Below, piece after piece: positions 1-64,000 of a stretch of 64,000 bases of DNA (the first letter of the stretch is position 1; each line of letters opens with the position of its first letter). The stretch spans positions 1,116,001 to 1,180,000 of the forward strand of contig JBCAMK010000005.1 of assembly GCA_038503065.1 (NCBI GenBank), given 5' to 3'. A program made the position numbers and the translations under genes. The notes under the pieces were generated by a model. That model made no database searches and was not told the DNA's origin. It saw only the letters and a list, made by a program, of their open reading frames with translations. This stretch comes from Paragyromitra xinjiangensis (taxonomy: Eukaryota; Ascomycota; Pezizomycetes; Pezizales; Discinaceae).

Positions 1-175
1 ATCCTCTTCTGCTGGTACTTCGGGGGCGTAGTCTTGTTCAGGGGAAAAAGGGAGGTGGGAGGGGGGGGCGCTGGTTTGCTGGGGTGGGAGGGCTGAGGAA
101 GAAGATTCCCCCATGTCGAGATCTTCTGCGAAGGCAGACAATGCAGTGGAGCCAAAGAGAGCCATCTCTTTTGAG
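1..175 (-). CDS. LINE1 copy 0 ORF1, N-terminal part (cut by window edge)
   Basis: An open frame starts at ATG 175 and stays open to position 1, about 58 codons. It aligns in position with the MAQPG start of the other LINE1 ORF1 proteins: both are preceded in frame by a conserved SPVKLV...LSNPSPxPAR...SP motif and then Met-Ala. The family product is a nucleic-acid-binding ORF1p with CCHC knuckles at the C terminus, which lie outside the window here. The sequence is Ser/Pro rich. The homology is inferred from local motif matches. Confidence 0.6.
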
Positions 176-509
176 GGAGATGGGGTTCTGGCTGGTTGGG
201 GCGAGGGGTTGGAGAGCTGACGCTTCCTGGGAACTTCTTTCTTCTTGCGGCCGTTCCCTTTGGTGAAGATGGGTGGCAGGCGCACGTCCACCAACTTGAC
301 AGGTGATGGGGAGGGTGAAGCTGAGCGTCTAGGAGGTGTTTGTGGAGGATCCAGTGTGATTTCCACGGGTTGCGACCGTGAAAACTGAAAGCGGGGTAAA
401 GGTGGTGAGAAATGAAGCCGAAGAGTTAAAGACTTTTTGCTGTGTGTAACGCCGTTGCAACGTAGCTTTTGGAGTTTTGCAGGGATCTTTTTCGCGTGCA
501 GGATGAGGC
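1..509 (-). mobile_element. LINE1 copy 0, 5' end (divergent), in Gypsy A integrase
   Basis: This is the 5' terminal region of a Tad1-like non-LTR retrotransposon on the minus strand, running off the left edge. The first bases (509 downward) read GCCTCATCCTGCACG. They match the 5' ends of the four LINE1 copies at 32923, 38661, 44399 and 52072 and are followed by the same AAAGATCCCTGC and TTGCAACGGCGTTACACA blocks. The downstream sequence is clearly homologous but much more divergent than the other copies are from one another. The 5' junction follows TTGG inside the integrase frame of Gypsy A. The exact boundary is ambiguous by about 5 nt because the next bases could belong to either element. 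Confidence 0.85.
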
Positions 510-1392
510 CCAAGGGCGATAGGGAATCTCCAAGGGAAGCAGCTCTCCATACTTCTTGTGGCGAGCTGTCTTATTCCTCTGACAGCTATCACAGCTGCGG
601 ACGTATTCCTCTATGTCCTTGTCCATGTTGGGCCAGTAGAAGTTCGCCTTGATCCTCTCAGCGGTCTTGTACTGCCCAAAGTACCCGGCAATCCTGCTAT
701 CATGGTTCTCAGAGAAGATCTCTTGCCGGAGGTCTCTGCCTTCCGGGACATACCAGCGGTTCTTGAAGAACACCAGTCCCTCGGAAAGGGACAACGCCTG
801 GTCGAGTCCAGTCTTCTTCTCCTCCAAAGCCTTACGGATCCCTTGCCACTGCTCATCTCCCAACGACGCATCTCTCAGCTTCTGCAGGAACGGCGATTGC
901 AGCTGTTGAACTCTCACTGCACTGAGTCTGGCTCAGTTCATGACAAGCTGTCCAGGACGGAAAAACAACTGCGGCTGTGGGGCAGCAGGTTCACCTCCCT
1001 CTCCCAGACGGTGATCCCAACGTCTAGATAGGACATCAGGCTTGCCATTCTGTTCACCGGGTCTGTAAATGACCTTGAAATCAAACCCCGCCAGGTCCTC
1101 AGCCCATCTGGCCTGCCGGCGGGTCAAAACCTTAGTACTGTTGAAGTACTCTAGGTTCTTATGATTGGTGAAGACCACAACCTCTCCCTCAACAGACTTA
1201 AGAAGGTGCTCCCATTCCCGGAATGCAGCTACTATGGCACCCATCTCTTTGTCATGGATGTCATAGTTGATCTCAGCTGGTGAGTGCTTCTTGCTATAGA
1301 AAGCAACAGGATGTAGCTTGCCATCCTCGCCATACTGGGACATCACAGCTCCTTTTGCAAAGTCAGAAGCATCAGTCTCTACAACTGTGCGT
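510..1392 (-). pseudogene. Gypsy A pol: RNase H and integrase zinc-binding region
   Basis: On the minus strand, 1388 to 933 encodes the Ty3-type RNase H: ETDASDFAKGA, then a HDKEMGAIVAAFREWEH block and DVLSRRWDH. A TGA at 930-932 replaces the Pro codon found in Gypsy B. The same frame then continues as the integrase N-terminal zinc finger, ending in CDSCQRNKTA. The frame runs into LINE1 copy 0 just after PYRPW, so the DDE core is lost. The GCGT at 1389-1392 is the target duplication of element E. The call is firm from motif order; function is lost. Confidence 0.85.
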
Positions 1393-1791
1393 TGTGGGCG
1401 AGTGCGTAGGAGACTCTGCCAGTTTGACGCAGAGATCTGATATTCGCTGCCTTCGCGCTGTGAAGAAGAGACTGCGTCGACGCGGACTTCGATGTCCTAT
1501 AGCGAGGCACATATATGCGGATTATTAGGCGTGGAATCGAGCGAATAGGAAGGATATATTCGATACGAATTAGGCAAGGCAAAAGCCCGCCGCAAAGGAA
1601 TACGATACAACAATAGATAGATAGGTAGATAGATAGGAAAGAATTGAGTAGTGAATAGGAATAGAATCGACAGGAAATGTTGAACAGTAATAGAAATCCT
1701 CCGCTGTCAATACCCCTAACCCTTATACACGTGACTGCACAAGACGTGACTTATCCATCGCTTCCTTCCACCTCCCGCGCGCCCCACCACA
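1393..1791 (-). repeat. Element E 3' LTR
   Basis: This is the left-hand copy of the LTR and the 3' LTR with respect to the minus-strand element. It starts TGTGGGCGAG and ends CCCCACCACA in plus-strand reading. It matches 12152-12547 almost base for base. The only difference I can see lies between two CGTGAC motifs, where this copy is 3 nt longer. It contains the GCGTCGACGC palindrome at 1474-1483 and a short GATA-type repeat (about 1611-1640). Confidence 0.95.
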
Positions 1792-1806
1792 ATCCTCCCC
1801 TCCTAC
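1792..1806 (-). other. Element E polypurine tract
   Basis: Read on the minus strand, this reads GTAGGAGGGGAGGAT directly before the 3' LTR. It is a purine run in the place where LTR retrotransposons prime plus-strand DNA synthesis. The position next to the LTR boundary supports both the LTR end and the element's orientation. Confidence 0.8.
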
Positions 1807-1958
1807 AATGGCCGTCCCCTGGCCATTAACCCCCTTCTAAAACAGAGAAAACAAAGGAATCATATGCTAATCTATACGTAGGAAACACGAGAAACAGAAC
1901 GAAACGAGAAACAGACCAAACCAACCAAAGAAACCTCCCCTCCTAAGACTCCGCACCC

Positions 1959-4900
1959 CTACCAATTCATCCGCTTCCTCCGTCGCTTCTTCTTCCCTTC
2001 CGACGCCGTAGAAAGCTTCCGCTTAGCAGGAGACTGCGTCGACGCGGAGTCTTCTGCCAAAACGCGAGTTTCCGGAGGAGGCATTTCCTCATTAGCAGCA
2101 GCAGGCGGGGCAACGTCAGCAGCAGACGAATCCTTAACAGCAACAGCAGCTGCGGCGGCGACATCAACAGGCGGATCCTCCAATTCCTTCTCCGAGTCCT
2201 CCAATTCGGGCTCTATTTCCTTTTCCACCTCTAATTCCTCCCTAATAGGAGATACCACTTCCTCTTCCGACTCCACCTCCACTTCCGACTCCACCTCCAC
2301 TTCCGATTCCACATCCGAACCAAATCCTGCCAGCGAATAACCTCCACGCAGCAACGAATCCTTGCCTTCCTTGGTAATTCGCATGGGAGGTTCCCAAGTG
2401 CCCGTATCTCTGGCGTGGAAATAGGAATCCGGACCGAAATCTCGCCTCTCCGCCCACTCCTGGACCTTATACCCCTCCCTCATAGCCTCCATCAACTTCC
2501 TCCGCACTTTTCTCACCAATTTCCACGCCTTCCGCTCATCTGCCCCCAGCAAGATCTCCAACTCCCAACGCACACGAGCCGATTCCCAATCCACCAATCC
2601 CAACAGCGCATCTCCGATCCCCCACACACCTCGGACCTCTGGCGTACTCGCAAAACGTGCTTTAGGGCGGCTATGGGCGTTAATTTGCCCAGTAGGATTC
2701 CGTGGCAGCACGGTCAGCGAGCGGTGCGCTTCAGCGATGTCGGCACGTGAGCCCATTTCCAGGAATTCCATGGCTTCTCCGTCTCCCTGGATGGCTGTGG
2801 GCCAATTATTCACCGTTCTCCGCTGCAGAATTGCCTTATCTTTGGCGCCGGCAGTTGCTCCGTGAATTAGGTGCGGCAACGAGATTCGAAGGTCTCCAGG
2901 TGCGCAAACCACGTTCGTTTCCTTGCCAAATGACGCCTCATCCTCCTGCAAATACGTCTTAGTGGTCCGGAAAGAATTCCCATCCTTGGCATCTCCGCGC
3001 GCCTCCACACGAGCCCACCAATCCGCGAGGTGATTCTGGAAGCCTTCAACGACCGCGGTACAACCTTCTGGGATTTCCTGATCCAGCGAAAGCGAGGTTT
3101 GGATGTGATTCACTCCCACGCCCGTATCTAGAGCCTTCCGAGGATTCAGATCTATATGGCGGAATTGCGTATAATCTCCAGGCAGCGAAAACTTAGCGTA
3201 GTGAGGAAAGGCCAGCATACGATAGGCGCGGTCCGACCTCGCAGCCAGTACCAGGACGTAATATACGGGATCCTGCCTAATTGCCTGCTGTAGTACAGAA
3301 TGATAGCAATTCCGCAACCAGCCCGTTGAATCACTCCGTTGATGGTGGAGATATAGGTCGAATTCCTCCGAGATCTTAGCCCAAAGCTCCGTTTCCTCCG
3401 TCAACCACCTAAACGCCGGAACCACGCAATTGCCTTTCTCCAGAAACGCATCCCAAGCCTCCTGACTGCCAAAGCGCGCAAAGATTTCCCCTCTATCAAA
3501 CTGCGGAAGTTCCCACGGAATTGGCTTCCACAGCAAAGACCCCAAATCGTCCGCCTCCACTTTAGCCCTCGCTCCTTTCCTAAACCAACCATAAGTCGCT
3601 GCCGCAGCGTGAAGATTCCCTATTGAATCCCAGTGCCTGTGGATGTGCTGCAGGCGCAGCGTCATCTCCGCGCGGTTCAGGCGCTTGACATACAGGCCAA
3701 CATACGATGCCAGCCGCTGTAAGTGCTCCCAGCACAGATTATCAAGCCCTGCCTCCACGCCATCCAACAGATATTTCCCCTGCGAGGCAAGCGGTACCAC
3801 TTCTGCGCTTCGATATTTGCGCAGATTAGATACCCACGCCTTGGAGAGATATTCTCCACAACCACATGCTTCGGACTTATGGATATCCTCTTCCTCTTCC
3901 TCTTCCAATTCCACACCTTTCTGCACCTCTTCCGCTTCTTCTTCCGCCACTTCCTTCCCCTTTCCTTTTTCCAATTGGCGCTGCGTTTGCGCCTCCACAG
4001 CCTTACCAACCACCTCATCCTCCTCCGGCACCAAGCGAGGAGTCTGCGTCGACGCGGAGTCCTGATCTTCCGCCCCACTCTCCACTTCCTCCACTACTCT
4101 CTCCAGCGACTTCCCCTTCTTAGCAGCCTTTGGCTTAATCTGCTTCGGCCTAACTTCCACAGGCCACGCCAACACCAAATCCTCATCCCGAACCTCCTCT
4201 TTCGTTTCCTTCCCCTCTCCTGCCTTCGTTAACCATTCCTTGGCATATGCCACATCTTTAGGCATGAATACCAAGGCTTTCTGTTGGCCAGAGGTTCGAT
4301 CCTGCAGGCGCATTCGATAGCCTGCATCCAGCGCCTTCCAGGCTTGGCTCATTGACCACCCATCTCGAGCAATTGCCGCTAATTGACGTAGGAAATGCTC
4401 TGAGAATTGGCGCAGGCGGTACTCTTGTGGATCGAACTCCTCCTCCCATTGGTCGCCCCACTTCTCACAAATCAACTTCCTCGCCCTTTCCTTCCTGCCA
4501 TCTGTGGCTCTATAACGCTCTTGCGCCGGCGCAATCACGTTATCATAGTCCATCATAGCCCTAAACGCCGCTTCTCCACCAAACTGATCCCATAGCCCCT
4601 CTTTCTCCACATAATCGGCCCAAATCCGCGAGATTCCCTCATCTGATACCTCCCGCGCCTCTGCAAACACCTCCAGGGCATCCTTAGCAACGGCGGGTCG
4701 AGATACCGGATCTTTGTGCGCTGCCATGGTCTTCTCGATTAGACTGCGCAGGCCATGTTTGGCGCGCTGCTGCAATACGCTTTCTCTCGTGATTTCGACG
4801 ATTTCGTTGGTGCCCGTATGGCCTGAGGTTTTCGGCGCTCTGTGTACCATTTTCTTGACCGTACTTGGCGACAGCGACTCTGACTTGCTGCTTCTCGTTT

Positions 4901-5186
4901 TTCTGCCTTCTGGAGTGCTGGGGCCAGCCGGCTCATTTATGGGAGTAAACATGGCACGCTGCTGTTTCATGATGACGTAGTAGAACAAAGAAGTGGTGCC
5001 CAACTTGAAAGCGCTGATATATATGCGTCGAGGGCCAGCTTGATAGCGAGGGTCAACTTGATATCGAGGGATCCAACTGGCAGCGAAGGCTTTCGACGAG
5101 ATCCTTCCTTTAGGCGAGAGATGTAAGGGATTAGTCCTAGGAAGCAGGTTTGCTTCCCCCTCCCCTCCTAATAAAGAAGAGGTCAT
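1959..5186 (-). CDS. Element E third ORF, 1075 aa, dioxygenase-like core (2OG-Fe(II)?)
   Basis: This ORF sits downstream of pol, where env or accessory ORFs occur. The start is ATG 5186; Met73 (4970) is an alternative. Acidic Glu-rich and Lys-rich stretches occur around residues 360-450 and at the C terminus (repeated EVEVES), which ends in a basic tail. The conserved-looking middle holds QFRHIDLNP (His677, Asp679), then SLSLDQE with GCTAVVEGFQNH, then GDLRISLPHLIHGA (His772/His775) and RRTVNNWP (Arg789/790). The order HxD, distal His, Arg resembles the metal- and 2-oxoglutarate-binding set of the double-stranded beta-helix dioxygenases. I see no signal peptide or membrane anchor, so an envelope is unlikely. 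Two GCGTCGACGC palindromes lie inside it, both encoding a DSASTQ motif. The enzyme class is inferred from motif order only. The frame is intact, so it is probably under selection. Confidence 0.6.
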   Translation of the reverse strand: MTSSLLGGEGEANLLPRTNPLHLSPKGRISSKAFAASWIPRYQVDPRYQAGPRRIYISAFKLGTTSLFYYVIMKQQRAMFTPINEPAGPSTPEGRKTRSSKSESLSPSTVKKMVHRAPKTSGHTGTNEIVEITRESVLQQRAKHGLRSLIEKTMAAHKDPVSRPAVAKDALEVFAEAREVSDEGISRIWADYVEKEGLWDQFGGEAAFRAMMDYDNVIAPAQERYRATDGRKERARKLICEKWGDQWEEEFDPQEYRLRQFSEHFLRQLAAIARDGWSMSQAWKALDAGYRMRLQDRTSGQQKALVFMPKDVAYAKEWLTKAGEGKETKEEVRDEDLVLAWPVEVRPKQIKPKAAKKGKSLERVVEEVESGAEDQDSASTQTPRLVPEEDEVVGKAVEAQTQRQLEKGKGKEVAEEEAEEVQKGVELEEEEEEDIHKSEACGCGEYLSKAWVSNLRKYRSAEVVPLASQGKYLLDGVEAGLDNLCWEHLQRLASYVGLYVKRLNRAEMTLRLQHIHRHWDSIGNLHAAAATYGWFRKGARAKVEADDLGSLLWKPIPWELPQFDRGEIFARFGSQEAWDAFLEKGNCVVPAFRWLTEETELWAKISEEFDLYLHHQRSDSTGWLRNCYHSVLQQAIRQDPVYYVLVLAARSDRAYRMLAFPHYAKFSLPGDYTQFRHIDLNPRKALDTGVGVNHIQTSLSLDQEIPEGCTAVVEGFQNHLADWWARVEARGDAKDGNSFRTTKTYLQEDEASFGKETNVVCAPGDLRISLPHLIHGATAGAKDKAILQRRTVNNWPTAIQGDGEAMEFLEMGSRADIAEAHRSLTVLPRNPTGQINAHSRPKARFASTPEVRGVWGIGDALLGLVDWESARVRWELEILLGADERKAWKLVRKVRRKLMEAMREGYKVQEWAERRDFGPDSYFHARDTGTWEPPMRITKEGKDSLLRGGYSLAGFGSDVESEVEVESEVEVESEEEVVSPIREELEVEKEIEPELEDSEKELEDPPVDVAAAAAVAVKDSSAADVAPPAAANEEMPPPETRVLAEDSASTQSPAKRKLSTASEGKKKRRRKRMNW

Positions 5187-5645
5187 GGCGTTTCTGATAC
5201 CTCTGCGTCATAGCCCTAAGCCCTATTCCGCCGGCGATTCCCGCAGAGCCCCAACCTTAATTCAACTTCGACCACCGCCAAACATAGGAAAATACACTAA
5301 ATCCGCCAAATACAGGTACAAAAATAGGAAAAATACAGCTAATAGAAACATAGAACTCCGAAGGAATTAAACAGGAATTGACTGAGGAATATACGAAGGA
5401 ATAGACGACTAGATAATACGAAGGAAATACAGGCAAATAGAGACGAATCAACTGACGAATTGACGAGGAGTATACAAAAGAAACGACGAATAGTAGATAA
5501 AGGAATACATGAAGGAAATATATGAAAGAAACGACGAGCTGACGAGGAATAGACGAAGGAATATAGCAAGAAACGAAGAAACAGCGAATAAGAATCCAAA
5601 GAAACGGTACAAAAGAAACTCGTAAGGGCCCCCCCTTTAGTGGTA
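5187..5645 (-). other. Pol to third-ORF spacer of element E
   Basis: This is 459 bp without a convincing gene. The part next to pol (about 5290-5640) is rich in purine repeats such as AGGAATAGACGAAGGAA on the plus strand. The part next to the third ORF contains the 5' leader. Such a long gap means the third ORF is unlikely to be read by reinitiation from pol. A spliced or internally initiated RNA is more plausible, though I found no decisive splice pair. Confidence 0.4.
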
Positions 5646-8600
5646 TTAAGGCAACTGCACGTAGAAGCCCCAGTCTTTCTTAGGCTTGACACGCTTACCA
5701 TCAACCACAGAAACATCTTCCTCCATTTCCACATCTTCCTCAACTTCCGCCTCTATCTCCGCCTCCTCCTGCGGTTCCCGCGTCGACGCGGACACTTCCG
5801 CGTCCTCCTCTCCTAACTCTTCAGCGGATTCCTCTGCGAGATCTTCTGCGAGATCCTCTGCGATTCCTTCTGCGATTTCCCCTGCGCGTTGAAAGAAGCG
5901 TTTAACACGATCTGGAGGCGTAGTGCCGCCTAAAAGCGTGCCATCGAGCTCCTCCAAAACCACGGTGCCTACAGGAGATATTTCCCGAATTCGAAAGGGT
6001 CCACGCCATCTATTCGCCAGCTTATCACTCCACTGCTTTTCTAGCTTCGTATTGTGGAGAAGCACGAGATCTCCAACGCTCAAGGTCTGCGAGTTAGGCC
6101 GTTTTCTCCTATGGGAGTCGAAATACCGCTTATTCTCCGACCTGCTTTCTCTCAGCCGAATTGCTGCTTCCTCAATATCCTCGTCTCGCATCTCCAATTG
6201 CCTGGCCCGAGCTGCCAATAAATCCGCCCTAGAGTGGATATCCTGCCACTCAATACTGCCCCACGAGCTCATAGTTATCTCCACTGGAAGCACACACTGC
6301 CACCCAAAAACGAGCTCAAAAGGCGCCTTTCCTGTGGACCTTCTAACCGTAATTCGATCCGCCCAAAGCACAGAGTGAAGATGATTAGGCCAATCTTTCG
6401 GCTGTTTGGAGATCTTCTGCAAAGCATCCACTATTTGCTGATGCCCACGCTCGACCAGCCCATTTGCCTGCGGATGATATGCAGAAACGACCTTTCTATT
6501 GATATTATACCGATTGCACAGGCGCTCCGTAAATGCCTTATTCTCTGGCCCTCCATCCACCACAATCTTCCTAGGGCATCCGAATCGTGAAATCACCTCC
6601 TGGAATAGGAAATCCGCCACTTTCTCCGAGCTCCCTCTAGTCAAAGCACGTCCTTCCGCCCAGCCTGAGAAATCATCTCTAGCGAGGACTAGATACCGAT
6701 TTCGATCACTTCCAGCAGGCATATGCACTATATCTACACAGACCTTCTCGAATAGCGAAGTGCCAAATGTGGGATGTAATTCGTCAGGATATCTGGCCGA
6801 GGCTCGAAGTTGGCATTGCTCGCAGGTCCGAACGAATTCCTCCACATCTTTGGCTAGTCCACGCCACCAAAAGCGTTGAGAAATCTTCTTAAACGTGCCT
6901 TCTCTGCCTCTATGCCCTGATTCGTCGTGGAGATCCTTCAGGATTTGCTGCTTTTCTGGTCCATGGCATATCACTCGCTTCGGCGGCTGATTCTCACGAC
7001 CTCTCCGGAATAGGTGCCCGTCTCGAATTAGGAATTTGGTTGCTTCTCGCCTAAACGCCTTTCGCTGCTTCTCCGAGAGATCTTCCGGCATAGTAAGAGA
7101 TTCCAGGAATTCACCAATCTGCTGCCAACGCCCACTATACTCTCCTTTGGCTAAGCATACAAAAGGATTAACAGGACCTCGCGTCGACGCGGACTCTCCT
7201 GCGGTTACCCGGCTGGCGAATAGTTGATCATCGAGGAATTCCTCTAATTCCTCCACATCTTCCGCCTCTGCTTCCGCCACATCCTCTTCAGTCCCCTTAC
7301 GCCTCGATAATCCATCTGCTGCAGTATGCTGCTTTCCTGGGACGTGGACCACGTCGAAATCGAAGAGACGAATCCACGCAATCCAACGAGTGACCATTGC
7401 GCCTGGAAGATCATTAGCAGGGAGATTCAATTGGTGAACCAGCGTTCGAGCGTCGATTTCCACACGGAATCTAACTCCATAGAGCCAAAAGCGCATCTTC
7501 TTCAGCGCCTTGAGCAGTCCTTTGCACTCTTTCTTCCCCGCGTCATACTGCCTCTCTGCAGGCGCCCACAACCCGCTCTCATACCTGCAAGGATGCCTTA
7601 TATCTCCTAATAATTGCATTAAAACGGCACCCCAACCTTCTCCTCCGGCATCCACCCCTAAAATCAGCAGGCCTGCCAACGGACCATATTGTGGCGTAGC
7701 CAGCGCTGGCGCAGTAGTAAGTGCCTTTTTGATCGTTTCCATTGCTTCCTCCTGCTCTTCCGCCCATACGAAAACCACACCTTTTCGCTGCAGGAAGAAT
7801 AACGGCGCTGCGATAATTGCAAATCCTTCGATCCAAATTCTATAATAGGTGGCAACTCCTAGAAAGGCTCGGACTTCCGTAACTGAATCGCAGGCAGGCC
7901 AAAGTACGATCTTTTCCACTTTCTTTGCATCAGGAAATCGCCCTTCTTCCGTACAAACGAATCCCACGATCTTGATTCCAGGCTTGCACCAAGAAGACTT
8001 AATTCCCGCCACTGTGGCACCTGCCCTTTCGTAATCTGCTAGGACTCGGTCCAAATTGACGATATGCTCTTGTACGAATCTTCGAATTCCAGGGCTTATT
8101 TCCTCATCATCATACCGCGAAGTTGGCCCTTTTACGCCCACGTCATCTAGAAAGACTCTGCAGCGCTCCGGGATATTATCATGCTGCGCTTTGGAGTTGA
8201 TTCGCTGAAATGCCTGTACTGAATTCGTGCCTCCCTGCACCATCCTGGTGTAGCGAAGTAAGCCTAAAGGGGTCTGAATAGCGGTCATATCTCTGCTTTC
8301 TTCTGCTAAATCCACCTGATCATAGCCGGAGAATAGATCAATAATCGAGGCTATTGCCATTCCAGCGAATTCTTCGCTGAATTCGTCAACCCTAGGAGGC
8401 AATGCCGCATCTAGTATCGTATGGCTGTTGGCTTTAGTGAAAGAGGCGACTAATCGATGCCCGCCCTGCTTTTTCTTTACTAGAAACCAAGGATTTCGAT
8501 ACGGCCCGCGGCAGCGCTCTAGAGTGCCTCCTGCCATCCGCGCCTTTAGAATTTCAATAACCTCCCCTTCCAGGGCTCTGGGTGTCTTGAAGGGAGCTTC

Positions 8601-9191
8601 CTGCCAGGGCACGTGTGGAATCGTCCGAATTACGTGTGGAGGCTCAACTTCCGACTTGAATAAGCCAATTTCTGTGAATTCGAATGCCACAGCAGCCTCC
8701 CTATTGTATAGCATTTCCATCAAAAGCTCTCGTTCCTTTGGCTGAAGATGCCCTATATCCATTTCCGCTATTCTTTCTTTCGTGAGACGAGATCCTCGTG
8801 GAACACTGCTGAATTTGGGCGTAAGGATATGATCAAAAGGGCCAACGGGCTTATCCAGCCCTCGCCTCTTTTCTTCCTTCAGGCAATCCTGCTTCCAATT
8901 CGGATTTCCTTCTGCAGCGCCGCCATCACCTTTGACGTTCTGCGGGCGCACTTTCTCCTTCTTATTCTTATACAGCCTCCTGCTGCTTACTCCACTTCCT
9001 GCTCGCTGAATTTCATTCCAAACTGCCATACACCGCCGCACCCGCACCTCTCTTTCCGCACCTCGCAAGACTCCGCGTCGACGCGGAGTCTCCTGCGCTC
9101 TTCCGACCACACCCCCCACTTCTTCCACCACTTCCGCCATTCTTCCGACCACTTCCTCCGGAGGTTTCCGCCGCCTCTTCTCAGTAAGCAC
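5646..9191 (-). CDS. Element E Pol: RT, RNase H, integrase
   Basis: This is the Ty3/Gypsy-type polyprotein, 1181 codons from 9191, but the frame is open upstream to the frameshift site, so translation as Gag-Pol is likely. The RT active site is FLDD (residues 347-350). RNase H starts with VDAGGEGWG (Asp514). The integrase has an HHCC finger (His755 to CEQC at 790-793) and a catalytic triad Asp820, Asp879, Glu914, giving the expected D-35-E spacing. A GPY/F-like NRWRGPFRI follows and there is no chromodomain. The last 100 residues are Glu-rich. Palindrome-encoded SAST(R) motifs lie between RNase H and integrase and near the C terminus. It should act in the virus-like particle and, for integrase, the nucleus. 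Confidence 0.93.
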   Translation of the reverse strand: MLTEKRRRKPPEEVVGRMAEVVEEVGGVVGRAQETPRRRGVLRGAEREVRVRRCMAVWNEIQRAGSGVSSRRLYKNKKEKVRPQNVKGDGGAAEGNPNWKQDCLKEEKRRGLDKPVGPFDHILTPKFSSVPRGSRLTKERIAEMDIGHLQPKERELLMEMLYNREAAVAFEFTEIGLFKSEVEPPHVIRTIPHVPWQEAPFKTPRALEGEVIEILKARMAGGTLERCRGPYRNPWFLVKKKQGGHRLVASFTKANSHTILDAALPPRVDEFSEEFAGMAIASIIDLFSGYDQVDLAEESRDMTAIQTPLGLLRYTRMVQGGTNSVQAFQRINSKAQHDNIPERCRVFLDDVGVKGPTSRYDDEEISPGIRRFVQEHIVNLDRVLADYERAGATVAGIKSSWCKPGIKIVGFVCTEEGRFPDAKKVEKIVLWPACDSVTEVRAFLGVATYYRIWIEGFAIIAAPLFFLQRKGVVFVWAEEQEEAMETIKKALTTAPALATPQYGPLAGLLILGVDAGGEGWGAVLMQLLGDIRHPCRYESGLWAPAERQYDAGKKECKGLLKALKKMRFWLYGVRFRVEIDARTLVHQLNLPANDLPGAMVTRWIAWIRLFDFDVVHVPGKQHTAADGLSRRKGTEEDVAEAEAEDVEELEEFLDDQLFASRVTAGESASTRGPVNPFVCLAKGEYSGRWQQIGEFLESLTMPEDLSEKQRKAFRREATKFLIRDGHLFRRGRENQPPKRVICHGPEKQQILKDLHDESGHRGREGTFKKISQRFWWRGLAKDVEEFVRTCEQCQLRASARYPDELHPTFGTSLFEKVCVDIVHMPAGSDRNRYLVLARDDFSGWAEGRALTRGSSEKVADFLFQEVISRFGCPRKIVVDGGPENKAFTERLCNRYNINRKVVSAYHPQANGLVERGHQQIVDALQKISKQPKDWPNHLHSVLWADRITVRRSTGKAPFELVFGWQCVLPVEITMSSWGSIEWQDIHSRADLLAARARQLEMRDEDIEEAAIRLRESRSENKRYFDSHRRKRPNSQTLSVGDLVLLHNTKLEKQWSDKLANRWRGPFRIREISPVGTVVLEELDGTLLGGTTPPDRVKRFFQRAGEIAEGIAEDLAEDLAEESAEELGEEDAEVSASTREPQEEAEIEAEVEEDVEMEEDVSVVDGKRVKPKKDWGFYVQLP

Positions 9192-9221
9192 CTCCGCGCT
9201 TACTGAGATCTCCCGTTTCCC
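9180..9221 (-). promoter_or_regulatory. -1 ribosomal frameshift signal between Gag-PR and Pol
   Basis: On the minus strand the Gag frame reads TCG GGA AAC, so G GGA AAC (9215-9221) is a canonical X XXY YYZ slippery heptamer. After a 7-nt spacer comes a perfect 10-bp inverted repeat, CTCAGTAAGC and GCTTACTGAG, with an 8-nt loop (9180-9207). The Gag stop TAA (9200-9202) lies in the stem. Pol is open in exactly the -1 frame. All elements of a retroviral-type frameshift cassette are visible; whether it works is inference. Confidence 0.85.
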
Positions 9222-11599
9222 GAGCTCTGCTCACGCCTCCTCCGCATCCACTGCCCCTTTGCTTCCCTTACTGAAGTGCGCGCATACCCTTCAGGCGGAA
9301 CAGCCATGAATTTGGCTTTCTTTAGGCGATCAGAGGACCAAATCGTGCCCCACATTGAGCCGTCGTCCTTATTCGTCCACTTTAGTAAGGCAGCGCGTTC
9401 GAATGGGCGCCCTAATACGAATTCGCCTTCCATTCCTGGAGATGCGAATATTGGCGTATAAACCACGGCACCTCCCACACTAACGGGCGCTTCGTGAATA
9501 CAGCAGGTCAGAGGTGTGGAATCTCCAGTAATTCCAGTCATGGTCCAATCCACCTGGTCGTCGTATGGCAAATTCAAGCTCTCGAATTCCGACCAACCCA
9601 TTCGATTGATTTCTGATCCATTATCCCCCGTTGGCTGCAGCAAAACGCCGTTAATACTAATGGGAATTAATCCTGACTCAGCAGCGTATTCGACTTGATG
9701 TCTAATTCTCCGAGCCTGGGAGTCGCGTGGAGATGCCTGCGCTTTAGAGACCTTCGCAGCTGGCGGCACGCCTCTGCCGTATAAATATTTCTTGAAGGGA
9801 GGAGAAATAGAGACTAATTCCGAAATGCTGATATTGATCGACTTTTCCGTTGCTAATCTGTGGAAAAGCTCTTCTTCGGAGGGGGCGCCTATGGCATCAT
9901 CTCTAAGGGCTCTGCGTGGTGCGACGACCTTCTTTTCAGGCTTATTCGTGGGCTTATTCGTAGGCTTATCTTCCTGCATCTCCACTTCCACAGTCTCTAC
10001 TGGAGGATATGCTCTAGGCCTGGGCGCCCGAGCATTTGGCAACCCTTCCTGCCTCTCAATTCTCTTCCTGAGATCTTCCACCTTTTCCTTCTTTGATGGC
10101 GCCCTGCGCTTTTCCACACGCGCCGGTTTGACTGCAGAAACATACCAATTCGCCTCTTCTTCCTCTGATTCCGAATCCGAACCCAATTCCGATTCCAATT
10201 CTTCCTCCACTACCTCTTCCTCGCTGCTTTCTTCGTCTAATTCCCCTAAACGCGCCATTCTGACCTCGAAGCTCGGACCGCGGCTAGGACTGGGCGCAGC
10301 TTTGATTCGCCTTACGCCTGGCTGTTGCGACGGCTGCGGAGGTTGCTGCTCTCTGGCCTCCACTTGCTGCAGCATATTTCTTCCCGTACTTCTCTCCCAC
10401 GGCTCTACCACATCTCCTCCGGAGCCTTCACCTCCCCAGTGAATTCTCCCTCCTACAGCCCTATGCACTAATCCTGCGCGCTCTTTAGCCATCAAAGCAG
10501 GGCATTGATTCTTCAAATGCGTGGGATCTGCACAAAAGATGCAACGCCTTGCCGGAGTATACTGAAGATTTTGAGCGTACTGCTGAGCTGGCTGCGGATT
10601 CCGGAGCGGAATTGCATTTGCTCCCGAAGCAGGACCTGGCGTGTTGTAGGCTTGCGGCGGAGGCGCTCTGGCGCCGACGTTGGCTCTGCTAAAACTCTCC
10701 ATAAATTGCGCCTGTTGGCGTAAAACCATGGCTTCCATGCGCTTCGAAATGTCGTCAATTGCGCTTGTGACGTCAATACTATGGCTTTGGCGTTGAGCTG
10801 GCTGCGTAGTCTGCGCAATCTGCGCTGACTGCACCGGCTGCGACCCTCCGAAACTGGCTGATACTGAAGGCTTCGGCTTCGTTTCCTGCGCTAAAAGCTG
10901 GTCAATAAGCACCTCGGAAGAAAACTCACCCTTCTTCATCAATTCCTCCGTGCGAAGCGTGCCTAAGCAATAATCCTGAGCCTCTTTCCTAATCAAGGCA
11001 TATTTGCCTTGAAAGGAGCTGGGCACGTTGACATCCAATTTGAATTTGATAATCAGCTTCCTGGCAAGATCTAATTGCAGCCCTCCTAGAAACAGCTGAA
11101 TCTCCTGATATTCCGAAAGCATGCCTGTGGTCTTAAGACTAGTGGAAACTGCCGTAAACGTGCGCACAAAGGGGCGTATATCGCCTGTTTTCTTCTTCTG
11201 CGCGGCAGTCAGCTCTTCCAGGAATCTTACCGTATACATCTGCTGTTTCGTATCCTGCGCTCTATATTCCTCCAGAATCTCCTTCCGCAACACTTGCCAG
11301 TCTCCATCCACATATCCCTGCAAATATCGAATCGTGGCACCAATAGAGCTGACGCAATAGAGAGGGAGTTTCTTCACAGCCGCCTTCTCCGACTCTCCGA
11401 ATTCTTCGTATAGAAGCTCATAATGCTCTAGGAAATCCGTGGCATCGTTTCCGTCGAAGTGCGGGGCACCGTGGGTTCCTGGAAAGGGCATATGCGTCAA
11501 TTGCTTCCGAAGACCTTCGATAAGCAAATCTGCAGAGGCAGTGGTAATTGGCGTGCCTGCCGTTGGCGTGGAGTTGACTGTGGACCGTGGAGTCGACAT
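9200..11599 (-). CDS. Element E Gag-protease polyprotein
   Basis: About 799 aa are encoded from ATG 11599. The frame is open further up to 12271, inside the LTR, but this Met begins the Gag-like part (HFDGNDATDFLEHYELLYEE, a retrotransposon-gag capsid signature). A CCHC zinc knuckle runs from Cys353 to Cys366. Acidic stretches follow. The C terminus is retropepsin-like: an active-site loop GDNGSEINRM (Asp659) and FVLGRPF. The usual D-S/T-G is D-N-G here, which is unusual. The ORF ends at TAA 9200 just after a slippery heptamer, so most ribosomes should stop and a minority make Gag-Pol. Confidence 0.9.
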   Translation of the reverse strand: MSTPRSTVNSTPTAGTPITTASADLLIEGLRKQLTHMPFPGTHGAPHFDGNDATDFLEHYELLYEEFGESEKAAVKKLPLYCVSSIGATIRYLQGYVDGDWQVLRKEILEEYRAQDTKQQMYTVRFLEELTAAQKKKTGDIRPFVRTFTAVSTSLKTTGMLSEYQEIQLFLGGLQLDLARKLIIKFKLDVNVPSSFQGKYALIRKEAQDYCLGTLRTEELMKKGEFSSEVLIDQLLAQETKPKPSVSASFGGSQPVQSAQIAQTTQPAQRQSHSIDVTSAIDDISKRMEAMVLRQQAQFMESFSRANVGARAPPPQAYNTPGPASGANAIPLRNPQPAQQYAQNLQYTPARRCIFCADPTHLKNQCPALMAKERAGLVHRAVGGRIHWGGEGSGGDVVEPWERSTGRNMLQQVEAREQQPPQPSQQPGVRRIKAAPSPSRGPSFEVRMARLGELDEESSEEEVVEEELESELGSDSESEEEEANWYVSAVKPARVEKRRAPSKKEKVEDLRKRIERQEGLPNARAPRPRAYPPVETVEVEMQEDKPTNKPTNKPEKKVVAPRRALRDDAIGAPSEEELFHRLATEKSINISISELVSISPPFKKYLYGRGVPPAAKVSKAQASPRDSQARRIRHQVEYAAESGLIPISINGVLLQPTGDNGSEINRMGWSEFESLNLPYDDQVDWTMTGITGDSTPLTCCIHEAPVSVGGAVVYTPIFASPGMEGEFVLGRPFERAALLKWTNKDDGSMWGTIWSSDRLKKAKFMAVPPEGYARTSVREAKGQWMRRRREQSSGNGRSQ

Positions 11600-12151
11600 G
11601 CTTATTGCGATTGATAGGGCGAATACGGTGAATACTGTGAATGCTGCGAATTCTGCTGTGAATCGTACGAAGTCTGAATCTTTCTTCTTGCCTTTCCGCG
11701 GGGCATTGGGGGGGTATACGTCTCCCGTGGCGTCTGCTGCCTTCTTGCGGATTCGGCAGCTGAATCTCCGAGATCCCGTATTAATTGTACAGCCTAGCCC
11801 TTCCTCAGAAGACTTCCCTGCCACAAATTTTTTCTTGCGCAGTCCCTCGCTCTTAGCAAGTCGACCTCTGCCGCAATAGGCACAGTCTAATCCGCTGTGG
11901 AATTTCTCTGCCGCCTCAAATGCTCTATATCCCGTAACTTCGCAGCCTATTCCGCACAGGGAATTCTCTGCCGAAGAAAACTCTTCTAGCGTCCTATAGC
12001 GTCTCCACAGTCTATTCCGCCGTGGGAATTCTCTGCCGAAGAGCTTCTCCAAATCCCGTGCCTTCCGTATGTGCGTGCGATTCGCTACGTGACTGCTTTT
12101 CTTCGTGCTTAGGAAGCCTAGCGTATCAATCTCTCTGGTCGAAGGGACCAT
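11600..12151 (-). other. Element E 5' leader with repeated GGCAGAGAATTCC units
   Basis: This is the region between the 5' LTR and the likely gag start. Three imperfect units resembling GGCAGAGAATTCCC followed by a CGGAATAGRCTG-like block occur at about 11994-12045, 11932-11980 and 11870-11920. The Gag frame stays open through it (Met41 overlaps the PBS), so it may be an N-terminal extension or a structured packaging leader. A run of GTGAATACTGTGAAT-type repeats lies just upstream of ATG 11599. Confidence 0.5.
12133..12150 (-). other. Element E primer-binding site
   Basis: One base inside the 5' LTR, the minus strand reads TGGTCCCTTCGACCAGAG. The TGG start is expected for pairing with the CCA end of a tRNA. 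I cannot name the tRNA from this alone. Confidence 0.65.
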
Positions 12152-12547
12152 TGTGGGCGAGTGCGTAGGAGACTCTGCCAGTTTGACGCAGAGATCTGAT
12201 ATTCGCTGCCTTCGCGCTGTGAAGAAGAGACTGCGTCGACGCGGACTTCGATGTCCTATAGCGAGGCACATATATGCGGATTATTAGGCGTGGAATCGAG
12301 CGAATAGGAAGGATATATTCGATACGAATTAGGCAAGGCAAAAGCCCGCCGCAAAGGAATACGATACAACAATAGATAGATAGGTAGATAGATAGGAAAG
12401 AATTGAGTAGTGAATAGGAATAGAATCGACAGGAAATGTTGAACAGTAATAGAAATCCTCCGCTGTCAATACCCCTAACCCTTATACACGTGACCGCGCA
12501 CGTGACTTATCCATCGCTTCCTTCCACCTCCCGCGCGCCCCACCACA
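12152..12547 (-). repeat. Element E 5' LTR
   Basis: This is the right-hand LTR, 5' with respect to the minus-strand element. It is the twin of 1393-1791. It carries the GCGTCGACGC palindrome at 12233-12242. The end CACCACA at 12547 is followed by the GCGT target duplication. Confidence 0.95.
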
Positions 12548-13087
12548 GCGTCTCTGTGGGTGGAAGTGGACCAGGATAGGCTCGCTGGTGAACAGCTGCT
12601 TGAGTTCCTCGAAAGCCCTGTCACAAGCGGCGGTCCAGTGCCACTTCCCTTCTTTTCTCAGCAGGTCAGTCAGTGGTTTGCACACCTTGCTAAACCCGGC
12701 GATGAACCTGCGGTAGAAGTTGGCAAAGCCTAGGAATGCTTGCACATCCTTCACGTTCCTAGGGACTGGCCAGTCCTTCACGGCGTTGACCTTCTCTTTA
12801 GACATAGAGATGCCACGCTCGGAGATCTGGTATCCCAAGTACTCAACCTCCTTCAAGTGGAAGAAGGTCTTGTCAATGTGTGCATGCAGACTTGCCTCTC
12901 GAAGCCTCTGCAGCACCTTCTGAACGAGGCGTTGATGCTCCCCAATTGTCTCTGTGTAGATAAGTATATCATCTAAGTATACTATCACGCCCAGATCCAA
13001 TAGGTCATGCAACACCTCATTGATCATAGCCTGGAACGACGAAGGGGCATTGCAGAGGCCGAAGGGCATGACATTGTACTCATACAA
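12548..13087 (-). pseudogene. Gypsy A pol: RT palm and thumb
   Basis: The minus-strand frame continues from the RT fingers at 15068: LYEYNVMPFGLCNAPSSFQ, then VYLDDILIY (YXDD active site), FLGFANFYRRFI and FHPQRR. It then meets the GCGT duplication of element E. The reading frame is open in this block. The AA at 13086-13087 is one copy of the 2-bp duplication made by TIR-A. Confidence 0.88.
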
Positions 13088-15067
13088 CATCAGCAAAAAT
13101 TGATAAAGCCGCCCCGGCCGCCTGGAGGTCTAGGCGGTCGGGCGGAATGTTACTCTTCTGTTAGGTTGCTGCAGCACCTCGGCGCGCCCGGGAGGCATGG
13201 GTTCTAGGCCTTTGACCACCTGGAGGAGGTCATTTCCTCCTGTAGCAAGTGGTGTAGTGGGCCGCTTCTGGGCGTGGGTGGTCCCTCGCTGCCGCAGAAT
13301 TTTGGCAGCAGTTCGCCCTGTAGAATGGATTTGCACAGTATGCTTGTATAGGGCCCGGAATATTCGGGAATCACTTGTACGGAACCAATATCATTGACAA
13401 TTGCTTTATTCTAGGTATCTATCAATATATCTATGTACAAATATTGAGGTCGCAGGTAAACTAGCTTCTATGGAAGCTGCAGCAGCGAGTCGACGACCTG
13501 CCAGAGGCAGGAGGCGAATTGACCTATTGGCGCAGGCGCAGGCGCAGGCTCAGGCGCAGGCTCAGGCTCAAGCAGCGAATTGACCATATGGTGCAGGCAG
13601 CGGAAGCTCAGGCAGCGAATCGACCTATTGGCGCAGGCGCAGGAAGCTCAGGCTGCGAATTGACCATATGGCGGAAGCGGAGGAAGCGGCGGAAGCTGGA
13701 GCAGCGAATAGACCATATGGCGGAGGCAGCGGAAGCTCAGGCAGCGAATCGATCAATTGACTGAGGCAGCGGAAGCTCAGGCAGCGAATTGACCTATTGG
13801 CGCAGGCAGCGGAAGCTCAGGAAGCTCATCGACCATGTGGCGGAGGCGCAGGCTGAGGCTCAGGCTCAGGCTCAGGCAGCAAATCGACCATATGGCGGAG
13901 GCTGCGGAGGCTGCTGCAGCGAATCAATCAATTGACTGAGGCGGCGGAAGCTCAGGCAGCGAATTGACCTATTGGCGCAGGCAGCGGAGGCGGCTGCAGC
14001 AAATTGACCATGTGGCGCAGGCAGCGGAAGCTCAGGAAGCGAATCGACTATATGGCGGAGGCGGAGGAAACTCAGGCAGCAGAAGCTCAGGCAGCGAATC
14101 GACCATATGGCGGAGGCAGCGGAGGCAGCTGCAGCGAATCGATCAATTGACTGAGGCAGCGAAAGCTCAGGCAGCGAATCGACCATGTGGCGGAGGCGGA
14201 GGAAGCTCAGGCAGCAGATCGACGACCTCCAGGAGGCGGCGGAAGCTCAGGCAGCGAATCGACCTATTGGCGCAGGCTCAGGCTCAGGCTCAGGCAGCGG
14301 ATCGACCATATGGCGGAGGCTGCGGAGGCTGCTGCAGCAAATCAATCAATTGACTGAGGCAGCGGAAGCTCAGGCAGCGGATCGATCAGCCAATTGAGCC
14401 GCCTCCTGAGCTCACTTAGGCGGAAGCAGTGAAGCAGGCAGCCAGTGGAGGCAGAGGAAGCTGAAGCAGCGGATCAAAGCGAGTCTAGGAGGCAGATCAG
14501 CGGGAGTCAAATAAACGGAATCAAGACGTTACCTAGGAGGTTCTTTGCAAGCAGAGCTTAGTACTTCGGGCCTAAAAGTCACGATGTCAACAAAGTACTC
14601 TGGTACAGCGAGGTGGGGAATGGGTGGGAGTGAATAGGGGGAGGAGAGACGGGAAGGAATAGGGGGAGGTGGAGATTGCTGTCTTACTAGGCCTTGCTTT
14701 GGCGACGACTTGGCGACGACCTGGTGACGACTTGGCGACGACAAAGTGATGACTAAGCGACCTCCAGATTTTTTGAAAATCAATAAGTGCCAGGGAGGCG
14801 AGTGAAGTGAATTCTGCTAAGTCCCGAGTTCTCAGGGACTTTGAAAAATTCGATCGAAAAATGCTTAGTACTCAAGCTGCCACCCAGCGCTGCCGGATGG
14901 TAGGAGGTCGCCTGGAAGCGCTGCCGGATGGTAGGAGGTCGCCTGGAAGCGCTGCTGGCAGCAAGCGGCGCCTGGGGAAAGCGCAGTGGGCAGCTAGTGT
15001 CGCCTGGGCGCAGCAGGCGGTCGGGCAGAATATGTACCTATTGGGCGCAATTTCTTTTTTGCTGATG
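13088..15067. mobile_element. TIR-A: non-autonomous terminal-inverted-repeat transposon
   Basis: A 1980-bp element interrupts the Gypsy A RT frame. The left end is CATCAGCAAAAA and the right end is its inverse complement, ending TTTTTTGCTGATG. The flanking dinucleotide AA is duplicated (13086-13087 and 15068-15069), and removing element plus one AA restores RT. No transposase is present. Internally there is a long tandem array (13518-14400) and, near the right end, GGCGACGACTT and GTGATGACTAAG-type subterminal repeats (about 14700-14760). The terminus equals that of the Plavaka-type element at 54671, the probable source of transposase. Confidence 0.88.
13518..14400. repeat. Tandem array of GAAGCTCAGGCAGCGAAT-type units in TIR-A
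   Basis: The array is an imperfect tandem repeat built from GCAGCGGAAGCTCAGGCAGCGAATCG-like and ACCATATGGCGGAGGC-like modules, about 30-45 bp each. A short GCGCAGGCTCAG run starts at about 13529. The same modules occur in TIR-B at 18030-18080 and 22445-22900. Several frames are open by composition only; I do not call a gene. Confidence 0.8.
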
Positions 15068-16190
15068 AAGCCATACCGGGTCCTGAACGCTGTCTTCCAC
15101 TCGTCCCCTTTGGCTATCCTCAACAGGTTGAACCCATCCTTCAGGTCAATCTTGGTAAAGACCTTAGCGGTTCTCAGCCTGTCCCTCAACTCAGACATCA
15201 ATGGTAGCGGGTATTTGTCCTTTACTGTGATCCTGTTAAGACCCCTGTAGTCAACACAGATGCGGAGAGTACCATTAGGCTTAGGAACGAACAGGATAGG
15301 TGCAGTGGCAGGGGAATTGGACCTTGATATCTTTCCGGATGGTAGGGCCTTATTCAGGAACTCCCGGAGGGCCTTAAGCTCGGATTTGGAGCAAGCATAC
15401 AAGGGCCCGAATGGTGGCTTTGTTCCTGGTTGTAGGTTGATGTGGTGATCGAAAGCACCATGCTCCGGCAGCTTTGAGCTCTTCTCATTGCTGAAGACAT
15501 CCGCCAATTCCCTATACTCCGCTGGTAGCCTCAGGCTCATGTCTCCTCTGCTATCATCATGCCAAACCGCAGCTCCAATCTGGTGCACATTGGCCCGGTC
15601 TTCTGCCATCATCTCCCAGTCTTTGCACACCTCTATGTGGACGTCAGTGGGGATACAGTTCTTGTGGCAGTAATCGGAATGCCAATGGATGCGGCCGGTA
15701 TGCCAATTGATGTCTGGGTTGTGCTTCTGTGCCCATGAGATAGGCAGATACCTGGAGATGCCTCCCTCTAGAGGTCCAACCTCCCAACGGATCAGTTCCT
15801 CATGCTTGCCCATGACCATGTCTAGGGGGGCAGTAAAATACTCGCCAGCTCCCATCATCAGGTCACCCTGGGCATCAAGCATCTGGATGGGAACCTCACG
15901 CTTCTCTGTTGGTATCCCTTCCTTCCTCACAAACTCCTCGCTGAGGATAGGTCCGGTGCAGCCAGTATCGAACAGGAACTTACCATGGCACCTGTTGATA
16001 TGCTTCCGCACCTTCCAGTTCAACTCAGCCTTCAGTATAGGCCTCTGACCATGTACTGGCTGTGCCGGTGGTTCTTCTAGTCTTCTCTTCGATGGTGGGT
16101 TTCCACTAGGGCTATGGCTTCGCTGACGCTTTGCCTTTTGTCTCTCAGACAAGGTCTTACGCATGCCGTCATTGTATGGGGTGTAGCCTG
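15068..16190 (-). pseudogene. Gypsy A pol: protease and RT fingers
   Basis: The minus-strand frame reads from about 16190 (ISTGYTPYNDGM). In Gypsy B the equivalent codon before STGYTP is ATG; here it is ATC, so the start is lost. Retropepsin shows FLFDTGCTGPILSEEF. RT fingers follow with ILFVPKPNGTLRICVDYRGLN and FTKIDLKDGFN. The frame runs into TIR-A after FRTRYG. No stop is seen inside this block. Confidence 0.88.
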
Positions 16191-16395
16191 TGGAGATGAC
16201 TGTTGTACTGTGATACCAGCGCAACCAACGATGTCAATGATCGTTGAACAGGTTTCTGTGCAGGTATCGATTATGGTTCTGAGCTGGGTATTAACTAGGA
16301 GAAGTTGCATATTAATCCAGCGATTTCGGCCTATCAGGCCTCCTCAGTAAAACTGTTGAATGAACGAGATGATATTAAAACTAATGAACGGCTAT

Positions 16396-16801
16396 CTAGT
16401 AGATCTCAGGATCACTATCCTCATCTACTACAAACAATCTCTCAGGCTCTGCCTTGAGAGGAACAGGACTATGGACTGCCGCAACTGCGGCTGCTTTTCC
16501 CTTCTTAGACTCCGGTGGAACAGCAGTGGCTTCTAGCTCTTCTGCTCTCTTCCTCTTCCTCGTGGCTGCCACTCTAGCTACCACAGGAACCTGAGTCCAA
16601 CACTTTCCCCATGAATGCCCCTTCTTTCCGCACTTGAAACAGACTTCGGCCTTGCGCCTCTCTGCCAGGATACTCTCTGGTATTCCTGTGAATGCGGACG
16701 GGTCAGTCAGGTACCTGTCTTAAAGGAAGGTAGTACTGAGACTTACCTTTTAGCTCCACAGCTTTATCCTTCTTCGCTGGCGGAGTCTTATTCTCACCAG
16801 C
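16396..16801 (-). pseudogene. Gypsy A gag C-terminus with an intron (16686-16746)
   Basis: The remnant has two exons: 16747-16801 (ending KDKAVELK) and 16396-16685, which carries the CCHC knuckle CFKCGKKGHSWGKC, a basic stretch and an acidic tail. The 61-nt intron starts GTAAGT, has a CTGAC branch-like site and ends TTCACAG. It contains an in-frame stop. Removal joins the exons in frame at the same codon as in Gypsy B (27529-27586). The first 600 or so gag codons are missing, cut at 16801 by a solo LTR. Confidence 0.8.
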
Positions 16802-17504
16802 TGTAACGGGTACGCCGTTACTGCCTCCAGTATGTCAGTAGATCAGGGCCAGACTGATGGGACAGTAGGAGCCTGCATTGGTGGGGTTGCTCCCACATGC
16901 AGAGAGCTACCGTGTCCCACTGATCTGGTTGATACAGAGGAACTGCATGTGTGTCAGCTGACGAGCTGGCAACGCATGGACGGCTGCATCTACCACTCCA
17001 AGGAAGTGGTAGAGTTCTGAATCAACCTGTGCAGTATGCATCAGTGAAAGCTGATAGGCAACGCACTGGCAGCGCTATCTACTAGTAAAACACATACGAA
17101 TTAGACTGAACTGCGCCGTGCATGCAGGACTGCAGTGTGCAGGACTCTGCCAGTGGTTCATAGAGTCTAGAGTGGTCAGATTGCTAATGGAGGTGCGGCA
17201 GCTCCTGGAGCATAGCCCCCGGAAGTACGGAAGGTCTTCCGGAGTAGAACACCAGTCCATTTGGCAATGGGACTCCGGGTCAAACCCAGTCCCCCACTAG
17301 AGCACGGCAGAGCGAGGACTGCGGAACGCAGGTGTTAAATACATCGCGAATGCTCCACCCTGCTGCTCTGTTCTTCAAGCGATAGTTGAGCCCTTAAGAT
17401 TCTTGAATAAGTTTGCACGAAAGAATCAGATTCTGAACCTGATCTATATCCATTTCACAACGGGCGTACACCTAGCCTACCTACCTAGGCCTACCCCTGT
17501 TACA
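16802..17504 (+). repeat. Solo LTR of the Gypsy A/B family, plus orientation
   Basis: This 703-bp block starts TGTAACGGG and ends CCCTGTTACA. It aligns in plus orientation with the Gypsy B 5' LTR at 24910-25642: a shared CCCTTAAGATT block near the 3' part, GCTGATAGGC in the middle and TCATAGAGTC. It is opposite in strand to the gag remnant on its left. Left flank CCAGC and right flank TGGTG show no target duplication, which points to recombination rather than simple insertion. Confidence 0.75.
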
Positions 17505-17601
17505 TGGTGTTGCGAACAACTTCCTCAAGCTTCTGTCTTTGCTTAAGGAGGGAGTCAGAGGTGGTGGAGGTGACAGCAATGAGCTGCACATGGTGAGCTG
17601 A
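17505..17601 (-). mobile_element. LINE2 ORF1 scrap
   Basis: About 97 bp match the minus-strand version of the LINE2 ORF1 segment at 20213-20308 (GTGTTGCGAACAACTTCCTC through CACATGGTGAGCTG). It is trapped between a solo LTR and TIR-B and has no coding value. Confidence 0.8.
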
Positions 17602-18899
17602 CATCAGTAAAAATTGATAAAGCCACCCCGGCCGCCTGGAGGTTGGGGTGGTTGGGTGGAATGTTACCCTTCTGTTAGGTTGCTGCAGCACCTCGGCGCG
17701 CCCGGGAGGCAAGGTTTCTAGACCTTGGACTGCCCAGAGGAGGTCGTTTCCTCCTGTAGCAAGTAGTGTAGTGGGCTGCTTCTGGGCGTGGGTGGTCCCT
17801 CGCTGCCACAGAATTTGGCAGCAGTTCGCCCTGTAGAATGGATTTGCACAGTATGCTTGTATGGCCTAGAATATTCGAGAATCACTTGTATGGAACCAAT
17901 ATCATTAACAATTGCTTTATTCTATGTATCTATCTATCCATATATCTATGTAAAAATATCAAGGGCGCAGCTAAACTAGCTTCTGTGGAAGCTGCAGCAG
18001 TGAGTCGACGACCTGCCAGAGGAAGGCAGCGAATTGACCATATGGCGCAAGCAGCGGAAGCTCAGGCAGCGAATCGACCACATCAGCAAAACTAATTCTA
18101 ATCCTAGCTTCTGCTTTTAGGTCCCTTGTGCTCCAGGAGGTCTGAGTGTTGGTGTGGGAGAGTCATGAGCGCAACTGGAACAGCCACCCGGCTTCTGGCC
18201 TATTTTGGTTACTACAAGACAGAAGGACTGTGCTCCGGTACATGCTGTGGACCTCGCCTACAAGCCCATGGACCGTCCTGGAGCTTCCTGAAGCTGAGCT
18301 GCACGGTCCATGGAGCTCTCTGGAGTTGCATATCTCCCCCCAGTACCGATCAGGGTTTGCTTTTCTAGGTCCATGGTGCTCTCTGGAGCCGTGTACCTTT
18401 CCCCAGTACCGATCTGGGTACTGCTGAAGCGCGTACCTGCCCTCCACCAGTCCCCTGAAGCACGTACCTGCCCTCTATTAGGGTCCCAAATTGCGCACCC
18501 CACCGACAAGAGATTGCAGGATCTTGCATGCAAGCGAGTCAATAACCCTGACCCTAGGGACTTAGCGAATTTTTAGCGAAGGTCTTTTGCTGCCACCCAT
18601 ACCGTTGCCACGTTACCCCTTTTCTCTTACTCTCACCCATCCACACCCATCCACATCCCCTATTGCCCTTCCTACTGTGCAGTTACATGAACTTTGCTAA
18701 CATCGTGACTTCAGTTCTCACATCTCAAATACATTCCGATATCGACATCGGACCCTATTACATCGGACCTCGCTTGGTCGGACCCTCAGCAGCAGACCCC
18801 TTCAGCAGCAGACCTCGCTCGCTTCCACAGCCTGCTGAATCGAGTGCCTGAGAGCCTCCTGAGCAGCCTCCGAATCAGCTGTTTCTAAGCCTCCGAATT

Positions 18900-21195
18900 A
18901 ACCGACAACAACAACGCCAAAGTGACTTTTTGGTCACAACTCCACCAATTCTACTCCGATTAACGAGATTCTTGAAGATTCGGAATCAGCTCGCTGCCCC
19001 CGTTCGATCCTGCTATTGTACGCCTGGATCCGTCCAGTTTTGCAAAAGTTGTTGTCGAATTCGCTTATTTACCCCTCACTTCCAAAAACCTCACCAAATC
19101 TTGAGATTCTGCATCTTCTCATAACTCCACCAGTTTTCGTCCGATTAGCTCGACCCCGGGCTTTTTGGAACCGCCTCAGCGCGCCCGTTCGATCGCCCTC
19201 TCGTTCGTTCGGATCCGACCAGAACTGCAGAAGTTCTGCTCGATTTCCCACCCCCCTCCGCCAGGGACCCCCTCCAGGGCCCAGCACCAACCCCCCTACA
19301 CACCCCACCTTCTCCTGTCGGTTCAGGATCCTTCTCTATGTCTTCCTCTTCGTCTAGAGGCAGAGGGAGAGGCAGAGGCTTCAGGTCTCCCTCTTCTGTG
19401 ACCAGCTCACCCCAAAACTCGCTCCAAACGCCCTTTGGCGCCCCTACAACACCTCCAAACACCCGTTTTTCGCCTCTGCTCCATGGAGACCCAGAGCAAA
19501 CACCTACACAAGCCCTGCCACTTCGCCCAGCAGTCCCCCTACCTTACTATGCCTCCCTGCCCGCCACAGAGCCCACAGAGAGTGGCTCTGTTCTCCTGGA
19601 AGAGTCTGACTCTGACATGACGGACACTGAGGGACCCCTCACCTTCTCCACCACCCTACCTCCAGTCATCCAGATGGATGATTCTAACAGCAATTTAGAT
19701 CGCCTTGGTGCCATTGGTACTGGGGAGAACTACAACCCCTCCCTCTTCGCAGTGATGGATGAGCAGAACAGGCTCATCAAAGCACTCACAAAACGCGTCA
19801 AACAGCTTGAAAAAGCCATCAATACACCCCCACCAGCCCCTACTTTCCACAATGACCCTGCTCTAGTGGAAAAGGTGGCTACCCTCACCTCCAAGGTTGC
19901 AGACCTGGAACAGAAACGGACCCTTACAACCATTCTGGCCTCTGCCAACCTCCCCCTACCTCCAGCAGCTGCTCCCCCGCCAGCCACCACCTCCTGGGCT
20001 CAGGTTGCCTCTAAAAGGGCTCCTAGACCCGCCAGCAAGGCCTCCAAGCCTACCAAACAACCAGCAAACCCCCCAAAACGCGACCGTACCCTCATCATTA
20101 CCAGGAATGGTCTACCCATTCCTGATGACATCACCCCACTCCTCATTCGCAATGCAGTCAATGCTGCCCTGGAAAGGCCATTGATTGCAGAGGTGCGATT
20201 CACACCAGCTCACCATGTGCAGCTCATTGCTGTCACCTCCACCACCTCTGACTCCCTCCTTAAGCAAAGACAGAAGCTTGAGGAAGTTGTTCGCAACACC
20301 ATCCCCAATGCCAACAGCATGGAAAAGGAAGCAGTCCTGACCCAGGTTGTTGTGCACAACATTCCCACCTCCATTCCCTCTGGCGAAGAGGGCTTCCAGC
20401 AAATCAGATCTGAGGTTGAGCAGTTCAACCCAGGCACCACCCTACTCCGCGACCCCGCTGGCTCACTAGACCTGAGCAGAGAGAGGGGAAACAGGCATCC
20501 TCCATGGTTCTTACCATTGTGGGGAAGCAGCCTGCCACCACTGCCCTTGAGAGAGGGCTCTCCATGTTTGGACTTCGTCACAAAGTCACCAAATACCTTC
20601 GCTTTGGACCAGACACCCAATGTACTACCTGCCTGGCCTTTGGCCACCCACAACAACGCTGTACCAGCAAGACACCCTTCTGCAACATCTGTGCTGGGCC
20701 TCATACAGCATCCTCCCACTCCTGCGCAACCTCCTCTTGCACCATCAAGGGAGCTCCCTGCCTCCACACCATCATCCGTTGCAAGAACTGTAACGAACCG
20801 CATTGTGGTAACTTCTCTGGTTGCCTCAAACTCACCCAAGCCAGACTTAGTGCCAGCGAACGTCAGGATCGCATGGTAACTTAAGTTACACCCCACCCTT
20901 ATTGATGTATCCAACCTTCAGGGGTCTTCGGACCTGGTGGAAGGAGTGCTATAGGCACAAAGCAAGCGATGGTAAAGGAAGAATGCCCAGGGTAGTCTTG
21001 ACACTGTGAGAGGGAGTCATTAGATCAGGGTATTAACACATTCACTGATGACGAGCCTAGAAGAGGCTGAGTTGGAACTGGTGGAGGATTAGTTAGTTTT
21101 GTTTTCTGTTATGTTCCTGTTGGGTTTTCTTCTGCTGTACGCCATATCCGTTTCGGATGCATGCGAGTATGAACAATAAATAAATAAATAAATAA
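18900..21195 (+). mobile_element. LINE2 copy 1: ORF1-only non-LTR retrotransposon in TIR-C
   Basis: This 2296-bp element starts AACCGACAACAACAACG and ends in an (AATA)n-type tail. A 14-bp TAAGCCTCCGAATT lies on both sides (18886-18899, 21196-21209) and is a probable target duplication, although the same words recur in the host array. The 5' UTR holds two related units about 185 bp apart. There is a single ORF, then a 3' UTR of about 310 bp; no endonuclease or RT is present. Confidence 0.85.
19338..20884 (+). pseudogene. LINE2 copy 1 ORF1, one-base frameshift
   Basis: It starts MSSSSSRGRGRGRG, an Arg-Gly/Ser basic N terminus, followed by a probable coiled-coil region (LIKALTKRVKQLEKAI). The frame breaks near 20455, where one C is missing from a C run compared with LINE2 copy 2. 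The rest reads in the next frame at 20504-20884 with CCHC-type knuckles (CTTCLAFGHPQQRC, CNICAGPHTASSHSC, CKNCNEPHCGNFSGC). In the intact copy the product is 511 aa and should be an RNA-binding ORF1 protein. Confidence 0.85.
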
Positions 21196-22032
21196 TAAGC
21201 CTCCGAATTGACTGTTGAATAGGCTCCGAATTGACTGCTGAATAGACTCCAAATCCCGCTGAATTGACTGCTGAATTGACTGCTCAATAGACTCCGAATC
21301 AACACCTGAATAGGCTCCGAATTGGCTGTTTCTAAGCCTCTGAATCCCGCTGAATTGACTGTTGAATTGACTGCTGAATAGACTCCGAATAGACTCCGAA
21401 TCGGCTGTTTCTAAGCCTCCGAACCCTGCTGAATGGACTCCGAATTGGCCGTTTCTAAGCCACTGAATCCTACTGAATTGACTGCTGAATAGACTCCGAA
21501 TCGACACCCGAACCACTGCTGAATAGACTGCCGAATAGACTCCGAATAGACTGTGGAATAGGCTCCTGAATAGACTCCGAATTGACTCCCGAATGGACTC
21601 CGAATCCTGCCGAATTGACTGCCGAATAGGCTGCTGAATAGACTCCTGAATAGACTCCGAATTGACTGCTGAATTGACTGCTGAATAGACTCCGAATCGA
21701 CACCGAATCGGCTGTTTCTAAGCCTCCGAATCCCGCTGAATTGACTGCTCAATAGACTCCGAATCGACTCCCGAATGGGCTCCGAATTGACTGCTGAATA
21801 GGCTCCTGAATAGGCTCCGAATTGACTGCTGAATTGACTGCTGAATAGGCTCCCGAATAGACTCTGAATCCTGCTGAATTGACTGCCGAATTGACTCTGA
21901 ATCGGCCGTTTCTAAGCCTCCAAATCCTGCCAAATTGACTGCTGAATAGACTGCTGAATAGACTCCAAATCGACTGTGTGCCAGCGCCTGAAACAACTGC
22001 TGAATAGCAGACCAAACAATTGATTTAGGCAC
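21196..22032. repeat. Tandem array of GACTGCTGAATAGACTCCGA units in TIR-C
   Basis: The array has 21-27 bp units built from TGAATAGACTCCGAAT and GACTGCTGAATTGACT, mixed with GGCTGTTTCTAAGCCTCCGAA units. The same array in reverse orientation is at 48120-48900 in TIR-D. Long open frames on both strands follow from the stop-free unit and are not called as genes. Confidence 0.8.
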
Positions 22033-23549
22033 AGGTGGGTTTAGTGCGGGGGGGGGGGTTGCCTCTAGTGGCGACTACTTGATTTTGTACATAGAGATCC
22101 TGTAGTGTAGCTTTTCAATATATGTAGCCAAATTGATACCAATAATCATGTGCATTTGCGTGCCCCCAGTAGTATTATTGGCGCCCTACAGCCACCCTAC
22201 AACTGACCTACAAGCGATGGTGTGGTCCACGGGAATTGATAGAGCTCCAGGAAGGTCCGCCATCTATGGTAGGTTGTCCAAGGAGGTCCACGAGGGTCCG
22301 TGAGAAGTGGTGTGTGGTCCGGGAACCGTGTGCAAGGGTCCTTGGGATATGGCTGTTCCATGGACTGGCACTTGCCTCCATCTGGTCCGCGCCATCCATG
22401 AGGGTCCAGGAGCGCCCAGGAGCCAAGAATCGGTTTTGCTGATGCATATTGCGCAGGCAGCGGAAGCTCAGGCAGTGAATCAACCTATTGGCGCAGGCGC
22501 AGGAAGCTCAGGCAGCGAATTGACCATGTGGCGGAAGCGGCGGAAGCTGCAGCAGCGAATAGACCATATGGCGGAGGCGGCGGAAGCTCAGGCAGCAGAT
22601 CGACCATGTGGCGGAGGCAGTGAATCGACCTATTGGCGCAGGCTCAGGCTCAGGCTCAGGCAGCGAATTGACCATATGGCACAGCCGCAGGCAGCGCAGG
22701 CAGCGAATCGACCTATTGGCGCAGGCGCAGGAAGCTCAGGCAGCGAATCGATCAATTGACTGAGGCAGCGGAAGCTCAGGCAGCGGAAGCTCAGGAAGCG
22801 AATCGACCATATGGCGGAGGTGGAGGAAGCTTTGGCAGCAGATCGGCGACCTCCAGGAGGCGGCGGAAGCTCAGACAGCGGATCGATCAGCCAATTGAGC
22901 CGCCTCCTGAGCTCGCTTAGGCGGAAGCAGCGAGGCAGGCAGCCAGTGGAGGCGGAGGAAGCTGAAGCAGTGGATCAAAGCGAGTCTAGGAGACATATCA
23001 GCGAGAGTCAAATAAACAGAATCAAGACGTTACCTAGGAGGTTCTTTGCAAGCTGAGCTTAGTACTTCGGGCCTAAAAGTCACGATGTCAGCAAAGTACT
23101 ACGGTACAGCGAGGTGGGGAATGGAGGGAATAGGGGCAGGTATGGGAGGAGAGACGGGAAGGAATAGGGGGAGGTGGAGATTGCTGTCTTACTAGGAGTT
23201 GCTTTGGCGACGACTTGGCGATGACAAAGTGATGACTAAGTGATGACTAAGTGACCACAGAGTGATGACTAAGCGACCTCCAGATTTTTGAAAATTGCTA
23301 AGTGCCTAGGAGGCAAGTGAATTTTGCTAAGTCCCAGGCTTTTAGAGACTTAGAAAAAATTCGATCGAAAATTTACTCAGTGCTCAAGCTGCCACCCAGT
23401 GCTGTCGGATGGTGGGAGGTCGCCCGGGAAGCACTACAGGTACCAAGCGGCACCAGCGGGAAGCACAGCCTGCAGCTAGTTTCGCCTGGGCATGGCAGGC
23501 GGTTGGGCAGAATATGTACCTATTGGGCGCAATTTTTTTTTTACTAATG

Positions 23550-24214
23550 CACTTCCCGCACTCAAACCTTTTCATCAGGTGCTTCTCCCCATTTCATCCT
23601 GGATTCGCCCTCAACTCCTCCTAGGAGATCCCGCACCCCATCCCCATCTCCTGTGAAGCTGGTGACCTTTGGCACCAACTTTACCCTCCCCCTCATTGGC
23701 AAGAAAAGAACCCTCTCCAACCCTTCACCAGCTCCCGCTCGCTCGGGATCACCCAACAAAATGGCACAACCTGGAACCTCCACCGCGCAATCCCTCTTTA
23801 ACACAGGTCCTCAGGGCCTCACTACCGACTCACAATACGATGACGAGGCTCTCATGCACGAGCTTCCCGACGATTCTACCCCTAATTGGCTTCGCGACTT
23901 TTCAGCCTCCGAAGACTACATGCCTGAAATCCCTGACGATGGCAACACCGAACAATTCACGGCATGGCTGTTAAAATCCAGTTTTGCCCGCCTCAACACC
24001 CAAACCGAGGAAAACAACACCCTCCTTCTCGCCAAAGTCGCCAGGCAGGAAAATGACATCCTCAGGCTCATGAATCAAACTAAGATCCTTCAAGAAATGG
24101 TTGGCAAATTGTCCACCACACTCAATAACATGGCCGGAGTTCTTCGCAACATCGACAAAAATACAAACCAACTCACCCGCACCCCTGCATCAGCCAGCAA
24201 CCAGCAAACCCCCC
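23550..24214 (+). mobile_element. LINE1 fragment (5' UTR and ORF1 start)
   Basis: This matches LINE1 positions equivalent to 38766-39420: CACTTCCCGCACTC, the SPSPVKLVTFGTNFTLPL frame and MAQPG. ORF1 starts at ATG 23761 and is open to the right end, where it meets LINE2 copy 3 after a CAGCAAACCCCCC stretch. The left edge abuts the mutated end of TIR-B. Confidence 0.85.
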
Positions 24215-24909
24215 AACCGACAACAACAACGCCAAAGTGACTTTTTGGTCACAACTCCACCAATACTACTCCGATCGACGAGATTTTTGAAGATTCAGAA
24301 TCAGCTCACTGCCCCCGTTCGATCCTGCTATTGTACGTCTGGTTTGCACCGGATTTGCAAAAGTTGTTGTCGAATTCGCCTATTTACCCCTCTTTCCCCC
24401 AAAACCACACCAAATCCTGAGATATTGCAAAACCTCATATCTTCACCAATACTACTCCGATTGACTCGACCCCGGGCTTTCTGGAGTCCCCTCACTGTGC
24501 CCGTTCGATCGCCCTCTCGTTCGTCCGGATCGGAGCCGATTTGCAAAAGTTGTTGACACTTTCTGCTCCACCCACCCCCTCCAACTCCCTTTAGGGACCC
24601 CCCCAAACACCCCACCTCCTCCTGTCGGTTCAGGACCCTTCTCTATGTCTTCCTCTTCGTCTAGAGGCAGAGGAAGAGGCAGAGGCTTCAGGTCTCCCTC
24701 TTCTGTGACCAGCTCACCCCAAAACTCGCTCCAAACGCCCTTTGGCGCCCCTACAACACCCCCAAACACCCGTTTTTCGCCTCTGCTCCATGGAGACCCA
24801 GAGCAAACACCTACCCAAGCCCTGCCACTTCGCCTAGCAGTCCCCCTACCTCACTATGCCTCCCTGCCCGCCACAGAGCCTACAGACAGTGGCTCTATCC
24901 TCCTGGAAG
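24215..24909 (+). mobile_element. LINE2 copy 3, 3'-truncated by Gypsy B
   Basis: It starts AACCGACAACAACAACG as in the other LINE2 copies and keeps both 5' UTR units. The ORF1 start MSSSSSRGRGRGRG is at 24645. The frame is open for 88 codons, then the Gypsy B LTR begins at TGTAACGG (24910). The lost 3' part may lie on the far side of Gypsy B, outside the window. Confidence 0.88.
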
Positions 24910-25642
24910 TGTAACGGACCCACAAGGCTGTTACAAGCGAAAGGTAGAATAGACCCGGGCAGACGGAGAGGTACAAGGACCAGCATGAGTGGAGTAGCTA
25001 CCACATGCTAGGGAACACCAGTACCCCGCTGACCTGGTGGTTAGGAACATCCGGAGGTGCTAAGGCTGACAGGCCTGTAGCAGATCTCCGATGACATCAA
25101 ACACTTAGAGATGTGGTTGAGTTCCAAATCCACCTGTGCATGCCCCACCAGCTATGGCTGATAGGCGGCGCAATTGGGAGAACTATTCTAGCGGACACCT
25201 GACGCAACTATGGACTGATCAGCGCCATGCAAGTAGTCCTACAGGACTAGGCTGGCGGATCATAGAGTCCTGACTGGTAGAGCAGTGCATGAGGAGCGGT
25301 TGCACATGAGGTGCAGAACTCCAGCGGAATGTGAGAGAACACTTCCGAAGGGAACCGCCCATGATCACTGACAGGATTCAGGGTTAACCGGATCCCCCAG
25401 CTGAGTAGAACTGAGTAGAGGCGGCGAGCATGCAGTACTACAAGTACTGGCGAGCCCCGCCACCAGTTGCTCTTCTCCATCTTCAACCGGAGACCTAGTG
25501 ACGAGAATTACCGAGTTCCGCCCTTAAGATTATTGAGTATACTGCACGAAAATACTTTAAGATCTCAGCCTGACTTTAGTATAAGCAATGGCCGTTTTCC
25601 TACCTAGCCTTAATAGTTGTCTAGAGGACCACCCCCGTTACA
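24910..25642 (+). repeat. Gypsy B 5' LTR
   Basis: It is 733 bp, starting TGTAACGGACCCAC and ending ACCCCCGTTACA. It is homologous along its length to the solo LTR at 16802-17504. The words CTTAAGATTAT at 25523-25533 are the inverse complement of 25645-25655, just after the LTR. Confidence 0.85.
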
Positions 25643-25644
25643 GT

Positions 25645-25655
25645 ATAATCTTAAG
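25645..25655 (+). other. Possible self-priming PBS of Gypsy B
   Basis: Two bases after the LTR the sequence ATAATCTTAAG is the exact 11-nt complement of CTTAAGATTAT at 25523-25533 in the LTR. No TGG-type tRNA site is seen here. In the Tf1/sushi group the 5' end of the RNA folds back on such a site to prime reverse transcription. If this holds, R would begin near 25523. Confidence 0.5.
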
Positions 25656-25682
25656 AACTCAGTCACCTTGAGATCACTTATC

Positions 25683-27876
25683 ATGAGATCCTCCCGCAGA
25701 TCCGAAACCCCGGCGATCAATGCCCCGGTCCTTCCCCTTCAGATTACATGGGAGAAGAAGGAACTAGCAGTAGGAGAGACAGACATGACCCAACTAGTCC
25801 ACCGTCCGAAATCCACTATCCAAAGACATATCCCAGGCATCTCCACTCCATGGACAGACACATCAAAAGTCACCATAGCCGATTTCTTCGACGCATTTCA
25901 AGACCATCTCATGTCCCAGATCAACCTATTGGTTGGGGATACCACACAGACCATGAGAATGCTACAGGAACGGCAAGAAGTGGAGAATACCTTGTTGCGG
26001 GAAGCTGCTGAGTATTTGGACCGGAAAGTCCTCAACCTCCAGCAGCATCTACAACAGTTGCTGACGGACAAAGATGACCTCGCAACTGATCCCATGGATA
26101 TAGACCCCCCCAAAGTAGTTGGAATCCCTGACTACATCGGAGCACTACAGCAGGCCATCACAGAAGGCCGCCTACACATCACCGCACCCCCGAAACCAGC
26201 GGCAGGAAGAGAAAGATCTAGTAGTGTCTTTCTCTCAGATACCTTCCCAATCACCCTACCTACCACACCTACCAATAAAACAGACCTCCCATCGTTACCT
26301 CCTGCAGTTCAAAAACCAGCAGTTAGTTTCGCGCCCTCAGGCTCATCCTCCACTCCAATACCTCCGCAGACACCTAGAGGTCCCTTTTCTTATGGACCTT
26401 GGTCCCTTGCAGGCGGCAGTGGTTATACACCACCACCCCTCGATAGTGGTAGCTCATGGCTACCAAGAGGAACATACCCAAGGCCCTCGGAAGAAAGAAA
26501 GGAAGAAGGAGAAAGTAGTAAAGGAAGAACAGGAAGAGAAGCTAGTGAACAGCAAGGGCAGGGAAACGAAACCCAGGGAGGAGGAGCAGGAGGAGGTGAT
26601 GGAAATATAGGAGTAGGAGGAGGAGGAGACCCCGGTGATAGTAGCAGCAGCAGCAGTGAAGGAGGAGCAGATAGGGATCCGAAGGAGTGGAAAAAGTATT
26701 TCCGCAAAAAGCAGCGGAAAGCAGAGAAGAAGATGTTGGAGATGATGGCTACAGTTTTCAGCAGTGGCACCGGTCCCACCTCTACTGGGAGCCTCAGGGG
26801 GCGAGAACCCAAGGCACCTCAACCAAGCAAGTTTAAGGGAGAAGCTACTGATGTGGACCGATTCCTCCGGCAATGCGAAAATGTCTTCACCATTGAAGCT
26901 TCCAGTTTTCAGCAGGAATCAATCAAGATCCGCTACACTGGCAACCTTCTCGAAGGACATGCAGCAGTCAACTGGTATGAGGCCTACCATAACCTCATAG
27001 ACCAAGGTGCTGCCGATAGAGCTGCAGGACGACCTGTTCAGCTAGACCCTCACTGGAACCATTGGGTTACCTTTTCCAATTCCTTCCGATCATCCTTTGG
27101 TGATAGAGTCACCAGAGAAGAGGCGGTAGCTAAGTGGGATAAACTCTCCCAGACCGCTGGAATTGATGCTTTCCTGGACCAGATAGTCCAACTCATGTGG
27201 AAAACCGGTTATGCTGGCAAGGTTGTGGATGATAAAATATCCCAAGGCCTCACCGCTGAACTGGCTCTGGACTGGGCTAAGGTTGCAGTCAAACCTCAGT
27301 CCCTCCATGAGAGGATACAGATGATCCGCCACATGGGACATGTCCTGGAAAGACATAGGAAGGTCAGAGCCCCGGAGTCCAGGGCAACTGGAGAAGGAGG
27401 TGAGAAGAAGAAGAGATCCAGAGGTAGAGGCAAAGGTCAGAGTACCACCGCCTCCCCTGAGAACAAGTCCACTCCTGGGGGTAGTAACCCACCGCAGGAG
27501 AAGAAAGATAAAGCTGTGGAGCTAAAAGGTATGGCAGAGTCCAACCTCCCTTGATAAGACACCACATGCTAACCACCACTTGATAGGAATACCCGAGGGT
27601 ATCCTTTCCGATAGAAAGAAGGCAGATAAGTGCCTGAAATGCGGAAAGGGTGGACATGCATGGTTTAAGTGTTGGACTGCTGATCCGGTAACTGTTAGAG
27701 TTGCGGCAGTAAGAAAGAGGAAGAGAGGAACTGAGCTAGAGGCCAGTGATCCTCCGGAATCTAAGAAGGGAAAAGTTGCCACTGTATCTAGATCAGGACA
27801 GAGTTCCAGCAGTCTCAAACAGGAGACTGGTGTATTTACGGCAGTAGATGATGACAGTGGACCTGAAATCATCTAG
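25683..27876 (+). CDS. Gypsy B Gag, two exons joined across a 58-nt intron
   Basis: Exon 1 is 25683-27528 from ATG (MRSSRRSETPA); exon 2 is 27587-27876. Together they encode 711 aa. The N-terminal region is Pro/Ser/Gly-rich with an acidic Glu/Gly block; the capsid-like part begins PSKFKGEATDVDRFLRQCEN. The CCHC knuckle CLKCGKGGHAWFKC is entirely in exon 2. Without splicing the product ends eight codons past the donor and lacks the knuckle. So splicing may switch between Gag forms, and an unspliced genomic RNA must be packaged because the intron is retained in DNA. Confidence 0.82.
27529..27586 (+). other. Spliceosomal intron in Gypsy B gag
   Basis: Donor GTATGG, branch-like CTAAC at 27569-27573 and acceptor TTGATAG. 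It is phase 1, with an in-frame stop. The position is conserved with the intron of Gypsy A at 16686-16746. Confidence 0.8.
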
Positions 27877-28063
27877 CCTAGTCATTCTTTAGAATTATAT
27901 TTCGTTGGGCAGGACCCTATTGCTCCTACTGGTACTGAGGAGGGATAATATCCCGAAATTTGCTGGTCAAATATGCCAGTTCTCCCAAGCTATACCCAGA
28001 CATAGATATAGCCATCGCTAGCGATCATTGACACCCTGCGAACGGAAAGATACCTCTGCTACC

Positions 28064-29505
28064 ATGTCTACAGGCTACACTCCATTTCAAGGCGGCATAA
28101 GTAAGACCAGACCCGAGAGGTCAGTGGCAAAGCGCCAGAGAAGTCCCAGTCATGAAGACCACCCACCAACAAAGAGAAGAATGGAAGAACCCCCGCCAGA
28201 ACCCGTCCATGGGCAGAGACCCATCCTGAAGGCTGAGTTGAACTGGAAGGTGCGAAACCACATCAGCAGGTGCCATGGAAGGTTCCTGTTTGACACTGGA
28301 TGCACCGGTCCTATCCTCAGCGAAGAGTTTGTGAAGAAGGAGAAGATACCTGTGGAGCGCCGAGATTCTCCTATCCAGATGTTTGATGCCCAAGGTGACC
28401 TCATGATGGGAGCTGGCGAGTATTTTACTGCCACCCTCGACATGGTCATGGGCAAACATGAGGAGTTGATCCGGTGGGAGGTGGGACCTTTAGAAGAAGG
28501 CATCTCTGGATATCTTCCCATCTCATGGGCTCAGAAGCACAATCCAGACTTTGATTGGCATACTGGCCGCGTCAGGTGGAGGAGTGACTATTGCAAGAAG
28601 CATTGCATTCCCGCCGATGTCAGGATTGAAGCATGTGAAGACAGGGAGATGTTGGCCGAAGATAGGGCCAATGTACATCAGATTGGATCAGCAGTGTGGC
28701 ATGATGAGCAGGGCGGCGATGTGGGATTGAGGTTACCACCGGAGTACCGGGAATGGGCAGATGTGTTCAGCAATGAGAAGAGCTCAAAGCTGCCGGAGCA
28801 TAGTGCATTTGACCACCATATCAGATTGCAGCCCGGAACGAAACCACCTTTTGGGCCTCTCTACCCATGCTCTGAGAGTGAGCTGAAAGCCCTCCGGGAG
28901 TTTTTGAACAAAGCACTACCCTCTGGAAAGATCTCCAGGTCCAATTCCCCCGCCGCCGCTCCTATCCTGTTTGTGCCCAAGCCTAATGGTACCCTCCGCA
29001 TTTGTGTGGATTACCGGGGCTTGAACAAGATCACAATCAAGGACAAGTACCCACTTCCGCTGATGTCAGAACTGAGAGACAGGTTGACCACCGCCAGGGT
29101 CTTTACCAAGATAGACCTGAAGGATGGGTTCAACCTGCTAAGGATCGCCAAAGAGGATGAGTGGAAGACAGCTTTCCGGACCAGATATGGCTTGTATGAG
29201 TACAATGTCATGCCATTTGGTCTGTGCAATGCACCCTCCTCGTTCCAGGCTATGATCAATGAGGTTCTACATGACCTCCTAGATCTCGGAGTTATAGTAT
29301 ACTTAGATGATATACTTATATACTCCGAGAACATGGAAGGACACCAGTTCCTCGTCAAGAAGGTGTTAGGAAGGTTGAGAGAAGCCAACCTCCATGCCCA
29401 CATTGACAAGTCCTTCTTTCATTTGAAAGAAGTGGAATATTTGGGGTACAACATCTCCGAGCATGGCATCTCTATGTCCAAAGAGAAAGTCAATGCTGTC
29501 AGGGA
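28064..29505 (+). pseudogene. Gypsy B pol, first part: protease and RT (cut by LINE2)
   Basis: It starts at ATG 28064 in a good ACCATGT context; the frame is open a little upstream. Retropepsin FLFDTGCTGPILSEEF carries the DTG motif. RT shows ILFVPKPNGTLRICVDYRGLN, FTKIDLKDGFN, LYEYNVMPFGLCNAP and VYLDDILIY (YXDD), ending in SMSKEKVNAVR. Then LINE2 copy 2 interrupts it. The link between gag and pol is by separate ORFs, not an overlapping frame. Confidence 0.9.
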
Positions 29506-31803
29506 TTATTTATTTATTTATTTATTGTTCATACTCGCATGCATCCGAAACGGATATGGCGTACAGCAGAAGAAAACCCAACAGGAACATAAAAGAAAAC
29601 AAAACAAAACTAACTAATCCTCCACCAGTTCCAACTCAGCCTCTTCTAGGCTCGTCATCAGTGAATGTGTTAATACCCCGATCTAGTGACTCCCTCTCAC
29701 AGTGTCAAGACTACCCTGGGCATTCTTCCTTTACCATCGCTTGCTTTGTGCCTATAGCACTCCTTCCACCAGGTCCAGAGACCCCTGAAGGTTGGATACA
29801 TCAATAAGGGTGGGGTGTAACTTAAGTTACCATGCGATCCTGACGTTCGCTGGCACTAAGTTTGGCTTGGGTGAGTTTGAGGCAACCAGAAAAGTTACCA
29901 CGATGCGGTTCGTTACAGTTCTTGCAACGGATGATAGTGTGGAGGCAGGGAGCTCCCTTGATGGTGCAAGAGGAGGTTGCGCAGGAATGGGAGGATGCTG
30001 TATGAGGCCCAGCACAGATGTTGCAGAAGGGTGTCTTGCTGGTACAGCGTTGTTGTGGGTGGCCAAAGGCCAGGCAGGTAGTGCATTGGGTGTCTGGCCC
30101 AAAGCGAAGGTATTTGGTGACTTTGTGACGAAGTCCAAACATGGAGAGCCCTCTCTCAAGGGCAGTGGTGGCAGGCTGCTTCCCCACAATGGTAAGAACC
30201 ATGGAGGATGCCTGTTTCCCCTCTCTCTGCTCAGGTCTGGTGAGCCAGCGGGGGTCGCGGAGTAGGGTGGTGCCTGGGTTAAACTGCTCAACCTCAGATC
30301 TGATTTGCTGGAAGCCCTCTTCGCCAGAGGGAATGGAGGTGGGAATGTTGTGCACAACAACTTGGGTTAGGACTGCTTCCTTCTCCATGCTGTTGGCATT
30401 GGGAATGGTGTTGCGAACAACTTCCTCAAGCTTCTGTCTTTGCTTAAGGAGGGAGTCAGAGGTAGTGGAGGTGACAGCAATGAGCTGCACATGGTGAGCT
30501 GGTGTGAATCGCACCTCTGCAATCAATGGCCTTTCCAGGGCAGCATTGACTGCATTGGGAATGAGGAGTGGGGTGATGTCATCAGGAATGGGTAGACCAT
30601 TCCTAGTGATGATGAGTGTACGGTCGCGTTTTGGGGGGTTTGGAGGTGTTTTGGTAGGCTTGGAGGCCTTGCTGGCGGGTCTGGGAGCCCTTTTAGAGGC
30701 AACCTGAGCCCAGGAGGTGGTGGCTGGCGGGGGAGGTGGGGGGAGGTTGGCAGAGGTCAGAATGGTTGTGAGAGTCCGTTTCTGTTCCAGGTCTGCAACC
30801 TTGGAGGTGAGGGTAGCCACCTTTTCCACTAGAGCTGGGTCGTTGTGGAAGGTAGGGGCTGGTGGGGGTGTATTGATGGCTTTTTCAAGCTGTTTGACGC
30901 GTTTTGTGAGTGCTTTGATGAGCCTGTTCTGCTCATCCATCACTGCGAAGAGGGAGGGGTTGTAGTTCTCCCCAGTGCCAATGGCACCAAGGCGATCCAA
31001 ATTGCTGTTAGAATCATCCATCTGGATGACTGGAGGTAGGGTGGTAGAGAAGGTGAGGGGTCCCTCAGTGTCCGTCATGTCAGAGTCAGACTCTTCTAGG
31101 AGGACAGAGCCACTCTCTGTGGGCTCTGTGGCGGGCAGGGAGGCATAGTGAGGTAGGGGTACTGCTGGGCGAAGTGGCAGGGCTTGTGTAGGTGTTTGCT
31201 CTGGGTCACCATGGAGCAGAGGCGAAAAACGGGTGTTTGGAGGTGTTGTAGGGGCGCCAAACGGCGTTTGGAGCGAGTTTTGAGGTGAGCTAGTCACAGA
31301 AGAGGGAGACCTGAAGCCTCTGCCTCTCCCTCTGCCTCTAGACGAAGAGGAAGACATAGAGAAGGGTCCTGAACCGACAGGAGGAGGTGGGGTGTGTTGG
31401 GGGGGGGTCCCTGGCGGAGGGAAATGGGAAATCGAGCAGAACTTCTGCAGTTCTGGTCGGATCCGAACGAACGAGAGGGCGATCGAACGGGCGCGCTGAG
31501 GCGGTTCCAAAAAGCCCGGGGTCGAGCTAATCGGACGAAAACTGGTGGAGTTATGACAAAATGCAGATTGCCAAAGTTTGGTGAGGTTTTTGTTGTTGGG
31601 GGGGAAAAGAGGGGTAAAACAGCGAATTCGACAACAACTTTTGCAAATCGAGAGCGACCTCGACGTACAATAGCAGGATCGAACGAGGGCAGCGAGCTGA
31701 TTCCGAATAATCAAAAATCTCGTTAATCGGAGTAGTATTGGTGGAGTTGTGACCAAAAAGTCACTTTGGCGTTGTTGTTGTCGGTTGTAACAGGTTCGAG
31801 GTT
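29506..31803 (-). mobile_element. LINE2 copy 2: ORF1-only element inserted in Gypsy B RT
   Basis: This minus-strand copy has its (AATA)n tail at 29506 and its 5' end AACCGACAAC near 31786, plus 17 extra bases before the duplication. AATGCTGTCAGGGA is duplicated at 29492-29505 and 31804-31817. It has the same structure as copy 1: a two-unit 5' UTR, one ORF and a 3' UTR without RT. An intact ORF1 and a clean duplication mean recent mobilisation in trans. Confidence 0.9.
29822..31357 (-). CDS. LINE2 copy 2 ORF1 protein (intact, 511 aa)
   Basis: The start is ATG 31357 (MSSSSSRGRGRGRG). An upstream in-frame extension exists in this copy but is closed by a stop in copy 1, so this Met is preferred. 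The order is a basic Gly/Arg/Ser N terminus, a Pro-rich segment, a predicted coiled coil (ALTKRVKQLEKAI), a central RRM-like stretch (TLIITRNGLPIPDDI to VRNTIPNANSM), and three CCHC-type knuckles near the C terminus. It probably binds the element RNA and acts as a chaperone. No endonuclease or RT follows. Confidence 0.85.
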   Translation of the reverse strand: MSSSSSRGRGRGRGFRSPSSVTSSPQNSLQTPFGAPTTPPNTRFSPLLHGDPEQTPTQALPLRPAVPLPHYASLPATEPTESGSVLLEESDSDMTDTEGPLTFSTTLPPVIQMDDSNSNLDRLGAIGTGENYNPSLFAVMDEQNRLIKALTKRVKQLEKAINTPPPAPTFHNDPALVEKVATLTSKVADLEQKRTLTTILTSANLPPPPPPATTSWAQVASKRAPRPASKASKPTKTPPNPPKRDRTLIITRNGLPIPDDITPLLIPNAVNAALERPLIAEVRFTPAHHVQLIAVTSTTSDSLLKQRQKLEEVVRNTIPNANSMEKEAVLTQVVVHNIPTSIPSGEEGFQQIRSEVEQFNPGTTLLRDPRWLTRPEQREGKQASSMVLTIVGKQPATTALERGLSMFGLRHKVTKYLRFGPDTQCTTCLAFGHPQQRCTSKTPFCNICAGPHTASSHSCATSSCTIKGAPCLHTIIRCKNCNEPHRGNFSGCLKLTQAKLSASERQDRMVT

Positions 31804-32922
31804 AATGCTGTCAGGGAGTGGCCGGTACCTAGAACTGTGAAGGATGTGCAGGCCTTCTTAGGCTTCGCCAACTTCTACAGGAGATTCATAGCAGGTTTCA
31901 GTCGGGTTTGCAAGCCCTTGACGGATCTGCTGATGAAAGACAAGAAGTGGTTCTGGACTGCCGCTTGTGACAGAGCTTTCAAGGAACTCAAGCAGCTGTT
32001 CACAAGTGAACCAGTCCTAGTTCATTTTCACCCCAGTAGGCGCACAGTTGTAGAAACTGATGCAAGTGACTTTGCGAAAGGTGCAGTGTTATCTCAGTAT
32101 GGCGAGGATGGGAAGCTACACCCTGTGGCCTTCTACTCCAAGAAGTTTTCCCCCGCCGAGATAAACTATGACATCCATGACAAGGAAATGGGCGCCATAG
32201 TGGCTGCTTTCCGAGAATGGGAGCACCTTTTGAAGTCAGTAGAGGGAGAAGTCACTGTGTTCACCGACCATAAGAACCTCGAGTACTTCAACAGTACCAA
32301 GGTCTTAACCCGCCGGCAGGCCAGATGGTCTGAAGACCTGGCGGGTTATAACTTTAAGGTGGTCTACAGATCCGGTGACAAGAATGGGAAGCCAGATGTC
32401 CTATCCAGACGGTGGGATCACTGCCTAGGAGAGGGAGGTGAACCTGCAGTTGCAGAACCGCAGTTGTTTTTCCGTGCTGGGCAATTGGTGTTGAACCCTG
32501 CTAGGCTAGCGGCCATCAGAGTTCACCAACTCCAGTCTACATTCTTGCAGAGGCTTGAAGCTGCGGCAGCTCAAGATATCCAGTGGCAAGGCATCTGCCA
32601 GGCACTACAGGAGAAGAAAGAAGGATTAGACCCGTCACTGTCCCTCAAGGATGGTTTAGTGTTCTATAAGAACCGATGGTATGTCCCGGAAGGCAGAGAC
32701 CTCCACCAGGAAATCTTCACTGAGTGTCATGATAGCAAGATGGCCGGTCACTTCGGGCAGTTCAAGACAGTTGAGAAAATCAAGTCCAACTTCCACTGGC
32801 CCAACATGGATAAGGACATTGAAGAGTATGTCCGGAGCTGTGATAGCTGCCAGAGGAACAAAACCGCCCACCACAAGAAGTACGGCGAGTTATTACCTCT
32901 GGAGGTGCCCTACCGACCTTGG
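31804..32922 (+). pseudogene. Gypsy B pol, second part: RT thumb, RNase H, integrase finger
   Basis: It resumes after LINE2 with VKDVQAFLGFANFYRRFI, then RNase H (ETDASDFAKGAVLSQ, HDKEMGAIVAAFREWEH, DVLSRRWDH) and the integrase HHCC region ending CDSCQRNKTAHHKK. The frame passes PYRPW and then enters LINE1 copy 1, giving a short chimeric tail to 33006. The DDE core is missing. There is no stop in this block, unlike Gypsy A. Confidence 0.9.
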
Positions 32923-33239
32923 ACCTCATCCTGCACGAGCAAAAAGATCCCTGCAAAACTCCAATTCTACGTTGCAACGGCGTTACACACTGCAAAAAGT
33001 CTTTAACTCTTCGGCTTCATTTCTCACCACTTCCCCGCACTCACACCTCTTCATCGGGCGCTCTGCCCCTATACATCCTGGATCCGCCCCAGGCTCCTCC
33101 CAGGAGATCCCGCACACCCTCTCCATCTCCTGTGAAGCTGGTGACCTTTGGCACCAACTTCACCCTCCCCCTCATCGGCAAGAAAAGAACCCTCTCGAAC
33201 CCTTCCCCAGCACCTGCTCGCTCAGGATCTCCCACTAAG

Positions 33240-34658
33240 ATGGCACAACCTGGACCCTCTACCGCGCAGTCCCTCTTTGACACTGGCCCTCAGGGCCTTT
33301 CCACAGACTCACAATACATCGATGAAGCTCTAATGCAGGAGCTCCCTGATGATTCCACCCCCAATTGGCTCCGTGAATTTTCAATCACGGAAGACTACAT
33401 GCCGGAAATCCCTGATGAAGGCAACACCGAGCAATACACAGCCTGGCTACTAAAATCCAGTTTCGCTCGCCTCAACACGCAAACTGAGGAAAACAACACC
33501 CATCTCCTCGCCAAAGTAGCCATGCAGGAGAATGACATCGTCAGGCTCACGGATCAAACAAAGATCCTTCAAGAAATGGTCGGAAAGCTATCCACCACCC
33601 TCAACAACATGGCCAGATCACTTCAAACCATCGACAAAAACACCACTCAACCTGCCCGCACCCCTGCACCTGCCAGCAATCAACAGCAAAAGCCGCCCCA
33701 AACAGCCCAGAAACCTCAGACTCCACTGCTAAACAATGGCAAACCTATGACATACGCACAAGCAGCCAATGCCCCCGCAGACCCTTTCACTGAAGTCAAT
33801 AAGGGCAACAAGAAGAAGAAGGCTCTCCCTCCCAAGCTCTTCCAACCCCAATTCACGGCAATCAACCGCCAAATCATCCTCGAAACCTCTGGTGACCTCC
33901 CCCCAGCTCTCACCAACAACTCCCTCCTCGCTGCCATCAATAAGGAGCTCGCCCCGCGCAACATATCAATCCTCATCTGCACCAAAACTGCAAGACACAA
34001 TTTTGTACTCACCACTCGCCCTGACGAATCCGCTGAACAAATCTGCTCGGCATACAATAAGGAAATCGAAACAGCCTGCAACTTACTCCACATCCCCCTC
34101 TCCGAAGCTCGACCCAACTCCAAATGGTCCAAGTTCATCATCCATGGCATCCCCACCAAGAACACCATGGCGGAAGTAGCGGAGCAAATGGCCATTTCAG
34201 TCACAACTTTCACCCTTGCCCAAACTCCCAGATGGCTCACTACACCGGAGGCAAGAACCAATAAAACCCACTCAGCCATCGTCATCGCCCTTCCTCAAAA
34301 ATTCACCATGGAGACCCTGGGTCTTCACCAAATTCCCCTCTTCAATTCATTTTGCTGCATTCAAGAATACATCGCCGTTTCCCCCACCACCCAATGCCAA
34401 AAGTGCCAAGAATTCGGCCACCACCAACAAACTTGCAAGAAGGACTTCAAATGCGCGATCTGCGCAGAGGCCCATGAAACCATCAAACACCCCTGCACCT
34501 CAGCGGGATGCCCGGCTGGAATTAAATGCATCCACCCACCCATCCGCTGTGCGAACTGCAATCAAGGCCACAAAGCCTACGAACGCAAAGTCTGCATTGC
34601 ATACACCAAGCTCACAGAGAGCCTCAAATCCTCCCGAATTAACACTACCACCGCTTAA
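33240..34658 (+). CDS. LINE1 copy 1 ORF1 protein
   Basis: 472 aa from ATG 33240 (MAQPGPSTAQS). The same frame is open and conserved for about 105 codons upstream without an ATG. It has a helical middle part (ENDIVRLTDQTKILQEMV), a Lys-rich KGNKKKKALPPKLF, then three CCHC-like knuckles (CQKCQEFGHHQQTC, CAICAEAHETIKHPC, CANCNQGHKAYERKVC). The role is RNA binding in the retrotransposition RNP. The stop TAA overlaps the ORF2 ATG as TAATG. Confidence 0.9.
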   Translation: MAQPGPSTAQSLFDTGPQGLSTDSQYIDEALMQELPDDSTPNWLREFSITEDYMPEIPDEGNTEQYTAWLLKSSFARLNTQTEENNTHLLAKVAMQENDIVRLTDQTKILQEMVGKLSTTLNNMARSLQTIDKNTTQPARTPAPASNQQQKPPQTAQKPQTPLLNNGKPMTYAQAANAPADPFTEVNKGNKKKKALPPKLFQPQFTAINRQIILETSGDLPPALTNNSLLAAINKELAPRNISILICTKTARHNFVLTTRPDESAEQICSAYNKEIETACNLLHIPLSEARPNSKWSKFIIHGIPTKNTMAEVAEQMAISVTTFTLAQTPRWLTTPEARTNKTHSAIVIALPQKFTMETLGLHQIPLFNSFCCIQEYIAVSPTTQCQKCQEFGHHQQTCKKDFKCAICAEAHETIKHPCTSAGCPAGIKCIHPPIRCANCNQGHKAYERKVCIAYTKLTESLKSSRINTTTA

Positions 34659-37600
34659 TGGAGGTACAACCTCCCACAACAGGCATAGCCATGGCACAGC
34701 AGCTGAACTGCGCCAAAGGACAGGCCTCCACCCTTTCAGTCATTTCTTCTTTTGACCACTCTCAACACACCCTCATTCTTATGCTACAAGAACCATGGCT
34801 TGACCATAATTTACTTCCTCCTACTTCCAAAACTGCGGATGCATACTATCCTTCTTCATCACCTAAGGTTATCACTTATATTAAGAAAAATTTAAAAAAC
34901 ACAAAAATAATCACTACACTCTCGCCCAATCCCAACATAATTTCAATTCTCCTAAAAATCCCCCATCTTACTCTTGAGATCTGCAATATATACATTCAAC
35001 CACGCAGCAGCTCCAACGATCACCACCTTCCACTTCTTTCACACCACTTCCACCAGAACACAATTCTCGCAGGGGACTTCAACCTTCACCACCCTTGGTG
35101 GTACGGCCCCATTACCGAGAATTATCAACACCTCTTCTCGCACCGAATTGCGTTAACGGAACAAATCACCAACTGGCTCGAAACCAACAACTTCCGCCTC
35201 CTTAACAAACCAGGCATTCTAACCCACTTTCCCAGAAACGGACAAAGACCCAGCATCGTAGATCTCACTATGGTAAGAGGTCTCACCGATACCTGTGGAC
35301 CCTGGTCAGCTCCCCCCAATTGCCCACACAACTCTGATCATGTTTCCCTAAACACAACACTCTACATTCACCCTCCGGAATATTCCAGCCGACGCTTATT
35401 TTCAAAAACGAATTGGCCATTATTCCACAACATCATCCAAGAAGCAGCCATTCCCTTCAACTATTCCAATGAAGAGAAAGCCAACCTCACCCTCACCCAT
35501 ATCACAAACACCATCAATCTAGCCATAGATTCAACGGTACCCTTGTCCAAACCCCGCTCACATTCTAAGTCCTGGTGGACACCCAACCTCAAAGCCCTAA
35601 AAAGAAAATTATCATGGGCAGAATCACAAGCGCGGAAACCCAATGCCCTCCCTCACTGGCGTACCCTAGCCAACTCCACAAGAAAGGAATACAAAACCGA
35701 AATAATGCTAGCCAAATGGGACCACTGGCACCGTACTCTCAAAGATATTACTCCCAGCTCCGCCTGGAACCTCATGAACAGAAGCACGGCACGCAACAAG
35801 CCCAACATCCCTCCCATAAATAAACTAGAATCCAACGAGGAAATTGGCAAAGCCTTCCGCCTCACCTTCTTCCCCCCCCAGCCCACTCCTCCCGACTTTC
35901 CCCTAAACTTCTTACCCCCTCCTTCCGCCAACATCGAATCCATTCCCTTCCTAGTCACGGAAGAGGAAATCGAATTCCTCCTTCAGAAATCAAACATGCG
36001 CACTGCAGTTGGCCCAGATGGGATTAACCACATCACACTCAGAGAGGTCCACCGCGCTCGCCCTTCCATTCTTACCTCTCTTTTCAACAACCTCCTACAC
36101 TTGGGTATCATGCCAGCCTCATGGAAGATAACTCACTGCGTCCCCATCCCCAAATCAAACAAGGCGGACTACTCATCTCCCAAAAGTTACCGCCCTGTTT
36201 CACTCCTCTCCTGCTTTGGCAAACTATTGGAGAAAATAGTTGCCCGCAAACTTGAAACATGCGCAACAAAAAACGGCGCCATACGACCACATCACACAGG
36301 AGCCAGGACTGGCTTTTCCGCCACCGACTCCCTTCACCTCATCCTCACCCCCGCACAAAGACAGTTACTGATACCTGTCCCACACAACGATAAAAGGGCA
36401 ATAAAGCGCCCCTCCCGTCCTTCCATCCTGGCAACGGACATCGACGGAGCCTTTAACTGCGTTTCCCACCCCCACCTGATAAAAATCTTGGAACACTACA
36501 CCTTTCCCCCATGGTGCATCAAATGGATGCAAAGCTTCACCTCCAACCGTACACTCGCCTTCCGAATCAACAACGAACTAGAAGCACCCCAACCACTTAC
36601 AGTTGGTCTTCCACAAGGCTCACCGCTCTCATCCATTGCGTTCGTTATCTACGCCGCAGCACTTGATCCGCCCACTCCACATCCTTCTGAAATTTCTACT
36701 ATCTACATAGATGATGACACCGCCTTACAAATGAGCAAGAAACCCGCTTTCGCCACCATTCGTTTAGCAGAAAGACACAAAGCGAAAGAAAAACGGGCCT
36801 CCTATCTCAACATCAGATTTTCCGAACCCAAAACGGAATTAATTCATCTTATTACCCCTTTTACCAGCCACCCACCAACCCAAACCATAACATTAAACAA
36901 TAAGACACTTCTTCCCCTGCCTCACATCAAAGTCCTAGGCATTATACTAGACCAAAGGCTTAATTTTCACACACACTGCCAACAAGCCGCATCTCGACTA
37001 CGAACCTCCCTATATCTGGTGAACAACTTAGTCAAAGACAAGGGTCCCACCCCTAACCTCCTCCATCAACTCACCCTCACCATCATCCTCCCAGCAGCCT
37101 TATATGGCTCCGAGGTATGGTGGACCGGATCACAAAGCATTTTAGATCGACTTTCACCAGCCTATCATCGCACCGCAAGGCTAATATCTGGCCTTTCTAA
37201 ATTCACCCCCATACACAAGTTATTACCTGAAGCCGGGCTAGCTCCGCTCCACCTTTTACTCGACATGCGCACCCAATATTATGGATTACGCATTCTCCGC
37301 AATCCCAAACACCCCTTACATCACACATTGCTACAATACTTACATCCCACCGAATTCAAAGGCACTGGCCTCCAACGAGTCGGCTCTTTGATCGCCAGAC
37401 TCTTAACTGGTGCCCCACTCGAAGATCTTTCCCTTCCCAATCACCCCTTTTTACATTCATCTCATATACATATCCAAGGCACAAAACAGTCAGCCTCCCT
37501 AACCCATATGGACTGGCTACATGGCTTAACGGATGCCTGGATCTTATATTCCGACGGTTCCCGCGCTGAAAACGGCATTACTGCCTCAGGCTGGAATATC

Positions 37601-38392
37601 CAACACATTCAATACGGGATTTCCACTTCCTCTCACCAGGGCAATTGCAACCTGGGACACCATTGTGAAAACGAGGACGCGGAAATACATGGCATCCAAG
37701 AAGCCTTATATTTCCTAATTCACAACTTGCCTGCGGACAACTCTACCATATACCTCTGCGTTGACAACCAGAACGCACTCCTATCCCTTTCGGGCAATAG
37801 TACTTCTAACCGCCAATACCTAAAAGACACACTGGCACACATATCCACATTAAACAACCTCAATTCAGAAGTTTTTGGCCGATGGACTCCATCACACACA
37901 AACATTCCTGGCAACGAAATCGCCGATCAGATGGCCAAACAAGGCCTCTTCCTCCCGCCATGCAAGCATACTTGCTTCACACTGGGTTGGCTCCGTCTCC
38001 AACCCAAGCTTAACCTCCTCAAGTTATGGCAACAAACAACTGAAACCCCTGTTGCTCTCCACCCCCCTCCAGTCGTTCGCTTTCTTCGCCGAAACCAAGC
38101 GAAAGCAATATCCACCCTCCGCACTCAACAAACTAAGGTGGACCCAAATCCCCTCAACCCTCCTACCACATGTCAATGTGGAGCCATAAACTCTTCTCCA
38201 CACTTAGCCCTCGCCTGCCCATTCAATCGCACCACCCGACCAGACTGGGGCCATGATTGGTACTCAGCCATCCTCCTCAATAACAACCACATTGACCTCT
38301 TGCACTTCATCCGCGAGAACAATTTGGCTACGATTTCAACGAATAAATATCTTTATCGCGTATCGAATACGAATTTGCTAAACATAAATTGA
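34658..38392 (+). CDS. LINE1 copy 1 ORF2: APE endonuclease, RT, RNase H (1244 aa)
   Basis: ORF2 starts inside the ORF1 stop (TAATG). The N-terminal APE-like endonuclease has LQEPW (about residues 43-47), AGDFNLHHPWW (138-148) and NSDHVSL near 227. RT motifs are YRPVSLLSCFGKLLEKI, TDIDGAFNCVSH, GLPQGSPLSS and YIDDD at 683-687. RNase H follows with YSDGSRAENG, ENEDAEIHGIQEA, CVDNQNALL and WTPSHTNIPGNEIAD. A CxC...C Cys/His cluster is near the end. RNase H together with APE and CCHC knuckles fits the fungal Tad1 group. The full-length frame indicates recent activity. Confidence 0.93.
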   Translation: MEVQPPTTGIAMAQQLNCAKGQASTLSVISSFDHSQHTLILMLQEPWLDHNLLPPTSKTADAYYPSSSPKVITYIKKNLKNTKIITTLSPNPNIISILLKIPHLTLEICNIYIQPRSSSNDHHLPLLSHHFHQNTILAGDFNLHHPWWYGPITENYQHLFSHRIALTEQITNWLETNNFRLLNKPGILTHFPRNGQRPSIVDLTMVRGLTDTCGPWSAPPNCPHNSDHVSLNTTLYIHPPEYSSRRLFSKTNWPLFHNIIQEAAIPFNYSNEEKANLTLTHITNTINLAIDSTVPLSKPRSHSKSWWTPNLKALKRKLSWAESQARKPNALPHWRTLANSTRKEYKTEIMLAKWDHWHRTLKDITPSSAWNLMNRSTARNKPNIPPINKLESNEEIGKAFRLTFFPPQPTPPDFPLNFLPPPSANIESIPFLVTEEEIEFLLQKSNMRTAVGPDGINHITLREVHRARPSILTSLFNNLLHLGIMPASWKITHCVPIPKSNKADYSSPKSYRPVSLLSCFGKLLEKIVARKLETCATKNGAIRPHHTGARTGFSATDSLHLILTPAQRQLLIPVPHNDKRAIKRPSRPSILATDIDGAFNCVSHPHLIKILEHYTFPPWCIKWMQSFTSNRTLAFRINNELEAPQPLTVGLPQGSPLSSIAFVIYAAALDPPTPHPSEISTIYIDDDTALQMSKKPAFATIRLAERHKAKEKRASYLNIRFSEPKTELIHLITPFTSHPPTQTITLNNKTLLPLPHIKVLGIILDQRLNFHTHCQQAASRLRTSLYLVNNLVKDKGPTPNLLHQLTLTIILPAALYGSEVWWTGSQSILDRLSPAYHRTARLISGLSKFTPIHKLLPEAGLAPLHLLLDMRTQYYGLRILRNPKHPLHHTLLQYLHPTEFKGTGLQRVGSLIARLLTGAPLEDLSLPNHPFLHSSHIHIQGTKQSASLTHMDWLHGLTDAWILYSDGSRAENGITASGWNIQHIQYGISTSSHQGNCNLGHHCENEDAEIHGIQEALYFLIHNLPADNSTIYLCVDNQNALLSLSGNSTSNRQYLKDTLAHISTLNNLNSEVFGRWTPSHTNIPGNEIADQMAKQGLFLPPCKHTCFTLGWLRLQPKLNLLKLWQQTTETPVALHPPPVVRFLRRNQAKAISTLRTQQTKVDPNPLNPPTTCQCGAINSSPHLALACPFNRTTRPDWGHDWYSAILLNNNHIDLLHFIRENNLATISTNKYLYRVSNTNLLNIN

Positions 38393-38660
38393 TCATAAGG
38401 CAATCCGGGCGGGGGAAATTTTTCTTTTGTATCCGGATGGTTTAAGTTCAGTTATAAAATTTTCCTTAAGAATGATTTAGTTGGTTCGGTTATGTTGTTA
38501 CGTTTTGTATTTCTTTTATTTTTTTATTTTTATGTTATATTTACGGGGATGTTGAGGTTGGCGGTGGTTGAGACCATGTATTTCATATACGCGTGTCATT
38601 CAGTAGCTAGTTAGGTTAGCGACTGTCTAAAATTAAATGAAATTGGAAATTGGAAATTGG
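38393..38660 (+). other. LINE1 3' UTR and (GAAATTG)3 tail (type copy)
   Basis: This is the AT-rich 3' UTR after ORF2, containing GCAATCCGGGCGGGGGAA, TTATAAAATTTTCCTTAAG and GTGTCATTCAGTAGCTAGTT. It ends in three exact GAAATTG units plus G (38639-38660). Copies 2 and 3 end identically at 44398 and 52071. The conserved 3' part is probably the RT recognition region; the heptamer tail replaces a poly(A). Confidence 0.8.
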
Positions 38661-38977
38661 ACCTCATCCTGCACGAGCAAAAAGATCCCTGCAAAACTCC
38701 AATTCTACGTTGCAACGGCGTTACACACCGCAAAAAGTCTTTAACTCTTCGGCTTCATTTCTCACCACTTCCCCACTCCCGCACCCTTTCATCGGGCGCT
38801 CTGCCCCAAATCATCCTGGATCCGCCCCAAACTCCTCCCAGGAGATCCCGCACACCATCCCCATCTCCTGTGAAGCTGGTGACCTTCGGCACCAACTTCA
38901 CCCTCCCCCTCATTGGCAAGAAAAGAACCCTCTCAAACCCTTCCCCAGCTCCCGCTCGCTCAGGTTCACCCACCAAG

Positions 38978-40405
38978 ATGGCACAACCTGGACCTTCTAC
39001 CGCGCAATCCCTCTTTGAAACAGGCCCGCAAGGCCTAACCACAGACTCACAGTACCAAGACGAAGCTCTGATGCACGAACTCCCCGACGACTCCACCCCC
39101 AATTGGCTTCGCGACTTCTCCATCACGAAGGACTACATGCCTGAAATCCCAGACAACGGTAACACCGAGCAATATACCGCCTGGCTTTTGAAATCCAGCT
39201 TTGCTCGCATCAACACGCAAACCGAGGAAAACAACACCCACCTCCTCGCCAAGATATCCATGCATGAAAACGACATTCTCAGACTTACGGATCAGACCAA
39301 GGTCCTACAAGAGATGGTCGGAAAACTATCCATCACCCTCTACAACATGGCCAGGTCCCTACAAACCATCGACAAAAACACCTCCCAACCCGCCCACACC
39401 CCCGCACCTGCCAGCAACCAACAACAAAAACCACCCCAAACACCCCAAACAGCCCAAAAGCCTCAGGTCCCACTGCTAAACAACGGCAATCCCATGACCT
39501 ATGCCCAAGCAGCCAATGCCCCCGCTGCCCCTTTCACTAAAGTCAACAAGGGCAACAAGAAGAAGAAGGCTCTTCCTCCCAAGCTCTTCCAACCCCAATT
39601 CACGGCAATTAACCGCCAAATTATCCTCGAAACCTCTGGTGACCTCCCCCCAACTCTCACCAACAATTCCCTCCTCGCCGCCATTAACAAAGAACTCGCC
39701 CCACGCAATACGTCAATCCTCATTTGCACCAAAACCGCGAGACACAACTTTGTACTCACCACCCGCCCTGATGAATCCGCTGAACAAATCTGTTCGGCAT
39801 ACAACAAGGAAATCGAAACAGCCTGCAACCTACTCCAAATTCCCCTCTCCGAAGCTCGACCCAACTCCAAATGGTCCAAGTTTATTATTCATGGCATCCC
39901 CACCAAGAACACCATGACCGAAGTAGCGGAGCAAATGGCCATCTCAGTCCCCACTTTCACCCTTGCTCAAGTTCCCAGATGGCTCACTACACCGGAGGCA
40001 AGAGCCAATAAAACCCATTCGGCCATCGTCATCGCCCTTCCCCAAAAATTCACCATGGAAACCCTGGGTCTTCACCAAATCCCCCTCTTCAATTCATTTT
40101 GCCGCATCCAGGAATACATTGCTGTTTCCCCCACCACCCAATGCCGAAAGTGCCAAGAATTTGGCCACCATCAACAAACTTGCAAAAAGGACTTCAAATG
40201 TGCGATTTGCGCAGAAGCCCATGAAACCATCCAACACCCCTGCACTTCAGCAGGATGCCCGGCTGGAACTAAATGCACCCACCCACCTATCCGCTGCGCG
40301 AACTGCAATCAAGGCCATAAAGCCTATGAACGCAAAGTCTGCATTGCATATACCAAGCTCACAGAGAGCCTTAAATCCTCCCGAATTAGCAATACCACCG
40401 CTTAA
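38978..40405 (+). CDS. LINE1 copy 2 ORF1 protein
   Basis: 475 aa from ATG 38978 (MAQPGPSTAQSLFETG). It has the same layout as copy 1 with a slightly longer Pro/Gln linker (PPQTPQTAQKPQ). All three CCHC-like knuckles are kept. It ends in TAATG with ORF2. Confidence 0.9.
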   Translation: MAQPGPSTAQSLFETGPQGLTTDSQYQDEALMHELPDDSTPNWLRDFSITKDYMPEIPDNGNTEQYTAWLLKSSFARINTQTEENNTHLLAKISMHENDILRLTDQTKVLQEMVGKLSITLYNMARSLQTIDKNTSQPAHTPAPASNQQQKPPQTPQTAQKPQVPLLNNGNPMTYAQAANAPAAPFTKVNKGNKKKKALPPKLFQPQFTAINRQIILETSGDLPPTLTNNSLLAAINKELAPRNTSILICTKTARHNFVLTTRPDESAEQICSAYNKEIETACNLLQIPLSEARPNSKWSKFIIHGIPTKNTMTEVAEQMAISVPTFTLAQVPRWLTTPEARANKTHSAIVIALPQKFTMETLGLHQIPLFNSFCRIQEYIAVSPTTQCRKCQEFGHHQQTCKKDFKCAICAEAHETIQHPCTSAGCPAGTKCTHPPIRCANCNQGHKAYERKVCIAYTKLTESLKSSRISNTTA

Positions 40406-43400
40406 TGGAGGTACAACTTCCCACAACAGGCATAGCCATGGCACAGCAGCTGAACTGCGCCAAAGGACAGGCCTCCACCCTTTCAGTCATTTCTTCCTTC
40501 GATCATTCCCAACATACCCTCATCCTTATGTTACAAGAACCATGGCTTGACCATAATTCACTTCCTCCTAATTCCAGAACTGCGGATGCATATTATCCCT
40601 CTTCATCACCTAAAGTTAATATCTATATTAAGAAAAATCTAAAAAACACAAAAATAACTACCACACTTTCGCCCAATCCCAACATAATTTCAATCCGCCT
40701 AAAAATTCCCCATCTCACCTTTGAGATCTGCAACATATACATTCAACCACGCAGCAGCTCCAACGATCACCACCTTCCACTTCTTTCACACCACTTCCAC
40801 CAGAACACAATCCTCGCAGGGGACTTCAACCTTCACCACCCTTGGTGGTACGGTCCCATGACCGAAAATTATCAACACCTCTTTTCGCACCGAATTGCGT
40901 TAACGGAACAAATCACCAACTGGCTGGAAACCCATAACTTCCGCCTCCTCAATAAACCAGGCATTTTAACCCACTTTCCCAGAAACGGACAAAGACCCAG
41001 CATCGTCGATCTCACCATGGTAAGAGGTCTCATCGATACCTGCGGACCCTGGTCAGCTCCCTCTAATTGCCCACACAATTCTGATCATGTTTCCCTAAAC
41101 ACAACACTCTACATTCACCCTCCGGAATACTCCAGCCGACGTTTATTTTCAAAAACGAATTGGCCACTATTCCATAACATCATCCAAGAAGCAGCCATTC
41201 CCTTTAACTATTCCAATGAAGAGAAAGCCAACCTCACCCTCACCCACATTACAAACACCATCAATCTAGCCATAGATTCAACGGTACCCCTGTCCAAACC
41301 CCGTTCACATTCTAAATCCTGGTGGACACCCAATCTCAAAGCCCTAAAAAGAAAATTATCATGGGCAGAATCACGAGCGCGGAAACCCAACTCCCTTCCT
41401 CACTGGCGCACCCTAGCCAATTCCACAAGAAAGGAATATAAAACTGAAATAATGCTAGCCAAATGGGATCACTGGCACCGCACTCTCAAAGATATCACTC
41501 CCAGCTCCGCCTGGAACCTCATGAACAGAAGCACGGCACGTAATAAGCCCAACATTCCTCCCATAAATAAACAAGAAACCAACGAGGAAATCGGCAAAGC
41601 CTTCCGCCTCACCTTCTTTCCCCCCCAGCACACCCCTCCCAACTTTCCTCCAAACTTTTTACCTCCTCCTTCCGCCAATACCGAATCCTTTCCCTTCCTA
41701 GTCACGGAAGAAGAAATCGACTTCCTTCTCCAGAAATCGAACATGCGCACTGCAGTTGGCCCAGATGGGATCAACTACATCACACTTAGAGAAGTTCACC
41801 GCGCTCGCCCGTCCATTCTCACCTCCCTATTTAACAATCTCCTACACTTGGGTATCATGCCAGCTTCCTGGAAGATAACTCACTGCGTCCCCATCCCCAA
41901 GTCAAACAAAGCGGACTACTCATCTCCCAAGAGTTACCGCCCTGTTTCACTCCTCTCCTGCTTCGGCAAACTACTGGAAAAAATAGTTGCCCGCAAACTT
42001 GAAACATGCGCAACAAAAAACGGCGCCATACAACCACATCACACAGGAGCCAGGACTGGCTTTTCTGCCACTGACTCCCTTCACCTCATTCTCACCCCCG
42101 CACAAAGACAGTTATTGATACCTGTCCCACACAATGATAAAAGGGCAATTAAGCGCCCCTCCCGTCCCTCCATCTTGGCGACAGACATTGACGGAGCTTT
42201 CAACTGCGTTTCCCACCCCCACCTGATAAAAATCCTGGAACACTATACTTTTCCCCCATGGTGCATCAAATGGATGCAAAGTTTTACCTCCAACCGCACA
42301 CTCGCCTTCCGAATCAATAACGAACTAGAAGCACCCCAACCACTAACAGTTGGACTCCCACAAGGCTCACCGCTTTCATCTATCGCATTCGTTATCTACG
42401 CCGCAGCACTTGATCCGCCCATTCCACACCCTTCCGAAATTTCCACTATTTATATAGACGACGACACCGCTTTACAAATGAGCAAGAAACCCGCTTTCGC
42501 CACCATTCGTCTAGCAGAAAGACACAAAGCGAAAGAAAAACGGGCCTCCTACCTCAACATCAGATTTTCCGAACCCAAAACGGAACTAATTCATCTCATC
42601 ACCCCCATTACCAGCCATTCACCAACCCAAGCCATAACACTAAACAACAAGACAATTCCTCCCTTGCCTCATATCAAAGTCCTAGGCATCGTACTGGACC
42701 AAAGACTTAATTTCCACACACACTGCCAACAAGCCGCATCTCGATTACGAACTTCCCTATATCTGGTAAATAATTTGGTCAAAGACAAGGGACCTACCCC
42801 TAACCTCCTCCACCAACTCACCCTCACCATCATCCTCCCAGCAGCCCTATATGGCTCCGAGGTTTGGTGGACCGGTTCACAAAGCATTTTGGACCGACTT
42901 TCACCAGCCTATCACCGCACCGCAAGGTTAATATCTGGCCTCTCTAAATTCACCCCCATACACAAGCTACTACCTGAAGCCGGGCTAGCTCCGCTCCACC
43001 TTTTACTCGACATGCGCACCCAATATTATGGACTACGCATTCTCCGCAATCCAAAACACCCCCTACATCACACATTGCTACAACACTTACACCCCACCGA
43101 ATTCAAAGGCACTGGCCTCCAACGAGTCGGATCTTTGATCGCCAGACTTCTAACTGGTGCCCCACTCGAGGATCTTTCCCTACCCAATCACCCCTTCCTA
43201 CCCTCATCTCATATACATATCCAAGGCACAAAACAGTCAGCTTCCTTAACCCATATGGACTGGCTGCATGGCTTAACGGATGCATGGATCTTATATTCCG
43301 ACGGCTCCCGCGCTGAAAGCGGCATCACCGCATCAGGCTGGAATATCCAACACATTCAATACGGAATTCCCACTTCCTCTCACCAGGGCAATTGCAACCT

Positions 43401-44138
43401 GGGACACCATTGTGAAAACGAGGACGCGGAAATACATGGCATTCAAGAAGCCTTATATTTCTTAATTCACAACTTGCCTGCGGATAATTCCACCATATAT
43501 CTTTGCGTTGACAACCAGAACGCACTCCTATCCCTTTCGGGCAACAGCACCTCCAACCGCCAGTACCTAAAAGATACACTGGCACATATATCTACACTAA
43601 ATAACCTCAATTCAGAAGTCTTTGGCCGATGGACTCCATCCCACACAAATATTCCTGGCAACGAAATCGCCGACCAGATGGCCAAACAAGGCCTCTTCCT
43701 TCAACCATGCAAGCACACTTGCTCCACACTGGGTTGGCTTCGTCTCCAACCCAAGCTTAACCTCCTCAAGCTATGGCAACTCACAACTGAAACCCCTGTT
43801 GCTCTCCACCCCCCTCCAGTTGTGCGATTTCTTCGCCGAAACCAAGCGAAAGCGATATCCACCCTCCGCACTCAACAAACTAAGGTGGATCCAAATCCCT
43901 TCAACCCTCCCACCACATGTCAATGTGGAGCCATAATTCTTCTCCACACTTAGCTCTCGCCTGCCCATTCAATCGCACCACCCGACCAGACTGGGGCCAC
44001 GATTGGTACTCAGCCATCCTGCTCAACAATAACCACATTGACCTCCTGCACTTTATCCGCGAAAACAATTTGGCTACGATTTCAACAAACAAATATCTTT
44101 ATCGCGCATCGAATACGAACTTGCTAAATATAAATTGA
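40405..44138 (+). pseudogene. LINE1 copy 2 ORF2, late one-base frameshift
   Basis: Endonuclease, RT (YIDDD) and RNase H are all intact through about 43930. One base is missing near 43935 compared with copy 1, inside the C-terminal Cys cluster, so the frame ends at 43953 after CQCGAI. The remaining 60 or so residues continue in another frame to 44138. Since the catalytic domains are complete, the truncated protein might keep part of its activity. Confidence 0.9.
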
Positions 44139-44715
44139 CCATAAGGCAATCCGGGCGGGGGAAGTTTTTCTTTTGTATCCGGATGGTTTAAGTTCAGTTA
44201 TAAAATTTTCCTTAAGAATGATGTAGTTGGTTTGGTTACGTTGGAATGTTTTGTATTTTCTTTATTTTTATGTTATGTTTACGGGGATGTCGAGGTTGGC
44301 GGTGGTTGAGACCATGTATTTTATATACGCGTGTCATTCAGTAGCTAGTTAGGTTAGCGACTGTCTAAAATTAAATGAAATTGGAAATTGGAAATTGGAC
44401 CTCATCCTGCACGAGCAAAAAGATCCCTGCAAAACTCCAATTCTACGTTGCAACGGCGTTACACACTGCAAAAAGTCTTTAACTCTTCGGCTTCATTTCT
44501 CACCACTTCCCCGCACTCGCATCTTTCCATCGGGCGCTCTGCCCCAAATCATCCTGGATTCGCCCCAAACTCCTCCCAGGAGATCCCGCACACCCTCCCC
44601 ATCTCCCGTGAAGCTGGTGACCTTTGGCACCAACTTCACCCTCCCCCTCATCGGCAAGAAAAGAACCCTCTCCAACCCCTCACCAGCTCCCGCTCGCTCA
44701 GGATCACCCACTAAA

Positions 44716-46134
44716 ATGGCACAACCTGGACCCTCCACCGCGCAATCCCTCTTCGAAACTGGCCCTCAAGGCCTCACCACTGACTCACAATATCAGGATG
44801 AAGCCCTGATGCATGAACTCCCTGACGATTCCACCCCCAACTGGCTCCGCGATTTCTCGACCACGGAGGACTACATGCCTGAAATTCCAGACGAAGGCAA
44901 TACCGAACAATACACCGCCTGGCTTTTGAAATCCAGCTTTGCCCGCATCAACACGCAAACCGAGGAAAACAACACACACCTCCTCGCCAAGGTAGCCATG
45001 CAAGAGAATGACATTCTCAGGCTCACGGATCAGACTAAGATCCTTCAAGAAATGGTCGGAAAACTATCCACCACCCTCAACAACATGGCCAGATCACTTC
45101 AAACCATCGACAAAAACACCTCCCAACCTGCCCGCACCCCTGCACCTGCCAGCAATCAACAGCAAAAGCCGCCCCAAACAGCCCAGAAACCTCAGACTCC
45201 ACTGCTAAACAATGGCAAACCTATGACATACGCACAAGCAGCCAATGCCCCCGCAGACCCTTTCACCAAAGTCAACAAGGGCAACAAGAAGAAGAAGGCC
45301 CTTCCTCCCAAGCTCTTCCAACCCCAATTCACGGCAATCAACCGCCAAATCATCCTCGAAACTTCTGGTGACCTCCCCCCAGCTCTCACCAACAACTCCC
45401 TCCTCGCCGCCATCAACAAAGAGCTCGCCCCGCGCAACACATCAATCCTCATCTGCACCAAAACCGCAAGACACAACTTTGTACTCACCACTCGCCCTGA
45501 CGAATCCGCCGAACAAATCTGTTCGGCATACAATAAGGAAATCGAAACAGCCTGCAACTTACTCCATATCCCCCTCTCCGAAGCTCGACCCAACTCCAAA
45601 TGGTCCAAGTTCATCATCCATGGCATCCCCACCAAGAACACCATGGCGGAAGTAGCGGAGCAAATGGCCATCTCAGTCCCCACTTTCACCCTTGCCCAAA
45701 CTCCCAAATGGCTCACTACACCAGGGGCAAGAGCCAATAAAACACACTCAGCCATCGTCATCGCCCTTCCTCAAAAATTCACCATGGAGACCCTAGGTCT
45801 TCATCAAATCCCCCTCTTCAACTCATTTTGCCGCATTCAAGAATACATCGCCGTTTCCCCAACCACCCAATGCCGAAAGTGCCAAGAATTTGGCCACCAC
45901 CAACAAACTTGCAAGAAGGACTTCAAATGCGCGATCTGCGCAGAGGCCCATGAAACCATCAAACACCCCTGCACTTCAGCGGGATGCCCGGCTGGAATCA
46001 AATGCATCCACCCACCCATCCGCTGTGCGAACTGCAATCAAGGCCACAAAGCCTACGAACGCAAAGTCTGCATTGCATACACCAAGCTCACAGAGAGCCT
46101 CAAATCCTCCCGAATTAACACCACCACCGCTTAA
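44716..46134 (+). CDS. LINE1 copy 3 ORF1 protein
   Basis: 472 aa from ATG 44716. It is intact, with the helical segment, the KGNKKKKALPPKLF basic patch and three CCHC-like knuckles. It overlaps ORF2 by TAATG at 46132-46136. Confidence 0.9.
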   Translation: MAQPGPSTAQSLFETGPQGLTTDSQYQDEALMHELPDDSTPNWLRDFSTTEDYMPEIPDEGNTEQYTAWLLKSSFARINTQTEENNTHLLAKVAMQENDILRLTDQTKILQEMVGKLSTTLNNMARSLQTIDKNTSQPARTPAPASNQQQKPPQTAQKPQTPLLNNGKPMTYAQAANAPADPFTKVNKGNKKKKALPPKLFQPQFTAINRQIILETSGDLPPALTNNSLLAAINKELAPRNTSILICTKTARHNFVLTTRPDESAEQICSAYNKEIETACNLLHIPLSEARPNSKWSKFIIHGIPTKNTMAEVAEQMAISVPTFTLAQTPKWLTTPGARANKTHSAIVIALPQKFTMETLGLHQIPLFNSFCRIQEYIAVSPTTQCRKCQEFGHHQQTCKKDFKCAICAEAHETIKHPCTSAGCPAGIKCIHPPIRCANCNQGHKAYERKVCIAYTKLTESLKSSRINTTTA

Positions 46135-49100
46135 TGGAGGCACAACCTCCCACAACAGGCATAGCCATGGCACAGCAGCTGAACTGCGCCAAAGGACAGG
46201 CCTCCACCCTTTCAGTCATTTCTTCTTTCGACCATTCTCAACACACCCTCATTCTTATGCTACAAGAACCATGGCTCGACCATAATTCACTTCCTCCTAC
46301 TTCCAAAACTGCGGATGCATACTATCCCTCTTCATCACCTAAAGTTATCATTTATATTAAGAAAAACTTAAAAAACACAAAAATAATCACTACACTTTCG
46401 CCCAATCCCAATATAATTTCAATTCTCCTAAAAATCCCCCATCTTACTCTTGAGATCTGCAATATATACATTCAACCACGCAGCAGCTCCAACGATCACC
46501 ACCTTCCACTTCTTTCACACCACTTCCACCAGAACACAATTCTCGCAGGGGACTTCAACCTTCACCACCCTTGGTGGTACGGCCCCATCACCGAGAATTA
46601 CCAACACCTCTTCTCGCACCGAATTGCGTTAACGGAACAAATCACCAACTGGCTAGAAACCAACAACTTCCGCCTCCTTAACAAACCAGGCATTCTAACC
46701 CACTTTCCCAGAAACGGACAAAGACCCAGCATCGTAGATCTCACTATGGTAAGAGGTCTCACCGATACCTGTGGACCCTGGTCAGCTCCTCCCAATTGCC
46801 CTCACAATTCTGATCATGTTTCCCTAAACACAACACTCTACATTCACCCTCCGGAATATTCCAGCCGACGCTTATTTTCAAAAACGAATTGGCCATTATT
46901 CCACAACATCATCCAAGAAGCAGCCATTCCCTTCAACTATTCCAATGAAGAGAAAGCCAACCTCACCCTCACCCATATCACAAACACCATCAATCTAGCC
47001 ATAGATTCAACAGTACCCTTGTCCAAACCTCGCTCACACTCGAAGTCCTGGTGGACACCCAACCTCAAAGCCCTAAAAAGAAAACTATCATGGGCAGAAT
47101 CACAAGCGCGGAAACCCAATGCCCTCCCTCACTGGCGCACCCTAGCCAACTCCACAAGAAAGGAATACAAAACCGAAATAATGCTAGCCAAATGGGACCA
47201 CTGGCACCGTACTCTCAAAGATATCACTCCCAGCTCCGCCTGGAACCTCATGAACAGAAGCACGGCACGCAACAAGCCCAACATCCCTCCCATAAACAAA
47301 CAAGAATCCAACGAGGAAATCGGTAAAGCCTTCCGCCTCACCTTCTTCCCCCCCCAGCCCACTCCTCCCGACTTTCCCCCAAACTTCTTACCTCCTCCTT
47401 CCGCCAACACCGAATCTATTCCCTTCCTAGTCACGGAAGAGGAAATCGAATTCCTCCTCCAGAAATCAAACATGCGCACTGCAGTTGGCCCAGATGGGAT
47501 CAACTATATTACACTCAGAGAGGTCCACCGCGCTCGCCCGTCCATTCTTGCCTCCCTTTTCAACAACCTCCTACACTTGGGTATCATGCCAGCCTCATGG
47601 AAGATAACTCACTGCGTCCCCATCCCCAAGTCAAACAAGGCGGACTACTCATCTCCTAAAAGTTACCGCCCTGTTTCACTCCTCTCCTGCTTCATCAGCA
47701 AAACCGATTCTTGGCTCCTGGGCGCTCCCGGACCCTCATGGATGGCGCGGACCAGATGGAGGCAAGTGCCAGTCCATGGAACAGCCATATCCCAAGGACC
47801 CTTGCACACGGTTCCCGGACCACACACCACTTCTCACGGACCCTCGTGGACCTCCCTGGACCACCTACCATAGATGGCGGACCTTCCTGGAGCTCTCTCA
47901 ATTCCCGTGGACCACACCATCGCTTGTAGGAAGGCTGTAGGGCGCCAATAATACTACTGGAGGCACGCAAATGCATATGATTATTGGTATCAATTCGGCT
48001 ACGTATATTGAAAAGCTACACTATAGGATCTCTATGTACAAAATCAAGCAGTCGCCACTAGAGGCAACCCCCCCGCACTAAACCCACCTGTGCCTAAATC
48101 AATTGTTTGGTCTGCTATTCAGCAGTTGTTTCAGGCGCTGGCACGCAGTCGATTCGGAGTCTATTCAGGAGTCTATTCAGCAGTCAATTCGGCAGGATTT
48201 GGAGGCTTAGAAACGGCCGATTCGGAGTCAATTCGGCAGTCAATTCAGCAGGATTCGGAGGCTTAGAAACAGCTGATTCGGAGTCTATTCGGGAGCCTAT
48301 TCAGCAGTCAATTCAGCAGTCAATTCGGAGCCTATTCAGGAGCCTATTTGGGAGTCGATTCGGAGTCTATTCAGCAGTCAATTCAGCAGTCAATTCAGCG
48401 GGATTCGGAGGCTTCGAAACGGCCGATTCGGAGTCTATTCAGCAGTCAATTCAGCGGGATTCGGAGGCTCAGAAACAGCCGATTCGGAGTCGATTCGGAG
48501 TCTATTCAGCAGTCAATTCAGCGGGATTCGGAGGCTCAGAAACAGCCGATTCGGAGTTGATTCGGAGTCTATTCAGCAGTCAATTCAGCAGTCAATTCGG
48601 AGTCTATTCAGGAGTCTATTCAGCAGCCAATTCAGCAGTCAATTCGGCAGGATTCGGAGGCTTAGAAACAGCCGATTCGGAGTCAATTCGGGAGTCAATT
48701 CGGAGTCTATTCAGGAGCCTATTCCACAGTCAATTCAGCAGGATTCGGAGGCTTAGAAACGGCCGATTCGGAGTCTATTTGGCAGGATTTGGAGGCTTAG
48801 AAACAGCCGATTCGGAGCCTATTCAGGAGCCTATTCAGCAGTCAATTCGGAGGCTTAGAAACAGCCGATTCGGAGGCTGCTCAGGAGGCTCTCAGGCAGT
48901 CGATTCAGCAGGCTGTGGAAGCGAGCGAGGTCTGCTGCTGAAGGGGTCTGCTGCTGAGGGTCCGACCAAGCGAGGTCCGATGTAATAGGGTCCGATGTCG
49001 ATATCCGAATGTATTTGAGATGTGAGAACTGAAGTCACGATGTTAGCAAAGTTCATGTAACTGCACAGTAGGAAGGGCAATAGGGGGTGTGGATGGGTGT

Positions 49101-51819
49101 GGATGGGTGTGGATGGGTGGGAGTAAGAGAAAAGGGGTAACGTGGCAACGGTATGGGTGGCAGCAAAAGACCTTCGCTAAAAATTCGTTAAGTCCCTAGG
49201 GTCAGGGTTATTGACTCGCTTGCATGCAAGATCCTGTGATCTCCTGTCGGTGGGGTGCGCAATTTGGGACCCTAATAGAGGGCAGGTACGCGCTTCAGCA
49301 GTACCCAGATCGGTACTGGGGAAAGGTACACGGCTCCAGAGAGCGCCATGGACCTAGAAAAGCGAACCCTGATCGGTACTGGGGGGAGATATGCAACTCC
49401 AGAGAGCTCCATGGACCGTGCAGCTCAGCTCCAGGAAGCTCCAGGACGGTCCATGGGCTTGTAGGCGAGGTCCACAGCATGTACTGGAGCACAGTCCTTC
49501 TGTCCTGTAGCAATCAAAATAGGCCAGAAGACGGGTGGCTGATCCAGTTGCGCTCAGGACTCTCCCACACCAACGCTCAGACCTCCTGGAGCACGCAGGA
49601 CCTAGAAGCGGAAGCCAGGATCAGAATCAGTTTTGCTGATGTTTGGCAAACTATTGGAGAAAATAGTTGCCCGGAAACTTGAAATATGCGCAACAAAAAA
49701 CGGCGCCATACAACCACATCACACAGGAGCCAGGACTGGCTTTTCCGCCACCGACTCCCTTCACCTCATCCTCACCCCCGCACAAAGACAGTTATTAATA
49801 CCTGTCCCACACAACGACAAAAGGGCAATAAAGCGCCCCTCCCGTCCCTCCATCTTGGCAACGGACATCGACGGAGCCTTCAACTGCGTTTCCCATCCCC
49901 ACTTGATAAAGATCTTGGAACACTACACCTTTCCCCCATGGTGCATCAAATGGATGCAAAGCTTTACCTCCAACCGTACACTCGCCTTCCGAATCAACAA
50001 CGAACTAGAAGCACCCCAACCACTTACAGTTGGTCTTCCACAAGGCTCACCGCTCTCATCCATTGCGTTCGTTATCTACGCCGCAGCACTTGATCCACCC
50101 ACTCCACATCCCTCCGAAATTTCCACTATTTATATAGATGATGACACCGCCTTACAAATGAGCAAAAAACCCGCTTTCGCCACCATTCGTTAAGCAGAAA
50201 GACACAAAGCGAAAGAAAAACGGGCCTCCTACCTCAATATCAGATTTTCCGAACCCAAAACGGAATTAATTCATCTTATTACCCCTTTTACCAGTCACCC
50301 ACCAACCCAAGCCATAACATTAAACAATAAGGCATTTCTTCCCCTGCCTCACATCAAAGTCCTAGGCATTATACTAGACCAAAGGCTTAATTTTCACACA
50401 CACTGCCAACAAGCCGCATCTCGACTACGAACTTCCCTATACCTGGTGAACAACTTAGTCAAAAACAAGGGCCCCACTCCTAACCTCCTCCATCAACTCA
50501 CCCTCACCATCATCCTCCCAGCCGCCTTATATGGCTCCGAGGTATGGTGGACCGGATCACAAAGCATTTTGGATCGACTTTCACCCGCTTACCACCACAC
50601 CGCAAGGCTAATATCTGGCCTTTCTAAATTCACCCCCATACACAAGTTATTACCTGAAGCTGGGCTAGCTCTGCTCCACCTTCTACTCGATATGTGCACC
50701 CAATACTATGGATTACGCATTCTCCGCAATCCCAAACACCCCCTACATCATACATTGCTACAATATTTGCATCCCACCGAATTCAAAGGCACTGGCCTCC
50801 AACGAGTTGGCTCTTTGATCGCCAGACTCTTAACTGGCGCCCCACTCGAAGATCTATCTTTACCCAATTACCCCTTCTTACATTCATCTCATATACACAT
50901 CCAAGGCACAAAACAGTCAGCCTCCTTAACCCATATGGACTGGCTACATGGCTTAACGGATGCCTGGATCTTATACTCCGACGGTTCCCGCGCCGAAAAC
51001 GGCATTACCGCCTCAGGCTGGAATATTCAACACATTCAATACGGGATTTCCACTTCCTCTCACCAGGGCAATTGCAACCTGGGACACCATTGTGAAAATG
51101 AGGACGCGGAAATACATGGCATCCAAGAAGCCTTATATTTCCTAATTCACAACTTGCCTGCGGACAATTCCAACATATACCTCTGCGTGGACAACCAGAA
51201 CGCACTCCTATCCCTTTCGGGCAATAGTACTTCTAACCGCCAATACCTAAAAGACACACTGGCACACATATCCACATTAAACAACCTCAATTCAGAAGTT
51301 TTTGGCCGATGGACTCCATCACACACAAACATCCCTGGAAACGAAATCGCCGATCAGATGGCCAAACAAGGCCTCTCCCTCCCGCCATGCAAGCATACTT
51401 GCTCCACACTGGGTTGGCTCCGTCTCCAACCCAAGCTTAACCTCCTCAAGTTATGGCAACAAACAACTGAAACCCCTGTTGCTCTCCACCCCCCTCCAGT
51501 CGTACGCTTTCTTCGCCGAAACCAAGCGAAAGCAATATCCACCCTTCGCACTCAACAAACTAAGGTGGATCCAAATCCCCTCAACCCTCCCACCACATGT
51601 CAATGTGGAGCCATAAATTCTTCTCCACATTTAGCCCTCGCCTGCCCACTCAATTGCACCACCCGACCAGACTGGGGCCATGATTGGTACTCAGCCATCC
51701 TCCTCAATAACAACCACATTGACCTCCTGCACTTTATCCGCGAGAACAATTTGGCTACGATTTCGACAAACAAATATCTTTATCGCGTATCGAATACGAA
51801 TTTGCTAAATATAAATTGA
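46134..51819 (+). pseudogene. LINE1 copy 3 ORF2, split by TIR-D and a nonsense codon
   Basis: The first part, 46134-47692, covers endonuclease and early RT up to the SLLSC motif. TIR-D follows. From 49642 the frame continues in register through TDIDGAFNCVSH and YIDDD. At 50191-50193 a TTA codon of copy 1 is TAA. The frame then stays open to 51819, covering the RT thumb and RNase H. Two independent lesions make it inactive. Confidence 0.92.
47693..49641. mobile_element. TIR-D: non-autonomous TIR transposon in LINE1 copy 3
   Basis: It is 1949 bp with ends CATCAGCAAAACCG and CAGTTTTGCTGATG and a duplicated TT (47691-47692, 49642-49643). Removal restores the LINE RT sequence as in copy 1. It is the inverse-oriented sister of TIR-C. 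The 48120-48900 interval is a tandem array of TTCGGAGTCTATTCAGCAGT-like units that yields a long but compositional ORF (48107-48985). The arms contain CTCCAGGA/TCCTGGAG-type words. Confidence 0.9.
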
Positions 51820-52388
51820 TCAGAAGGCAATCCGGGCGGGGGAAATCTGGATGGTTTAGGCTCAGTTATAAAATTTTCCTTAAGAATGATTTAGTTGGTT
51901 CGGTTATGTTGTTACGTTTTGTATTTCCTTTATTTTATTTTTATGTTATATTTACGGGGATGCTGAGGTTGGCGGTGGTTGAGACCATGTATTTCATATA
52001 CGCGTGTCATTCAGTAGCTAGTTAGGTTAGCGACTGTCTAAAATTAAATGAAATTGGAAATTGGAAATTGGACCTCATCCTGCACGAGCAAAAAGATCCC
52101 TGCAAAACTCCAATTCTACGTTGCAACGGCGTTACACACTGCAAAAAGTCTTTAACTCTTCGGCTTCATTTCTCACCACTTCTCCGCACTCGCAACCTTT
52201 CATCGGGCGCTCTGCCCCAAATCATCCTGGATCCGCCCCAAACCCCTCCCAGGAGATCCCGCACACCCTCCCCATCTCCCGTGAAGCTGGTGACCTTTGG
52301 TACCAACTTCACCCTCCCCCTCATCGGCAAGAAAAGAACTCTCTCCAACCCCTCACCAGCTCCCGCCCGCTCAGGATCACCCACTAAA

Positions 52389-53807
52389 ATGGCTCAACCT
52401 GGACCCTCCACCGCACAATCCCTCTTTGACACTGGCCCCCAGGGCCTCACCACAGATTCACAATATCAGGACGAAGCCCTGATGCATGAACTCCCTGACG
52501 ACTCCACCCCCAACTGGTTTCGTGACTTCTCTGTTACAGAGGATTACATGCCTGAAATCCCCGACGACGGCAATACGGAGCAGTTCACAACCTGGCTCTT
52601 GAAGTCCAGCTTTGCTCGCCTTAATTCCCAAACTGAGGAAAACAACACCCACCTCCTCGCCAAAATAACCATGCAGGAGAATGATATTCTCAGGCTAACG
52701 GATCAGACTAAGATCCTCCAAGAAATGGTTGGGAAACTATCCACCACCCTCAATAACATGGCCAGGTCCTTACAAACCATCGACAAGAACACCAGCCAAC
52801 CCACCCGCCCCTCTGCACCTGCCAACAATCAACAACAGAAACCACCTCAAACAGCCCAGAAACCCCAGGTCCCACTGCTAAATAATGGCAAGCCTATGAC
52901 CTATGCACAAGCAGCAAACGCCCCCGCAGACCCATTCACCTAAGTCAACAAGGGCAATAAGAAGAAGAAGGCCCTTCCACCCAAATTATTCCAACCACAG
53001 TTCACGGCCATAAACCGTCAAATCATTTTGGAAACCTCAGGCGACCTCCCCCCAGCCCTCACCAACAATTCCTTACTCGCCGCCATAAACAAGGAACTTG
53101 CCCCACGCAACACTTCAATCCTTATCTGCACCAAGACTGCAAGACACAACTTCGTGCTCACCACACGCCCCGACGAGTCCGCTGAACAAATATGCTCAGC
53201 CTACTCCAAAGAGATCGAAACAGCGTGCACCCTGCTACAAATCCCTCTTTCCGATGCGCGACCCAACTCTAAATAGTCCAAATATATTATTCATGGCATC
53301 CCCACCAAAGCAACCATGACGGAGGTAGCAGAACAAATGGCCATTTCAGTCCCTACTTTTACCCTTGCCCAAGTTCCCAGGTGGCTCACCACCCCAGAAG
53401 CAAGAGCCAGCAAGACCCACTCCGCCATCGTCATTGCCCTCCCCCAGAAGTTTACCATGGAAACCCTTGGTCTACACCAGGTCCCTCTCTTCAACTCGTT
53501 CTGCCGTATACAGGAGTACATTGCCGTCTCTCCCACCACCCAATGCCCTAAGTGCCAGGAATTCGGACACCACCAACAAACCTGCAAAAAAGATTTCAAA
53601 TGTGCAATTTGTGCAGAAGCTCACGAAACCATCAAGCACCCTTGCGCCACAGCAGGCTGCCCCACTGGCACCAAATGCACCCACCCACCCATCCGCTGCG
53701 CCAACTGCAATCAAGGCCATAAAGCCTATGAGCGCAAAGTCTGCATCGCATACACTAAGCTCACTGAGAGCCTTAAATCCTCCCGAACTAACAATACCAA
53801 CGCTTAA
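52389..53807 (+). pseudogene. LINE1 copy 4 ORF1 with two nonsense codons
   Basis: ATG 52389 is followed by the usual ORF1 frame. A TAA at 52941-52943 replaces a Lys codon and a TAG at 53274-53276 replaces a Trp codon. The frame otherwise continues with all three knuckles to the TAATG junction. It is a decayed copy. Confidence 0.9.
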
Positions 53808-54670
53808 TGGAGATACAACCTCCCACAACAGGCATAGCCATGGTGCAGCAGCTGAACTGCGCCAAAGGACAGGCCTCCACTCTTTCAGCTATTTCACATT
53901 TTGATCACTCTCAACACATCCTCATCCTCATGCTACAGGAACCATGGCTCGACCATAACACACTCCCACCCAACTCCAGAACTGCGGACGCATATTATCC
54001 CTCCCCGTCACCCAAAGTTATTATTTACATTAAGAAAAATCTAAAAAACACAAAAATAATCACCACACTTTCACCCAATCCTAACATAATTTCCATTCTC
54101 ATTAAGATTCCTCATCTCACATTCGAGATCTGCAACATCTATATACAACCTCGCAGCAGCGCCAACAATCATCATCTCCCGCTTTTTTCTCACCATTTTC
54201 ATCAAAACACAATTCTAGCAGGGGACTTCAACCTACACCACCCTTGGTGGTATGGTCCCATTTCCGAAAGCTATCAACACCTATTTTCGCACCGTATTGC
54301 ATTAACGGAACAAATTACAAATTGGCTCGATACCAACAACTTCCGCCTCCTCAACAAACCAGGAATCCCCACCCACTTCCCCAGAAATGGACAAAGATCC
54401 AGCATCGTCGATCTCACCATGGTAAGAGGCCTCACTGACACCTGCGGACCTTGGTCAGCCCCCCCCAATTGCCCACACAATTCCGACCATGTTTCCCTAC
54501 ACACCACACTTTACATCCATCCTCCAGAATATTCCAGTCAACGGCTATATTCCAAAACAAACTGGCCTCTTTTCCATAATATCATCCAGGAAGCAGCCAT
54601 TCCCTTCAACTACTCCAACGAAGAGAAAGCCAATTCCACCCTCACGCTCATCACAAACACCATCAACCTG
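53807..54670 (+). pseudogene. LINE1 copy 4 ORF2, endonuclease part only
   Basis: The open frame covers the APE-like endonuclease (LQEPW, AGDFNLHHPWW, NSDHVSL) and stops being LINE sequence at 54670 because of the Plavaka-type insertion. RT and RNase H are absent here. Confidence 0.9.
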
Positions 54671-55219
54671 CATCAGCAAAAATAATTATCGCCTCCTGGA
54701 GTTTGGGCATGTCTCCCCGGGAGGCAATTTTCTCCCTGACCTCCATGTGCTCCCTGACCTCCTTGAGGAGTGGTCGCGCTACTACATCCTCATGGAGGAT
54801 ATACCTAATCCTTTCGACTCCAGCCATCTCCTGGAGGAAATGACTACTCTTCGTCGCTGCAGTCAACTCGTGGAGCGCCTAACAACTTCTTCATATCTCT
54901 AGGAGGATAATGCTTCTCTTTCCCGCAAAGTTTCAGGAGTTTTGCTTAGTAATTGCAGCCAAGCACGTGGTATCTAGATTTGATTGGCTCTATTCGCTTG
55001 ATTGATACAGTATTGCCACGTAGGATATTAAGTATCCTACGCCTACTCCCATCCTTTGCCTACTTCCATCCTTCGCCCACTTCCATCTCTCATCTACTCT
55101 ATGTTCTCCGAGTCTCTGACTATATACAAGCTCCCACGGTCCCCAATCCTTGAGGATGCCCTGTCTCCCAATCCACCCATGTTCCCACGTTCCTAGTCCT
55201 GCGAGGATACTCAGTATCC
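54671..55219. other. Left subterminal region of the Plavaka-type element
   Basis: 549 bp without a gene. CTCCTGGAGT, CTCCCCGGGAGG, CTCCTGGAGGA and CTAGGAGGAT words occur, the kind of subterminal repeats that transposases bind. An inverted pair AGGATATTAAGTATCCTA lies at about 55020-55040. Confidence 0.5.
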
Positions 55220-58200
55220 TCAATTCTCTAAAGTATAGATCTCATTAAACGTTGTAAGGTCAATTCGGTTGTTGACTAGCCATTTAGTATTATTCTCTTG
55301 GAGCTCCGGCTGCTCGGGAATGAGATGCGCGATTCCCATGATATTCTTTATCCCTACAATGAATCGATCATCCGTCAACCTAGTAGATACTCTCACCATC
55401 CCATGGATGCCCGTAATCCTCCCTCCACCCGGAGAGGCTCGTAGCATCCTCACAAGGACTAGTCGATGTGTATACCGTGTATGAGGATCTCGAATCTTAA
55501 AAAGGCAAAGCACTTTGGCTGGAAGGCGTCCTCGAAGAGCGCCAAACTGGCCCTCGTCTCCTACCTGGACCCACACCCAATCGTTTCGTGGAGCCTGACA
55601 CCTAAACGCTCGCTCCCCTGTGCATCTCACACGATGAAGCTCAAACTCCTCAGGTTGCTGGAACTTTGGCACAGGGACTCGAAGGTGAGAGAACATCTCA
55701 GCTGGGTATGTAAGAAGAGCCTCTGTATCCTCCTCAAGACGACGCTCATCCTTCAAATTCTGACTGCTGTAATATAGTATTCGTTCTGGTAGATCCGGGA
55801 TATTCATTTGGGAGATGATGTCATGCAGAAGGGAAACCTTCGCCTGTCGACCACACAATCGCCGGAGGGATGCCCTTTCTCCTGTATGTTGGACCTTCGA
55901 TCGTCTGGGTTTAAGGATATCGTGCAGCTGCGAATTGGGAGGCTCGGCATCCCCATAATTGGGAGGCTCAGCATCCCTAAAAAGGGCCCGGAGGTTCAAT
56001 ATACGCATACCCAATGCTTGTCGACGTGCGTAGTAGTGCAGGATTTGCTTCGTCGAATCGTTTTTGTTGGATGCCCTATATCCTTCTTTGATCTGCTGCC
56101 GATGTGCCGTCTCCCCAACCTCAGTAGAAAACATGGGGATCCCTCCATACCGCTCAACGTGCTCATGGAAGTGCGTTAAGAGGTGCATCTTTGGAAAGTT
56201 GAAGTGGCTTTCTTCCTGCTGCGTTTCAACGAGTAGCTCCCTCCTCTCAAGCCTATCTGCATCCTTCAATCGTCTTTTTTTGGATCCTGTAGGAGGAGGC
56301 CTGGCATCCTGCGATAGCTTCAAGCGTTTGACTGTTGCGCGTGCCTTTGCGCTTGCCTTCTTGGAAGCTCTGAATTCTAGGAAGATATCTTTATGCTTAT
56401 GGAAGTCGGCCAGATACTGGTCCATATATCGCAAGGTTTCAGGTGTATGGCTCCGATACTGTGCCATAAGGTGGAAATCGATAAAACTCCGCACGCAAAG
56501 GATAGCTCGCTTGAAAGGATATAGCTCATCCTTCGAAGGATTGAGCAGCGCAACTGCAAAAGCCCCGAGAAGGATACGGCCGAGATTGCGCATCTCCTTG
56601 CCCTGCCACTGGGAAACCTCTCGATAGGCTTTAGTTGGCCTAGCCAGGCCTGGGAAGGGGGGTATCGACATCCAGACTTCGTCAAATGCCTGCTGCCTCT
56701 TGTGCTTCTCGAGGAAGCTCTCTATCCACTCCATCAAATGCTTCAATATACCGAGATATATATTATGCAGGAGGTCTGGCTTGTGGAGGTCTCCAGCGCG
56801 AGGGAGATGTGGCATCCCCCAAAAGACGTTGAATGGCGCTTTCAGCCCTCGTTCAGCAAGATACTCCAATTCCTGAGGATCCCCAGTATCGGCAAAGGAT
56901 TGAGCCACTTTCTGATACTCCTTGTCGTTTCGCTTTGGGCTGCTGACGAGCTCACCAAGTTGGTCTGGCTTGACTTCGCACTTTGGGCAAGCGTTTTGCT
57001 GTAGGTTGTGGAGTTGGCAATGCTCTGCGTGGTCAGCCATCCAAGCACAAAGGATTGGATAGCACATTCGGTACTGAGCATCCGCACATGCTAATCGGAT
57101 TCCAGTCATCCCAGCCTCTTTCATATCCTTGAAAAGGATGCTGAGGACCTCGTATAATATATCTCTATTGGCTTCTCGGCGGAGCCTATTGGTTGAATTG
57201 TCTTTGGTAAACTTTGGAGGGATCGGGAGGAGTGCCACGAGAATCATAGCCATATTCGTTGGCTTATTTCGAACTTCGGAAGGGATATTCCCTATCGTCA
57301 AGTAGATTGGCCAAGCCTTCTTATCACCTGAGAAATTGGTGAGATGTGTGCCATCCGAGCCGCAGATGACTGGAATCACCGTGGCTCCGTGAGGTAAGCT
57401 TTCCTAGCCACGAGAATTAGCAGAATAATAGATATTTGGGAGCAAATAGCTAACCTGTACTTCCCACCACCAGTCTGCTGTATGGAGCTCAGAATACATC
57501 CTCTCTCCGCTGTTGTTGTATTCTCGAACTGGACGATAGACCATATCCTCGGCATATGCTGGCTGTTTGAGCAAATATTGGATACAGGCCAGTATTGGCC
57601 TGAAGTAATACCACGTCACTCTCTTCCTCATCCCTTCAATGACTTCACAACTCCCTCGCTGCCAGTGCGCTTGGCCTAAATCCGGATCTATCCTATCGAG
57701 GAGTCTGTACATCGTATGGGCAGACCTAAATCCTGGCGTAGGAGTGCAGAGCCCCTCGTTGAAATACTCGTTGATACGGGTTTTTGCTATTCCACTCTCT
57801 ATTATCCACCTAGCGAGCTTGAAGTCAAAAGCCGTCTCAAATGGAGTGTATGGGTTTGAGAGGAGGAACTCCACAACCTCCTGATGATCCTCCACATCCC
57901 CCAAAGAGCACGCTGCATCGGTATATTGAATTATCCTTGGGCTAGATAGCTGCATGGGTCCTGTACCATTATTCGCGTCGTCATCCTCCGTATCGGATGG
58001 TGAAGGATTCTCATTATCCTCCTCATTTCCGCCTACAGTGCTCCCATTTGATGACCCACCTCCGGAGCATATGTCTTCCCAATCACTGTCTGGATTCTGT
58101 CGGCGCCATGAACCAACTCCTGAGCCATCCTCCTCATCCTCTTCGGATTGAGAGCCTCCTTGGCCAAATACCAGTGCGATGGAGGCATACTTAGGGTGGA

Positions 58201-58288
58201 TAGCCATCATATGAGCATGCAACGACAGAGCTGAGCTGTAAGTGCGGCGGCACAATGGGCAGCGGGATCTTGGAGCCTCCGAATCCAT
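55220..58288 (-). CDS. Plavaka-type transposase with C2H2 finger (two exons, 1005 aa)
   Basis: Exon 1 is 58288-57455 and exon 2 is 57403-55220, with a 51-nt intron (GTTAGC...CTAAT...GGCTAG) that joins them in frame. Residues 10-31 form a C2H2 finger (CPLC...HAHMMAIH), followed by an acidic linker. Exon 2 begins with the conserved-looking VIPVICGSDGTHLTNFSGDKK and AWPIYLTIGNIP. Later come the central AQYRSHTPETLRYMDQYLADF, HFNFPKMHLLTHFHEHVERYG, and FSTEVGETAHRQQIKEGYRASNKND. This order is the signature of the Plavaka transposase family (RNase H-fold). It should bind the element ends in the nucleus and cut there. The frame is intact. Confidence 0.88.
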
Positions 58289-59026
58289 ATCAACTTGAAG
58301 GATACTGTGTATCGGCTGTGGAGCAAGATGCTAGGGGTGGGATGCTGGAGCTCGTTTCAAGTTGGGAGTAGAATGCACCCTCCGGGTTGATTCTGGTCCT
58401 GGAAGGAAGTATGATATCAATACTCGCTAAGAGAAATTAGGATGCTGACACTCGCTGATAGAAAATAGGATATTTGCTCACTAATGGGAGGATGCAGACA
58501 GGAGCTTGCGCGGGAACGGAATGTTGCCCCGTGGAGGATTTGCCGCGATCGCTGGAAATCAGCCTCGGGGATGCTAATGCCGAGGAGAAGTAGGATGCTG
58601 AGAGGGGGTAGGATACTGGAAGGGAGTAGGATGCTGTAACTCGCTGAAGTGGAGTGATATTGGTCGCTAGAGTAGGATTCTGCTGCTTGCAAAGGTAGGA
58701 AGCTCTTGCTGCTGCTCGTTGGAGTTCAGGGGGTGTTGATATGAAGTTGAAATATGGGAGCAGGCTAATCCCAAAATAGGAGGTGTAGGCGTCGCTTAGT
58801 GGTTTCAAGGTGGGTTAGGGTTGGCCTGCGCACAGATCCTATCAATACCTCACATATGACCTCATAAACCCTGCCAGGGCAAACAAATCCTGCTTCTCCT
58901 CCTCTTCAGCTTCCTCTTCAGCTTCCTCCTCGCTCTCCTCCATCCTCTGCAACCTTCTCTCCTAGCTTGCCTAAGCTCGCGATACCATATATCCTTCCTA
59001 AACCAACTTGATATTACTATTTCAAG
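58289..59026. promoter_or_regulatory. Divergent promoter region with repeated GTAGGATGCTG / ACTCGCTG words
   Basis: 738 bp separate the transposase from the plus-strand gene 2. They contain several GTAGGATGCTG, GGGTAGGATACTGG and AACTCGCTGA-type words and no convincing ORF. As the only spacer between divergent starts, it must hold both promoters; the repeats are candidates for transposase or regulator binding. Confidence 0.45.
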
Positions 59027-60664
59027 ATGTCCAATATCCTCAAATCGGCAGTAGACTCCGCGGGGAAAACTCAGCAGTGGGCGGTGAGCAAACTCCATAG
59101 CGCAGGGCATCTTGATACGTTGATGCTAATACAAATAGGCGGTGAATAACTCCAGTAAATCGAATCCAGAACCAGAACCAAGTGCTATTCAGAATCCTGC
59201 GAAAGATAAAGAGACTCCCTCGAAAGAACGAAAACGCCCGTCCAGTAGCGACGGCTATCAACTCAGAAAGTTTGCCCGCCTCTCCGCAGCTCCTTCCTCT
59301 CCTTCATCTCCTACTCCTCGCACTCGGAGGACTGATATCGCGACTCCCCCCCCAACTCAAGCTTGGCGCCTCTTTTTGGACCAGGTACTTATACCATTCA
59401 AGGATACACAGTCTCCTTCTCTCCCCATGGCTGCTCTAGATAAAGGTAAAGGCAAAGCTAAGGAACCATTGAAGGATCCGGAAACCCCAAAGGATACGGA
59501 GACTCCGAAGAAAGACCCAAAAGCTCCGGAGGAGCTTGAAACTCCAAAAAAGCCCGAAACGCCGAAGAAAGTGGTAATAAAGGGAAAAGCGCCAAAGAAG
59601 GAAACACCAAAAAAAAAACTCATGAAGGCCACTGACTATAAGCCACTCCTTGGGTTTAGAGAGGATAATCCTCATCATTATACCGTCCTTCGGAGTGATG
59701 TTGTATCCTATTTGAGGATGCATGGTATCCGAGGCATCGCTAATCCTACCGCAGAGGCATGGGCATCATTAACAGAATGGGCTACAGGGCATCATTCTAT
59801 TGTGACCTACCGCCCGAGGCATACAGAGGATAAAGAGCAGGTAGATCAGGCGATGCAGAGTCTCCTTCGGGATTGCCTGCATCAGGTGCAGCAGACGGAT
59901 ACCAAGATTCGTACGGAGCTAGAGGATACTGGTATGATCGAGAGAGAAAAGGATGTGGAAGGTAAGATTTTGTTTATGGCCCTCTATTTGTTTGACTGAA
60001 GGATGCTTACTATCGTGCGGGTGATTTAGAATTCAAAGAAGTCGCAGTCCGAGTGACGCTCTGTGACCCGGATGCCTGGTGGAGGGTTTCCACCAAGGAG
60101 ACTCGTTATCCCTGGGAAGCACCGGCTGGGGTCAATTGGGGTTTAGTCAAGTCTTGGGTTGCCATAATTAGTGCTCCTACCCTCAACGAGTGCCTTCGCG
60201 TAGCCACGAGGCGATTACCTGCGGGCCGTACTCCTCGAAGGATGCTAGGAGCCCTTGTGGATGCTGTTCCTGAAGAGGTTTCTGCGACTTACCCAATCTC
60301 TACCATTCTTGCCGATGATGAGGATGTTGCTGGCTGGCTGGCTCAGATACAGGGTCTAACCGCTCCGAGGATGCTGGTCATCCTTCATCGGGCCCCATAC
60401 GATGGTCCGGGCCCTAAAGGGGAGCCTGCGGAGGAGTATGATGGTTCAGATACGCCACCTGCGTCAGGGGACCCTGATTATTTTACGGCTGAAGCGCTTG
60501 CTGAAGCCTTGCTTGCGTTGAAGGGAGTGGAGGATAAGGGGAAAGCGAAGGATAAAGGGAAAGCGAAGGATAAGGGTAAGGGTAAAGTGAAGGGTAAGGG
60601 GAAAGCGAAGGATACGGAGGAAGTGGGTGATGATGATGATGATGAGCAAGCAGGCCCTGCTTGA
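59027..60664 (+). CDS. Accessory gene 2 of the Plavaka-type element (three exons, 504 aa)
   Basis: I do not recognise the family. My gene model: exon 1 59027-59083 (MSNILKSAVDSAGKTQQWA), exon 2 59139-59961, exon 3 60030-60664. The introns are 55 and 68 nt with GTGAGC...AATAG and GTAAGA...TTTAG; lengths sum to a multiple of three and both junctions are in frame. The N-terminal third is Ser/Pro-rich, then there are ETPKK-type Lys/Pro repeats, a compact central part (DYKPLLGFREDNPHHYTVL, then CDPDAWWRVSTKE) and a C-terminal KGKAKDKGK repeat ending in an acidic tail. The basic repeats suggest a nuclear or nucleic-acid role. Exon 1 is the least certain part. Confidence 0.6.
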
Positions 60665-61086
60665 ACGATTGGTATACTCCCTTCTGATGGCTATTACTAG
60701 ATCAGCAAATGCTTATAATATGGAACAGGAAAACGAAAGGTAGGGATATTGGGATTAGGGGCATCGGTTATTAGGATTGGTATTGGGATTAGGGGCACTT
60801 GATGGAGATTACCGCGAGGATGCAGGGCATCCTTTGATATTTGCTATCCGTGTATTTTTATTTTTTTATTTTTGGGAGGTCAAAGCGCTGCGTCAGTAGT
60901 ATTATGTTAGGGCTAGAGTTAATTCAAATATGTCTTAAAGATCAGACCGCACTCCTTATAAGCATCACCCCCAGAGGTCCTGAGGATTCTCTCTCTCCTC
61001 CATACGCTCTTCTCTCTCCTCCATACGATCTTCTCTCTCGTACGATATCACCTACCCCTTCCAAATCATATATTCTCCATCCAAGG
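60665..61086. other. Spacer between accessory genes 2 and 3
   Basis: 422 bp with GGGATTAGGGGCA and TTGGTATTGGGATT repeats near 60745-60800, GAGGATGCAGGGCATCC at about 60816 and a CTCTCTCCTCCATACG duplication near 61000-61030. I see no gene in it; it presumably holds the terminator of gene 2 and the promoter of gene 3. Confidence 0.4.
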
Positions 61087-63027
61087 ATGACAGCCATCCG
61101 CAAGAGAAACCTCGAAGCAGCAAAACGAATGCCACCACCCCCTCGCCCCTCCGAAACAAGAAGGAGAAGGCGTATCGTGGATCCGGAAGCTGAGCCCCTC
61201 AATTATAGTCGACGTGGCAGAGAAAGAGAAAGAGGACTGGCATCGCAGGAGGAGGAGGCGGAGGAGGAGGAGGAGGAGGAGGAAGAGGAGGAGGAAGCCG
61301 AGGAGGAGGCTGAGGAGGAAGTAGATGAAGAAAATTCAGCGGACGAAGACTTCTATGAGGATGAGCAAGCTCCCCCCCCAAGTCAGAACCGGACCAAAAG
61401 ACCACAGACGAAGATACAGGCTGCTGCGTCTGAAATGGCTCGTAATGCTATCTATCGAGGGCAGGCTCGCTTGGTAGGAACTCCTGAGGATAATGCAAAT
61501 CCTAAATTATCGAGAGCTTTTCTAACTGATATAGTGTGTCCCCGAACCCCTTGAGCAGGCGCCAGCTCGGCGAGCTAGGCCAGGCCGCCCTCCGGCAACT
61601 CCCGCCAATTCTCCAAATCGTAGCAGTGGAAGGTCTGTATCTCCCAGGGGCGATGCAGAGAGTCGTAGTGGAGGTGACCTCCATAGAAGGAGTAGCAGAA
61701 GCGTATATTTGTTGGGAGAGCCTTTCCGTGCCTTGGTCCATGCATCTCAGGAGGATATCCTGCAGAAGACCCTGTTTTGTGAGCCCCTGCCATCTGCTGA
61801 GACGTTGCTCAAGTGGATACGTACTGCTTGGGCGAAGGCTTCGGAGGATATGGAGCGTCAGGCTCCTCTGGAGGCAGCTTGTTCTCGTCAGGTAATCACT
61901 CCCAACCCACGGACTACTACCCACAGCTGGTCAGATTTGCTTGCCTTAGAGAGCTTGGAACTGACGACAGAAAACATTTGGCAGGTAATTACCCCTTTCC
62001 TGAAGGATACTGCATATCCTCACATGAGATATAGATTAGCCAGCAACACTGCCGCGTGCGCTCTCACCTCGTCAGTGCAGCCAAGGTGAGCATTATCCAG
62101 CTCTATGAGCTGGATGAGCATTATCCTGAGATTATTAGAAACAAAGTGGAGTATTTGCTAGTCAAGGACAGGTTTATGTGCCTTGAATCTACCATGGCGG
62201 TATGTCGAATTCGGGAGCAATAGGAGTAGGAAGCTGACCATCCTACTAGGATTTTAAGAATCGCTTTCTAAATGATACGATTGCTGAGCTCATCTTCCTC
62301 AAGTATTATAGGGGGAGGAGGATGAGGGGACGCTCCGATGCTGCGTTTAGCTCCTTAATCAATAAGGAGTTCGTTTGCTTTGTCACAGCAGCGCTCCAGT
62401 ACAATTTGAAAGCCTGGAGGACTGGCATGTATGTGGAGCCTGCAGACTTCACTAGGGAGACCTGTTATCGTACTGCTGCCCCCCCTTTCCACTCCTATAT
62501 CTTTCCGAGACCTAGGATGACTGACATCCTTTATAGCGGTCTGGCGCAGACACTGCAGCATGTGGGATACCATAGCACTCAAAGCTCCTGAATGGGAAGT
62601 GGAAGTTCTGCATGCGATTCGGTACGAGGTAGAGAGAAAGGTTGCCAGGGTGACTAGGAGGCCTGTGGACGAGTCGGCCACTCCTTGGAGCGATGATGAC
62701 GATGACGACGATCATATGGGTGAGTTACTGAGTCGCAAGCGGAAACGGGACTTCGAAAGAGGAGGCTATCAAGGTACTCGAAACAAAGCCAGGCGAAACG
62801 GTTCGGAGTCTCCTCATCCTGAGGATAGGGAGCAGGCACCGGGGCCTGTCAATATTCCTACCCTTCTCTTAGAGCAAGAAATCGAGAATGAGATCGAAAC
62901 TGAAGTTGATACCCCTCCTCCAACTCCTGCAGCTGATACTGGTCCTCCGACTACTGATGATATGCAGGTCGACCTTTCTGGGGCTGTGGCAAGCTTCGAG
63001 CGGGAAAGGGAGGCTGTGTATCTTTGA
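61087..63027 (+). CDS. Accessory gene 3, DUF6532-like (five exons, about 570 aa)
   Basis: My gene model: 61087-61473, 61535-61984, 62035-62199, 62250-62469 and 62537-63027. The introns are short (50-67 nt) with CTAAC/CTGAC branch-like sites and the exons sum to 571 codons. The donor of the last intron could also be at 62464. The N terminus is basic, then comes a long Glu run (about residues 58-80) and a Ser/Arg/Pro-rich segment. From exon 3 the protein becomes globular: EHYPEIIRNKVEYLLVKDRF, FKNRFLNDTIAELIFLKYY and FVCFVTAALQYNLKAWRTG. This resembles DUF6532 proteins, common in mushroom-forming fungi, but that is from memory of the pattern. The C terminus is acidic and Lys/Arg mixed. Its role is unknown; location inside the transposon suggests a mobility or regulatory factor. 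Confidence 0.6.
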
Positions 63028-63350
63028 GGGGATGTTTGGAGCTATGGAGGATACACTGCATCTTTCTCTTCGTTCGTTATTCGTCTGTCTTTTCGTTAGT
63101 CCTGAGGATACACCGCCTCTTTCCCTTTGTCTGTTTTTTTGTCTGTCGTTTAGTTAGTCTTGGGGGCTGTGGAGGATACACTGCATCTTTTCTTTCGTTG
63201 GTCGTTGGTCGTTGGTTTTGGGTCGTGGAGGATACACTGCATCGTTTCTTTGGTCCGTTTTTTAGTCTGTCTTTTGGTTAGCGTTAGGAGCTTAGGAGGA
63301 TACACTTCATCTTTTGTTTGGTTGGTCTCAATTTGCGGAGGATTATCTAT
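63028..63350. repeat. Array of GAGGATACACTGCATC units after gene 3
   Basis: About six imperfect copies of (G)GAGGATACACTGCATCTTT followed by CTTTCGTT-like words lie near 63046, 63103, 63173, 63229, 63295 and 63338, spaced roughly 45-70 bp. No gene is present. It may be a terminator region or part of the transposase-binding zone. Confidence 0.65.
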
Positions 63351-63479
63351 ATCGTATTTTGGTAGATTCTCGCTATAATAGTAATTTTAATCCGTATATG
63401 CTCTATTCCACAAGTCCGAGTGATATCATGTGAATAGCTTTAAACTCGGTCTGAAGCAAGGCTCCTGGGCGAGAATATG

Positions 63480-64000
63480 GCACGCCCTAATGAATATGGA
63501 GAGTTCAGGAGGATTCAGGATATCTCCGGGAGGGATAAATGCCACGGTATGGAGTAGTAAAGTAAAGGACATCGACTCCCTGAGAGGAAGCTCGATACCG
63601 TGCATTCCTTGGAGAAAATGGTCATGCCTCTACGCTCCTTGGGAGGATGCGGAATGTCGCATACTTCAGGGAGGTCGAAGCCGCGCTGCTGCTCTCCATG
63701 GGAGGATGCTCGATATCGCATACTTCATGGAGAAGGTAGTTGTGCCTCCGCACTCCCAGGGAGGAAGCTCGATATCGTACACTCCATGAAGAAAGCAGCA
63801 ATGCGACTGCTCTCCCCAGGAGATTGAGTAATTACTTGCGCATTATGGAGCCGCCCGGAGGAGCCTCAGCGTCTCCAGGGAGACTCGTGGAGTGGGCGGC
63901 GTGGGCTCCCGGAGTCTCCAGGAGGATGAGGAGTATCCACCGCTCCTCCAGGTAGGCACATAAACTCCTGGAGTCTCCCGAGTCTCCCGACGATCCCGAG
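63480..64000. repeat. Right subterminal repeats of the Plavaka-type element
   Basis: From about 63580 to 63810 a unit of about 60 bp repeats four times: GGGAGGATGCTCGATATCGC, then ATACTTCATGGAGAA-like sequence. From 63840 on, CTCC(A/C)GGAG-type short palindromes crowd together (GTCTCCAGGGAGACTC, GAGTCTCCAGGAGG, CTCCTGGAGTCTCC). The left end of the element has the same words. The apparent small ORFs here are compositional. Confidence 0.65.

Follow-up and report, generated by a model that had tools for sequence, protein, structure and literature searches.

Structure of the element and its third gene

The window, that is the whole stretch of 64,000 nucleotides of Paragyromitra xinjiangensis DNA that was analysed, contains a Ty3-type LTR retrotransposon of approximately 11 kb in which paired LTRs are accompanied by gag, pol and a third open reading frame (ORF3), all on the minus strand (Table 1). 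The ATG listed for the gag frame is inside the LTR and its true start lies further in. ORF3 is situated between pol and the 3' LTR, and the frame of 1075 codons downstream of pol given in the preliminary description of this DNA was found in that place. The spacer that separates the two genes is a possible promoter or splice region.

A protein search of the genome (48.2 Mb in 22 contigs) with ORF3 resulted in 66 matching stretches, eight of them near-complete at 92-100% identity. In all eight near-complete copies ORF3 is preceded by the pol end and followed by a 3' LTR, beyond which the flank differs from copy to copy; ORF3 therefore moves with the element. The element is a Ty3-type LTR retrotransposon that has been mobile in recent times, and ORF3 is the third of its genes. 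When two distant homologues were used as queries on the genome, the best candidates all fell, by eye, on known places of ORF3, and no member of the family independent of the element was found among them. The loci of the element that were examined have 18 distinct flanks, 17 of which carry CG at positions +2 and +3. The copy in the window has only ACG/ACG at its ends as a potential target-site duplication, an observation on this one copy.

Table 1. Coordinates of the retrotransposon and of the parts of ORF3 in the window
Feature	Position	Strand	Remarks
3' LTR	1393..1741	-	349 bases
ORF3, open frame of 1075 codons	1959..5186	-	selected part from about codon 73
Basic C-terminal tail KRKLSTASEGKKKRRRKRMNW	1962..2024	-	resembles a bipartite nuclear localisation signal
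PhyH-like Fe(II)/2OG oxygenase core, residues 600-815 (predicted)	2742..3389	-	Pfam and profile comparisons
Arg789, candidate 2-oxoglutarate ligand	2820..2822	-	21/21 rows; 7/8 genomic copies
Distal His775	2862..2864	-	20/21 rows; 8/8 genomic copies
CTAVVEGFQNH, residues 709-719	3030..3062	-	in register with the PhyH NGC..xPGSH motif
HxD, His677-Ile-Asp679, predicted iron ligands	3150..3158	-	19/20 rows with letters; 8/8 genomic copies
CxC...CxxH module, residues 441-488	3723..3866	-	four residues complete in 13/15 rows with letters
Met80, alternative start	4947..4949	-	
Met73, likely start codon	4968..4970	-	coding constraint begins about here
Spacer between pol and ORF3	5187..5645	-	459 bases; 64% pyrimidine on the sense strand
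pol	5646..9191	-	Pfam matches to reverse transcriptase, RNase H and integrase, in Ty3 order
gag ORF	9200..12271	-	assigned by position; no Pfam match
5' LTR	12152..12500	-	349 bases; differs from the 3' LTR at 2/349

Selection on ORF3 and start of the protein

The ratio pN/pS was pooled over the eight genomic copies (28 pairs, stop and gap codons excluded). Its value was 0.13 for ORF3, and the final 260 codons of pol gave the same figure in these copies, which means that the protein is kept as strictly as the tail of pol. In the two shifted frames of ORF3 the same copies gave 1.71 and 1.67. This difference, together with the catalytic positions being kept in the homologues, shows that ORF3 is not an open frame that arose by chance. 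The spacer between pol and ORF3, read in three frames in four copies, presented values of 0.81-1.34 and no coding constraint. A ratio below 1 among related elements had been suggested as a check on the gene, and the pooled value is in agreement with it.

The constraint is not uniform along the frame. In the eight copies pN/pS was 0.67 for codons 1-72, 0.12 for 73-430, 0.08 for 431-559, 0.08 (bootstrap 0.056-0.116) for the oxygenase region at residues 560-930 and 0.24 for 931-1075. The description of ORF3 as intact holds with one correction: the selected part runs from around codon 73, and codons 1-72 resemble non-coding DNA. Of the 120 alignment columns that make up codons 1-40, 99 contain gaps, and the internal stops of copies L006, L007 and L008 are all at codons 26 and 38. 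From codon 73 onwards seven of the eight copies have no internal stop and the remaining one (L004) has a single stop at codon 884; of the variable columns in codons 73-90, eight in number, none is at a second position. The lack of constraint, the gaps and the stops in the first 72 codons indicate Met73 or Met80 as the probable start of the protein.

Homologues and conserved residues

Protein searches gave at least 20 homologues of ORF3, and an alignment of 21 rows was made with the window protein included. The named sources of the homologues are Maublancomyces gigas, Peziza echinospora, Kalaharituber pfeilii, Choiromyces venosus, Coleophoma crateriformis and two Geoglossum species, all of which we take to be ascomycete fungi. 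The homologues present 31-46% identity to residues 430-935 of ORF3 and keep the catalytic positions. In the family tree the window protein pairs with P0001 (100/99), and these two form a group of six with P0002 to P0005 (100/98). Homologue P0009 begins with MDKEWGFLV, which is similar to the pol end KKDWGFYVQLP and gives a hint of a retrotransposon setting for that protein. Viral contigs were scanned for relatives and none was confirmed there; in PHROGs one of the 21 family members matches an unnamed family (E 0.003).

The preliminary description had recognized in ORF3 the residue order of Fe(II)/2-oxoglutarate dioxygenases. FRHIDLN (H677, D679), SLSLDQE, GCTAVVEGF, GDLRISLPHLIHGA (H775) and QRRTVNNW (R789) are indeed all present and in that sequence. 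Loss of the HxD and of the distal His in relatives had been named as what would speak against the assignment, and both were found to be conserved, in 19 of 20 and in 20 of 21 rows respectively. The exceptions are P0001, in which HxD is replaced by QIN, P0016, in which the distal His is a Tyr, and the genomic copy L008, in which Arg789 is a Trp. An Arg placed after the distal His is presumably the residue that binds 2-oxoglutarate.

Outside the core two further parts of the protein deserve mention. The CxC...CxxH segment may possibly be a metal-binding module, and no recognised Pfam domain was found in it. A SAP-like reading of residues 483-525, around and after the CxxH pair, was discarded, as the SAP model was absent from the 11 members at E 10 and two unrelated families appeared in one member each. 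The basic tail could serve as a nuclear localisation signal, given its resemblance to a bipartite one; in the homologues such a tail was not found by a simple scan for basic clusters.

Enzyme class

The window protein itself has no match in Pfam or NCBIfam at E 1. Among the 19 homologues scanned against Pfam (P0020 was left out) PhyH (PF05721) was obtained at E 0.16 or better in nine. Only P0015 is above the cut-off (40.2 bits against 22, E 5.9e-10) and the other eight are sub-threshold, so that 18 of the 19 homologues are either under the PhyH cut-off or without PhyH, which counts against the class. Within the stretch matched in these nine proteins the distal His is included in all nine, the HxD in three (P0007, P0015 and P0018) and the Arg in three (P0007, P0012 and P0015).

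The profile-profile comparison that had been proposed as a check was favourable. The family core (21 rows) was compared by hhalign with a PhyH alignment of 26 rows, 25 of them from prokaryote loci and one a fungal fragment from this genome. A segment of 65 columns, extending from the CT..GF motif to the Arg, aligned with a probability of 91.5% (single-template E 8.7e-7), while the controls with reversed PhyH and with the reversed family profile gave 0.20% and 0.15%. The HxD falls outside this significant segment and is in register only when the alignment is forced over the full length or made global; the forced full-length version places HID on the HQD of PhyH, CT..GF on NGC..PGSH, and the distal His of the family on that of PhyH. 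Sequence-based searches for structures gave no convincing match. PrhA, which we take to be a fungal dioxygenase, was obtained at E 0.85 and ranked behind unrelated chains, and PHYHD1 (2opw), which ranked below a dynein chain, aligns with P0015 in the same register, although not significantly (E 2.1).

The PhyH matches of the homologues, the profile comparison with its reversed controls, the conservation of HxD...H...R and the strong purifying selection all support the Fe(II)/2-oxoglutarate dioxygenase class, and on these sequence comparisons ORF3 very probably encodes an oxygenase of the PhyH type. Three types of fold had been offered previously. The phytanoyl (PhyH) one fits, whereas the Tet_JBP and AlkB-type Pfam models are matched neither by ORF3 nor by the 19 homologues and were rejected as the family of this protein.

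Possible silencing in the host genome

The host genome contains matches to DNA methyltransferases, and by their motifs the frames examined are presumably of the RID/Masc1 and DIM-2 types. The CpG observed/expected ratio of ORF3 is 0.93. Transitions of the C-to-T type at CpG outnumber those in the other direction in L031 (32/7), L008 (28/12) and L004 (24/11); over all 16 copies the numbers are 249 and 190, a modest excess that is clear only in some copies. In the same number of copies a RIP-like pattern was not found, C-to-T changes not being enriched at CpA. The methyltransferase genes and the CpG-transition excess of some copies count in favour of a setting in which the element could be silenced, but the lack of the CpA pattern and the modest overall CpG excess count on the other side, and silencing of this element family by cytosine methylation is no more than a possibility. 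DNA methylation in relation to transposons is the subject of a study on a truffle (PMC4165359).

Possible function of ORF3

The reading that we favour is that a PhyH-type oxygenase, carried as the third gene of the retrotransposon, relieves the silencing of the element. We give it an even chance as a whole; that ORF3 belongs to the element, is under selection, has the catalytic residues and resembles PhyH in sequence is established, and its fold, activity, nuclear location, substrate and role are inferred. ORF3 would be made from the element, possibly from a separate start within the spacer rich in pyrimidines, and the basic tail would carry the protein into the nucleus. Iron would be bound by His677, Asp679 and His775 and 2-oxoglutarate by Arg789, and the enzyme, if catalytically competent, would hydroxylate or demethylate its substrate. 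The target would most likely be a modification made by the host on the DNA, RNA or chromatin of the element, whose removal or alteration would relieve the silencing. The counter-silencing role taken separately is put at somewhat below even. A bolder version of it, according to which the PhyH-type oxygenase is a dedicated eraser of silencing marks on nucleic acid or chromatin and a retrotransposon that inserts at CpG aims both its integration and the removal at the same dinucleotide, appears improbable.

It counts against a counter-silencing role that the characterised PhyH enzymes act on small molecules. ORF3 could be an oxygenase of a small molecule or of free modified nucleosides, which would help the element through the supply of nucleotides or metabolites and not through silencing. 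The profile similarity is to PhyH; of the two structures that P0015 matched, both weakly, one is PHYHD1, and PHYHD1 and its relatives demethylate free 2'-O-methyl nucleosides and not RNA (PMC12709175), which is again unfavourable to a role in silencing. However, the similarity to PHYHD1 is weak (E 2.1) and ORF3 greatly exceeds a PhyH enzyme in size; its size, conserved N-terminal region, CxC...CxxH module and basic tail suggest a macromolecular or nuclear role, and we consider the small-molecule explanation rather unlikely, with about one half of the credit given to the favoured reading. The position of the gene between pol and the 3' LTR and a constraint as strong as that on the tail of pol would also suit a protein that hydroxylates or demethylates Gag, Pol or RNA of the element itself; it might then serve, for instance, the assembly of particles or the synthesis of cDNA, with no part in resisting host defence. 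Most Ty3 elements, to our knowledge, complete their cycle without an oxygenase gene of this kind, and we consider such a function unlikely.

The remaining explanations concern the activity itself. The protein could have kept the fold while acting in binding and not as an enzyme, as P0001 without HxD, P0016 with Tyr at the distal His and L008 with Trp at 789 might suggest. All but one of 20 rows keep the HxD, all but one of 21 keep the distal His and every one of the 21 has the Arg; the exceptions may be decaying copies, and this explanation is very unlikely. An oxygenase of DNA 5-methylcytosine of the TET/JBP kind would have precedents, since fungal transposons, including Helitrons of Pezizales, carry TET/JBP genes (PMC12730594), and Tet_JBP matches exist in this same genome. 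But those matches are at eight places, none coinciding with a copy of ORF3, and Tet_JBP (PF12851) is, as stated above, absent from ORF3 and the 19 homologues. The hhalign comparison with the seven TET/JBP sequences of the genome gave 0.08%, which is weak evidence as the set is shallow; PhyH belongs to the same superfamily as TET/JBP, yet the set scores no more than 2.6% against it and so separates the two poorly. Altogether a TET/JBP identity is the most improbable of these explanations.

Comparison with known systems

Few mobile elements bring along enzymes that act on epigenetic or epitranscriptomic marks, and those that do are informative about what host defence does to them. Cytosine methyltransferases borne by retrotransposons exist, and these resemble ORF3 in being, as is proposed here, enzymes of an epigenetic mark on a retrotransposon; they write the mark, whereas ORF3 would remove or change one. 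Within the PhyH family (PF05721), PHYHD1 included, the HxD, a GC..PGSH-like motif, G...H and Arg are found in the same order and register as in ORF3. What sets ORF3 apart is a long N-terminal region, the CxC...CxxH module and a C-terminal region that is conserved; most of its own relatives also score below the PhyH cut-off. In the literature searched (titles and openings of abstracts, with most subscription papers and preprints outside it) no PhyH-like enzyme in a retrotransposon was described.

The nearest parallel is found in orchids (Phalaenopsis), where Ty3/Gypsy elements carry an AlkB domain with demonstrated m6A demethylase activity (PMC9289625). As in the window, a Ty3-type LTR retrotransposon there encodes, in an extra ORF, an Fe(II)/2OG oxygenase with HxD...H and Arg retained. 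The orchid domain falls within the ALKBH5 homologues of plants and belongs to Tat-family elements of 25 kb (PMC9289625), whereas ORF3 is PhyH-like, is part of an 11-kb element and is itself below every Pfam cut-off. The fungal TET/JBP transposons likewise place a 2OG oxygenase gene on a mobile element, in Pezizales among others, with DNA transposons and Helitrons as the carriers and, as that paper states, no retrotransposon found with TET/JBP (PMC12730594); ORF3 differs in being in an LTR retrotransposon and in having no TET/JBP profile match. If the reading favoured here is true, the PhyH type would be a third oxygenase branch, beside AlkB in orchid retrotransposons and TET/JBP in fungal DNA transposons, and ORF3 would be a testable candidate for a new modification, or for a new substrate of a PhyH enzyme, in the silencing of fungal transposons.

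Insertion sites and CpG decay

The family of Ty3-type LTR retrotransposons to which the element of the window belongs probably has a CpG target-site preference, as the LTR end CCCACA is directly followed by NCG in 17 of the 18 distinct 3' LTR flanks examined in the genome, against a CG frequency of 4.3% within the window. The single exception, which reads GTG, belongs to L031, where CpG decay is more pronounced than in any other copy. In the window copy both differences between the 5' and 3' LTRs are of the CpG to TpG/CpA type (TGCGCG vs TGTGCA on the sense strand) and look as if they came from deamination of methylated cytosine.

Features of the window
Feature	Position	Strand	Remarks
Sites of the two LTR differences	1736-1739; 12495-12498		
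3' LTR flank of the window copy	1390-1392		
Pieces resembling a second Ty3-type pol	426-1346	-	RNase H and integrase-like by eye; adjoins the element
Three similar two-ORF units	32919-47873		head to tail
719-aa ORF	55220-57379		
Degenerate tandem array	13566-14385		40-base period
Degenerate tandem array	21201-21976		short periods (12, 23, 35 and others)
Degenerate tandem array	22451-22785		40-base period

Other possible mobile elements

Eight loci of the genome (L009-L016) matched Tet_JBP, the Pfam model of TET/JBP 5-methylcytosine oxygenases, two of them over the cut-off. These loci are multicopy because some are near-identical (L011/L012, and L013/L014/L015), and for this reason the genes are perhaps carried by transposons.

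Judged by eye, the minus-strand pieces next to the element look like another Ty3-type pol. The head-to-tail units, whose second ORFs encode 1244, 1182 and 579 aa, resemble a non-LTR element and fall within a region of strong negative GC skew (32-48 kb of the window). The 719-aa ORF may encode a Plavaka/KDZ-type protein of a DNA transposon, which it resembles.
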